Source of the DNA: Williamsia sp.
GTDB taxonomy: Bacteria > Actinomycetota > Actinomycetes > Mycobacteriales > Mycobacteriaceae
Length of the DNA stretch: 41,948 nucleotides
Direction of reading: 5' to 3'
Assembly: GCF_016462415.1 (NCBI RefSeq)
Contig: NZ_JAEMTF010000030.1
Span: forward strand, 1 to 41,948
Shown: piece after piece, positions 1 through 41,948 of the stretch
How positions within the stretch are numbered: the first letter of the stretch is position 1
Layout: the number at the start of each line of letters is the position of its first letter
The notes under the pieces: model-generated
Databases searched by the model: none
Told to the model about the DNA's origin: nothing
The model's input: the letters and a program-made list of their open reading frames with translations, nothing else
Translations under genes and position numbers: made by a program

Positions 1-579
1 TTGCAGCGGCTTCGGGCCAATCCGGCAGTTGTCGAGGAGATTTCGCAGATTCTCGCTGTCACCACCGAGACAATCAACCACATTCCTGGGCGAACGTTCA
101 AAAGCCTGGGCCTGTCCACACATACGCACTACCGCCGTGAAGAGGCCCTCGCAGCCATTCGCTTCGCGGACTTGACGCGCAGCGCGAAGGGACAGGCTGG
201 AGGCGTGACGTGGAGTCCGGATGGCAAGATCGCCGCCCTGTTCGTCAACTTCCATAAAAGCGAAGGCGAGTTCACGCCCTCAACGATGTATCGAGATTTC
301 CCGATCTCTCGCGACATCTTCCACTGGGAGTCACCGAACAACACTTCTGTCGACTCCCCCATAGGACAGCGCTACATCCAGCAGCGCGAGACGGGGCGAT
401 CCGTGTTGCTGTTCGTTCGCGACCGGCCCACCGGGCCGTTGGGCGCCAACCCGTTCCTGTTCCTCGGCCCGGTTGACTATGTGAGCCATGAAGGTGAGCG
501 GCCCATCGCCATCACCTGGAGACTGCGACGGCCTATGCCTGCTGACACGTTCGCTAGCGGATCGGTTGTCGCAAGTTAA
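1..579 (+). CDS. DUF3427 C-terminal domain of a helicase-type protein (5' end outside window)
   Basis: This is the C-terminal 192 residues of a larger protein whose start lies upstream of the window. The reading frame is open from the first base, so the TTG at position 1 is not taken as the true start. The segments FHWESPN, SPIGQRYI, LFLGPVDYVSHEGERPIAITWRL match the DUF3427 domain. In known proteins DUF3427 sits at the end of DEAD/DEAH helicases that often also carry an N-terminal phospholipase D-like nuclease, and these are common in defence islands. Only DUF3427 is visible here, so the helicase and nuclease parts are inferred from the family. The gene is convergent with the DUF2510 gene, leaving 98 bp between the stops. 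Confidence 0.8.
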   Translation: MQRLRANPAVVEEISQILAVTTETINHIPGRTFKSLGLSTHTHYRREEALAAIRFADLTRSAKGQAGGVTWSPDGKIAALFVNFHKSEGEFTPSTMYRDFPISRDIFHWESPNNTSVDSPIGQRYIQQRETGRSVLLFVRDRPTGPLGANPFLFLGPVDYVSHEGERPIAITWRLRRPMPADTFASGSVVAS

Positions 580-677
580 ATTCATCCGAAGCAATTTGGC
601 AGAGGCAGGTGAGCGGATCGCCGGTGCGCTTCATCTCAGTCACACAAATCAGGGTTCGACCAATACCTGACCTGCAC

Positions 678-1814
678 CTACGCGACAAAGTCCACGATCC
701 GCACGACAGCGCGCGTCGGCGGCGCCGAGAATTCCGAAGGATCAAATGCGCTGTCGACAAGCCATTCCCCAACCCTAGAAGGTAGTCGGCAGTCGGAGTC
801 GACAGGCACCTCTGCGCTTAGACGGACCTGTTCCTGTCCGACCAAGAATCCAGTCTCGTCAAAAAATTCGATTGCTATCGAGGGAACTGACACACAGAAC
901 GGTACCGAAGCGTCGAGCCGCTTCTCGTCATGGATCCAGTCCGCATCTCGGAACATGGCCCACACATCACTGAGCTTGCCTACCAGAATGGTTCCGGATA
1001 GCTTGATGTTTCCGTACTCAACTCCGTCGGATACTGCTCGGAAGGCCAGGACGTCAGCCGAGTCGATTCGTAAACTGACTCCCTTTCGCCCGGTCTCATC
1101 AACGATCTCGACGTCGAGCTTCACCGGCTGGGTTGGGAGCCGGAAGGCGCCACCTTCGTAGGCGTCGAAACAAGCAACGGTAATGAAAACATCATCGTGA
1201 TCAAACGATGACCTAGTGTCGAAGGGCCTGGACCCCGAAAACCGGATTGGTTTCAGCAGATCTTCTCCGCTCGCAAAGAATGCCAACAGGCTGATATCGA
1301 ACTCGGAAAGACTTCGCGAGCTGATCGTCACCACAATCGGTGCTGAGAGTTCCCGACTGAACCGGAAGCAGTCAACCCAACCCAACGGGTTAAATCGCGC
1401 GGTACCAAACAAGTTAACCTCGTGGAACGGACTTCCGCCATCGTCGAACTCAGTAGTGACCCGCGCGCGTATCTCGAGGACTTCCCAGCCGCGCTTCGAT
1501 AGGGCATCTCTATTGATATCGACCAGGATTTCAGTAGTTCTTTTACCGTTTTCATCAATTTTTCTGACCGTCCGCGGGCGCGTAGGACTAGCCAGCTCGA
1601 CACTGCTTTCGAGAGGGCCCGCGAGGGGCACGGAGTCCTCTCGTTGCAGCGATACTGCATCTGCGGGCCCGGCGTCTGACGCTATTCGCGGCCCAACAGG
1701 CGGGACTTGCGGTATAGGGAATTGCGTATCTTGCGTCCAATTCTTGCCGTCCCACCACCTGAGAAGTCCGGCGACCGTGGGATCGAAGTACCAACCCGCA
1801 GCTAGCTGGTTCAT
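678..1814 (-). CDS. DUF2510 domain protein with a long beta-rich C-terminal region
   Basis: The protein has 378 residues. Residues about 6-32 hold the DUF2510 signature, a GWY..D...GLLRWWDGKNWT pattern. In actinobacteria this small tryptophan-rich module is usually found at the N-terminus of membrane or secreted proteins. Here no transmembrane segment follows. The remaining 300 or so residues are polar and rich in predicted beta strands, and I do not recognise them. A TATAGA box lies upstream on the minus strand near 1892, but no convincing -35 accompanies it. The gene lies 112 bp downstream of the large DUF4011 helicase on the same strand and may be its accessory. No function can be assigned. 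Confidence 0.8.
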   Translation of the reverse strand: MNQLAAGWYFDPTVAGLLRWWDGKNWTQDTQFPIPQVPPVGPRIASDAGPADAVSLQREDSVPLAGPLESSVELASPTRPRTVRKIDENGKRTTEILVDINRDALSKRGWEVLEIRARVTTEFDDGGSPFHEVNLFGTARFNPLGWVDCFRFSRELSAPIVVTISSRSLSEFDISLLAFFASGEDLLKPIRFSGSRPFDTRSSFDHDDVFITVACFDAYEGGAFRLPTQPVKLDVEIVDETGRKGVSLRIDSADVLAFRAVSDGVEYGNIKLSGTILVGKLSDVWAMFRDADWIHDEKRLDASVPFCVSVPSIAIEFFDETGFLVGQEQVRLSAEVPVDSDCRLPSRVGEWLVDSAFDPSEFSAPPTRAVVRIVDFVA

Positions 1815-1926
1815 TTGCTACTACCTAACCTGACACGAACAGTGGCTTGTGAACACTCGTGGCACTCTTGCGAGTGCGAGCGGGATGAGTCTATAAAGCG
1901 CGCGTCAAGGTATCCGCTAACCTCCT

Positions 1927-4900
1927 TCACTCGTCGAAGACAAGCCTGAGGTCTTCGGCGCCCTCTCGTAGCAACAGCTCATTCGCAACAAGACGCGTCA
2001 CAATGCCGCTCAGCGAAGCGCGAATTTCTGCACCTAGCCGCTGCCAACCAAATACTGCGGCGGTTTGTTTGACCAAAGTTGTTTCGTCGAGCACTACAGC
2101 GTCTTGGACGAGACGTAGCATGGTGTGCTCAATCTCCTCCGGCGGCACGAGACTCACTTTGCGCTCACCTGAATGCTCTCCGGGGATACGAACCGAAGTG
2201 GTCTTTGCATCTCGGACACGGTAGAAACCTTCGGTATCAGGGCCGCGTTCGTGTGCACGGGCTAGAGCTTCGTCAACAGACTTGCGAATCTGAGCGCCAA
2301 TTCGTCCGACCCCCCACGCCTCTCTGAAACGCTCATGTAGTAGCTCGCGATGGATCGGCGCCTCGGCGCGAATAACCTTGCCAAAATATTCCGCCATATC
2401 GCGAACGCCTTCGATCGTCTTAGGGTCGCGGGCTCTCAGCGGAGATCCTTCGTATTCGACGTACTCAATCGTCCAATCGAAATCCGCTCCATCCAGCACC
2501 TCCTCGTAAGTGACTTCCTCCGCCACCGACTCAGGCTGTCTCGCTCGCGTCGTCTGACTACCCGACAACCGAATCGCTTCCTCAATATTCGCTTTGAGTC
2601 TGCCTTCTTGTAGCGCTCGATCACGCCACCAACTCAGCCCCCAGATGCGATGGAGCCTCCAGCCGAGTCCCTCCAGGACCTGCTGACGCAGCCGGTCTCG
2701 GTCTCGAGCCGTCTGACCTGAGTGGTAAGCAGCCCCGTCGCACTCAATACCGAGGGCATACTCGCCTGGGCGTTCGGGGTGTCGAATAGCCATATCGATG
2801 CGGTAGCCAGCCACCCCAACCTGTGGGACGACGGTGTATCCCCACGACCGGATTCTCGCAATAACCTGCTCCTCGAAGACGCTCTCAGCCTCGCCTTCGC
2901 TTTCGCGGATTTCCAAAGCCAGAGCAGCGTGGCCTCTCTCGGCGAAATCGAGGTACTGCTGAAGATGCAGGATCGATGGATTGGAGGTCGAGGGCATCTC
3001 AGCCGCTATAAAGGACGAGACAACTTCAATTCGTTTACGCGCACGCGTGGTAGCGACGTTGAGCCGTCGCCAGCCCCCGTCGCGATTAAGCGGACCAAAG
3101 TTGGCAGTGAACTTTCTGTTCTCGTCGGGCCCGTAACCGACGGAAAACAGAATGATGTCACGCTCGTCGCCCTGAACGTTCTCCAAGCTCTTCACGAAGA
3201 ACCCGCCCAATCGGTCGTGATCCGTGAGAATTCCTGCAAGAACGGGATTCTGGGCGCTCTGCGCCTCAATCTCTTGGAGCACCCTGTCTGCTTGGGCACC
3301 TGAGAATGTGACGACGCCAATCGAGTCATTCGGGCGATGTCGCCTGAACCAGATCAGACGTTCGACCACTTTGGACGCCTCGATCGGGTTGTCTCGGCTC
3401 GTCCCGCGGCGGTAGACGCCGTTTACCGGTAGCAACGACACACCGAGGTCAGGCGCATCGAACACCGCGCCCGGAAAGGTCATCAGTCGACCGTCGTAGA
3501 ACCGATGGTTCGAGTAGGCAATGAGGTCTTCATGCCGGCTGCGGTAATGCCAATTTAGCGGTAGCGAACTCAACCCACCTGCGCCCTTGGCCAGGTCGAG
3601 AACAGATTGAAAGTCAGACGCCTCGTTGTCTTCGTCTTCATCGGCTTCGTCTGCCGCGGCTGAGAAGAAGTCGGTGGGAGGCAGCTGCTTTTGGTCGCCC
3701 GCGACGATGAGCTGGCTGCCGCGGTAGATGCAGTTGAGAGCATCAGAAGGCAGCACCTGCGATGCCTCGTCAAAAATGACGACGTCAAATCGCACTGACC
3801 TCGGAAGGTACTGCGAGACCGATAGCGGACTCATCATGAAGCACGGCTTCAGCTGCTGCACTAGGCCAGAAGCTTCATCGAGCAATAGTCGGACTGGCTT
3901 ATGCCGAGTCTTCTTCTCACCTTCGCGTTTGATCACAGACGCGCTTCGACTCGTCAAACTGCTCGGCGCGCGGGAGTTGCAGCGGTCAATCACCCGCGCG
4001 TGGGCGTTTCGGATCAGCGCTCGATCAAGGTCCTGGTACCTAGCGACGAGGTCGTCGCGGCTGTTTGACCGATAATCCAACAACCGAGTGTCGCGGCTCG
4101 TCCTATCGTCCACCCAGGCCTCTAGGACGACATACTCGACCGCTGCCGCGACTTCATTCTGTGATCGTGGCTGCCGCTTCAACTCGAGCAGTATCGAATC
4201 GAGTTGAATTGTGGCCGCCCAGCGCAGTTCGCGCTGAGCGGCACACCACATCTCGATCTCCCTCGGTGCAGTCTCTTCCATCTCTTCGAACAGTTCAAGA
4301 GCTTGATCGAGTCCGGGATCACACTCGGCACGAAGCTCAGCTACACGACGATCGAGGAAGAGAGCGAACAGCTCGTCCCGGCGCACAATCCATGCGTCGT
4401 GCCGGCATGCCAGCTCAGATTGAGGTATCACGCAACGATCAAGACGGCGGGCATCATCCGCGTCTATCGCCCGGGGATAGAGCCGCTGGACGGCCTTCGA
4501 GTGACCTATCGCGTACCTGAGACCCTCAAAATCCGTGGCAAGACTGAGTTCATCACCAAAATTCGCCACATCAGACGCACAGAACTCACCCTGCGCGGCC
4601 TCGAGCCGAATGACGTTTCCCGCCTGACCGACCAACTCAGCTGCCTGTAGAACAGTCAGGTCGCGCTGCGCGATTGACGACACAACCTCGACCACGTGCC
4701 GCACCAGGTCAGTCTCGTCGACCGCTGAGGTCAACCAGCCTCGAGTGGCGACGAGCGAAGCCTTCTCTGACACCTGCGACTTAAGTTCTGCCGGGAGGCT
4801 CTGTAAGAGTCGCCCAAACTTCTGTTCTGCCAACGTAACACGCTGCGCCAATGGCAGCAGACGCGGATTTGGAGTTGAATGCATCGAAAGCTGCGCGGCA

Positions 4901-7437
4901 AGCGCTGCCGGGTTGGCATCAATCCCAGCTAGTCGCAGGGCTTCTCGAGCGTTACCAATCGCGGATCCAATCTCGCCGAACTCTGTCTGTGTTCCCTGGT
5001 AGCGGCTGCCAAGCTCTCGCGCGTGCGTGCCCTCGGCGCGCCGCATATCGGATACGGCCTGCTGCCAGCTCGCAGCTTCCTCTAAGTGGCCGAGCACCGA
5101 TTTGTCGGTTCGGCCGGACACCGACACTGCCTTGATTAGCTTCCGGTCTCTCCGCGCTGCACCACCCCACTTTCTAAATCCAACGTGAGTCTCCCGGAAA
5201 CGCACCACCAGCGATGGCAGATCCAATTCCAGCGCTGCCGGCGTGAACACAGTATGTAGTGCCTGGTGACGACGATTGACGTGTTCGACTACCGCATCCA
5301 TCGCCCGAGCCGCCTGGACCACCCTTTCCACCTCAACAGTGTTGAGCCAGAATGCCTCTGGACGGTTTTGCGCCGAAGCGAGCTGCGCCAAACGCGAGAT
5401 GTCCCCAGACCGCTGCATCGAAACATCCGTGTCCGACAAACCAAGAATCTCGACAAGTTCGGCGACATCCGATAGCACCTCGCCTGCAGTGACGTTTAAG
5501 GCGGTCAAAGTAGTCGCAATGCCGTCCATATCCCTCGCGGTAGAGGAGTTGACGATCCTGTCGTTGTTGAGCGCCTGGCTCAGTGGCGCGCTCAGACTAG
5601 GATTAATCTCGCGCCACCGTACGTAGCCGCTCTCATGCAACGATTCGGTCTCGAGAGCAATTTCGTTGACGGCGGCCTGGCCTTGCGCGAGTCTCCCTTC
5701 TATGGTTTCGAGATCGGAATGGTCGTACCAGACTGGAAATCCTGGCCTTCGTAGATCCAATTCCGCGAGGAGGCTAAGCCGTGCATTCAAGCTCTCTGCG
5801 CTTGAATCAAGCTTGAGCCCAAGGTCTTCGTCGATCGTGTGCAGACGATCCTGGAGTAATCCGAGGCCTTCAATCGCCCTTGACACTAGGCGGCGACATT
5901 CGCGCACCTCGGAGGCGTCCACATCGTCCCGCTTAAGGTCGCGCCATAGATACTCGTCTCCGCGGTGAACCGCGTCCCACGAACGTCCGAGATTCTCGGC
6001 GTGATCGCGGATCTCGCTAAGGTCGGCCTCTGAGAGACCCGCCCAGCGCTGATGCTTCGGCAGGGATGCGTCGACGCCGATGTCCAGTTCAGACAGTCGG
6101 CCCAAAACCGCAAAGAGGCTCCACCCGAGTTTGGGGTCGACGGAGTTCATCGCATTCGCAAAATCAGTGAGCTGACGCCGGTCCCTAACGAGCGAACGAG
6201 CGTCTTGATCACTGAAGCTGTTTGATGGCTTGACCCGATTCTGAAGCGTTCGGGATAGCTCAGCTGCGACCTCTTTGCGCGTAGCTGAATGGCTGTGAAG
6301 CTCAAACAGAAAGTGACTAAGCCCGGCATTCGTCAAACGGTCACGAACGACATCTAGCGCCGCAGCCTTCTCGCTGACGAAAAGCACCGTCTTTCCAGCA
6401 GCCATCAGCTCGGCGATCATGTTCGCGATTGTCTGGCTCTTTCCGGTCCCCGGGGGCCCGTCCATCACGAAGCTCCGTCCATCAGTGGCGGAGATGATGC
6501 AGCGACGCTGGCTAGAGTCCGCATCCAAGATGCTGAACATGGACTCCGGTGGCTTCGCCTCGTCCAGCCCGTCTAGCGACAGCTCATCGAAGCCGTAATC
6601 GTCGTGCGACGGCGCTTCTGGACCCAGCGCGAGCAGCTGAACCATGCCGTGTTCGGCAATCTCAGCAGAGTTGGCCAGTAGGTCCTGGTACATCGCCTCC
6701 TTCTGGAAGGTGAAGTTACCGAGGACCATTCGCTGGTCAATTCGCCACGACGCGTGGCCATTGATCGACTCTTCGAGCTCGAGGACAAACATCTGCATTG
6801 AGACGTCATCCGGATCAACTTCCGGAAGCTCGACTCCATACTCGCTCAACTTGAGCTTCAGCACGGGATTGACGGTGATGTCGTCTTCGGTGCGTTCAAG
6901 GACGTACGGCGAGTCTGCGCCCGTCTTCACTACACGCACTGGCACGAGCAAAACAGGACTGTCCACCTGAGCGCCATCATCGTTCGAATCGACCCAGTGA
7001 AGCATCAACAAGCCGAGGTACAAGGTCCAGACACCGCGATCCGCGAACGCCTGACCGGAGGCCTGCTCGATGCGGCGCATCGCTGGCCGCAGTTGCTCGT
7101 CCTGCTTGTCCTTGACGTAAAGCGAACGCGCCAGTCTCGCTTGCCCCTCGGTGAGTGCGGGCCGAACGGGAACCGTCGTGTCCGCGAGCATCGAGAGCGT
7201 CTCGAGTGGTGACGCATGGTCAAACTCCAGCGTCCCCGCCTTCAGGTGCTTGAAGTAGAGCAGCCGCTGACGACGATCCATCGCCAGCAAGCTGTCTCGC
7301 CATTTCGCAAGAGTCGAATCGAGCCGTGCCTGAATCCGCGGCTCCAGCGGCGCTGCCGTGTCGCCGGGGAGCGCGTCACCATTTAGTCCTGTTGGCAAAT
7401 CTTGTCCTTCTCCGACGTCGACCTCTGCGGCAGCCAC
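1927..7437 (-). CDS. DUF4011 SF1 helicase with MTES_1575/Vsr-like nuclease and DUF3320
   Basis: This 1836-residue protein begins with a DUF4011-type region around the LDSTLAKWRDSLL segment. An SF1 helicase core follows: Walker A GPPGTGKS near residue 325, Walker B FDEAS near 1220, AGDQKQLPP near 1245, and NVQGDERD through NVATTRAR near 1420-1460. Residues about 1515-1600 match the restriction-endonuclease-like MTES_1575 domain, with YRIDMAI, GIECDGAAYH and WWRD segments. DUF3320 follows near 1670. Proteins of this architecture are frequent in defence islands and are predicted DNA or RNA translocases with a nuclease tail; the target is unknown. The GTG start has an AGGGG immediately before it, which is too close for an ideal ribosome site. 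A TTG at 7398 with a GGAGAAGGA upstream is an alternative. Confidence 0.9.
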   Translation of the reverse strand: MAAAEVDVGEGQDLPTGLNGDALPGDTAAPLEPRIQARLDSTLAKWRDSLLAMDRRQRLLYFKHLKAGTLEFDHASPLETLSMLADTTVPVRPALTEGQARLARSLYVKDKQDEQLRPAMRRIEQASGQAFADRGVWTLYLGLLMLHWVDSNDDGAQVDSPVLLVPVRVVKTGADSPYVLERTEDDITVNPVLKLKLSEYGVELPEVDPDDVSMQMFVLELEESINGHASWRIDQRMVLGNFTFQKEAMYQDLLANSAEIAEHGMVQLLALGPEAPSHDDYGFDELSLDGLDEAKPPESMFSILDADSSQRRCIISATDGRSFVMDGPPGTGKSQTIANMIAELMAAGKTVLFVSEKAAALDVVRDRLTNAGLSHFLFELHSHSATRKEVAAELSRTLQNRVKPSNSFSDQDARSLVRDRRQLTDFANAMNSVDPKLGWSLFAVLGRLSELDIGVDASLPKHQRWAGLSEADLSEIRDHAENLGRSWDAVHRGDEYLWRDLKRDDVDASEVRECRRLVSRAIEGLGLLQDRLHTIDEDLGLKLDSSAESLNARLSLLAELDLRRPGFPVWYDHSDLETIEGRLAQGQAAVNEIALETESLHESGYVRWREINPSLSAPLSQALNNDRIVNSSTARDMDGIATTLTALNVTAGEVLSDVAELVEILGLSDTDVSMQRSGDISRLAQLASAQNRPEAFWLNTVEVERVVQAARAMDAVVEHVNRRHQALHTVFTPAALELDLPSLVVRFRETHVGFRKWGGAARRDRKLIKAVSVSGRTDKSVLGHLEEAASWQQAVSDMRRAEGTHARELGSRYQGTQTEFGEIGSAIGNAREALRLAGIDANPAALAAQLSMHSTPNPRLLPLAQRVTLAEQKFGRLLQSLPAELKSQVSEKASLVATRGWLTSAVDETDLVRHVVEVVSSIAQRDLTVLQAAELVGQAGNVIRLEAAQGEFCASDVANFGDELSLATDFEGLRYAIGHSKAVQRLYPRAIDADDARRLDRCVIPQSELACRHDAWIVRRDELFALFLDRRVAELRAECDPGLDQALELFEEMEETAPREIEMWCAAQRELRWAATIQLDSILLELKRQPRSQNEVAAAVEYVVLEAWVDDRTSRDTRLLDYRSNSRDDLVARYQDLDRALIRNAHARVIDRCNSRAPSSLTSRSASVIKREGEKKTRHKPVRLLLDEASGLVQQLKPCFMMSPLSVSQYLPRSVRFDVVIFDEASQVLPSDALNCIYRGSQLIVAGDQKQLPPTDFFSAAADEADEDEDNEASDFQSVLDLAKGAGGLSSLPLNWHYRSRHEDLIAYSNHRFYDGRLMTFPGAVFDAPDLGVSLLPVNGVYRRGTSRDNPIEASKVVERLIWFRRHRPNDSIGVVTFSGAQADRVLQEIEAQSAQNPVLAGILTDHDRLGGFFVKSLENVQGDERDIILFSVGYGPDENRKFTANFGPLNRDGGWRRLNVATTRARKRIEVVSSFIAAEMPSTSNPSILHLQQYLDFAERGHAALALEIRESEGEAESVFEEQVIARIRSWGYTVVPQVGVAGYRIDMAIRHPERPGEYALGIECDGAAYHSGQTARDRDRLRQQVLEGLGWRLHRIWGLSWWRDRALQEGRLKANIEEAIRLSGSQTTRARQPESVAEEVTYEEVLDGADFDWTIEYVEYEGSPLRARDPKTIEGVRDMAEYFGKVIRAEAPIHRELLHERFREAWGVGRIGAQIRKSVDEALARAHERGPDTEGFYRVRDAKTTSVRIPGEHSGERKVSLVPPEEIEHTMLRLVQDAVVLDETTLVKQTAAVFGWQRLGAEIRASLSGIVTRLVANELLLREGAEDLRLVFDE

Positions 7438-7650
7438 CCCTTACAGCAGGACCGGCATTTCCCGTTGCAAACGATGATGGCAGATCATTCGGACATCCGT
7501 CTCAAATGGCACGATCGTCGTCGTTAGAAAATCGGCGACCTGGGTGAACCTTCGCTGCCCCCCATCTGCGGGTAGGCAGCAGTGAGTTCAACAGCAGCCA
7601 GAACACCCAAATGCGACACAGCTGTCCGTGGGTTGAGTTAATTTCTGACG

Positions 7651-7815
7651 ATGGATCAGCAGGACTGGAAGCGTCTGAGGCCGGAGCAGCGTGATCGTTA
7701 CAAGCGACTCCATCGTGTCGATGCTGATCTGCAGCGATTCAAGGAGTGCGCGCGGCGTCGCAACCCTACATCTGCCGAAACCTCTCTGATCAGAACGCTG
7801 GGCGATGAGCGATGA
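7651..7815 (+). CDS. Possible 54-aa basic small ORF
   Basis: The ORF starts with ATG and encodes a strongly charged peptide beginning MDQQDWKRLRPEQRDRYKRL, predicted mostly helical. It ends inside the tandem heptamer, so the last residues, GDER, are encoded by the repeat. There is no good ribosome-binding site and I do not recognise the product. It may be the end of a decayed gene. It is listed because it is the only protein-like reading frame in this gap. Confidence 0.22.
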   Translation: MDQQDWKRLRPEQRDRYKRLHRVDADLQRFKECARRRNPTSAETSLIRTLGDER

Positions 7816-7843
7816 GCGATGAGCGATGAGCGATGAGCGATGA
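7802..7843. repeat. Six perfect tandem copies of the heptamer GCGATGA
   Basis: Six uninterrupted copies of GCGATGA run from 7802 to 7843, followed by a partial copy. A seven-base unit changes reading frame with every copy and contains both ATG and TGA. Slippage would therefore alter any ORF reading through it, such as the 54-aa ORF on the left. The array lies 153 bp beyond the stop codon of the XRE gene. Confidence 0.95.
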
Positions 7844-7995
7844 GCGAGCCAAGCTTCTGCGTGGACTCCCGATCAATCGTCAATCGTCAACCGGAACGCG
7901 GCACAGGCTCCGCCGCGAAACCATTTCGTACATCAGCGTGTCTCGATAGTTGGTGGCGGACTGCCGGGGACACGACGACACGCTAGCTGAGCGAT

Positions 7996-9192
7996 TCACA
8001 CCAGCTTTTCCAACGACTCCTTGGTCTCACTTAGTACTTCCTGCGCGATCGTGACCAGTTCTTCACGTTCGTCACCACCAGCCACCAAGATCCGCTCCGC
8101 ATCGAGAGCGGCAGCAGAGATCTGGCACGCCGCGATTGCAACGAATCGCTCCCATTGTTCTTGCTGCTCCGGAGTCATCGTGTCCCATTCGAAGGGCGGT
8201 TCGCCTATCTCTCGTGCCCACCGCTTCAGCGCGTGGCCACCGTGCGTTGCGACATAGTTCAAGATCTCGGCTGCGTCAGGGATCAGTTCGGCCAGCGCAT
8301 CGACTCCGCGAGCTGTGCTGTCGAGCTGGGCCTGAGCCTTGTTAAGTGCGTCAGCTCGCTCTTGGTTCTGCTTCTTACTACGACGAGCCACCCACACCAT
8401 CGCTCCAACCGCAAGAAGAGCTGCCGGCGCCGCCACAACGCCCGCGAGAATAGCTGCCCCACCGGCCATCCCGGCACCGCCTGCGGCAAGAGTTCCACCA
8501 CCCAGTAGCGCTAGGGCCGCGTTGGTGGCAGCGACTCCCGACAGGCTGGATACAGCGACCCCCGTGGATGCCGTGCCGAAAGAGACAGCGGCTAGAAATG
8601 TCCCGTACGCGGCGGCTCCACCAGCTGCAGCGCCAGCGACCGCTCCGCCGGCTCCCCCAGCAAGCACATGCCTGATTCCATAGTTTGCCGCGAGTCGTCG
8701 CTGTACTGCGACGGAGTGCGCCGATGGCGCACCCTCAACATTGGCCAGCTCCTGCTCGGGTTGCGGGGATCCTGAAATCTGCTGGGCCAATGCGACGAAC
8801 GGCATAAAAAATTCATCACGCGCACGGTCGTGCGCGCTGTTGAAACCGTCTGTCGAGCTCTCGATGAGGAATGTCCTGCGCTCGACCTCAGCCTGGATAG
8901 CTCCCGCCCGCTCGCGCACGGACGTCTCACTCGGAAGCGGATCTGCCGTCCCCGTCTGCTCACCCGACTTAGCAGCTTTCGCCTCCAGCGCATCGACCGA
9001 CGTACCAAGCACGTTGGCAATGCCAACGAGCCGAGCACGACTGGGTCGCGTCTGGCCTGACTCGATGCGAGAAATTGCGACACCAGCACCCAAGCCATAT
9101 CCCGCCTGAGTACCTAACTGCTCTTGAGTCACGTTGTGCGACTCTCGAATCTCCTTGACCGCCGCGCCGAGCGCAGCCTTTGAGTACGGCAT
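7996..9192 (-). CDS. XRE-family HTH regulator with glycine-rich membrane hairpin
   Basis: The protein has 398 residues. Residues about 6-70 form a Cro/C1-type helix-turn-helix (VTQEQLGTQAG, then SRIESGQTRPS). A polar linker follows. Residues about 175-275 are almost entirely Gly, Ala, Val, Ser and Leu, with segments such as GGAGGAVAGAAAGGAAAYG and LLGGGTLAAGGAGMAGG, ending in a basic stop ARRSKKQ. This looks like a membrane-inserting glycine-zipper hairpin. The C-terminal 120 residues are helical and acidic. A DNA-binding head on a potential membrane body is unusual: the protein may be both regulator and effector (inference). A TATAGT box sits six bases before the ATG, implying a leaderless transcript. 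It is divergent from the Gre-UDG operon. Confidence 0.85.
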   Translation of the reverse strand: MPYSKAALGAAVKEIRESHNVTQEQLGTQAGYGLGAGVAISRIESGQTRPSRARLVGIANVLGTSVDALEAKAAKSGEQTGTADPLPSETSVRERAGAIQAEVERRTFLIESSTDGFNSAHDRARDEFFMPFVALAQQISGSPQPEQELANVEGAPSAHSVAVQRRLAANYGIRHVLAGGAGGAVAGAAAGGAAAYGTFLAAVSFGTASTGVAVSSLSGVAATNAALALLGGGTLAAGGAGMAGGAAILAGVVAAPAALLAVGAMVWVARRSKKQNQERADALNKAQAQLDSTARGVDALAELIPDAAEILNYVATHGGHALKRWAREIGEPPFEWDTMTPEQQEQWERFVAIAACQISAAALDAERILVAGGDEREELVTIAQEVLSETKESLEKLV

Positions 9193-9198
9193 AGCCTC

Positions 9199-9204
9199 AC
9201 TATA
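9199..9204 (-). promoter_or_regulatory. -10 box of a leaderless promoter for the XRE gene
   Basis: On the minus strand TATAGT is followed by six bases (GAGGCT) and then the ATG at 9192. Transcription would therefore start at or next to the A of the start codon. Leaderless mRNAs are common in actinobacteria. I see no convincing -35 hexamer. Confidence 0.6.
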
Positions 9205-9218
9205 GCAGGCTAACTCGT

Positions 9219-9244
9219 ACTTAGTGCTTGCATACTGACTAAGT
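9219..9244. promoter_or_regulatory. Inverted repeat, candidate operator in the divergent promoter region
   Basis: ACTTAGT (9219-9225) and its exact reverse complement ACTAAGT (9238-9244) are separated by 12 bases. The dyad lies between the XRE gene and the start of the Gre-UDG operon, overlapping a possible plus-strand TTGCAT (9228-9233) and just upstream of a TAAGGT box near 9252. The position fits an operator through which the XRE protein could control both directions. Binding by this protein is inferred from position only. Confidence 0.5.
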
Positions 9245-9287
9245 TAAGGGCTAAGGTAGATGAGTCCCCCTCGAAAGGATCGAACCC

Positions 9288-9491
9288 ATGGCCCACCTCA
9301 ACGCCGACCGCCTCTGCGCTATCGCGAATCTTGGAGCGCGCGCCCACTTTGTCTATTCGGATCCCGCGGTCGATAAGTCCGGACGTGAGTTCGTCGCCGA
9401 CGTACGCGTCGCCGCGCGGTCGGGACGACGCTTTGCCGGTGCCATGGCGTCGGCCTGGCTCCAAAGCAGCGATCTGGCCCGGCGGCGATGA
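9288..9491 (+). CDS. 67-aa ORF of unknown function leading the Gre-UDG operon
   Basis: The ATG is preceded by AAAGGA at 9274-9279 with an eight-base spacer, one of the better ribosome-binding sites in the window. The product begins MAHLNADRLCAIANLGARAH and has no recognisable domain. Its stop lies ten bases before the ATG of the Gre-UDG gene, so it is probably the first gene of that transcript or a translational leader for it. The start of the next gene has a poor ribosome site of its own, which fits coupling. A competing TTG-started frame beginning at 9331 extends the Gre-UDG ORF upstream, but that extension is Ser/Pro/Arg-rich and looks like an overlap artefact. Confidence 0.5.
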   Translation: MAHLNADRLCAIANLGARAHFVYSDPAVDKSGREFVADVRVAARSGRRFAGAMASAWLQSSDLARRR

Positions 9492-9501
9492 CCTCCGCGC
9501 C

Positions 9502-10632
9502 ATGACGATTTCCGCCCGCGCCGACCGCGAACAATCGCTCTACGAGCGGGCAATCGCCGACGCAGATCAGCTTCGGCTCACGCTGAGCGAGCGACTCGGC
9601 AACCTCACCAAGAACCGTTCACGAGGCGACGAGCCAAAGCGACGACGCTTGGAATCCGATCTCGCCGACGCGGAAAAGCATTGCGCCGATCTGCGGACCA
9701 ACCTCGCCAACTTTCTGGCAGCGAAGGACCGTCTCGTCGAGTGGGGGCCGACGAGATACTGGGTTGTGGCCGGATCCATCGTCACGCTCGAGTTCCCCGG
9801 TCGCGAGACGACTCTCAGATCCTTTGTTCGCACCGATCAACCTGAAGACCCCGACTTCGAAGCGGTCGCAACGAACTCTCCTCGCGGCATCGCTCTCCGC
9901 AACAAGCGAATAGGCGATCGCGTGCAGTGGGGCCCGGCAGCAAATCAATCCGCCCTCGTGGTCGACGTGCGGCCCGGCTTCGACGACCCGTTGGGCCGCA
10001 CCCAACTTCCTTCTACCCGCTACGCAGTTCCGGCCCTATCGCGCGCTTTGCGCGACGACACGCTACGTCGTATCCGCTTCGAAGGTGTCCACGACCCGCA
10101 CGTCCGTTCTATCAACGAACTCGCTCGCTCGATCGGTGATCGAGAGAAATGTGCGGGCCAGGTGCCGTTGGTGGACCCGACCTTCGGTGGTTGCGAGGCT
10201 AAAATCATCTTCTTACTAAAGTCACCGCAGGCAGACGCTTCGATCGATCGTGGCGAGAACCGACTCCTGTCGCTGGACAACGACGACAACGGCGCCGAGC
10301 TGATGTTCAACGCTGTTCAGTCAACCGGGCTGCGACGTGCGGACTGCGTCGCTTGGAATCTGTGCCCGTTCCCGACCGTGCGCTACAACCCAAACGACGC
10401 CGACATCTCGCGAGGACTCGGCCACCTCAACGCGTTGCTCGGCGAGATCCGGAACCCTCGCGTCATCATCACATTCGGAGGCGTGCCGAAGACCGGTGTT
10501 GCCGGCGCCGACTCTGGCTGCGTGCGGTCAGGCGTCAAGATCCTCAACGCCCCATCCCCTTTCGCGCGGACCGACCCTTCAAGGGCGATCCGCGATGCGA
10601 TGTTGAATGCGAAGCAGTTCATTCAGCCTTGA
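9502..10632 (+). CDS. Fusion of a Gre-like transcript cleavage factor with a uracil-DNA-glycosylase-superfamily domain
   Basis: Start chosen at ATG 9502, giving 376 residues. Residues about 10-79 form a helical hairpin whose turn carries the acidic pair D43-E44, much as the GreA coiled coil carries its tip acids. Residues about 86-143 resemble the Gre C-terminal domain: VVAGSIVTLEFPG, then NSPRGIAL and NKRIGDRVQW. Residues about 200-376 form a UDG-superfamily domain: PLVDPTFGG, AKIIFLLKSP, LLSLDNDD, VAWNLCPFP and IITFGGVP. The second UDG-like protein in this window (26789-27451) shares these blocks. Gre factors enter the RNA polymerase secondary channel, while UDG-family enzymes remove bases from DNA. 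Base removal linked to transcription is my inference. I know of no described enzyme with this fusion. Confidence 0.82.
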   Translation: MTISARADREQSLYERAIADADQLRLTLSERLGNLTKNRSRGDEPKRRRLESDLADAEKHCADLRTNLANFLAAKDRLVEWGPTRYWVVAGSIVTLEFPGRETTLRSFVRTDQPEDPDFEAVATNSPRGIALRNKRIGDRVQWGPAANQSALVVDVRPGFDDPLGRTQLPSTRYAVPALSRALRDDTLRRIRFEGVHDPHVRSINELARSIGDREKCAGQVPLVDPTFGGCEAKIIFLLKSPQADASIDRGENRLLSLDNDDNGAELMFNAVQSTGLRRADCVAWNLCPFPTVRYNPNDADISRGLGHLNALLGEIRNPRVIITFGGVPKTGVAGADSGCVRSGVKILNAPSPFARTDPSRAIRDAMLNAKQFIQP

Positions 10633-10985
10633 CGGAGGCGGGTCGTGGAGCTTCCCGCCGAGCTGCTTGCCGGCTAATCCCAGCAGACGGAAAAGTAGCG
10701 CACTTCCCGATCGCCGATCCCCTGCGATCTTGCGGATGGCTCAGTAGTGTCGAGTCATCGTACGCACGTACGTGTCACAAACGTCGGTCAAAGGGGACGG
10801 TTTGGTTCAGGCCTCGCTGGGCGGAGGATCGAGCGCTGTCGCTGCCTCGTCTCACGCAGCTTGCGCACGCTTCCGTGGCACAGACCCTCTGGTCGTCGGC
10901 CGAACTAGACGGACACTCGCGCGCGACGTCGGTTTCCCTGACGACTCCGGCAAGATTCCAGAGGCTCGATGGATGCGGGCGATGA
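10629..10985 (+). CDS. Possible 118-aa ORF bridging the Gre-UDG and nuclease genes
   Basis: This frame could start at a TTG whose last two bases overlap the Gre-UDG stop. It remains open for 118 codons and ends 13 bases inside the nuclease gene. The product is basic and has no domain I recognise; the second half (for example WFRPRWAEDRALSLPRLTQL) looks more protein-like than the first. The alternative is that the nuclease gene begins further upstream, at GTG 10772, and this frame is a shadow. Codon composition does not decide between them by eye. Confidence 0.25.
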   Translation: MTEAGRGASRRAACRLIPADGKVAHFPIADPLRSCGWLSSVESSYARTCHKRRSKGTVWFRPRWAEDRALSLPRLTQLAHASVAQTLWSSAELDGHSRATSVSLTTPARFQRLDGCGR

Positions 10986-13522
10986 CGTTCGAGCGTCTTG
11001 TTCGCGACCAGCGCTTCGCGAGCGAGGTCGCGACCACAACGGTCGGCCGGCTGGAACTCACCCGCCCGACCAGCGTCGTCACAGTCAATGCAAACGTCAG
11101 CTCGGCGAAGACTGCACAGCTCTTAGGGGCAGCACACGCCCGAGCGATCACGGAAAACGCCGCGACTCTCATCCACGCGGTCGCGCTACCGTTCCCCGGC
11201 TTCGAAGGCCGGGAGGCGTCGGAGGTGAAACCCGATTTCGCGATAGTGGCGCCGCAGACCGTCGCCGGCCAATCGTGGCTGATCATGGGCGACGCGAAGG
11301 ACTACGAACGGGTTCGCTCTCGTGTGGACGATGCTCGCCTGCTGAAGGGGTTTCTCCAAGTCGCGCTTGGCGCTGAGGCCGCCGCGAGCTGGTCGAAGCT
11401 ACCGGCTGACATGAATGTCCACACTCACGGCGTCCTCGCTGTGCCACGTAACGCGTTTCTTCAGCCTGAAGCCCTCGTCGACGCCCTCGTCGATCATCGC
11501 GAGGAGGTACGGATGCGTATCGCGGAACGGGTAGCCGAAGCGAGCGGCACTGCGTTCAAGACCTCGACGAAAATCGACGATTACGTCGCCCACCTCAAAG
11601 CAACATTCGATCCGGCGTCGTGCACGACGTGCACCCTCTTCAGCTTCTGCCGGAACGAACTACGGACCTCGTCGGATCCGGCAGACCTTCTGATCGAGCT
11701 GGGGATCGCGGCCGACGAGCGACCGCTCCTCGCACCGTTGCTCGATGACCCAAGTTCGGAAACTGCGGCGCCGGCCTCAGTTCACGCAAACGTGAGGGCG
11801 ACCCTGACCGGCGTGGCCGAGACCACCGGCCAGCGTCGCACGGATCCCGTTGGACTACCCGGCAACATCTACGTGGCGATCGCCAAGTCTGATAGCGCTG
11901 CACTCGGCGTCCACGGTATGTCGGTCTCTCGCCAAACGGCGAGGGATGCCGCCGCCTGGTCGAAGACCGTGTTCGACGACCCGCAGTCACCCGACACTCG
12001 ACGACGCATCATGCGCATTCTCGGTGGCGAGATAGAACGGGCAATGGCTGCGCAGGAGAAGGCAAAGCCTCTCGCTCCGAGTCCCATCCACATCGTCGTT
12101 CCTGACAAGCCGACTGCGGACATCCTTGCTTCGATCGCCGACAACCTCGCCGGAGTCGAGCTGAGCCGACTTCGTTGGGCTCGCGACATGGAGGCCGGCC
12201 GTGAACCGCTCACGTACAACGGCGAGCCAGCAGTGGTACCGAAGAAGCTGAGCGCCACCGAACGGACCGCGGTGTCATTCTTGCTCGAAGAAGACAGAGC
12301 CCGGGCCGTGATCCTGCGGTCTCCCGTCGTGGATCTGAGATCCGTCTTGGCCTCGCACCTTGTCGCGGGGGGACCGACGGTGGCGTCGTACCGCCTCGAC
12401 TACCTGGTTGAGTGGGCCGAAACACTGACGAAGAAGCCAGCCGACCCCCGCAAGCTTGAAGATGTGATCGAATCGTCCCGAAGTACACCGGGCGCCAGGC
12501 TGACCAGCAAGCAGTCAGACGACATTCATACCGCGCTGACCGGTCGCGGGCGCGTACCAGGAAAAGCGGGCAAGAGCTCCGACCCCAATCGCTACAAACG
12601 CCTCGTCGAGAGCGAACTCGAGTACAAGCAGGACTTCTTCGATCGGGCGTTCACCGTGCTGCACAGCTTTGAGGACTCGGCGCTCTTGGAGACCTACCGA
12701 GCTATCGAAGGCGACGCTCAAGAAGTGTGGAGACGCAGACTGAACCTTCACGCGTCGGATCTGGTGCGATTCGGCCGGACCTACCGCTACTGGCGAAACA
12801 ATCTCGTGCCGGTGATCGAGAGCGATGGAACGTGCCGGACCCAGCTCTTGTCCTTGTCCAACCGGCAGACCGCACATGATATGGCTGCAGATGCCGGCAA
12901 CAGGTTTGTGGCGTTTGCGCGTGTCATCTCCCTCGAGCCAGTCACGCTCGAGGTCAGGTCACGAAGAATCGGCGAAGGATCGCGAGTAGTCCTGCTCCAC
13001 AACGACGACGCAGCATCCGTGGAGGATCCATCGGTCTCAGTCGTCGCGCAGAAGGGAAGCTTCAAATTCACCGGGCTCGCAATCGGCCCACTCAGCGAGA
13101 CCGACATCGCCAACCACTACACGTGGACTCCGGCGACTCAGCCCGAATTGGTGGTCGGCGACAGGATCGTGGTGGCCGACTTCGCTTGGTACTGCGATCT
13201 GAAGAAGAACACTCAACTCACCGTCGCGCGGCCGAAGGCTGACGAAAATATGGCACCGACGCCAGGTTGCACCGAGAGCAGTTACGACACTGCGCCACAG
13301 GCACATCAGTGGTGCTGCAAATCGCATGAGGTGAATGAGGCTGCCTGGTCAGACCAACTAGCGAAACGTCGCGCCCGCGGAGAGCTGAATCCCGAAGCCT
13401 GGCCACCTGTCATCGACGGCGACGCATTCGAGGTAGCCCCCAAGGGCGCCCCGATCGGCAACGCAACGTCTGAGCCGGCAACGACCGCGCCCGACTCGAT
13501 CACCATCGACGATTTGGATTGA
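10973..13522 (+). CDS. RecB-like PD-(D/E)XK nuclease with Cys cluster
   Basis: Start set at ATG 10973 because AGAGG lies eight bases upstream; the frame is open back to GTG 10772. The protein has 849 residues. The nuclease core is near the N-terminus: KPDFAIV with D88, then WLIMGDAKDY with D107 and K109, the PD-(D/E)XK pattern. C217, C220 and C226 (CTTC then C) follow, as in RecB/Cas4-like nucleases where such cysteines hold an Fe-S cluster. A fourth partner is not obvious. The rest contains a beta-rich region around RSRRIGEGSRVVLL and a second Cys/His-rich patch (CTESSYD through WCCKSHE) near the C-terminus. It sits four bases before a helicase gene. The TM0106-type family joins a RecB nuclease and an SF1 helicase in one chain, so this pair may be a split version. 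Confidence 0.75.
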   Translation: MRAMTFERLVRDQRFASEVATTTVGRLELTRPTSVVTVNANVSSAKTAQLLGAAHARAITENAATLIHAVALPFPGFEGREASEVKPDFAIVAPQTVAGQSWLIMGDAKDYERVRSRVDDARLLKGFLQVALGAEAAASWSKLPADMNVHTHGVLAVPRNAFLQPEALVDALVDHREEVRMRIAERVAEASGTAFKTSTKIDDYVAHLKATFDPASCTTCTLFSFCRNELRTSSDPADLLIELGIAADERPLLAPLLDDPSSETAAPASVHANVRATLTGVAETTGQRRTDPVGLPGNIYVAIAKSDSAALGVHGMSVSRQTARDAAAWSKTVFDDPQSPDTRRRIMRILGGEIERAMAAQEKAKPLAPSPIHIVVPDKPTADILASIADNLAGVELSRLRWARDMEAGREPLTYNGEPAVVPKKLSATERTAVSFLLEEDRARAVILRSPVVDLRSVLASHLVAGGPTVASYRLDYLVEWAETLTKKPADPRKLEDVIESSRSTPGARLTSKQSDDIHTALTGRGRVPGKAGKSSDPNRYKRLVESELEYKQDFFDRAFTVLHSFEDSALLETYRAIEGDAQEVWRRRLNLHASDLVRFGRTYRYWRNNLVPVIESDGTCRTQLLSLSNRQTAHDMAADAGNRFVAFARVISLEPVTLEVRSRRIGEGSRVVLLHNDDAASVEDPSVSVVAQKGSFKFTGLAIGPLSETDIANHYTWTPATQPELVVGDRIVVADFAWYCDLKKNTQLTVARPKADENMAPTPGCTESSYDTAPQAHQWCCKSHEVNEAAWSDQLAKRRARGELNPEAWPPVIDGDAFEVAPKGAPIGNATSEPATTAPDSITIDDLD

Positions 13523-13526
13523 CACA

Positions 13527-15035
13527 GTGGCAGTGAGGTTCACCCCCCCGACTGCGATCAGCGGATCCGACGATCGCGTCCACCATGCGCAGGCCGCAGC
13601 AAGCAACGCCGCAGTATCAAAGGAGGCCGTCGGCGTGCTACGCGACGCTCTCACAGGGACGGCAGACGTTAAACGAATCCTGTTGAAGGCAGCCGCAGGT
13701 GCCGGAAAGTCCTTCGCTCTGCAGGAGCTAGTTGCGAACGCGGTTGCCCACCCTGACTGTTCACGGGTGGTTGTCGTCGCGTTCACCAACAAGCAGATTC
13801 ATCCGTTGGCCATCGCGCTTGGCAAGAAACTCGGCAAGAACAAGGTGTGCTTGTTCGTCTCCAAAGACCGCTGGGGTGACGTGCCCGAGGAGGCGCATCG
13901 CTACGCCGAGGTAGCCACGTCGACGTCTGGCATCCCTCATACGTGCGACGTGATCATTTCGACGAGCCACAAGCTCGGAGCGATCGGTGAACTCGCCCGC
14001 CAGGTGAAGGCGTTCGGAGCCGGTCAGAACGGCAGTTCCGCTTTTGACGTTCTGTTCGTCGACGAAGCGTGGCAGCTGCCGCACCATCTGTTCGACAAGG
14101 TGGCCAAAGCCGCACCCATCACTGTCGGCGTCGGTGACGTCGGCCAGTTGCCGCCGCTCGAGGTCGGCGACAACCCGTGGCGGGGCGACCCCGGCTTCAA
14201 CCCGTACCGCGCGTGGCCGACCGACTTCGACAATGACAAAGACACCTGGTCGAGGGAGCTCCCCGCTGTATGGCGGCCCACTGCCGGTCAACTCGATCTA
14301 TGGCGAGCCTTCTACCCCGAGTGGGACCACCTCAATTGCGTGGCAGCCCCCGGCGACAGGAAACTCCTTGCGGAGGGTCTCAACGGCGATGCCCAGACCA
14401 TCTGGAAGCAAGTTGGCACGGGGGTACCAACACTCGTCGAAGTCGAAGGGTTGCCTATCGCCGAGGCAGCTGACATCGATCTGCCCCTGATCGGCGTCGT
14501 CGAGGAACTGCTTGAACGTCTCCTGGCGAGCAAATTTTTACTACAGCGGGCCGATTACGACTCGGCCGGTTCCCCAAACGGGAAGACCGTCGAGACCGCA
14601 CCAGGCAAGCCGGCCGGCGATCCCCTGATCGCGATACTGGCAACGAGAAACCAAGCTGTCGACGACGCCGAGGACATCGCTGAGCGACTACGCAAGAAGT
14701 TCGGCTTGGCGCCGACGGAAGTGGTGGCTTCGACCGTCGACTCCTGGCAGGGCCAGACCAACGGCATCACCGTCGCGATCCACCCTCTGAACGGCGCCAC
14801 CGACCTCAACGAGTTCAACTCAGCGTTCGGACGACTCGCTGTGACGTGCACTCGCGCAACCCACGGTCTCCTGATGCTGACGAGGCCGGGCCTAACTCAG
14901 CTGCTGGGCGACGCGCCAGCCCGGCCCGGGACACCGTTCGGCGAGCCCGGGAACCGAAATCTCCCCCGCCAAACGCATCAACGCATTCTCGCTACCTTCG
15001 CTACAGGCACGTTGACGGTGCCGGAGAACACGTGA
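13527..15035 (+). CDS. Upf1-like SF1 helicase/ATPase
   Basis: The protein has 502 residues and starts at a GTG four bases after the nuclease stop. Motifs in order: Walker A GAGKS at 58-62, Walker B FVDEAW with D179-E180, motif III GDVGQLPP near 206, ASTVDSWQGQT near 400, and AVTCTRATHGLLML near 440. These are the SF1 motifs of Upf1/Dna2-type enzymes, which translocate on single-stranded nucleic acid. No nuclease or zinc domain is fused to it; the upstream gene supplies the nuclease. The two products probably act as a complex in the Gre-UDG cassette (inference). The stop overlaps a GTG that opens a 50-codon frame leading to the first type ISP gene. Confidence 0.88.
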   Translation: MAVRFTPPTAISGSDDRVHHAQAAASNAAVSKEAVGVLRDALTGTADVKRILLKAAAGAGKSFALQELVANAVAHPDCSRVVVVAFTNKQIHPLAIALGKKLGKNKVCLFVSKDRWGDVPEEAHRYAEVATSTSGIPHTCDVIISTSHKLGAIGELARQVKAFGAGQNGSSAFDVLFVDEAWQLPHHLFDKVAKAAPITVGVGDVGQLPPLEVGDNPWRGDPGFNPYRAWPTDFDNDKDTWSRELPAVWRPTAGQLDLWRAFYPEWDHLNCVAAPGDRKLLAEGLNGDAQTIWKQVGTGVPTLVEVEGLPIAEAADIDLPLIGVVEELLERLLASKFLLQRADYDSAGSPNGKTVETAPGKPAGDPLIAILATRNQAVDDAEDIAERLRKKFGLAPTEVVASTVDSWQGQTNGITVAIHPLNGATDLNEFNSAFGRLAVTCTRATHGLLMLTRPGLTQLLGDAPARPGTPFGEPGNRNLPRQTHQRILATFATGTLTVPENT

Positions 15036-15184
15036 GGCTTACGCACACGACCGTGGACCGGCGGCGCGCGCTCGAGATTGCGCTCAGACGTCCCACCTGC
15101 GACATAGAGTCGGACATCATTCAATACTCGCCGGTCGCAATAACGCTGGCTCAGACGAACATTAAAACAAGGTGGTGTCAATAG
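15032..15184 (+). CDS. Possible 50-aa bridging ORF with GTGA overlap
   Basis: GTG 15032 overlaps the TGA of the helicase gene (GTGA), and the frame ends two bases before the likely GTG start of the type ISP gene. The product, starting VRLTHTTVDRRRALEIALRR, has no recognised domain. It may simply be a chance frame through which ribosomes pass, or the region may hold the promoter of the type ISP gene. There is no independent support for a functional protein. Confidence 0.2.
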   Translation: MRLTHTTVDRRRALEIALRRPTCDIESDIIQYSPVAITLAQTNIKTRWCQ

Positions 15185-15186
15185 TC

Positions 15187-18100
15187 GTGGCGGGTGTGCA
15201 CGAAGTTATCGAGGCGTTTCGGGACGAGCGCACCAATTCCGGGCGGGGAACGAAGTTCGAGGAACTGATGGTCCGGTTCTTTGAACTCGATCCGACGATG
15301 AACCAGCAGTACGACGCCGTATGGCGCTGGATGGATTGGCCGGGTCGCGAAGGTAGGCCGGATACCGGTATCGATCTGATCGCGCGAGACCGCGAGACCG
15401 GCGACATGACGGCGATCCAGTGCAAGTTCTACGAGCCGACACACACCCTGCGCAAGGAAGACATCGACTCGTTCTTCACCGCGTCGGGTCGAGAGCCGTT
15501 TCGCAATCGGATAATCATCTCCACCACCGACAGGTGGGGCCGTAACGCCGAAGACGCGATCGAGGGCCAGCAGATCCCGGTGCAGCGCCTCGGTCTCGCC
15601 GACATCGCCGATTCTCCGATCGACTGGGACATCGCCTGGCCGCAGGGTGACCTCCGCATCGAGTTGGCGCCCGCGGTCAAGCACCAACCCCGTCCCCATC
15701 AGCAGCAGGCCATCGACGCGGTGTTCGCCGGATACGAGGCAGGAAACGATCGCGGCAAGCTCATCATGGCGTGCGGTACCGGAAAGACGTTCACCGCGTT
15801 GAAGATAGCCGAGCGCGCCGCTCGCGAGAACGGCGGCTCGGCGCGCATCCTGTTCGCCGTGCCGTCGATCTCGCTGTTAAGCCAGACTCTTCGGGAGTGG
15901 ACCGGGCAGACCGGGATCGACATACGCGCGTTCGCGGTCTGTTCGGACACGAAGGTGTCCCGCGCAGCGGAGGACATCAGCGTTGTCGACGTCGCCATCC
16001 CGGTCACCACCGACGGGCCCACCCTGGCCGCACACATGGCCCACCGCAAACGGTCGAAGGGCCTCACGGTGGTGTTCACCACCTACCAGTCGCTGCCGGC
16101 GGTAGCCGACGCGCAGACCCGCGGTGTCGACCCGTTCGACCTGGTGATCTGCGACGAGGCGCACCGCACTACCGGTGTCACCGTCGCCGGGGTCGACGAG
16201 TCGAACTTCGTGAAGGTCCACGACAACGACTTCCTCGCCGCCACTCGCCGGCTGTACATGACCGCGACACCGAGGATCTTCGCCGAGGCGATGCGGGAGA
16301 AGGCCGAGGAACACTCCGCGGAGCTGACCTCGATGGACGACGTCGAGATCTACGGCCCCGAGTTCCATCGCCTGTCGTTCGGTGACGCCGTCGAGCGTGG
16401 GCTGCTCACCGACTACAAGGTCATCGTCCTCACCGTGGACGAGTCGTTGATCGCCGCGCCGATGCAGAACCAGCTAGCCGGCGACTTCGCCGAGCTGCAA
16501 CTCGATGACGCCTCCCGCATCGTCGGGTGTTGGAACGGACTGGCCAAGCGGGCCGGAACCAGTCCGGAGGGGCACGGTTTCGCCCTGGGGGAGCCGCCGA
16601 TGCGCCGCGCGGTCGCGTTCGCCAAAGACATCAAGGCCTCCAAGCAGGTGGCCGAGGTGTTCCCCGCGGTGGTCGACGCCTACCGTGACCTGCTCGAGGA
16701 CGCCGAGAACGACGGCGAGAACGACGGTTCGGCGAACCGCGACCTACACTGCGAGGTCCACCACGTCGACGGCACCTACAACGCACTGCAGCGCAACCGC
16801 GAATTGCAGTGGCTCAAAGCGCCGTTCCCCGAGGGAGAATGCCGCATCTTGTCCAACGCGCGGTGCCTGTCCGAAGGTGTCGACGTGCCGGCCCTCGACG
16901 CCGTGCTGTTCCTGCACCCCCGCAACTCGGTGGTCGACGTGGTCCAGTCGGTGGGCCGCGTGATGCGGCTCTCGGAGGGCAAGGACTACGGCTACATCAT
17001 TCTGCCGGTCGCCGTTCCGTCTGGTGTCAGCCCGTCGCAGGCCCTCGGCGACAACCGACGGTTCAAAGTGGTGTGGCAAGTCCTCAACGCACTGCGCGCA
17101 CACGACGATCGCTTCAACGCGATGGTCAACTCCATCGCCCTGAACTCCGCGACCGAAGAAGCGAAGAAGGGCAAAGGCAACGACCGTCTACTTGGCGGGC
17201 ACATCGGTCCTACCGCTGAGGAAGCGGAGACGATCAACGACGGCAACAAGGGCGAAGATACGGGAACGAAGAACACCGGCCGCGACACAGCCGCGCAGAT
17301 GGCGCTGTTCGCACTCAGCGAGTGGCAGGAGGCCATCTACGCGCGCATCGTCGACAAGGTCGGCACCCGGGTCTACTGGGAACAGTGGGCGGCCGATGTC
17401 GCGGACATCGCCTCCGCACAGATCGCGCGCATCAACGCGCTACTCGACGGCGCGTCGGAGGAGGTTGCCGCTCAGTTCGAGAAGTTCCTGAAAGGGTTGC
17501 GCGACAACCTCAACGACTCCATCAGCCGCGACGACGCGATCAGCATGCTCAGCCAACACCTCATCACCAAACCAGTGTTCGATGCCCTGTTCGGCGGCCA
17601 CGACTTTGCCGCGCACAACCCCGTCTCGATCGTCATGCAGCAGATGGTCGACGTTCTCGGCGACGCCAATCTCGAATCCGAGACCGCGAGCCTCGACTCG
17701 TTCTACGCCTCGGTGCGGGTGCGGGCTTCGGAGGTCACCAGCGCCGAGGGTAAGCAGCAGGTGATCGCCGAACTCTACGAACGGTTCTTCCGCGTCGCGT
17801 TCAAGAAGCAGTCCGACGCGCTGGGCATCGTTTACACCCCCGTCGAGATTGTCGACTTCATCCTCCGCGCAGCCGACCACGTCTCGAAGGAACACCTCGG
17901 CAAGGGGCTCACCGACGAGGGCGTGCACATCCTGGACCCGTTCACCGGCACCGGCACCTTCCTCACCCGCCTGCTGCAGTCCGGGCTGATCTTGCCCGAC
18001 GATCTGGCGCGCAAGTATCGAGAAGAGCTGCACGCCAACGAGATCATGCTGCTTGCCTACTACATTGCGGCAGTCAACGTGGAGACCACTTTTCATGCGC

Positions 18101-20103
18101 TCACCACCGCCGACGGTGAGGAGGGAGCATACGAACCGTTCAAGGGCATCGCGCTTGCCGATACCTTCCAGATCACCGAAGCTGGCGACACCATGGACGA
18201 GATCATGTTCCCGCAAAACAACGATCGCATCGTCAAACAGCTCGAAGTACCCATCAACGTCATCGTCGGTAACCCGCCCTACTCGAAGGGACAGAGCAGC
18301 GCCAACGACAACAATGCCAACCTCAAGTACCCAACGCTTGACGCCAGGATTGGCAAGACCTACGCCGGCCGATCGACAGGCACCAACAAAAACGGCCTCT
18401 ACGACTCCTACTACCGCGCCTACCGCTGGGCCACCGACCGCGTCGGCGGTTCCGGCATCGTCGCATTTGTCTCGAACGGTGGCTGGATTGAAGCCAACAC
18501 CGCCGACGGCGTCCGGCTCACCTTCGCAGACGAATATGCCCGTCTCTGGATCTACAACCTGCGGGGCAACATGCGAAAGCCGAACTGGAAAGAGGAGGGC
18601 GGTCAGATCTTCGGCGCTGGATCGCAGGCAACCATTGCCATCTTCATCGGGGTCAAAGACCCCACGCACACCGGGCCCGTGCAGATCCACTACCGCGACA
18701 TTGGCGACTACCTCGACCGCGACCAGAAACTCCGCCTCGTCGGGGCCGGCACTGTGCCCACCGTCGATTGGCAGACCATAGTGCCGAACACCCAGGGCGA
18801 CTGGACCAGTCAACGTGATGATGCTTTCGGCACTTGGCCGGTGATTGGCGACCGAGATAATCCGCGCGATGCGGTGTTCTCACGATTCTCGGCTGGACTG
18901 CAAACTAACCGCGACGCCTGGGTGTATAACTACTCTCGAGCCACGGTCGCTGCGAAAGTCGCAGCGATGATCGACAACTTCAACGCCCTCCACGAACCGT
19001 TCGCCGCGCACTGCTCGTCGACAGGGATCACCAAACCCACCGAAGCCGACGTTACCGCGTACCTCGCCGCGAATCCGACCGCATCAGCACCCGACCGAAT
19101 CAAGTGGTCTCGTAGCCTGCGAACCCATCTCGCCCGCCGAACTCGAATCGCATTCGACTCTAATGGAATCCGGTCGGCCGCATACCGGCCGTTCTCCGCT
19201 TCGTGGAGCTACTTCGATAAGTTCCTCAACCACGAGCGATCTCAGCTCCCGTCGATGTTCCCGACACCGCATCACCGCAACTACGGCTTCTACGCGATTG
19301 GGGTAGGTGCGACGGCCGACTTCTCGCTGCAAGCGACTGGATCGCTCCCGGACGTCCAGATGTTGGGGGCCGGGCAGAATGGCCAGTTTTTTCCTCGGTT
19401 CACCTATAAGCAGGTTGCCGCTATTGCCGACGATGAACTCGACTTCGGCTCAGCTGGCGAGGATTCTGGCGACGACGAATATGGCTACCGGCGTATCGAC
19501 AACATCACCGACGAGATCCTCGCCATCTACCGAGCAGCGCTGGGCGACTCCGTCACCAAGGATCAGATCTTCTGGTCGGTGTATGGGCAGCTACATGTCC
19601 CGAGCTATCGCGAGACATATGCTGCCGATCTGAAGAAGATGTTGCCGCACATACCGACTCCCGATTCTCTGGGCCGCTTTACCCAGCTTTCGAAAGCCGG
19701 CAAGCGACTCGGTGATCTCCATATGCAGTACGAGGACGTCGATCCGTACCCGCTCGATGTACAGTTCAAGCCCGGCGCCGACCCTGACAACCACGAGACG
19801 TGGCGGGTCCAGAAGATGAAGTGGCGCAGCAAAACCGACCACACCGCGATCGTCTACAACCCGAAGGTCACCGTCGCCGGCATCCCGGCCGAGGCCGAGG
19901 AATACATGCTCGGCGCACGGTCAGCTCTCGCCTGGATCATCGACCGCTACCAGGTGAAGACCGACAAGGCGTCGGGCAATGTCAACGACCCGAATCTTTG
20001 GTGCGACGAGCATAACGACCCGACCTACATCGTCGAACTGATCAAGAGGGTCACTACTGTTTCAGTTGAAACAATGAAGATCGTCACGGATCTCGATAGA
20101 TGA
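15187..20103 (+). CDS. Type ISP restriction-modification enzyme, copy 1
   Basis: This single polypeptide has 1638 residues from GTG 15187, the start that aligns with the second copy; an upstream GTG at 15172 is possible. Domains in order: Mrr-like nuclease (GIDLIARD with D61, then AIQCKFYE, a QxK variant); SF2 helicase (CGTGKT near 197, DEAH near 324, MTATPR near 358, QSVGRVMR near 586); coupler region; gamma-type adenine methyltransferase (LDPFTGTGTF near 917, GNPPYS near 1029); and a C-terminal region expected to hold target recognition. LlaGI and LlaBIII define this family: they methylate one strand of an asymmetric site, translocate and cut. All key motifs look intact. The paralogue at 20632-25584 is closely similar throughout, with more difference after about residue 1090. 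Confidence 0.93.
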   Translation: MAGVHEVIEAFRDERTNSGRGTKFEELMVRFFELDPTMNQQYDAVWRWMDWPGREGRPDTGIDLIARDRETGDMTAIQCKFYEPTHTLRKEDIDSFFTASGREPFRNRIIISTTDRWGRNAEDAIEGQQIPVQRLGLADIADSPIDWDIAWPQGDLRIELAPAVKHQPRPHQQQAIDAVFAGYEAGNDRGKLIMACGTGKTFTALKIAERAARENGGSARILFAVPSISLLSQTLREWTGQTGIDIRAFAVCSDTKVSRAAEDISVVDVAIPVTTDGPTLAAHMAHRKRSKGLTVVFTTYQSLPAVADAQTRGVDPFDLVICDEAHRTTGVTVAGVDESNFVKVHDNDFLAATRRLYMTATPRIFAEAMREKAEEHSAELTSMDDVEIYGPEFHRLSFGDAVERGLLTDYKVIVLTVDESLIAAPMQNQLAGDFAELQLDDASRIVGCWNGLAKRAGTSPEGHGFALGEPPMRRAVAFAKDIKASKQVAEVFPAVVDAYRDLLEDAENDGENDGSANRDLHCEVHHVDGTYNALQRNRELQWLKAPFPEGECRILSNARCLSEGVDVPALDAVLFLHPRNSVVDVVQSVGRVMRLSEGKDYGYIILPVAVPSGVSPSQALGDNRRFKVVWQVLNALRAHDDRFNAMVNSIALNSATEEAKKGKGNDRLLGGHIGPTAEEAETINDGNKGEDTGTKNTGRDTAAQMALFALSEWQEAIYARIVDKVGTRVYWEQWAADVADIASAQIARINALLDGASEEVAAQFEKFLKGLRDNLNDSISRDDAISMLSQHLITKPVFDALFGGHDFAAHNPVSIVMQQMVDVLGDANLESETASLDSFYASVRVRASEVTSAEGKQQVIAELYERFFRVAFKKQSDALGIVYTPVEIVDFILRAADHVSKEHLGKGLTDEGVHILDPFTGTGTFLTRLLQSGLILPDDLARKYREELHANEIMLLAYYIAAVNVETTFHALTTADGEEGAYEPFKGIALADTFQITEAGDTMDEIMFPQNNDRIVKQLEVPINVIVGNPPYSKGQSSANDNNANLKYPTLDARIGKTYAGRSTGTNKNGLYDSYYRAYRWATDRVGGSGIVAFVSNGGWIEANTADGVRLTFADEYARLWIYNLRGNMRKPNWKEEGGQIFGAGSQATIAIFIGVKDPTHTGPVQIHYRDIGDYLDRDQKLRLVGAGTVPTVDWQTIVPNTQGDWTSQRDDAFGTWPVIGDRDNPRDAVFSRFSAGLQTNRDAWVYNYSRATVAAKVAAMIDNFNALHEPFAAHCSSTGITKPTEADVTAYLAANPTASAPDRIKWSRSLRTHLARRTRIAFDSNGIRSAAYRPFSASWSYFDKFLNHERSQLPSMFPTPHHRNYGFYAIGVGATADFSLQATGSLPDVQMLGAGQNGQFFPRFTYKQVAAIADDELDFGSAGEDSGDDEYGYRRIDNITDEILAIYRAALGDSVTKDQIFWSVYGQLHVPSYRETYAADLKKMLPHIPTPDSLGRFTQLSKAGKRLGDLHMQYEDVDPYPLDVQFKPGADPDNHETWRVQKMKWRSKTDHTAIVYNPKVTVAGIPAEAEEYMLGARSALAWIIDRYQVKTDKASGNVNDPNLWCDEHNDPTYIVELIKRVTTVSVETMKIVTDLDR

Positions 20104-20555
20104 CTCGGCTCACCGCAGGTTCCCACGGCCGCTTCGCGGTCGACCTAGTCGAATCGGCGAGGGCGCAACGCCCATTTCTATCGGTCAAGACCGCGTCGCG
20201 GCGACATGCCGTGAGTCCCCAAATGGTTATGCCGGCCGCAATCAGAGTGGATCCGTTCGAGCAGTTACCCAGTCGCTCAACCTCGCGCGCGGCGGTCGGC
20301 ATGTTGTACGAGTCGAGCGGACGGTCGGCAGTGAAGGGGGCGACGGTTGCCGGGTCGCGTCACTTGAATGGAGCTCAGGTGGACACCCCTGTTTCGTACG
20401 CCGCAAGAGGGCTTCCGCCCACAGCAGCTCGTTGTCCCCTGTGCCAGCGCAGGTACGTCTGGACCGAGGAGGCTCTGTGGTGCGATGTGGCAAAGCATCC
20501 TCGAGGACGCGAGCGCGCTCATCACGCCAGACGAAGTAGCCCATTAAGGTGCTGA
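20100..20555 (+). CDS. Possible 151-aa ORF between the two type ISP genes, with a CxxC motif
   Basis: ATG 20100 overlaps the TGA of the first type ISP gene (ATGA), the same arrangement that joins the second copy to mrr. The first 100 residues are low-complexity and unfamiliar. Near the end comes ARCPLCQRRYVWTEEALWCD, with a CPLC pair and a later Cys that might bind zinc. It does not resemble Mrr. It may be a real coupled gene, or a remnant of sequence once lying downstream of an ancestral single copy. If it is not a gene, 20104-20583 holds nothing else I can recognise. Confidence 0.33.
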   Translation: MTRLTAGSHGRFAVDLVESARAQRPFLSVKTASRRHAVSPQMVMPAAIRVDPFEQLPSRSTSRAAVGMLYESSGRSAVKGATVAGSRHLNGAQVDTPVSYAARGLPPTAARCPLCQRRYVWTEEALWCDVAKHPRGRERAHHARRSSPLRC

Positions 20556-20583
20556 AGTGGCCGACCTGACCAGCGATCCACGG

Positions 20584-20589
20584 CATAAT
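20584..20589 (+). promoter_or_regulatory. Possible -10 box for the second type ISP gene
   Basis: CATAAT lies 42 bases before the GTG start of the second copy, downstream of the inter-gene ORF. No good -35 is seen at 16-18 bases upstream. AGGTGG-like sequence between this box and the GTG is shared with the first copy. Confidence 0.3.
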
Positions 20590-20631
20590 TGTTTCGTAGT
20601 CTCCTAGACAAGAGGTGGGTGTCGGTAGTTC

Positions 20632-23600
20632 GTGGCAAGCGTTCATGAGGTCATCGAGGCGTTCCGTAAGCAGCCGACTAACTCGGAGCGGGGGACCAAG
20701 TTCGAGGAGTTGATGGTCCGCTACTTCGAGCTCGACCCGCTGTTGTCTCAGCAGTATGAGCAAGTGTGGCGGTGGATGGACTGGCCCGATCGGCAGGGCA
20801 GAGCCGATAACGGCATCGACCTGGTGGCCCGTGAACGCGACACCGGCAACTACACCGCGATCCAGTGCAAGTTCTACGAGCCGACCACGACTCTGCGGAA
20901 AGAAGACCTCGACTCGTTCTTCACTGAGTCGGGCAAGACGTTCCCAATCGAGGATCAGACGCGCGCGTTCACCAACCGAGTGATCATCTCCACGACCGAC
21001 AGGTGGGGACCCAACGCCGAAGATGCGATCAACAACCAGTCCATTGCCGTCCAACGGATCAGCCTCGCCGATATCGCGGAGTCACCGATCGACTGGGACA
21101 TTGCCTGGCCGCAGGGCGAGCTGACGGTCGAACTCAGCGAAGCGACTCGGCATGAACCCCGACCGCACCAGCAGGGCGCGATCGACGCCGTCTTCGACGG
21201 GTATGCCGCCGGAAACGAGCGCGGCAAGCTGATCATGGCCTGCGGTACGGGAAAGACGTTCACCGCGTTGAAGATCGCTGAACGTACCGCGATCGACAAC
21301 GGTGGCAGTGCCCGCATCTTGTTCGCGGTCCCGTCGATCTCGCTGCTCTCCCAAACGTTGCGCGAGTGGACCGCGCAGACGAAGCTCGACCTACGAGCAT
21401 TCGCGGTCTGTTCCGACTCGAAAGTGTCGCGCTCGGCCGAGGACTACAGCACGGTTGATGTCGCGATCCCGGTGACCACCGATGGGCCGACACTCGCCGC
21501 ACACATGGCACACCGCAAGCGGTCCAAGGGTTTGACGGTCGTTTTCACCACCTACCAGTCATTGCCAGCGGTGGCGGCCGCCCAAGGCGAGGGCGTTGAT
21601 CCATTCGATCTGGTGATCTGCGATGAGGCGCACCGCACCACCGGAGTCACTGTCGCCGGCGGTGATGAGTCGAACTTTGTGAAGGTCCACGACCAGGAGT
21701 TCCTCAAAGCCGCACGCCGCCTCTACATGACTGCCACACCCCGAATTTTCGATGACACAGTCAAGGAGAAAGCCGCCGATCACTCGGCTGAGCTCACGTC
21801 GATGGACGACATCGACATCTATGGCCCCGAATTCCACCGCCTGTCGTTTGGTGACGCCGTGGAACGCGGTCTGCTCACCGACTACAAGGTCATCGTTCTG
21901 ACCGTCGACGAGGACCTCGTCGCCGCCCCGATGCAGAAACAGCTCGCCGGCGACTACGCCGAGCTCCAACTCGACGACGCCTCAAAAATCGTGGGCTGTT
22001 GGAACGGTTTGGCCAAACGGGCCGGACGCTCCCCCGATGGGGATGGGTTCGACCTCGGGGCACCCCCGATGAAACGCGCGGTGGCCTTCGCCAAAGACAT
22101 CGCCGCATCCAAACAGGTCGCCGAAGTCTTCCCCGCCGTGGTCGACGCCTACCGGGATCTGCTCACCGAGTCCGAAAATGACGGCGAACAGGTCGATTCT
22201 ACTAACCGCGACCTCACCGTCTCGGTGCACCACGTCGACGGCACCTTCAACGCGCTGCGCCGTAACGAACAACTCTCCTGGCTCAAAGCACCCATCCCCG
22301 AGGGTGAGTGCCGCATCCTGTCCAATGCCCGCTGCCTGTCCGAGGGTGTCGATGTTCCTGCGCTGGATGCGGTGCTGTTCCTGCAGCCACGCAACTCCGT
22401 GGTCGATGTCGTGCAGTCCGTCGGCCGCGTCATGCGCCTCTCGCCGGGCAAGGACTACGGCTACATCATCCTGCCCGTCGCCGTCCCCGCCGGTGTGAGC
22501 CCATCACAGGCCCTGTCGGACAACCGCCGGTTCAAAGTGGTGTGGCAGGTCCTCAACGCGCTGCGCGCCCACGATGACCGGTTCAACGCGATGGTCAACT
22601 CCATAGCCCTCAACGCCACTACCAAGGAACTGAAGAAGGGCAAGGGCAACGACCGACTCCTCGGTGGACACATCGGCCCCACCACCGACCCCGACGAGAC
22701 CATCGGCGATAGCCAACCCACCACGAAAACCGCCGAAGACACCTCAAAGGCCGGTGACCGCAACGGTGGGATGGCGTCGCAGATGGCGCTGTTCGCGCTC
22801 TCGGAGTGGCAGGAAGCGATCTACGCCCGCATCGTCGACAAGGTCGGCACCCGCGTCTACTGGGAACAATGGGCCGCCGACGTCGCCGACATCGCCGCCG
22901 CCCAGATCGCCCGCATCAACGTCCTGCTCAACGGCGCCTCACCCGAGGTGACCGAGCAGTTCGACAAGTTCCTGACAGGGCTGCGCGACAACCTCAACGA
23001 CTCCATCAGCCGCGACGACGCAATCAGCATGCTCAGCCAACACCTGATCACCAAACCGGTGTTCGACGCGCTGTTCGCCGGCCACGACTTCGCCGCGCAC
23101 AACCCCGTCTCCATCGTCATGCAGCAGATGGTCGACGCCCTGGGCGATGCCAACCTCGAATCCGAGACCTCTAGCCTCGACAAGTTCTACGCCTCGGTGC
23201 AAGTCCGGGCGTCCGAGGTCACTAGCGCCGAGGGCAAACAACAAGTCATCGCCGAACTCTACGAACGCTTCTTCCGCGTTGCGTTCAAGAAGCAATCCGA
23301 CGCCCTCGGCATCGTCTACACCCCCGTCGAAATCGTGGACTTCATCCTTCGCGCTGCTGACCACGTCTCCCGCGAACACTTCGGCAAGGGGCTGACCGAC
23401 GAGGGCGTCCACATCCTCGACCCGTTCACTGGTACCGGCACCTTCCTCACCCGGTTGCTGCAGTCGGGGTTGATCCTTCCCGAGGACCTGGCGCGAAAAT
23501 ATCGAGAAGAGTTGCACGCCAACGAAATAATGTTGCTCGCCTACTACATCGCGGCCGTCAACGTGGAGACCACATTCCACGCCTTGACGACTCCTGACGG

Positions 23601-25584
23601 CGAGAAAGGCTCGTACGAACCGTTCGAGGGCATCGTGCTCGCTGATACCTTCCAGATCACCGAAGACGGCGACACGATGGACTCGATCATGTTCCCGCAG
23701 AACAACGATCGCATCATGAAACAGCTCGACGCACCGATCAACGTCATCGTCGGTAACCCGCCCTATTCGGTCGGCCAGGACAGCGCCAACGACAACAACG
23801 CCAACATGACCTACCCCACGCTCGACGCCCGCATCGGTGCCACTTACGCCGGCCGCTCGACGGGCACCAACAAAAACAGCCTCTACGACTCCTACTACCG
23901 CGCCTACCGCTGGGCTACTGACAGAGTCGGCGACCACGGCATCGTCGCATTCGTCTCCAACGGGGGCTGGATCGACGGCAACACTGCCGATGGCGTCCGC
24001 CTGAGTTTCGCCGACGAGTTCGCGCACCTGTGGATCTATAACCTCCGCGGCAACCAGCGCACCGCCGGCGAGCTGTCGCGCAAGGAAGGCGGCAAAGTAT
24101 TCGGTTCCGGAAGCCGATCCACTATCACGATCTTCATCGGGGTCAGAGACCCATCACACACCGGCCCTGTGCAGATCCGCTACCGCGACATCGGCGACTA
24201 CCTCGACCGTGATGAAAAACTCCGCATCGTCGAAGCCAGCACCATAGACAACACCGAATGGCGTGCCATCAAGCCAAACACGCACGGGGACTGGATCGGT
24301 CAGCGCGATGACGCATTCGGTTCTTGGCCCGCGATTGGAAATCGAGCACAATCTGCCCGCGCGATCTTTCGAGTCTTCTCTCGCGGCAATGAAACAGGCA
24401 GGGACGCATGGGTATACAGCTATTCCCGCGATGCACTCAACGAGACCATTAGCTGGCTGATCGACAACTACAACCAGCAGCTCAAGCCATTCGCCGCCTA
24501 CTGTGCCGTCAATGCCATCATGCGGCCAGCAGAGGCCGACGTCACCCGCTACCTCGCCGAACATCCCGAAGCCGCCGCTGGCGACCACATCAAATGGTCA
24601 CGCAGTCTGCGAACCCATCTAACGCATCAGCGAGACATAACACTCCACGACGGCAACGTTCGCATGTCCAGCTACCGGCCATTCTGCAGCCAGCACGTCT
24701 ACTTCGACCGGCATCTCAACCACGAGCGCGGGCAGATGCCGTCGATGTTTCCAACACCCCACCATCGCAACTACGGCTTTGTTGTAATGAGTCCGCGGCC
24801 AGCGGCCAATTTCGCAGTACTGGCCTGCCACACAATGCCCGACGTCGCACTGTTCACCTACACCACTCAGTTCTTCTCACGTTTTACGTATGAGCGCATC
24901 GTTGGCGTCGATGGCGGACTGGACTTCAACTCCAACGGCCATGACTCCAATGTCGATGAGTACGGTTACCGCAAGCTAGACAACGTCACTGACGACATAC
25001 TCACCACCTACCAAGCCGCCTTGGGAGACTCGGTGACGAAGGACCGCATCTTCTGGTCGGTGTACGGGCAGCTCCACGTCCCCAGCTACCGGCAGACTTA
25101 CGAGTCTGATCTGAAGAAGATGTTGCCGCATATCCCGACACCCGATTCGCTGGATCGATTCACCCAGCTCGCCGAGGCCGGTGAACGGCTCGGGCAACTT
25201 CACATGCTGTACGAGGACGCAGACCCATATCCTCTCGACGTGCAACTCAAGCCCGGCGCAGATTTGGCCGATCGTGAGACGTGGCGGGTGCAGAAGATGA
25301 AGTGGCGCAGCAAGGATGACCACACAGCGATCATCTATAACCCAAAGGTGACCATCAGCGGCATTCCGTCCGAGACCGAGGAGTACATTCTCGGGTCACG
25401 CTCGGCGCTGGCCTGGATCATCGACCGTTACCAAGTGAAGACCGACAAGGCATCGGGCATCGTCAACGACCCGAACTTGTGGTGCGACGAGTACGACGAC
25501 CCCACCTACATCGTCGAGCTGATCAAGAAGGTCACCACCGTGGCCATCGAGACCATGCGCGTCGTGGACGGTCTGGACCTATGA
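20632..25584 (+). CDS. Type ISP restriction-modification enzyme, copy 2
   Basis: This 1650-residue paralogue of the preceding enzyme has the same domain order: Mrr-like nuclease (NGIDLVARE, AIQCKFYE), helicase (CGTGKT, CDEAHRTTG, MTATPR, QSVGRVMR), methyltransferase (LDPFTGTGTF, GNPPYS) and the C-terminal part. The start GTG GCA AGC matches GTG GCG GGT of copy 1 in frame and context. By eye the nuclease, helicase and methyltransferase parts are very close to copy 1. The part after SNGGWI, and especially the stretch before and after FPTPHHRNYGF, differs more. That is expected if the two enzymes recognise different sites. An 11-residue insertion (TFPIEDQTRAF) occurs in the nuclease domain. The stop overlaps the mrr start, implying translational coupling. 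Confidence 0.93.
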   Translation: MASVHEVIEAFRKQPTNSERGTKFEELMVRYFELDPLLSQQYEQVWRWMDWPDRQGRADNGIDLVARERDTGNYTAIQCKFYEPTTTLRKEDLDSFFTESGKTFPIEDQTRAFTNRVIISTTDRWGPNAEDAINNQSIAVQRISLADIAESPIDWDIAWPQGELTVELSEATRHEPRPHQQGAIDAVFDGYAAGNERGKLIMACGTGKTFTALKIAERTAIDNGGSARILFAVPSISLLSQTLREWTAQTKLDLRAFAVCSDSKVSRSAEDYSTVDVAIPVTTDGPTLAAHMAHRKRSKGLTVVFTTYQSLPAVAAAQGEGVDPFDLVICDEAHRTTGVTVAGGDESNFVKVHDQEFLKAARRLYMTATPRIFDDTVKEKAADHSAELTSMDDIDIYGPEFHRLSFGDAVERGLLTDYKVIVLTVDEDLVAAPMQKQLAGDYAELQLDDASKIVGCWNGLAKRAGRSPDGDGFDLGAPPMKRAVAFAKDIAASKQVAEVFPAVVDAYRDLLTESENDGEQVDSTNRDLTVSVHHVDGTFNALRRNEQLSWLKAPIPEGECRILSNARCLSEGVDVPALDAVLFLQPRNSVVDVVQSVGRVMRLSPGKDYGYIILPVAVPAGVSPSQALSDNRRFKVVWQVLNALRAHDDRFNAMVNSIALNATTKELKKGKGNDRLLGGHIGPTTDPDETIGDSQPTTKTAEDTSKAGDRNGGMASQMALFALSEWQEAIYARIVDKVGTRVYWEQWAADVADIAAAQIARINVLLNGASPEVTEQFDKFLTGLRDNLNDSISRDDAISMLSQHLITKPVFDALFAGHDFAAHNPVSIVMQQMVDALGDANLESETSSLDKFYASVQVRASEVTSAEGKQQVIAELYERFFRVAFKKQSDALGIVYTPVEIVDFILRAADHVSREHFGKGLTDEGVHILDPFTGTGTFLTRLLQSGLILPEDLARKYREELHANEIMLLAYYIAAVNVETTFHALTTPDGEKGSYEPFEGIVLADTFQITEDGDTMDSIMFPQNNDRIMKQLDAPINVIVGNPPYSVGQDSANDNNANMTYPTLDARIGATYAGRSTGTNKNSLYDSYYRAYRWATDRVGDHGIVAFVSNGGWIDGNTADGVRLSFADEFAHLWIYNLRGNQRTAGELSRKEGGKVFGSGSRSTITIFIGVRDPSHTGPVQIRYRDIGDYLDRDEKLRIVEASTIDNTEWRAIKPNTHGDWIGQRDDAFGSWPAIGNRAQSARAIFRVFSRGNETGRDAWVYSYSRDALNETISWLIDNYNQQLKPFAAYCAVNAIMRPAEADVTRYLAEHPEAAAGDHIKWSRSLRTHLTHQRDITLHDGNVRMSSYRPFCSQHVYFDRHLNHERGQMPSMFPTPHHRNYGFVVMSPRPAANFAVLACHTMPDVALFTYTTQFFSRFTYERIVGVDGGLDFNSNGHDSNVDEYGYRKLDNVTDDILTTYQAALGDSVTKDRIFWSVYGQLHVPSYRQTYESDLKKMLPHIPTPDSLDRFTQLAEAGERLGQLHMLYEDADPYPLDVQLKPGADLADRETWRVQKMKWRSKDDHTAIIYNPKVTISGIPSETEEYILGSRSALAWIIDRYQVKTDKASGIVNDPNLWCDEYDDPTYIVELIKKVTTVAIETMRVVDGLDL

Positions 25585-26531
25585 CGATCCCCGACTACCA
25601 GACGCTCATGCGACCAGTGCTGGAGTTGCTATCCGACGGAGCCGTGCGTCGATCTCGCGAGGTCAAAGACGCCATGGCTACCGTGTTTGACCTGTCCCTC
25701 GAAGAACGCGAAGAACGTCTTGCCAGCGGCCGACAACGAGTCTTCGACGGCAGAGTCGGGTGGGCACTGACCTACCTGGCCCAGGCCGGTTTGGTCGAGC
25801 GACCGGTTCGTGGACAGGTGCTGATTACGGACGAAGGCCGCGGCGTCCTTGCCGCGAATCCCGACCGTGTCGACGTCAAGGTCCTCGAACAGTTCGAGGC
25901 GTTCCGTGCGTTTCGTGAACGCACTCGTACTCCTGGCGGCCCTGGACAGGGCATACAGCAGGGTTCCGCATCCGCGGTAAGCACAGTCGCGGCCAGCAGT
26001 GCGACGACGGCAGAGACGCCTAACGATTTGATGCAGCGTGCGGTGGATGTGAACCGTGCCGCGGTCGAGGCTGAGGTCCTAGCCGAGGCACTGCGTGTAT
26101 CGCCCACTGCATTCGAAGATCTCGTCGTTCAACTGCTCTCCGACATGGGCTACGGCGAATCCGGGTCCGTGCAACGAACCAGTGCCTCTGGCGACGCCGG
26201 GATCGACGGGATCATCAGTCAAGACCCATTGGGCCTGGACCGCATCTATATCCAGGCCAAACGCTACGCGGAGGACCGGCCCGTCGACCGCCCGCGCATA
26301 CACGAATTTGCTGGAGCACTCCTCGGAAAGCAAGGCGACCGTGGTGTTTTCATCACCACCTCACGATTCACCACCGGTGCAGGCGAGGAGGCCGAGCGAA
26401 TCAATGCCCGCATCGAACTCATCGACGGACATCGTCTCGCCGGACTTCTCGTTCACTACGGCGTGGGCGTCCAGATTGAACAGACTGCCACTCTTTATCG
26501 CGTCGACAACGACTACTTCGACACCATCTAA
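25581..26531 (+). CDS. mrr: Mrr-family restriction endonuclease
   Basis: The ATG at 25581 overlaps the stop of the type ISP gene (ATGA), so the frame upstream of it is not used. The product has 316 residues. Residues about 1-100 form the Mrr N-terminal winged helix (SREVKDAM, GWALTYLAQAGLVERP, LITDEGR). Residues about 175-305 are the Mrr catalytic domain: FEDLVVQLLSDMGYG, GDAGIDGII, then IYIQAKRYA, a D...QxK active site. Mrr enzymes cut methylated or otherwise modified DNA (type IV restriction). Coupling to a methylating enzyme is unexpected: Mrr must either ignore the type ISP methyl mark or play another role, for example an additional cleavage subunit (inference). Confidence 0.92.
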   Translation: MTIPDYQTLMRPVLELLSDGAVRRSREVKDAMATVFDLSLEEREERLASGRQRVFDGRVGWALTYLAQAGLVERPVRGQVLITDEGRGVLAANPDRVDVKVLEQFEAFRAFRERTRTPGGPGQGIQQGSASAVSTVAASSATTAETPNDLMQRAVDVNRAAVEAEVLAEALRVSPTAFEDLVVQLLSDMGYGESGSVQRTSASGDAGIDGIISQDPLGLDRIYIQAKRYAEDRPVDRPRIHEFAGALLGKQGDRGVFITTSRFTTGAGEEAERINARIELIDGHRLAGLLVHYGVGVQIEQTATLYRVDNDYFDTI

Positions 26532-26545
26532 CCGAAGGCCGGACC

Positions 26546-26584
26546 CGGGAGACCCCACGAAATACGGCCCCGGCTTGTCTCCCG
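26546..26584. terminator. Weak inverted repeat between convergent mrr and UDG genes
   Basis: CGGGAGAC (26546-26553) pairs with GTCTCCCG (26577-26584) around a 23-base loop. It lies 15 bases past the mrr stop in a 257-bp convergent gap. There is no U-tract, so an intrinsic terminator is only possible. Confidence 0.25.
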
Positions 26585-26788
26585 CGGCTTCTGGGGTGGC
26601 CCCTCATGGCGCCCAGACAGGTCGAGATTGCCAAGCCTGAGGCGCGCGTGGTGATTAAGCGGCCACGTGGCGGGCCAAAGTGAAGCCGCACAACCCTCCA
26701 CGTCTAACAATGTGTTCGGAACAAGAGGCGCCACCAGGGATGTTGTCGAACTATGTCGACCGAAGCCGTAGCGCTCCCCTGTCCATGT

Positions 26789-27451
26789 CTACGCCTTCAG
26801 ATGAGCGGCCAAATCACGAATCGCATTCTCGAAACGGGACCTGCTGTCTGATGTACTAAGTCCACGTCGACTGCAATGTGGAACATCCTCGGTCACCTTC
26901 AGATTGTTCGAGTCGATAGCTGCCCTGCGCCAGCCATCCTCGGCCGCCCGACCGAGAAGCAACACATAGTCGACGCGTGGACACAACGCGAAGATCGCTC
27001 TTGTCCATTCCGCACCGCGCTGCCGCTCTGAGGCCATTGACGACCCGTTGCTCTGATTGGCAGTCGGGAAGGGACAGACGTTCCAGTGCACGACATGTTT
27101 CCAATCAACCCCGAACTGCTTGTAAGCCAACCGGCAGTTCTTAGCTGTTGCATCGTTGTTGTCGAGACTGAGTAGCCCGCTTCCTGTGCCCGCCTCGGCC
27201 TTCGTGCTCGGGTTGTCGAGAAGCACCAGGACTCGCGCGTTGGTTCCACCCTGGGCTGGATCGACGTAGGGCACGTGCCCACGGGGTAGTCCGTAGGTGT
27301 CTGCGATCTCATCTGCCAGAGCATTGATCGGCGCGACGTGCGGCTCGCGGATACGGCGCATTTTGTCGGCGACGAACCCGAGATCGTGATTGCGTCCCAA
27401 CTGGGCCACCTTGATTGCCTCTTCCTCTTCCATGTTCGCAGTGCTGGTCAC
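26789..27451 (-). CDS. Uracil-DNA-glycosylase-superfamily protein
   Basis: The protein has 220 residues from GTG 27451; ATG 27433 is an alternative start. The blocks VPYVDPAQGGTNARVLVLLD, LLSLDNNDATAKN, VVHWNVCPFP and VDYVLLLGRAA place it with UDG-superfamily proteins. The same blocks occur in the Gre-UDG fusion at 9502-10632, so the window holds two members. UDG-superfamily enzymes remove bases from DNA. Brig1, a member of this superfamily, protects bacteria from phages with glucosylated hydroxymethylcytosine, which makes a defence role plausible here. The start lies about 20 bases downstream of the winged-helix nuclease gene, so the two are probably one transcript. Confidence 0.82.
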   Translation of the reverse strand: MTSTANMEEEEAIKVAQLGRNHDLGFVADKMRRIREPHVAPINALADEIADTYGLPRGHVPYVDPAQGGTNARVLVLLDNPSTKAEAGTGSGLLSLDNNDATAKNCRLAYKQFGVDWKHVVHWNVCPFPTANQSNGSSMASERQRGAEWTRAIFALCPRVDYVLLLGRAAEDGWRRAAIDSNNLKVTEDVPHCSRRGLSTSDSRSRFENAIRDLAAHLKA

Positions 27452-27472
27452 TGCGACTTCTGTCTAAGAACC

Positions 27473-28417
27473 TCAAGTTTCCTCGGGGAGCACGTCGTCG
27501 ACCGTCAGGACCGATTTCGCCTTTCCGATGGCCCTTCTGTACTCGTCGACCAGCGACTGTTCAAGTAGCTCACCCACAAAGTGGTTGAGCGCCTGAGGGT
27601 CAGGCGAGTTGCGTTCGGGTGGGAGCCATTCCGTGATCTCACCGGCCCACATGCAAATCAGACCAACTCCGAGCCTTTGACACTCTCCGAACACCGCCTT
27701 CGGCGGCGTCTCGTCCTCATCGATCGGGTACTCAATGACGAGAAAAGAGTAATGCGCGGCACGCTGGTGGGCAGACGCTTCGTACACGCCCGCCAGGTTC
27801 TGCGCGTCTCGAAATCGTTTGAGTTCATAGCTTCGGACGGTGATGTCGACACCCGGCATGAATTCGAGATCGGTCACCACGACGGACGCCACGTCCGGCT
27901 TCGACCACTGACCTGTCGCGCGTATTTGCCCCTTGCCGTGAGCGACGACACGGTTGTAGCTGAACTGTTCCCCCGGCTGCTGCTCGTTGTCCTCGAGCAA
28001 GAGCCGAAAGGGCTCATAGAGGTCCGACTCCTTGTCGACGATCCCATGGCGTTGCCCGATATCGACCGCGGCGGCTCTTTTGATCGATCCTCCGCGCCCT
28101 GGCGCACGCACAATCTCGCCGCTCTTGAGTAGCAGCGCTTTTGCTCGGGAGTACCCGGTTGGCGACAGCCCAGAAGCTTTCTCGGCCGCAGAGTTGCTCA
28201 GTGCTCGCCCATCCGGTGGAAGCAGCGCAAACAACTTGAACGCGTTTACGGATGCGAGCGTGCGCTCGTAACGTCCGCCGGACTGCTTGAAGTGCCCCAG
28301 CTTGACCAGCTCGTCGAAACTTCGCGAACCAAAGTTCGATCGAAGCGGACCCTCGTTCCTGGGAGGGTTACGCTCCATCGCATCGAGCCTGGTCCACGTT
28401 TTGACTGTCAGGGGCAC
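27473..28417 (-). CDS. Winged-helix protein with a PD-(D/E)XK nuclease-like domain
   Basis: Start set at GTG 28417, because GGAGG lies five bases upstream; the frame is open to 28540, and ATG 28378 is another option. The product has 314 residues. The middle part (FKLFALLPPDGRALSNSAA, then GYSRAKALLLKSGEIVRAPGRGG) looks like one or two winged-helix units. The C-terminal half has SKPDVASVVV near 174 and SYELKRF near 196, a PD...ExK arrangement, followed by AHQRAAHYSFLVIEYP, typical of restriction-like folds that sense or cut DNA. The gene is followed by the UDG-like gene. A site-specific or modification-dependent nuclease acting with a glycosylase is an inference from gene order and domains. 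Confidence 0.68.
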   Translation of the reverse strand: MPLTVKTWTRLDAMERNPPRNEGPLRSNFGSRSFDELVKLGHFKQSGGRYERTLASVNAFKLFALLPPDGRALSNSAAEKASGLSPTGYSRAKALLLKSGEIVRAPGRGGSIKRAAAVDIGQRHGIVDKESDLYEPFRLLLEDNEQQPGEQFSYNRVVAHGKGQIRATGQWSKPDVASVVVTDLEFMPGVDITVRSYELKRFRDAQNLAGVYEASAHQRAAHYSFLVIEYPIDEDETPPKAVFGECQRLGVGLICMWAGEITEWLPPERNSPDPQALNHFVGELLEQSLVDEYRRAIGKAKSVLTVDDVLPEET

Positions 28418-28558
28418 TCTAACCTCCGATGCGGCATATTCGTACGTCACCAAATCTACCCAGGAGCACTGCGGCGGGCGTGGCGCTTTGCTGGTCTTGG
28501 TCCTAGTGCCGCACGGATAGCTGCACGGCTGTCCGACCACTTCTCTAACATCGTCATC

Positions 28559-30166
28559 GTGAGCAAACTACGGAACGACGTTGATCGCTGGGCCGACCGG
28601 GAAGGGTTTTCGCCAGCAAAGTCATTTGCCGGCATTAAGACACCTGTCGGTGGGGATCCAGCCGCGAAGCAAGCAGGGTTCTACTTGTTGACGTTCGGGG
28701 ACGACACCTACTACGTGGGTGAATCGGTCAACCTGAGGTCGCGGATGGGTGGCCACAACCTCAAGTGGGGCAGGGAGATTAGCGACGTGCGATTCCTGCG
28801 TCGAACACTCTCGAAGCAACAGCTTCGAGCGTACGAGAGGTCGCTGATTCACGGAATCAACAAGCTCACCCCTGACCGGTGCAGGAATATTGCTCACGCC
28901 GGCATCGCCTGGGGTCTGAACGAGCTCGAGGAACTTCTCTCCGTCGAGGACCAAGACCGTTGGCTGGCCGATCCTGCGAAGTTCAACGCGGACGACCAGA
29001 GTGGCCTTAAGCCGATGGAGAACGGGCAAGCGGTGAAGTACTCAACCGCTGCGAGCAACTACCTCGCTGCGGCCAACGAACCGCAGCTGACTGCACTGCT
29101 TCGGGGTTACCTCGAATCGTGCGTCCCGGTTCCCAGACAGACGGAGTTTCATGGGTGGAGCGTGAGCACGGGGAGCTACAGCGGTAAGCGAGCTTTCTGT
29201 GTCTGCGTCGGAATGATGGAGACGTTCGCCGTCCAACGCTTCGGCGATTCATTCGGTGGTTTCGTGGTCGTCCGGAAGTCACTCCTCGTGAAATCGTATG
29301 GATCTCTGCAGAACTTCCGTCGCGCGCATCCACGAGTGGTGGTCAAGCAGTCGAGATATCAGGATGCGGGCGCAGATACTCTAAATCTCTTAGCCAACGA
29401 CCCGGAGTCGCTGTCCGCTCTGCTGGCAGACGCCCAGGTACTTTCCGCCGGCGCGCAGCTCGTTCAGGAGGTGATGCGGAAACATCCGTGCACCTATACG
29501 CGGTATCACTGCCCTCAACTGGTCGAGCGCGTGTACCCCGAATCGAGCCGAGAGGCGCTTGACGTTGCCGTTTCCGCCGAGCCGGAGGTCGTCGATAACG
29601 CCATCGAGACCGAGGTCACTGAGGAACTTCCCGCGGGGGCCGCGACGTTCACCACTTTCAACGAGAACGTCCCCGACGATGTTCCGATTCTCTGGCTGGT
29701 CAACACCGGGACCAAGAGGAGTGGTCTCGATCAAGTTGACGATTTCATCGCCAGAAGCGAATGGCGTACCACACGCAACCCCAAGTGGGAGATGAAGGTT
29801 CAGGACATGCGCGTGGGTGAGCGCATCGCGGTAAGGAGGCGATACAACGTCAAGGGCGATGCACCGTTCGGCCATCGCGGATACAACGTGTCGACGATGG
29901 AGTTCTTGTTGCGCGGGACGATCACCGACAACCCCGGCAACGGCGTATCCGTGTCCGTTGACTGGGAGCCTATCGCTCGTCCCACTCGGAGGTGGTACCT
30001 GTTCACGAGCCAGGACACCGTCTGGGCTGTCCCACGCGGGCTACACCCCTGGCATGACCTACTGTTCGACTTCGTTCTCGATGACAACGCAGTTCAGGAT
30101 CTCGACTTCTGGCGGAACCAGCGATTCTGGGCGGCACGCTTTGGCGACTCGGCCGTCACTTCTTGA
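28559..30166 (+). CDS. GIY-YIG nuclease fused to a McrB-type modified-DNA reader-like domain
   Basis: Start taken as GTG 28559 because the frame upstream runs opposite to the neighbouring gene; a TAACAT box seven bases before it could give a leaderless transcript. The product has 535 residues. Residues about 39-115 are a GIY-YIG nuclease: GFY at 40-42, YVG at 52-54, R62 in RSRM, and YERSLIHGIN with the catalytic Glu and Asn. Residues about 376-490 (LWLVNTGTK, DQVDDFIARSEW, MRVGERIAVRRRY, GTITDNPGNGVSVSVDW, WYLF) match a module I know from the N-terminal halves of long McrB proteins, where a DNA-reading role is likely. The gene is convergent with mcrC, and the coding ends overlap by 11 bases. 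Confidence 0.78.
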   Translation: MSKLRNDVDRWADREGFSPAKSFAGIKTPVGGDPAAKQAGFYLLTFGDDTYYVGESVNLRSRMGGHNLKWGREISDVRFLRRTLSKQQLRAYERSLIHGINKLTPDRCRNIAHAGIAWGLNELEELLSVEDQDRWLADPAKFNADDQSGLKPMENGQAVKYSTAASNYLAAANEPQLTALLRGYLESCVPVPRQTEFHGWSVSTGSYSGKRAFCVCVGMMETFAVQRFGDSFGGFVVVRKSLLVKSYGSLQNFRRAHPRVVVKQSRYQDAGADTLNLLANDPESLSALLADAQVLSAGAQLVQEVMRKHPCTYTRYHCPQLVERVYPESSREALDVAVSAEPEVVDNAIETEVTEELPAGAATFTTFNENVPDDVPILWLVNTGTKRSGLDQVDDFIARSEWRTTRNPKWEMKVQDMRVGERIAVRRRYNVKGDAPFGHRGYNVSTMEFLLRGTITDNPGNGVSVSVDWEPIARPTRRWYLFTSQDTVWAVPRGLHPWHDLLFDFVLDDNAVQDLDFWRNQRFWAARFGDSAVTS

Positions 30167-31460
30167 GCAACGCCGCCATTGCTTCGACGCAGCCATCTGC
30201 ATCAGTTGGGAGTCGCAGAAACTCTGACTCGAGGCTCGGCGTCCCGGTAGCTGAATACGACCACGGCCCATACTGTTCTGCCACTGACTCTGCTGATTCA
30301 CCCTCCGGGTAGGCGAGCGCGCCGCGGAGGTCTCGCCCGCCCGCGTGGGCCAAAAGATAGCTCGTCAGCTGATAGAGGTCCTCGCGCACAACCCAAGATG
30401 AGGCATCTAGACGTTTGTACTTGGCATCCACAATAAGCCGCGGCCCTAGCTCATCCGACACGACGATGTCCGGGTAGAGACTCCCCATCTGACGCGCCGG
30501 GTCAACAGTCGAGCGGAGTAGCGGCGTCGCCCCTGCGAGAGTGCCGTGAACGACCTCGAATCGTGAGCCTGCTGCTTTCTGCATGCAGCGGACGAGGAAC
30601 AGTTCCCAGAGCTCAGCTACGTCGAGCAAGACTCCGTCGACATCGTCTGACCTGGCCGATGAACCGAGCGTTCGGTTCTTTGCAATTCGCCACGATAGCT
30701 CTGCCACACCCTTGTAGGACTGCGTGATTGGGGAGTATCGGACGCGATCGAGCTCCCGCCTTCGAGGGAGTCGAGGATGTGGCCCAATACTCATACGAAT
30801 GTGCGCGAGCACCGTCTCCACCTCGCTTCCCTTCCAGTCTGGCCGCGAGATGTCACGGTCCAAGACACGCGACGCAAGGTAGATGGCTGCAGTGGCTGGG
30901 TTGTCGTAGGACTTCGGCGCCGAGACAGACACGAGTTGCCGGTTGCCTCGTGCAAGCTGCTGGACGCTGCGGCCAATATCGAGTCGGCCGCGAACCGTCG
31001 TGCCTACGTGCAACGTTGGGCGCCGGACCCCGAGGGGTCCGTGGCGAGAAGCACGTAGCAATGATCGCTTCCACATCGCCCCTTGCAGTTCCGCAAGGAC
31101 GAATCCCATTCCTGACTTTGATGCGGAAGTTTCAAATATGCGAACGTTCAGAGCCGCGTTGGCCCATTTAGCGATGGTCGCGAGACCCAGCCGCGGTTCG
31201 ATCCGGAGAACCCTGTCACCGCGGCGGATCTCGCCGATGAAGCGGCCCGCACGCCAACTCCCGTCGAGTTGGCGAGTAAGCAGGGGCTCGGGCGGTTCAT
31301 TCCATTGCGAGGCGCGCGGCGCGGCCCCGTGGAGCGGCACGGAAAGCGCGGCGGTGTCCGCCTCCGCCGCCAGGCTGGCCAACCACCGATCGTCGTCGAT
31401 CGTCAAAGCGGCTGGCTCGACGAGCCTCGACAAGTCACGAAAGACGATCTCGGACGTCAT
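30156..31460 (-). CDS. mcrC: McrC-family nuclease subunit of a McrBC restriction system
   Basis: The ATG at 31460 overlaps the McrB stop (ATGA), giving 434 residues; the longer upstream frame merely overlaps mcrB. The N-terminal part (RRGDRVLRIEPRLG, TTVRGRLDIGRSV, RELDRVRYSPITQSYKG) follows the McrC pattern. The PD-(D/E)XK site is SLYPDIVV near residue 330 and LIVDAKYKRLD near 345, followed by REDLYQLTSYLLAH, where McrC proteins have their conserved Gln. LLDVAELWELFL is also a family hallmark. McrC associates with McrB hexamers, stimulates GTP hydrolysis and cuts DNA bearing modified cytosines. All catalytic residues appear present. Confidence 0.9.
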   Translation of the reverse strand: MTSEIVFRDLSRLVEPAALTIDDDRWLASLAAEADTAALSVPLHGAAPRASQWNEPPEPLLTRQLDGSWRAGRFIGEIRRGDRVLRIEPRLGLATIAKWANAALNVRIFETSASKSGMGFVLAELQGAMWKRSLLRASRHGPLGVRRPTLHVGTTVRGRLDIGRSVQQLARGNRQLVSVSAPKSYDNPATAAIYLASRVLDRDISRPDWKGSEVETVLAHIRMSIGPHPRLPRRRELDRVRYSPITQSYKGVAELSWRIAKNRTLGSSARSDDVDGVLLDVAELWELFLVRCMQKAAGSRFEVVHGTLAGATPLLRSTVDPARQMGSLYPDIVVSDELGPRLIVDAKYKRLDASSWVVREDLYQLTSYLLAHAGGRDLRGALAYPEGESAESVAEQYGPWSYSATGTPSLESEFLRLPTDADGCVEAMAALLKK

Positions 31461-33364
31461 GAGGACGAGAATGCCTTCCACAGGGAAGCGAGCAGCTGCT
31501 GTCGGTTGTCGACAGACGCTAGGTACTGCGCCAAGAGCGGCTCGAGCGACCGCGACCAGAGGTCCTGCAACGGCGCGCGCGGTAGACCGTTCTTCATCCA
31601 AATTGCGCTAGCGACCATGCTTTTGGACCGTCCCTCCAACCACTGCGCGATGAAGAAGACGATGTCCGCAAAGTAGCTGTGCCCCACCTCGTACATGTCG
31701 CCGAGGTCGTCGATCCGCGAGATCTCGGAGTTCAGGGCTGCGGCCGCATCCGCGAACCGCTCGATCTGCGGCAACGCCAACTCAATCGCGAATCTCGATG
31801 GGATCTCGTGCGTCCATCTGGATTCAACGATCTCAATCAGCGCATTTCGATCGAAAGGACACCGCTTCCACAGGAATCGTCGGCGTAGTGCGAAGTCGAG
31901 CGTCTCCACGGACTGATCTATCTCATTCATAGTGCCGACGATGTACAGATCTTTCGGGAGAGTCAGCTCCGCGGCCTTCTCGCCGTGGTTCACGCCAGGT
32001 AGCACTATCGCGTGTCCCCGTTTGTCGCGTTCGAAGAGAGAGAAGGCTTCGCCGAGCATGGCAGACAGATCCGTACGATTGATCTCGTCCAGCAGCAGAA
32101 CGGTTGGTAGCGAGGGGAGTTCGCTTCCATCAGCGGCGTGGAGTTGCTGCGAGTTATGGTCCTTGAGTACCTCGATCAGGAAGCCGGGCTCAAATCGAGT
32201 TTCGTTGTTGATCAGCTGAGCCCCGCGAATGAAGTCCGCGTAACCGTAACCGGGGTGAAGCTGCAGCGTGCGAAAGTTCTTCTTCAGCGCCGCCTTCAAG
32301 ACCTTTTCGTTCTGTAAGAAGCGGCCGATACCCCACGAAGTCAAGGCTGCGTTCGAAATCAGCTCTGTCGCGAGCTGACGCGCGGAGTAGGTCTTGCCGG
32401 TCCCAGGCGGCCCGTAAAGGATGATCTGCTTCTTCCAGGCCAGAGATTCCAAATCCGTTACACCGTCGACCGAGTCGGCGGCCCGGCTGCTCCACACCGA
32501 ACTGAGCGGCGGGTAGTAAAAATCAACCTTGCCGTCCGGCGCGTTGCCGTCCGGCATCAGGCCCTCGAGGCTGGACCTAATTCGCCAGAGCTCTTGATCG
32601 ACCGGCGAATCCGCGTCGGTCCCTACGGGCGATTCATCAACATTCGCGAAAGCCTTGGCTATCTGGCGCTTATGGGAGAGTGACGCTATCCGCTCGAAAC
32701 TGTCCGGGTGCAGCAGGTGCAAGAGGATGTGCATCATCTCTCGCTGGTTCTCCTGCGGAACCTGTTCGGCAAGATCACGAGTTAGCCACGGATCGGCGAG
32801 GACCTTCGCGCGCTCTAACGGGTCGAGCGCCTTCACTAGCCGAACAAACTCGATGACGAATCCGATTTGAAGGTCGCGACGCGTATTGAATCCGATGCCA
32901 GGGTTTCCGATGGCCGTCTTCAGAGCCGCAATAGACTCTGACTTCTCGAGGTCATCGAGCGAATCAAGTTGCAACGTCTCGGCGATGAGCCTCTTCTTGT
33001 GGCCAAACGAGACAGATGATGGGAACAGGAAGTGCACCAACATGATCTCGGCTGCAAGTCTGCGCACACCGTCTGACGTGCCATCAAGTTGTCGGCGCCA
33101 TTTGCTGTCGAAGGTACCCCCGCCCTCACTTCCGACAAATGCGTTTTTGATGAACTTGTCGTAGAGATCGGCGACGTTGCCCTCAGTCCAGACCTGTTGC
33201 CCAGGGTGCAACAGTGAGCCGTCATCGACCAGACACTCGGCGCAAACCCGCTGCATCGTTGAGTCGATCTGGCCACGGGTGAGCGGATATCGAGCGATTG
33301 TCCTCGCCTCTTTCGTTGAACCGACGTGTCTTCTTCGCCACGCTACTGTTCGCGAGCGACACAC
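31457..33364 (-). CDS. mcrB: McrB-family AAA+ motor subunit
   Basis: The frame gives 635 residues from GTG 33364; ATG 33256 (at RGQIDSTMQRVC) is a possible later start and neither has a clear ribosome site. Residues about 40-280 are helical and do not resemble any methyl-DNA reader I know. The AAA+ part has GPPGTGKT near 317, FRTLQLHPGYGYADFIRG, VLLLDEINRTD near 421, and IVGTMNEIDQSVETLDFALRRRF near 485, all McrB hallmarks. McrB forms hexamers that bind GTP and drive DNA translocation for McrC. The reader-like module usually present in long McrB chains is missing here but occurs in the convergent GIY-YIG gene, so the reader may be supplied in trans (inference). Confidence 0.9.
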   Translation of the reverse strand: MCRSRTVAWRRRHVGSTKEARTIARYPLTRGQIDSTMQRVCAECLVDDGSLLHPGQQVWTEGNVADLYDKFIKNAFVGSEGGGTFDSKWRRQLDGTSDGVRRLAAEIMLVHFLFPSSVSFGHKKRLIAETLQLDSLDDLEKSESIAALKTAIGNPGIGFNTRRDLQIGFVIEFVRLVKALDPLERAKVLADPWLTRDLAEQVPQENQREMMHILLHLLHPDSFERIASLSHKRQIAKAFANVDESPVGTDADSPVDQELWRIRSSLEGLMPDGNAPDGKVDFYYPPLSSVWSSRAADSVDGVTDLESLAWKKQIILYGPPGTGKTYSARQLATELISNAALTSWGIGRFLQNEKVLKAALKKNFRTLQLHPGYGYADFIRGAQLINNETRFEPGFLIEVLKDHNSQQLHAADGSELPSLPTVLLLDEINRTDLSAMLGEAFSLFERDKRGHAIVLPGVNHGEKAAELTLPKDLYIVGTMNEIDQSVETLDFALRRRFLWKRCPFDRNALIEIVESRWTHEIPSRFAIELALPQIERFADAAAALNSEISRIDDLGDMYEVGHSYFADIVFFIAQWLEGRSKSMVASAIWMKNGLPRAPLQDLWSRSLEPLLAQYLASVDNRQQLLASLWKAFSSS

Positions 33365-33483
33365 ACGTATGCGATTCGAAATCTCGCCCAGTTGAGCTAG
33401 CCTCGACTCGCGGCTTGACGGACTTCCCTACGGACATGTCCCCCACCGCACGAATCCTTTCGTGCTGCCTTGGGGACATCTAC

Positions 33484-33699
33484 GTGACTTTGCTGCGGAC
33501 CACCGCCGACCGTGTGGCGATTGCTGATCCCGACTCACTCGTCGAACAGCTCCTAGAACAGATGCTCCACCAGCGGGGGTGCATGCCGGCGGAGGCCGAG
33601 CAGCAATCGTGGCGCCGGCCCCTCCCGGTGTACGCTGCCGACCTCTGCGATGCGGGACTAGGCAAGGTCGAGATGCTCGTCGAGCTCCGTCTCCAACCG
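33484..33699 (+). pseudogene. Truncated N-terminus of a DUF2075-type (schlafen-like) helicase
   Basis: From GTG 33484, preceded by GGGGA, about 72 codons read as the start of a DUF2075-family protein. Recognisable parts are TLLRTTADRV, DSLVEQLLEQMLHQRGCMP, EAEQQSWRRPLPVYAADL and AGLGKVEMLVELRL. In full-length members a PD-(D/E)XK-like region and an SF1 helicase of several hundred residues follow. Here similarity stops near 33699. The frame continues only as sequence antisense to the neighbouring minus-strand ORF. No downstream helicase motif is present anywhere before the next gene, so this is a stump left by a deletion or insertion. Confidence 0.6.
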
Positions 33700-33918
33700 A
33701 TTTATAAAGCCGCTCTGAGTCGCAGCGCCAGGCCATTCCCTCTGCACCAGATTGGCTCGTGGCCATACCGTCGTCCTGTAGACAGTCCGAGGCTGCAGCG
33801 AAGCGTCGGTGATGAACGCGCCCACATGGTCCGATTTGCGCTCGGCTTCGTTCGGTATTACGCCGAGCACTCCAACATGGGCGATCAGCTTGTCTACGTC
33901 TTGCGGAGATGGCGTCAT
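33658..33918 (-). CDS. 86-aa protein of unknown function, coupled to the 164-aa gene
   Basis: The ATG lies one base after the stop of the upstream 164-aa gene, so the two are almost certainly co-translated. The product begins MTPSPQDVDKLIAHVGVLGV and has no domain I recognise. Its last 15 or so residues (INRLETELDEHLDLA) are read from the opposite strand of the DUF2075 stump. The original C-terminus may therefore have been replaced when the junction near 33.7 kb formed. A small partner in a two-gene module, such as an antitoxin or cofactor, is possible but unsupported. Confidence 0.5.
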   Translation of the reverse strand: MTPSPQDVDKLIAHVGVLGVIPNEAERKSDHVGAFITDASLQPRTVYRTTVWPRANLVQREWPGAATQSGFINRLETELDEHLDLA

Positions 33919-33919
33919 G

Positions 33920-34414
33920 TTACGAGTCGGATTGCTGCGCTGAGTGGATCTTCAGCGCTTCGGCGACGCGATTGTCGCCGAACAAAGTGCTGCCCAACTC
34001 GTACTCTTGTTTCAGAGCCTTCACGATCCTTCTAGCTTCGGGAGCTTCCCAGTACAGGTCAACCGTCTGAAGCTCGAAGCCCAATCGCTGATTGACCAGG
34101 TCAAGCGACACACCATGGACGAAGTGACACAGCCCGTCGTAGTCGATTCCGCCCTTCGCCGTGGACGCCGTCGACAAAACGTCTAGGTGGACGATCATCA
34201 TCGGGCTGGTCTGCATGTACGTGATGAGCATGTCATTGGCGCGCCACGGTTCGCCGCCAATGACCTCCCAGAGCTTCGCCGGAGCGCCGCCCTGTTCTAC
34301 TTGGTGGTAGTTCATCAGGGCTTCCCGCCAGTCACGGCCGTGTGGCCGACACACGTAAAGCCGTTGATCCTTCGTGATCCTGGTCGGCCAGATGGTCTGA
34401 TCGTCTGCTGACAT
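33920..34414 (-). CDS. 164-aa protein, possible PUA/EVE-like fold
   Basis: The product begins MSADDQTIWPTRITKDQRL. A CATACT box lies exactly six bases before the ATG, so the mRNA is probably leaderless. The pattern RLYVCRPHGRDW, KLWEVIGGEPWRANDMLITYMQTSPMMIVHLDVLS resembles PUA-superfamily (EVE/ASCH) proteins, in which a short basic or aromatic start is followed by a tryptophan-containing loop and a strand pair. Such folds often bind modified bases. The resemblance is weak and seen by eye only. It is followed after one base by the 86-aa gene. Its neighbour upstream is divergent. Confidence 0.6.
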   Translation of the reverse strand: MSADDQTIWPTRITKDQRLYVCRPHGRDWREALMNYHQVEQGGAPAKLWEVIGGEPWRANDMLITYMQTSPMMIVHLDVLSTASTAKGGIDYDGLCHFVHGVSLDLVNQRLGFELQTVDLYWEAPEARRIVKALKQEYELGSTLFGDNRVAEALKIHSAQQSDS

Positions 34415-34420
34415 CAGACA

Positions 34421-34426
34421 AGTATG
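34421..34426 (-). promoter_or_regulatory. -10 box of a leaderless promoter for the 164-aa gene
   Basis: On the minus strand CATACT is followed by TGTCTG and then the ATG at 34414, the same six-base spacing as at the XRE gene. No clear -35. A ten-base direct repeat, GACATCAGAC, occurs over this start and again near 34456. Confidence 0.45.
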
Positions 34427-34642
34427 CCTAGGCCAGGTAGTTGAGTGTGGATGCCGACATCAGACTGCGAGCGCAGGGACGAGGAACGAGCTAGTACAGG
34501 ACAGACGGCCCGTTCAAGTTTCCTGAGCGTCCTGGCCCATCGTCCGACCACTTGTCTCGCTGTGCGTAGCTCACGGGCACTGCGGCCGCTCGTCTTTGCG
34601 AGCTGCTGCACGCATGTCCGAGCTATCTGCAATCATCGCAAC

Positions 34643-35911
34643 ATGGACAATTTGCCAGAGCAGTCAGACGCTTCCACCGAGCTGTCGATCGATGTTGAAG
34701 ACGATGGGCTCCTGGTCGTCGGGACTCCGGAGATGATTGATGGCTACATCGCTCGGCTCCGGCAAGTGACCAAAAACGAGGTGTCGAACTCCGCGGTTTC
34801 GAGGAGCGACATGGGAATGGTGGCTGGCGTAGCGGCGGGAGTAGCCAACGCAGCCGCCCAACATGGGCGGTACGTGAAGGTTTCGAAGCAAAGCATGGAC
34901 CTGGCGCGCGCCGGAAAGTTGGTTCCTGCCGGCGGGGGTTACTTCCGCATGACTACCGTTGGAGCGGGGAACAAATTTAGCGGCCAGATGGTCTGGAAAC
35001 CCGTGGTGGGTAGCCCCGCCCGTCTCGCATCCATTCAAATGATCGCCATTCAGATGGCTCTCACCACCGCGCTTGCTGATGTCCAGAAGGCGATCGCGAA
35101 AGTCGACGGTAAGGTCGACGACCTGCTTGCGTTGGCGAAAGCCCAGGTGATCGGCGACGTGGTCGGTAACCACAGTTATCTCAAGCGTCTGGCCTCTGAG
35201 GTACGTAACAACAACACCTTGCCGACATCGGACTGGGAATCTGTTGCGTCCCTGGGGCCAGAACTGGAGCGGGGACTTGAGAAGCTTCGTTCGTACCTGA
35301 CCGCCACCGTCTCCAAGCTGGACCCGAACGCGCCGCTCAAGGATCGCGCAGCTCAAGTGGACGCGGTGGTCACGACCAACAGGCTCGGCGAATCTCTTCA
35401 ACTGCTAGTCGTCGCCCAACAGACCTACTACTACTGGCAGCATCTACGGCTACGCCGCGTAATGGACAGCGAACCGAAAAACCGCGAGGTGGTCCACCAT
35501 TCGGTGCGCGCGATATTGACGAGGCAGGCGCGGCTCGACGCCGAACTGTGGTCGCAGCTGCACTCGCGACTCAATGGGTTTGACAAGGTCAAGCCGCTTG
35601 AGATTGCCCGCTTCTGGGATGTCGACCCGCTGACTACCGGCACAAAGACACTACAAGCCGAGCTCGAAGATTTTCGAAAGACCCGCGGTAGCCAGATGCT
35701 CGAGTGGGAGCAGAATCGCACACCCGGGGTCGGTGAGGCGCTTGACGAGCTCGGCGAGATAGCGGGACGAGCAGTTGGTGCCGGCGCAACCGTCGCGGCG
35801 GGCGGTCTGCGATCCCTTGCCAACATGATCAGTCGCTCCGGTTCCGAGAAGCCGGAGAAACAGTCCGCCGAGATTCCGCGCTCCGACGCCGGCAATTCAT
35901 CGTCAAACTAG
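34643..35911 (+). CDS. 422-aa protein of unknown function with glycine/alanine-rich segments
   Basis: Start set at ATG 34643; the earlier part of the frame is Arg/Ser-rich and looks non-coding. The protein begins MDNLPEQSDASTELSIDVED. Residues about 52-75 are Ala/Gly/Val-rich (MGMVAGVAAGVANAAAQHG), and so are residues about 375-395 near the C-terminus (AGRAVGAGATVAAGG). Between them is a long helical region (ALADVQKAIAKVDGKVDDLLALAKAQ) likely to form coiled coils. No enzyme motif is visible. The next gene starts 20 bases downstream, so the two form a unit. The architecture would suit a membrane-active or scaffold protein, but I do not recognise a family. Confidence 0.7.
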   Translation: MDNLPEQSDASTELSIDVEDDGLLVVGTPEMIDGYIARLRQVTKNEVSNSAVSRSDMGMVAGVAAGVANAAAQHGRYVKVSKQSMDLARAGKLVPAGGGYFRMTTVGAGNKFSGQMVWKPVVGSPARLASIQMIAIQMALTTALADVQKAIAKVDGKVDDLLALAKAQVIGDVVGNHSYLKRLASEVRNNNTLPTSDWESVASLGPELERGLEKLRSYLTATVSKLDPNAPLKDRAAQVDAVVTTNRLGESLQLLVVAQQTYYYWQHLRLRRVMDSEPKNREVVHHSVRAILTRQARLDAELWSQLHSRLNGFDKVKPLEIARFWDVDPLTTGTKTLQAELEDFRKTRGSQMLEWEQNRTPGVGEALDELGEIAGRAVGAGATVAAGGLRSLANMISRSGSEKPEKQSAEIPRSDAGNSSSN

Positions 35912-35930
35912 TGCAGTCCGGGGGTCAGGT

Positions 35931-36851
35931 GTGGTGATCGGGCGTGGTCGACGCCGGAGAGTCAAGGAATCGCCGTTCACAGCGCAGCCTCCCTCCCCGC
36001 TTCAGCAGGCCTCCGAAGAGCTGACCGAGCGGCGAGCCGCTCGAGCCCTGGCATGCGTAGCGATACGCGAATCGGTGCGTGTCTCGATCAAAACCGACGA
36101 CCGCCTGGCCGATGATGTCGTGCACTCACATCAGGCGCTGGCCCTGGACCTGTGGCGGGGTCAGGACTTCACGGACCGCAATCGCGGTCGCGCGTGGAGT
36201 TGGGTGCCGTTCTACGACGGCGAACTCGATGACACCCCGGACACAGCGGAATCGATAGCCGCTCGGATGAACCGCACCTACACGCTGTCAGGAGATGAGC
36301 AGTCAGACCGCGACGCCATGAAAGCGGACCCCGCGGGTCAGATTTCCTGGCTGTCCGGCGTACTCGCAGCGCGGATCCACACCTACCCCGTGTGGCAGGA
36401 CCGTTTCTTCGACGACCACGGCGTCCGCGTCGATCTAATCTCCGAGGTCACTTCGCTGACACAACGAGCGCTGAATCTGCGCGACAAGACCGACGTGCTC
36501 GGACCAGCACCGAAGGGGCATCTGCGTTCCGATGATGAGGTGGTCGCCGCCTACATCGAGAAGGCACGCGTACTCGACCGTGGCATGGACGCAGCACTGG
36601 AACGTCTGCAGTCGCTCGACCGCTATTGCGACATCGTCGCGGGCATCCAGCGTCGCAAGAACAAGTACGACTGGATGGAGCGCGCGAACAGCATCGACGA
36701 TCTCGAGCTGCTCATCGATGACGACCTCGACCGCCGACAGAGTGACAGCGTCCGCGAAGCCGGCACGATGTCGGAGATGCTCGCCGCGGTGTACCTGGAC
36801 ACGTTGACACCAATCACCGAGTCCCTGACGCTCGCGCCGGTCACCGAATGA
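35931..36851 (+). CDS. 306-aa protein of unknown function, partner of the 422-aa gene
   Basis: The frame opens with GTG 35931 (GTGGTG), 20 bases after the preceding stop, with GGGGGTCAGG just upstream. The product is acidic and mostly helical, with a basic first ten residues. Distinctive parts are DDVVHSHQALALDLWRGQD, SWVPFYDGELDD, AARIHTYPVWQDRFF and a charged C-terminal helix (DDLELLIDDDLDRRQSD). No transmembrane segment, signal peptide or nucleotide-binding motif is visible. I do not recognise the family. It ends next to a decayed transposase and is the last intact gene of the island. Confidence 0.7.
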   Translation: MVIGRGRRRRVKESPFTAQPPSPLQQASEELTERRAARALACVAIRESVRVSIKTDDRLADDVVHSHQALALDLWRGQDFTDRNRGRAWSWVPFYDGELDDTPDTAESIAARMNRTYTLSGDEQSDRDAMKADPAGQISWLSGVLAARIHTYPVWQDRFFDDHGVRVDLISEVTSLTQRALNLRDKTDVLGPAPKGHLRSDDEVVAAYIEKARVLDRGMDAALERLQSLDRYCDIVAGIQRRKNKYDWMERANSIDDLELLIDDDLDRRQSDSVREAGTMSEMLAAVYLDTLTPITESLTLAPVTE

Positions 36852-37071
36852 TGCAGCAGGGCATACTTTTACGGTGCTGGCTTTAGTTTCCTTGGTAGTT
36901 CCGCCGAAACAGCTACCGGGCTGTGTGGAGTCCGGACTGTAGTTGTAGCGATATTTCGTCGGTTCTTTAGGACGATCCCGGACCCACTGCACCGTCGAAA
37001 GTTCGACCGCAAAAGTGGTCACGATCTGCACATCGTCATCCAGCACCGAAACCTAAACCACGGCAGTCGAC
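36852..37071. other. Non-coding stretch before the transposase remnant
   Basis: This stretch has lower GC and no gene on either strand that I would support. A minus-strand frame covers it but continues through the antisense of the 306-aa gene. It may be the upstream, unrecognisable part of the decayed insertion sequence that follows. Confidence 0.5.
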
Positions 37072-37249
37072 TCGGTCGGCAGCGCCGGCGGGTGCCCGGC
37101 ACGGTTCGATGCGTAGGACTACAAGGGCCGCAACGCCGTTGAACACAGCTTCCACCGATAGAACAATGGCACCCGATACACGAACAAAACCTCAACTCCA
37201 TGGCGGCGTCGTCCTGCGCGCCATCATCACCTGGCTCGCACGGTCATGA
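37072..37249 (+). pseudogene. Decayed C-terminus of an IS5-family-like transposase
   Basis: Reading the plus strand from 37072 gives GSAGGCPARFDA, a stop, DYKGRNAVEHSFHR, another stop, then after a frame change HGGVVLRAIITWLAR and a final TGA at 37247-37249. Intact IS5-type transposases end with a similar series (RGGRPPAFD, DYKxRNxVER, FxxLKQWR, ALTYRGGVVLAAI.TWL), including the conserved Glu within VEH/VER. Two in-frame stops and a frameshift show the gene is dead. No matching terminal inverted repeats were found. It lies exactly between the last defence-type gene and the secreted-protein genes, marking the probable edge of the island. Confidence 0.68.
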
Positions 37250-37299
37250 GACACGCCCTGCGCGGAGTAATCAGATTTGTCAGCAACAGACCCGAATCG

Positions 37300-37881
37300 T
37301 CACCAGCCGAGTTTGGTGAGAACCTTCGAGACGACCGGAAGCGTCGGCTTGCAAGGATCTTGCCCACCGAGTTTCGACTTGTCGGCCTCGTAGCTGATGT
37401 CGAGGAAGTAGGTCGCGGGCACCTTGGGGCCGAAGACCACCGCGTCGCACACTGACGCGCCACTCGTCGTCCGATACATCTTCGACCCGTTCACATCGAA
37501 AGACACGTCGGCGAACTCGGCATTGTCCTCGCGTTTGCTCCCGCCGGACTCCTTGTCCAAGAAAACGCTGAAGTCATTTCGAGCGCCCGAAACAGGCCAC
37601 CGGCACCCCGCAAGACCATTCGTATTCGCCGCCTCCGGCTTTCCGCTGGTCCTTGAATAGACCAGCGGTGCGACATCAGCCGTGCTCAACAACCCGCACA
37701 TCTCTTCGCCGGTCAGCGTGGTCGGAGACACCGGGGTCGCAGGCCGCGTCGCCGTGGTGGTGGCGCTCGACGGCGTCGGCGAACCCTTGTCGTCGCTCCC
37801 GCATGCTGTCAGCCCGAGACACAGAACTACCGCGAGTCCGGTGAGTGAACCCCTGCTCACACGCTTGATGGCGCTTTCCAT
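37300..37881 (-). CDS. DUF3558-like lipoprotein
   Basis: ATG 37881 is favoured because AAGGGG lies about nine bases upstream; in-frame ATGs at 37911 and 37905 are less likely. The product has 193 residues. A lipoprotein signal peptide is clear: basic start, hydrophobic SLTGLAVVLCLGL and lipobox LTAC followed by GSDD. A Ser/Thr/Pro-rich linker leads to the globular part (LTGEEMCGLLSTADVAPLV, GCRWPV, VCDAVVFGP, LDISYEA), which looks like DUF3558, common in mycolic-acid bacteria. It should be anchored to the outer face of the cytoplasmic membrane. Function of the family is unknown. It lies 42 bp downstream of the next gene on the same strand, probably in one operon. Confidence 0.85.
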   Translation of the reverse strand: MESAIKRVSRGSLTGLAVVLCLGLTACGSDDKGSPTPSSATTTATRPATPVSPTTLTGEEMCGLLSTADVAPLVYSRTSGKPEAANTNGLAGCRWPVSGARNDFSVFLDKESGGSKREDNAEFADVSFDVNGSKMYRTTSGASVCDAVVFGPKVPATYFLDISYEADKSKLGGQDPCKPTLPVVSKVLTKLGW

Positions 37882-37923
37882 TGCGTCAACCCCTTCGTTG
37901 CTCATCGACATCGATTCGATCCG

Positions 37924-38562
37924 CTACTCGAGACCGTCTGCGACAACTGACGCCAATCGGCAGAATTCGTCAGGTATCGGCTCCTCAGGCCGATCGAGTG
38001 AGACTGTGAGCACGCCAACCGCATTGCTGCCCTGCACATAAGCGCTCACCGACGTTGAATCCGATTGCTCTGCTGCGGCACTCAGCCGGGTCGTTGCGCG
38101 AACCACCACCACATCGCCCGGACATCCGGCCGGCGTGCTCACGATCGACGAGATCGATTCAAGAGACTCGGTATCCGTCTGCTGTCGGTACGACGAACAG
38201 CGGCGCACGACGGCGTCTGTGTCGGAGACTGATTCGCCACCGGTGATGACCGACTGGGCGAACGTGGGCGCGCCATCCTTCGTGGCGAGGACACCCACGG
38301 TGGCCGAGCGCAGCTGCCGTCCCGCCTGCTCGGCGACGATCGCCCCGCATTCGGTGGGTGTCGTCGTTCCCCCGATGCCCGACGGCGCAGTGTTCGGTAA
38401 CCGCGTCACTTTATACCCAGCCGGGAAGTCCTCGGCGGTGAGGAACGGGCCTTGAGCGCCGGAAGTGCGCTCGTCGCTGCGCACCCAGACCACGGCGGCG
38501 GCAATGGCGATAGCGACAACTGCCACAGCGATCAACGCGAACTTTGCCCGACGCCGCGTCAT
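37924..38562 (-). CDS. Single-pass membrane-anchored extracytoplasmic protein
   Basis: ATG 38562 has AGGAG six bases upstream, so the frame's earlier start at 38607 is rejected. The product has 212 residues: MTRRRAKF, a hydrophobic anchor (ALIAVAVVAIAIAAAVVWV), then about 180 residues outside. The outer part has four Cys (TECGAIV, VRRCSSY, PAGCPGD, EFCRLA) and a FLTAEDFPAGYKV start, similar to other small secreted actinobacterial proteins of unknown role. It is the first gene of an apparent two-gene unit with the DUF3558-like lipoprotein. Confidence 0.8.
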   Translation of the reverse strand: MTRRRAKFALIAVAVVAIAIAAAVVWVRSDERTSGAQGPFLTAEDFPAGYKVTRLPNTAPSGIGGTTTPTECGAIVAEQAGRQLRSATVGVLATKDGAPTFAQSVITGGESVSDTDAVVRRCSSYRQQTDTESLESISSIVSTPAGCPGDVVVVRATTRLSAAAEQSDSTSVSAYVQGSNAVGVLTVSLDRPEEPIPDEFCRLASVVADGLE

Positions 38563-38675
38563 CGCGTTCTCCTCTGTAGACACCGACGGCCACGTGGGCC
38601 GCGACATGCCGACGTCCGTCGACAGCTTCGCAATCGACGTTACCGACTCAGCGGGTTGACGCTGCCCTCGTCGGA

Positions 38676-38710
38676 GAACGGCCGTGCGAGAATCGCGGCA
38701 TGCTCACCTG
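38676..38710. repeat. Direct repeat copy 1, upstream and start region of the 38700 gene
   Basis: A 24-base stretch, 38683-38706, is identical to 39451-39474, and similarity continues on both sides. Inside lies an imperfect dyad, GAGAAT-CGCGGC-ATGCTC. In this copy the dyad includes the ATG at 38700. It may be an operator or promoter element shared by the two genes. Confidence 0.7.
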
Positions 38711-39365
38711 CCGGGGTCGCGTCATCGACGTCGAACCGACGATCGACTCGCTCGACGACGTCGCCGATGCCAGACACACAGTCGCGCGGCGCGCGATCAG
38801 TCGCGTTCGCACGGGCGCGATGATGGCGGTGGTGTTGACGTCGCTGACGATGGCCGCGGCCTGCAGCTCCGATAAGCCTCGACCGCTGCCCAACACCGAC
38901 GACGAGGTGTCGTCGAATGAGCCGATCACCGCCGAGCAGGCAACGTCAGTCCGCGACAAGGGCCGCGCAATGGCGCTGGACTATGTAGACCGACTGCCCG
39001 CGAACGACAGCGACATCGACGGGGAGATGTCCACGGAACGATGGGCCGACTGCACCGCGAAGCAGAAATTCGGGTTCCATCCCACTCTGAACGGGGTGCA
39101 GTACTCGGCAACGGTGTACGTGAACAGCCCTCCCCTGTCCGTCGAACAGGTGCAGGCGCGCTTCCGCGGGACACCGATCCAGTGGGATGCCGACGACGGC
39201 CAGGAGGGGACCAGCGGCGTCTTCTCGGTGACCGTCAACGGGACACGGCAACCCATCGCGATCAAAGTGTCCTCGCCGTGTTACTTCTTCGCCGACGTCG
39301 ACGGGATCGACCCGGGCGCCAAACAAGCGGTCACGGGGTTCAGTGCTCGCAGATGGTTCGAGTGA
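38700..39365 (+). CDS. Putative lipoprotein of unknown function
   Basis: The frame opens at ATG 38700, with 221 residues. A lipoprotein signal lies at residues about 27-55: basic VARRAISRVRTGA, hydrophobic MMAVVLTSLTM, and lipobox AAAC followed by SSDKP. Translation may therefore start inside the frame, closer to that signal; ATG 38820 would remove the basic part. The mature part has ALDYVDRLPAND, WADCTAKQKFGFHPTLNGVQYSATV and SPCYFFADVD. I do not recognise the family. The promoter-proximal sequence is duplicated in front of the next gene, suggesting joint regulation. Confidence 0.7.
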   Translation: MLTCRGRVIDVEPTIDSLDDVADARHTVARRAISRVRTGAMMAVVLTSLTMAAACSSDKPRPLPNTDDEVSSNEPITAEQATSVRDKGRAMALDYVDRLPANDSDIDGEMSTERWADCTAKQKFGFHPTLNGVQYSATVYVNSPPLSVEQVQARFRGTPIQWDADDGQEGTSGVFSVTVNGTRQPIAIKVSSPCYFFADVDGIDPGAKQAVTGFSARRWFE

Positions 39366-39443
39366 CGGGCGTCGACGCCGGTTGAGGCCTCGGGATCTGT
39401 GGAGCACCGCAGACTGCGGCGGTCGACGGCACCGACTCCTCCC

Positions 39444-39478
39444 GAACGAACGTGCGAGAATCGCGGCATGCTCATGTG
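39444..39478. repeat. Direct repeat copy 2, upstream of the DUF1023 hydrolase
   Basis: This is the second copy of the element at 38676-38710. The ATG inside it (39469) opens only a 15-codon frame that ends at 39516, overlapping the start of the hydrolase gene at 39503. Whether that mini-frame is translated cannot be told from sequence. Confidence 0.7.
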
Positions 39479-39502
39479 CCGGATTTGGGGAGTTCGCAAC
39501 TC

Positions 39503-41320
39503 ATGCCGACCATAAACATCCCCGCGCTGCCGTCCCCCACCACTCGGGTGGAGGGATCCCCCGCCGACGCCGAGGCCATGGCGACCCGGGCATCGCGCGC
39601 GGCTAATGCCGTCGAGGGACAGCAGGACTTTGCCACCGGTAGCGCGGTGTCCGGTGTCGGCGACGGCGGCAACACCTGGTCGGGCAAGGGTGCGACCGCC
39701 TATCGCGGCGCGATCGCACCCTTCGCGTCGGAGACCTCGACGGCGTACACCGGCCTCTCGCGCGGCGCGAAAGCGATGCGCGCCTACGCAGACGAGCTGG
39801 AAACCCTGAAGTCGACTCGCCGTCAGCTCGACTCCCGACGTGACGAACTCGCGCGCTCCATCTCGCTGTTCGACGGCGAGGTCCGATCGTGGGAGGGCAA
39901 AGAGATCCCGGAATCCACCCTGGCCGACCTCCAGTCGCGCTCGGCCGATCTCGAGCGACAGGTGCAGACCTTCAGCTCCGACAACGACGCCCTGAAGACC
40001 AAGACCGAGGCCAACGAACGTTCTTTCGTCACCGCGCTGGGGGCGGTGGCGGGAACTGCGGCGTCGGGCCGATCGCTGACCGCGAGCGGGTACAACCCCT
40101 CCGACCTCGTGCGATCGGGGCTGGACAAGATCCACCGCGGCGCCCACACCGAGGACCTCGAGCGGATGAACCCGTCGCAGCGTGCGCAGTGGTGGGACGC
40201 CCTCGATCCCGCCGAGAAAGAGGCTGCGCTGCAGGAGTTCCCCGAGTACCTCGGCAACGGCGACGGGCTGCCCGCCACGGTGCGCAACGAGGCGAACCTG
40301 CAGAACCTCGATCGCGACATCGCCCAGTCGACTGCGGCGACGTCCATCCCCAACAAGCCCGACGTCTACGGTGACGCCACGCGCCGGTTGGAGAAAGCGG
40401 AGCAGGTCCGCTCCGCCCTGCTCAAGGCCGAGGGTGATCATCCCGGGGTGCCGATCCAGTTGTACGGCTACGACTCCGACGCGTTCGGCGGCGACGGGAA
40501 GGCCATCGTCTCCGTCGGTGACCTCGACACCGCGCATGACGTGGCGTGGAACGTGCCCGGCATGACGACCAACATCTCGAGCATCGGCGGCAACGTGGAA
40601 TCAGCAGGTCGGCTCTACGAGCAGGCGCGGGTATCCGGATCGAACTCCGCTGCCTCGGTCGCATGGATCGGTTACGACGCACCCAGTGACTCCGACATGG
40701 GTGCGGTGTCGGCGGCCGGCGCGGCGAAAGACGGCGGCAATCTCCTCGCCGCCGACATCGCCGGCTTCACCGCCGCACGCGACCAGGCGGACCTGGGTCA
40801 GGGAGCCGGCGCCTCAGATCATTTGAACCTCAACGTCATCGGTCACAGCTACGGGACGACCACCGTCGGGTGGGCCGGTGACGACGGTCGCCTCGCCGGA
40901 CAGGTCGACACCGTGACCCTCCTCGGTTCCCCCGGCACCGGCGGAGTCACCTCGGCCGGCGAATTCGGCATCGGGGAGAAGAACGTCTACGTCGGCGCCG
41001 CCGCCAACGATCTGGTCGGACACCTCGGTAGTCCGAGCTCGGAGGCCTCGTTCGGCCTGGGTGGCCTCGGTTCCGACCCGGCCACCACCCGATACGGCGC
41101 CGAGCGATTCCAGGCCGAGGGTGGCGACTCCACACTCGTCATCGGAAACCACAACAGCTACTACCAAGATGGGACAGAGTCACTGAAGAACCTCGGCAGG
41201 ATCGTCTCCGGAAACGGGGACGACATCTCCCACGAGGACCGCCGCAGCCTGTGGGATGTCATCGCGGGAGCCGCCTCCCGGACGGACAACTCGGTTGCGT
41301 CACGGATTGCGGGACAATGA
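39503..41320 (+). CDS. DUF1023 alpha/beta-hydrolase with ESX-like N-terminal helical domain
   Basis: ATG 39503 is preceded by GGGGAG, giving 605 residues; the frame upstream to 39452 lacks a better start. Residues about 1-200 resemble WXG100/ESX-associated helical domains: NTWSGKGATAYRGAI, then long amphipathic helices (TLKSTRRQLDSRRDELARSI). The C-terminal half is the DUF1023 hydrolase: PIQLYGYDSDAF, AHDVAWNVPGMTT, VAWIGYDAP, then NVIGHSYGTTTVG with the nucleophile Ser in GHSYG, followed by LLGSPGTGG. The likely acid and His are further on (VGAAANDLVG, NHNSYY). Such proteins are predicted secreted lipases or esterases; the substrate is unknown. The stop overlaps the next gene. Confidence 0.88.
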   Translation: MPTINIPALPSPTTRVEGSPADAEAMATRASRAANAVEGQQDFATGSAVSGVGDGGNTWSGKGATAYRGAIAPFASETSTAYTGLSRGAKAMRAYADELETLKSTRRQLDSRRDELARSISLFDGEVRSWEGKEIPESTLADLQSRSADLERQVQTFSSDNDALKTKTEANERSFVTALGAVAGTAASGRSLTASGYNPSDLVRSGLDKIHRGAHTEDLERMNPSQRAQWWDALDPAEKEAALQEFPEYLGNGDGLPATVRNEANLQNLDRDIAQSTAATSIPNKPDVYGDATRRLEKAEQVRSALLKAEGDHPGVPIQLYGYDSDAFGGDGKAIVSVGDLDTAHDVAWNVPGMTTNISSIGGNVESAGRLYEQARVSGSNSAASVAWIGYDAPSDSDMGAVSAAGAAKDGGNLLAADIAGFTAARDQADLGQGAGASDHLNLNVIGHSYGTTTVGWAGDDGRLAGQVDTVTLLGSPGTGGVTSAGEFGIGEKNVYVGAAANDLVGHLGSPSSEASFGLGGLGSDPATTRYGAERFQAEGGDSTLVIGNHNSYYQDGTESLKNLGRIVSGNGDDISHEDRRSLWDVIAGAASRTDNSVASRIAGQ

Positions 41321-41886
41321 ACTCCGACCCCAACGCCGACGCCACGTTCGTCGACAAGTTGCTGCGGCAGGCACAGAACGCGCTCGGCGACGACCCGCGG
41401 ATCCGCTTCGCTCACGTCCGTCACAGCGGTCCCCCGCCGGCCGAACTATTCGCCCCTGCGCCGCGACCCCAGGGACGCGCTGTCCGCTCGGCGTGGTCGC
41501 AAACGCGTTCGCTGGCAGAGCTTCTCCGCGATCTCTGGGAGCACGCATGGCTCCCCCACCCACCGGCCACCGTCGGTGTTCGATACGTCGACGATGGATC
41601 GGGTATCCGTGTAAAAGTCGTCGCGTCTGCCACGTCCGTCGAGCAACCAAGGGTCGAGACCGTGGGTGACCGACTCCTGGTTCGGGGGTTCATCCCGGAC
41701 GACGCGTTACCGGGAGAAGGATTCGCCGCGACTGGTGGGCGCCACAGGATTGTCGTCGCCGTTGCGGGCGGCGAGGTGTCGGTAACCCTGTCGACGATCC
41801 TCGACAACGACGCCGAGCTCACCCTCAACGCCCTCGCCGCACTGCCCACCGAAATATCGACAACACCCGACCGCCCGAAGGAGTGA
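41317..41886 (+). CDS. 189-aa protein of unknown function, coupled to the hydrolase
   Basis: ATG 41317 overlaps the hydrolase stop (ATGA), so the earlier frame start is rejected. The product begins MNSDPNADATFVDKLLRQAQ. It has no signal peptide or transmembrane segment. The first part is helical, with a Pro-rich linker (PAPRPQG); the rest looks like beta strands (ATVGVRYVDDGSGIRVKVV, HRIVVAVAGGEVSVTLS). In actinobacteria small genes of this sort follow DUF1023 hydrolases and may encode accessory or immunity-like partners; this is inferred from gene order. Confidence 0.75.
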   Translation: MNSDPNADATFVDKLLRQAQNALGDDPRIRFAHVRHSGPPPAELFAPAPRPQGRAVRSAWSQTRSLAELLRDLWEHAWLPHPPATVGVRYVDDGSGIRVKVVASATSVEQPRVETVGDRLLVRGFIPDDALPGEGFAATGGRHRIVVAVAGGEVSVTLSTILDNDAELTLNALAALPTEISTTPDRPKE

Positions 41887-41889
41887 CCG

Positions 41890-41948
41890 ATGCACATCGA
41901 CAAGGGCCGGGTCCACACCATCGCCAAGAAGTGGGAAGAGTGCCACTC
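41890..41948 (+). CDS. Start of a further gene, cut by the window end
   Basis: ATG 41890 follows the previous stop by three bases, with GAAGGAG about nine bases upstream across that stop. Only the first 19 codons are visible, starting MHIDKGRVHTIAKKWEECH. The amphipathic helical start would suit a small ESX-type secreted helical protein, but there is too little sequence to name it. Confidence 0.6.
   Translation, partial: MHIDKGRVHTIAKKWEECH

Follow-up and report, generated by a model that had tools for sequence, protein, structure and literature searches.

Does the open reading frame at positions 9502 to 10632 of this Williamsia contig join a Gre-type factor of RNA polymerase (RNAP) to a domain of the uracil-DNA glycosylase (UDG) superfamily, and what might such a protein do? 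The window, by which we mean the whole stretch of 41,948 nucleotides that was analysed, carries this frame on its plus strand, from an ATG at 9502 to a stop at 10632, and the frame encodes a single chain of 376 amino acids. A sequence-only reading had placed the frame there and had picked out of its translation the acidic pair D43-E44 and the strings SPRGIAL, IGDRVQW, VDPTFGG, LLSLDNDD and WNLCPFP, every one of which is found in the 376-residue chain. Its assignment of the two halves to the Gre and UDG-superfamily folds is backed by profiles, by structure prediction (AlphaFold2, with fold comparison by Foldseek and VIA-align) and by independent fusions elsewhere.

Domain layout and further fusions

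The GreA_GreB C-terminal family of Pfam matches residues 88-156 of the window protein with 17.8 bits (E 0.0033; curated cut-off 26.9), and the Pfam UDG family matches residues 266-356 with 20.5 bits (E 0.00053; curated cut-off 24.3). The best NCBIfam matches for the frame are GreA (19.4 bits) and PRK05892 (17.5 bits). When PDB chains were searched, phmmer with the window fusion returned no match up to E 10, the fusion profile matched five Gre chains, all weakly, plus an unrelated kinase chain, and the UDG profile returned one irrelevant chain and nothing else. Taken alone the Pfam scores are weak, and it is two other lines of evidence that settle the identity of the protein, namely the predicted structure and the homologues.

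The AlphaFold2 model, computed from a 7-row alignment (mean pLDDT 71, pTM 0.51), contains helices at residues 3-37 and 44-79, a beta domain at 92-158 and an alpha/beta domain at 199-376. The pLDDT is 79-90 in blocks 11-70, 58 in block 71-80 and 32-33 in the linker blocks 161-180, and a pTM of this size means that the relative placement of the Gre and UDG halves is not predicted. On the plus strand, the chain therefore divides into a Gre N-terminal helical hairpin, defined by its predicted secondary structure (residues 3-79; 9508..9738), a C-terminal, FKBP-like Gre domain (residues 84-158; 9751..9975), a flexible linker of low pLDDT (about residues 160-183; 9979..10050) and a UDG-fold domain (residues 199-376; 10096..10629). 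The nine best Foldseek matches in the PDB include Gfh1 in RNAP complexes (E 3.5e-6), a GreA model, UdgX, SMUG1 and the T. maritima UDG, and a separate model of the Gordonia fusion described below matches GreB, Gfh1, GreA and UdgX.

A search for further fusions and their neighbours found eight beyond the window, several of them beside defence genes. Five have the Gre-UDG order (hereafter type 2) and are carried by two Rhodococcus plasmids, by Prescottella, by Gordonia and by R. aetherivorans, the last being incomplete at a contig end; the other three have the reversed order, UDG-Gre (type 3). The plasmid fusions, in R. ruber Y14 and on pDF02 of Rhodococcus p52, were detected by tblastn among 72,556 plasmid records, where both are annotated merely as 'GreA/GreB family elongation factor'. 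In a family-level search of 401 genomes, Gre-UDG was present in the window genome, Gordonia paraffinivorans, Prescottella subtropica and R. aetherivorans DSM 44752, and a search with the Gre module alone revealed UDG, linker and Gre in one open frame in three genomes of one other genus. Fusions of either order are thus rare, being found in 7 of the 401 genomes, and a scan of genome contigs with narrow sequence patterns located 3 loci. A class-level sample of 394 genomes held no additional match covering both halves, and in an order-level sample of 358 genomes the Gre module matched, at E<=1e-10, the window, one UDG-Gre genome and two GreA-like proteins.

No match was obtained among 50,697 phage records by tblastn with the window fusion, the Gordonia Gre module or the second UDG of the window, none of four proteins matched PHROGs, and viral contigs held no relative when the fusion alignment or GreA was the query. 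With the UDG alignment as query, the viral contigs yielded two distant loci, L093 and L094, that are UDG only. Likewise, a Gre profile found no Gre gene in nine stretches of 7-20 kb around the nearest stand-alone UDGs (L095-L103). In R. aetherivorans DSM 44752 (L062, 10001-10967), the reading frame of the fusion is lost within the UDG half, shortly before the end of the contig, reflecting either decay or an error at the assembly edge.

The homologues also score better at the Gre end. The GreA_GreB cut-off is passed by all three of the other Gre-UDG fusions in the Pfam scan (P0002 from R. ruber, 29.0 bits; L060, 32.6 bits; L061, 31.7 bits), from which P0003 was left out, and the R. aetherivorans fusion reaches 34.1 bits in the genome search, again above the cut-off. 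Two UDG-Gre proteins scanned gave 17.8 and 16.8 bits against the cut-off of 26.9.

These relatives bear directly on the possibility that two separate genes were joined in the window through a sequencing or assembly error. In favour of such an artefact one can point, as a weak argument, to the window protein being the sole fusion found with its UDG subfamily. However, GC content by codon position is uniform along the gene (0.68/0.49/0.71 and 0.63/0.47/0.73 for the two halves), the gene has no ambiguous bases, and fusions with homologous Gre modules occur independently in other genera, so a sequencing join is excluded as a general explanation and we give it a negligible chance for the window.

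The Gre and UDG modules

Compared with GreA by profile, the Gre half scores a probability of 98 (E 2e-13), the GreA rows aligning to residues 10-158 of the window protein. In VIA-align, 75 residues of the C-terminal Gre domain match Gfh1 with a Z of 10.8 and an rmsd of 2.3, whereas the whole Gre part superposes poorly on Gre structures (rmsd 10-17), indicating that the hairpin and the globular domain match separately and that their pose differs. The structural comparison with GreA-type proteins thus finds the Gre fold in the N-terminal half. Like GreA, GreB, Gfh1 and proteins of the Rv3788 type, the fusion has a helical hairpin followed by an FKBP-like C-terminal domain, a serine at the position of S127 and an acidic residue at the hairpin tip. 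Unlike GreA, GreB and Gfh1, its Gre part belongs to a separate clade, has a shorter tip turn and is fused to a UDG-fold domain, in a genome that has its own GreA.

The residues of greatest interest are those studied in the Gre factor of Mycobacterium tuberculosis (MtbGre), and the comparison covered the tip acids D43 and E46, the RNA contacts N47 and Y50, and the RNAP contact S127. According to the MtbGre report (PMC3132773), D43N and S127E are inactive and E46R is active, the effect of S127E being probably due to loss of the interaction with RNAP. The cell's own GreA carries D43, E46 and S127, the positions mutated in MtbGre. Sequence alignment places D43 of the fusion (9628..9630) on Asp43 of this GreA and S126 (9877..9879) on its S127, and the S126 position is also serine in the 6 other fusion rows aligned. 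The acidic pair D43-E44 that had been proposed for the hairpin tip therefore holds for its first member, which aligns with the catalytic Asp of GreA, and fails for its second, which is out of register. In the alignment the tip turn of the fusion is 2-3 residues shorter than that of GreA and E46/N47 are out of register, so that the rest of the catalytic and RNA-contact motif is displaced. The tip D43 is kept in the window and in type 2, and the three type 3 proteins have Glu or Asp. From this pattern of residues we infer that the Gre module probably keeps its docking to RNAP and that transcript cleavage is doubtful.

For the UDG half, the best VIA-align match is UdgX (Z 14.7 over 159 residues, rmsd 2.6), followed by family 4, SMUG1 and TDG, and comparison of the C-terminal residues with the UDG families thus recovers the alpha/beta fold of the superfamily in the predicted structure. 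The best fold match is, by its title, a UdgX mutant cross-linked to DNA (PDB 6l6s). Pfam UDG scores of other fusions scanned are 18.1, 17.1 and 14.1 bits, all less than the cut-off of 24.3, and there is no Pfam UDG match in L060, in L158 or in the second UDG of the window. Given that the UDG halves lie below the Pfam cut-off throughout the fusions scanned, the fold is the evidence for their assignment. Comparing the UDG alignment by profile with two individual UDGs of the same genome was uninformative, the probability being about 1%.

Within this fold, the active-site motifs vary. UdgX and family-4 enzymes have GEAPG or GEQPG as motif A, and active UDGs generally carry an Asp or Asn in motif A (or Ala in families 4 and 5) and a His in motif C. 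The fusions and their kin resemble UdgX and family-4 UDGs in having these as the closest solved fold (Z 12-15 for the window and Gordonia models) and in the Asn of the motif-B strand (WN); they are unlike them in having no PDB sequence match and in a motif A that is KSP or KAP, QDP, or DNP. Judged by eye from the alignments, motif A of the window protein is KSP (S241-P242, 10222..10227), with Ala for Ser in its nine nearest stand-alone kin, QDP in types 2 and 3, and DNP in the second UDG of the window. Motif B (W285-N286 of WNLCPFP, 10354..10359) is invariant in two alignments, its Asn being retained in the window. The motif C region, N349-R356 (NAPSPFAR, 10546..10569), is shorter than in the stand-alone kin and, as in them, has no histidine. 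By the same visual comparison, types 2 and 3 have both the motif-A Asp and the motif-C His. Because the window domain lacks the usual catalytic Asp or Asn of motif A and the His of motif C, we class it by fold and not as an active UDG; on these motifs, the window copy may be altered, being inactive or using other chemistry, and types 2 and 3 look catalytic.

The missing residues of the window copy are what would be expected if the UDG domain, being catalytically dead or a trap, served to recognise modified bases or abasic sites, with the Gre module as the effector that stops or resets RNAP. Retention of an acidic residue at the Gre tip in all types is consistent with that reading, as are the closeness of the fold to UdgX and the best match being a cross-linked UdgX mutant. 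It is opposed by the motif-A Asp and motif-C His of types 2 and 3, and the short tip turn with its RNA-contact residues out of register argues against a strong catalytic Gre effector, such that we regard a dead reader as unlikely.

The two modules have different histories. By maximum likelihood, the Gre halves of the nine fusions form one clade (support 100/100) against 40 other Gre rows, and the clade was recovered again (100/100; 9 versus 46) using other, more divergent Gre rows. Among the UDG halves, those of the Rhodococcus-type Gre-UDG and of the UDG-Gre proteins form one clade (97/84.9), and that of the window groups with stand-alone UDGs that have KAP at motif A, the nearest being L031 at 38-40% identity. 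A single clade of the eight fusion UDG halves in the topology test, which left out the incomplete L062, is rejected (p-AU 0.00046, delta lnL 82.5), as it was in an earlier test with five rows (p 1.7e-5). These trees are to be read with caution for long branches, of about 2.0 for the window Gre and 1.1 for the window UDG. One Gre lineage is thus paired with two UDG lineages, in both orders, and this repeated pairing is the strongest evidence that the combination is functional.

Could the Gre-like part have lost RNAP binding and become a dimerisation or spacer module on what is in effect a stand-alone glycosylase? The Gre half of the window protein is only 33-38% identical to those of the remaining Gre-UDG fusions, its branch is long, and Rv3788, a different homologue of Gre, did not cleave transcripts in the published study (PMC3132773). 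Nevertheless, the fusions retain the Gre elements and a serine at the S127 position, and among them it is the UDG part that varies and the Gre part that stays constant, making this reading quite improbable in our estimation.

Among the relatives of the window UDG, the second-nearest lies at 1435-2703 (-) of L032, where a PIN_3 domain (35.8 bits, cut-off 27) precedes it in the same open frame, a possible PIN-UDG fusion.

Gene neighbourhoods

Clear defence neighbours (DISARM, Wadjet or type ISP restriction) are present at four of the six Gre-UDG loci. On the R. ruber plasmid, DISARM lies upstream of the Gre-UDG gene, the Gordonia locus has Wadjet JetA/JetC, and the R. aetherivorans locus has Wadjet JetB/JetC plus BrxH. 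At the Prescottella locus the neighbours include DarG and ParE. On p52, the sole neighbour of this kind is annotated as 'restriction endonuclease' and had no match in PADLOC or Pfam. In the window itself, the defence-type genes include two type ISP-like restriction enzymes, Mrr and a DUF4011/MTES_1575 helicase-nuclease. As a control, none of 47 open reading frames around three housekeeping GreA genes matched PADLOC at E<=1e-15. The PADLOC scan of 30 open reading frames near the fusions gave the best 25 of 71 families, including some broad models (mad2, PD-T4-6), and the defence neighbours are for this reason given as names and not as a rate.

The reversed fusions have a different setting. The UDG-Gre genes share one conserved, housekeeping-like neighbourhood in all three genomes, with the gene for an amino-acid permease on one side and that for a TetR regulator on the other. 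Four neighbours were scanned at L156 (the permease, the TetR regulator, a metal hydrolase and DUF7802) and none is of defence type; L157 and L158 were judged by the flanking sequence that they have in common with L156. This locus is an argument for host transcription-coupled base excision repair, in which an RNAP-bound UDG would remove uracil or deaminated or oxidised bases and have no phage role, and the motif-A Asp and motif-C His of types 2 and 3, as in family 1 (by eye), also fit that explanation. Speaking against it, Gre-UDG genes occur sporadically, either on plasmids or next to DISARM, Wadjet and restriction genes, the genome encodes three further UDG-family proteins, and the annotation of the stretches around the two plasmid fusions shows no SOS or base-repair gene. 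We consider a purely host repair role unlikely.

A fixed operon of the Gre-UDG gene with the genes downstream of it, for a nuclease-like protein of 916 aa and a helicase of 502 aa, is not supported. The nuclease-like/helicase pair occurs on two Rhodococcus plasmids together with DUF6308 and methyltransferase/helicase genes; on the p52 plasmid about 60 kb separate the Gre-UDG gene from the pair, and the stretch of the AH-ZY2 plasmid around the pair has no annotated Gre-UDG gene.

Several other genes of the window and of related loci deserve mention in their own right. At 10970-15035 (+), the window has a gene pair whose first member encodes a protein of about 850-916 aa that matches no family and whose second encodes a UvrD/RecD-like helicase. 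This first gene has counterparts of about 51% identity on two Rhodococcus plasmids, where the order is DUF6308, the gene for the 850-916 aa protein, the helicase-like gene, a DNA methyltransferase and a DEAD/DEAH helicase, and the pair is perhaps an uncatalogued defence system. The two type ISP-like restriction-modification enzymes are in tandem (15172-20103 and 20632-25584, +) with a 151-aa protein between them, the scan having covered the first part of the second. Divergent from the fusion gene is a helix-turn-helix protein (7996-9192, -) with a C-terminal match to the candidate defence family PDC-M09A, a weaker match to which (27.5 bits) adjoins the Wadjet genes of the Gordonia locus L061 (17184-18719). 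The 1836-aa protein at 1927-7437 (-) combines DUF4011, AAA, MTES_1575 and DUF3320 and is perhaps of the Hhe kind. Finally, on a Rhodococcus plasmid (L027, 7925-10582), a DUF6308 gene lies two genes ahead of a stand-alone UDG.

A possible role at the transcribing polymerase

Both halves of the fusion have counterparts in anti-phage biology. Brig1 (PMC11078745) and Brig3 (PMC13160076) are UDG-superfamily glycosylases demonstrated to be anti-phage effectors, and the proteins studied here are likewise UDG-superfamily members in defence islands. The active-site residues given for Brig3 are N50, E55, W100 and D127 (PMC13160076), and N50-P51-S52-R53-x-E55, as pieced together from that text, resembles DNPSTKAE, the motif A of the second, stand-alone UDG-like protein of the window (220 aa; 26789..27451, -). 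This second protein belongs to a subfamily related to that of the fused domain and shares 39% identity with the fusion over 105 residues. By comparison with the residues described for Brig3, the motif-A Asn is present in this second UDG and absent from the fused one, which has KSPQADA and, unlike the single-domain Brig3, a Gre module. The DNPSTKAE subfamily of the second UDG occurs in many genomes of the family sample.

On the Gre side, GreA/B-C domains have been predicted to act on virus-hijacked RNAP (Kaur et al. 2021, PMC8195603). Those conflict systems, arranged as effector-TPR-GreA/B-C-PIN, resemble the fusions in that a Gre C-terminal domain is proposed to associate counter-invader proteins, with their exchangeable effectors, with RNAP. 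The window fusion differs in having the full Gre hairpin and a UDG-fold partner, and no TPR or PIN domain was matched by Pfam in the window protein. The word 'glycosylase' was not found in the main text of PMC8195603. The view of the sequence-only reading that no enzyme of this kind is known to have been described agrees with the open-licence literature searched, mostly as listings, in which none was found. No report of the combination of Gre with a glycosylase came to light there; the two halves are known separately, from the Brig glycosylases and from the GreA/B-C conflict systems.

What the sequence and the predicted model show is a full-length Gre module, a flexible linker and a UDG-fold domain in one chain. 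The explanation that we favour, while giving it somewhat less than an even chance, is that the protein travels with RNAP, bound by its Gre module, and that it acts on bases in the transcribed DNA, most likely the modified bases of phages, leaving abasic sites. The Gre module would dock in the secondary channel of the host's RNA polymerase, serving as an anchor and not as a transcript-cleavage factor, and the UDG domain, on its linker, would reach the DNA entering or leaving the polymerase. There it could flip out and excise a base outside the standard four, most probably a modified one from the genome of an invading phage, and the abasic sites in transcribed invader DNA would block expression and replication. 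Pairing of one Gre module with two UDG lineages is expected if the anchor is constant and base specificity is exchanged, and the defence neighbours support base excision targeted to transcribed phage DNA, which is plausible. Also speaking for it are the folds of both halves, the eight further fusions, the retained serine and acidic tip residue, the presence in the genome of a GreA of its own and of three other UDG-family proteins, the Brig effectors and the prediction made for GreA/B-C domains. Against this explanation stand the losses in motifs A and C of the window copy, the UDG scores below the cut-off, the housekeeping-like UDG-Gre locus, the restriction of clear defence neighbours to four of the six Gre-UDG loci, the rarity of the fusions and the lack of a fixed operon.

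An actinobacterial fusion that is often near anti-phage genes suggests a possible check of DNA for foreign bases during transcription. A broader proposal, which we put forward as a speculation that is more doubtful than the mechanism above, is an RNAP-guided base-excision immunity in which the Gre anchor is mixed with glycosylase domains of differing specificity, in either order, and RNAP presents the invader DNA.

If the favoured mechanism is true, the fusion would represent a defence enzyme that excises bases while physically attached to RNA polymerase, joining glycosylase immunity to modified phage DNA, as in the Brig systems, with the Gre RNAP-association modules of conflict systems. The natural swaps, with two UDG lineages and two orders, provide matched proteins with which to separate the anchor from the specificity, and transcription-coupled base excision in bacteria would become directly testable. 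The Gre module might, in addition, tether other DNA enzymes to transcribed DNA.
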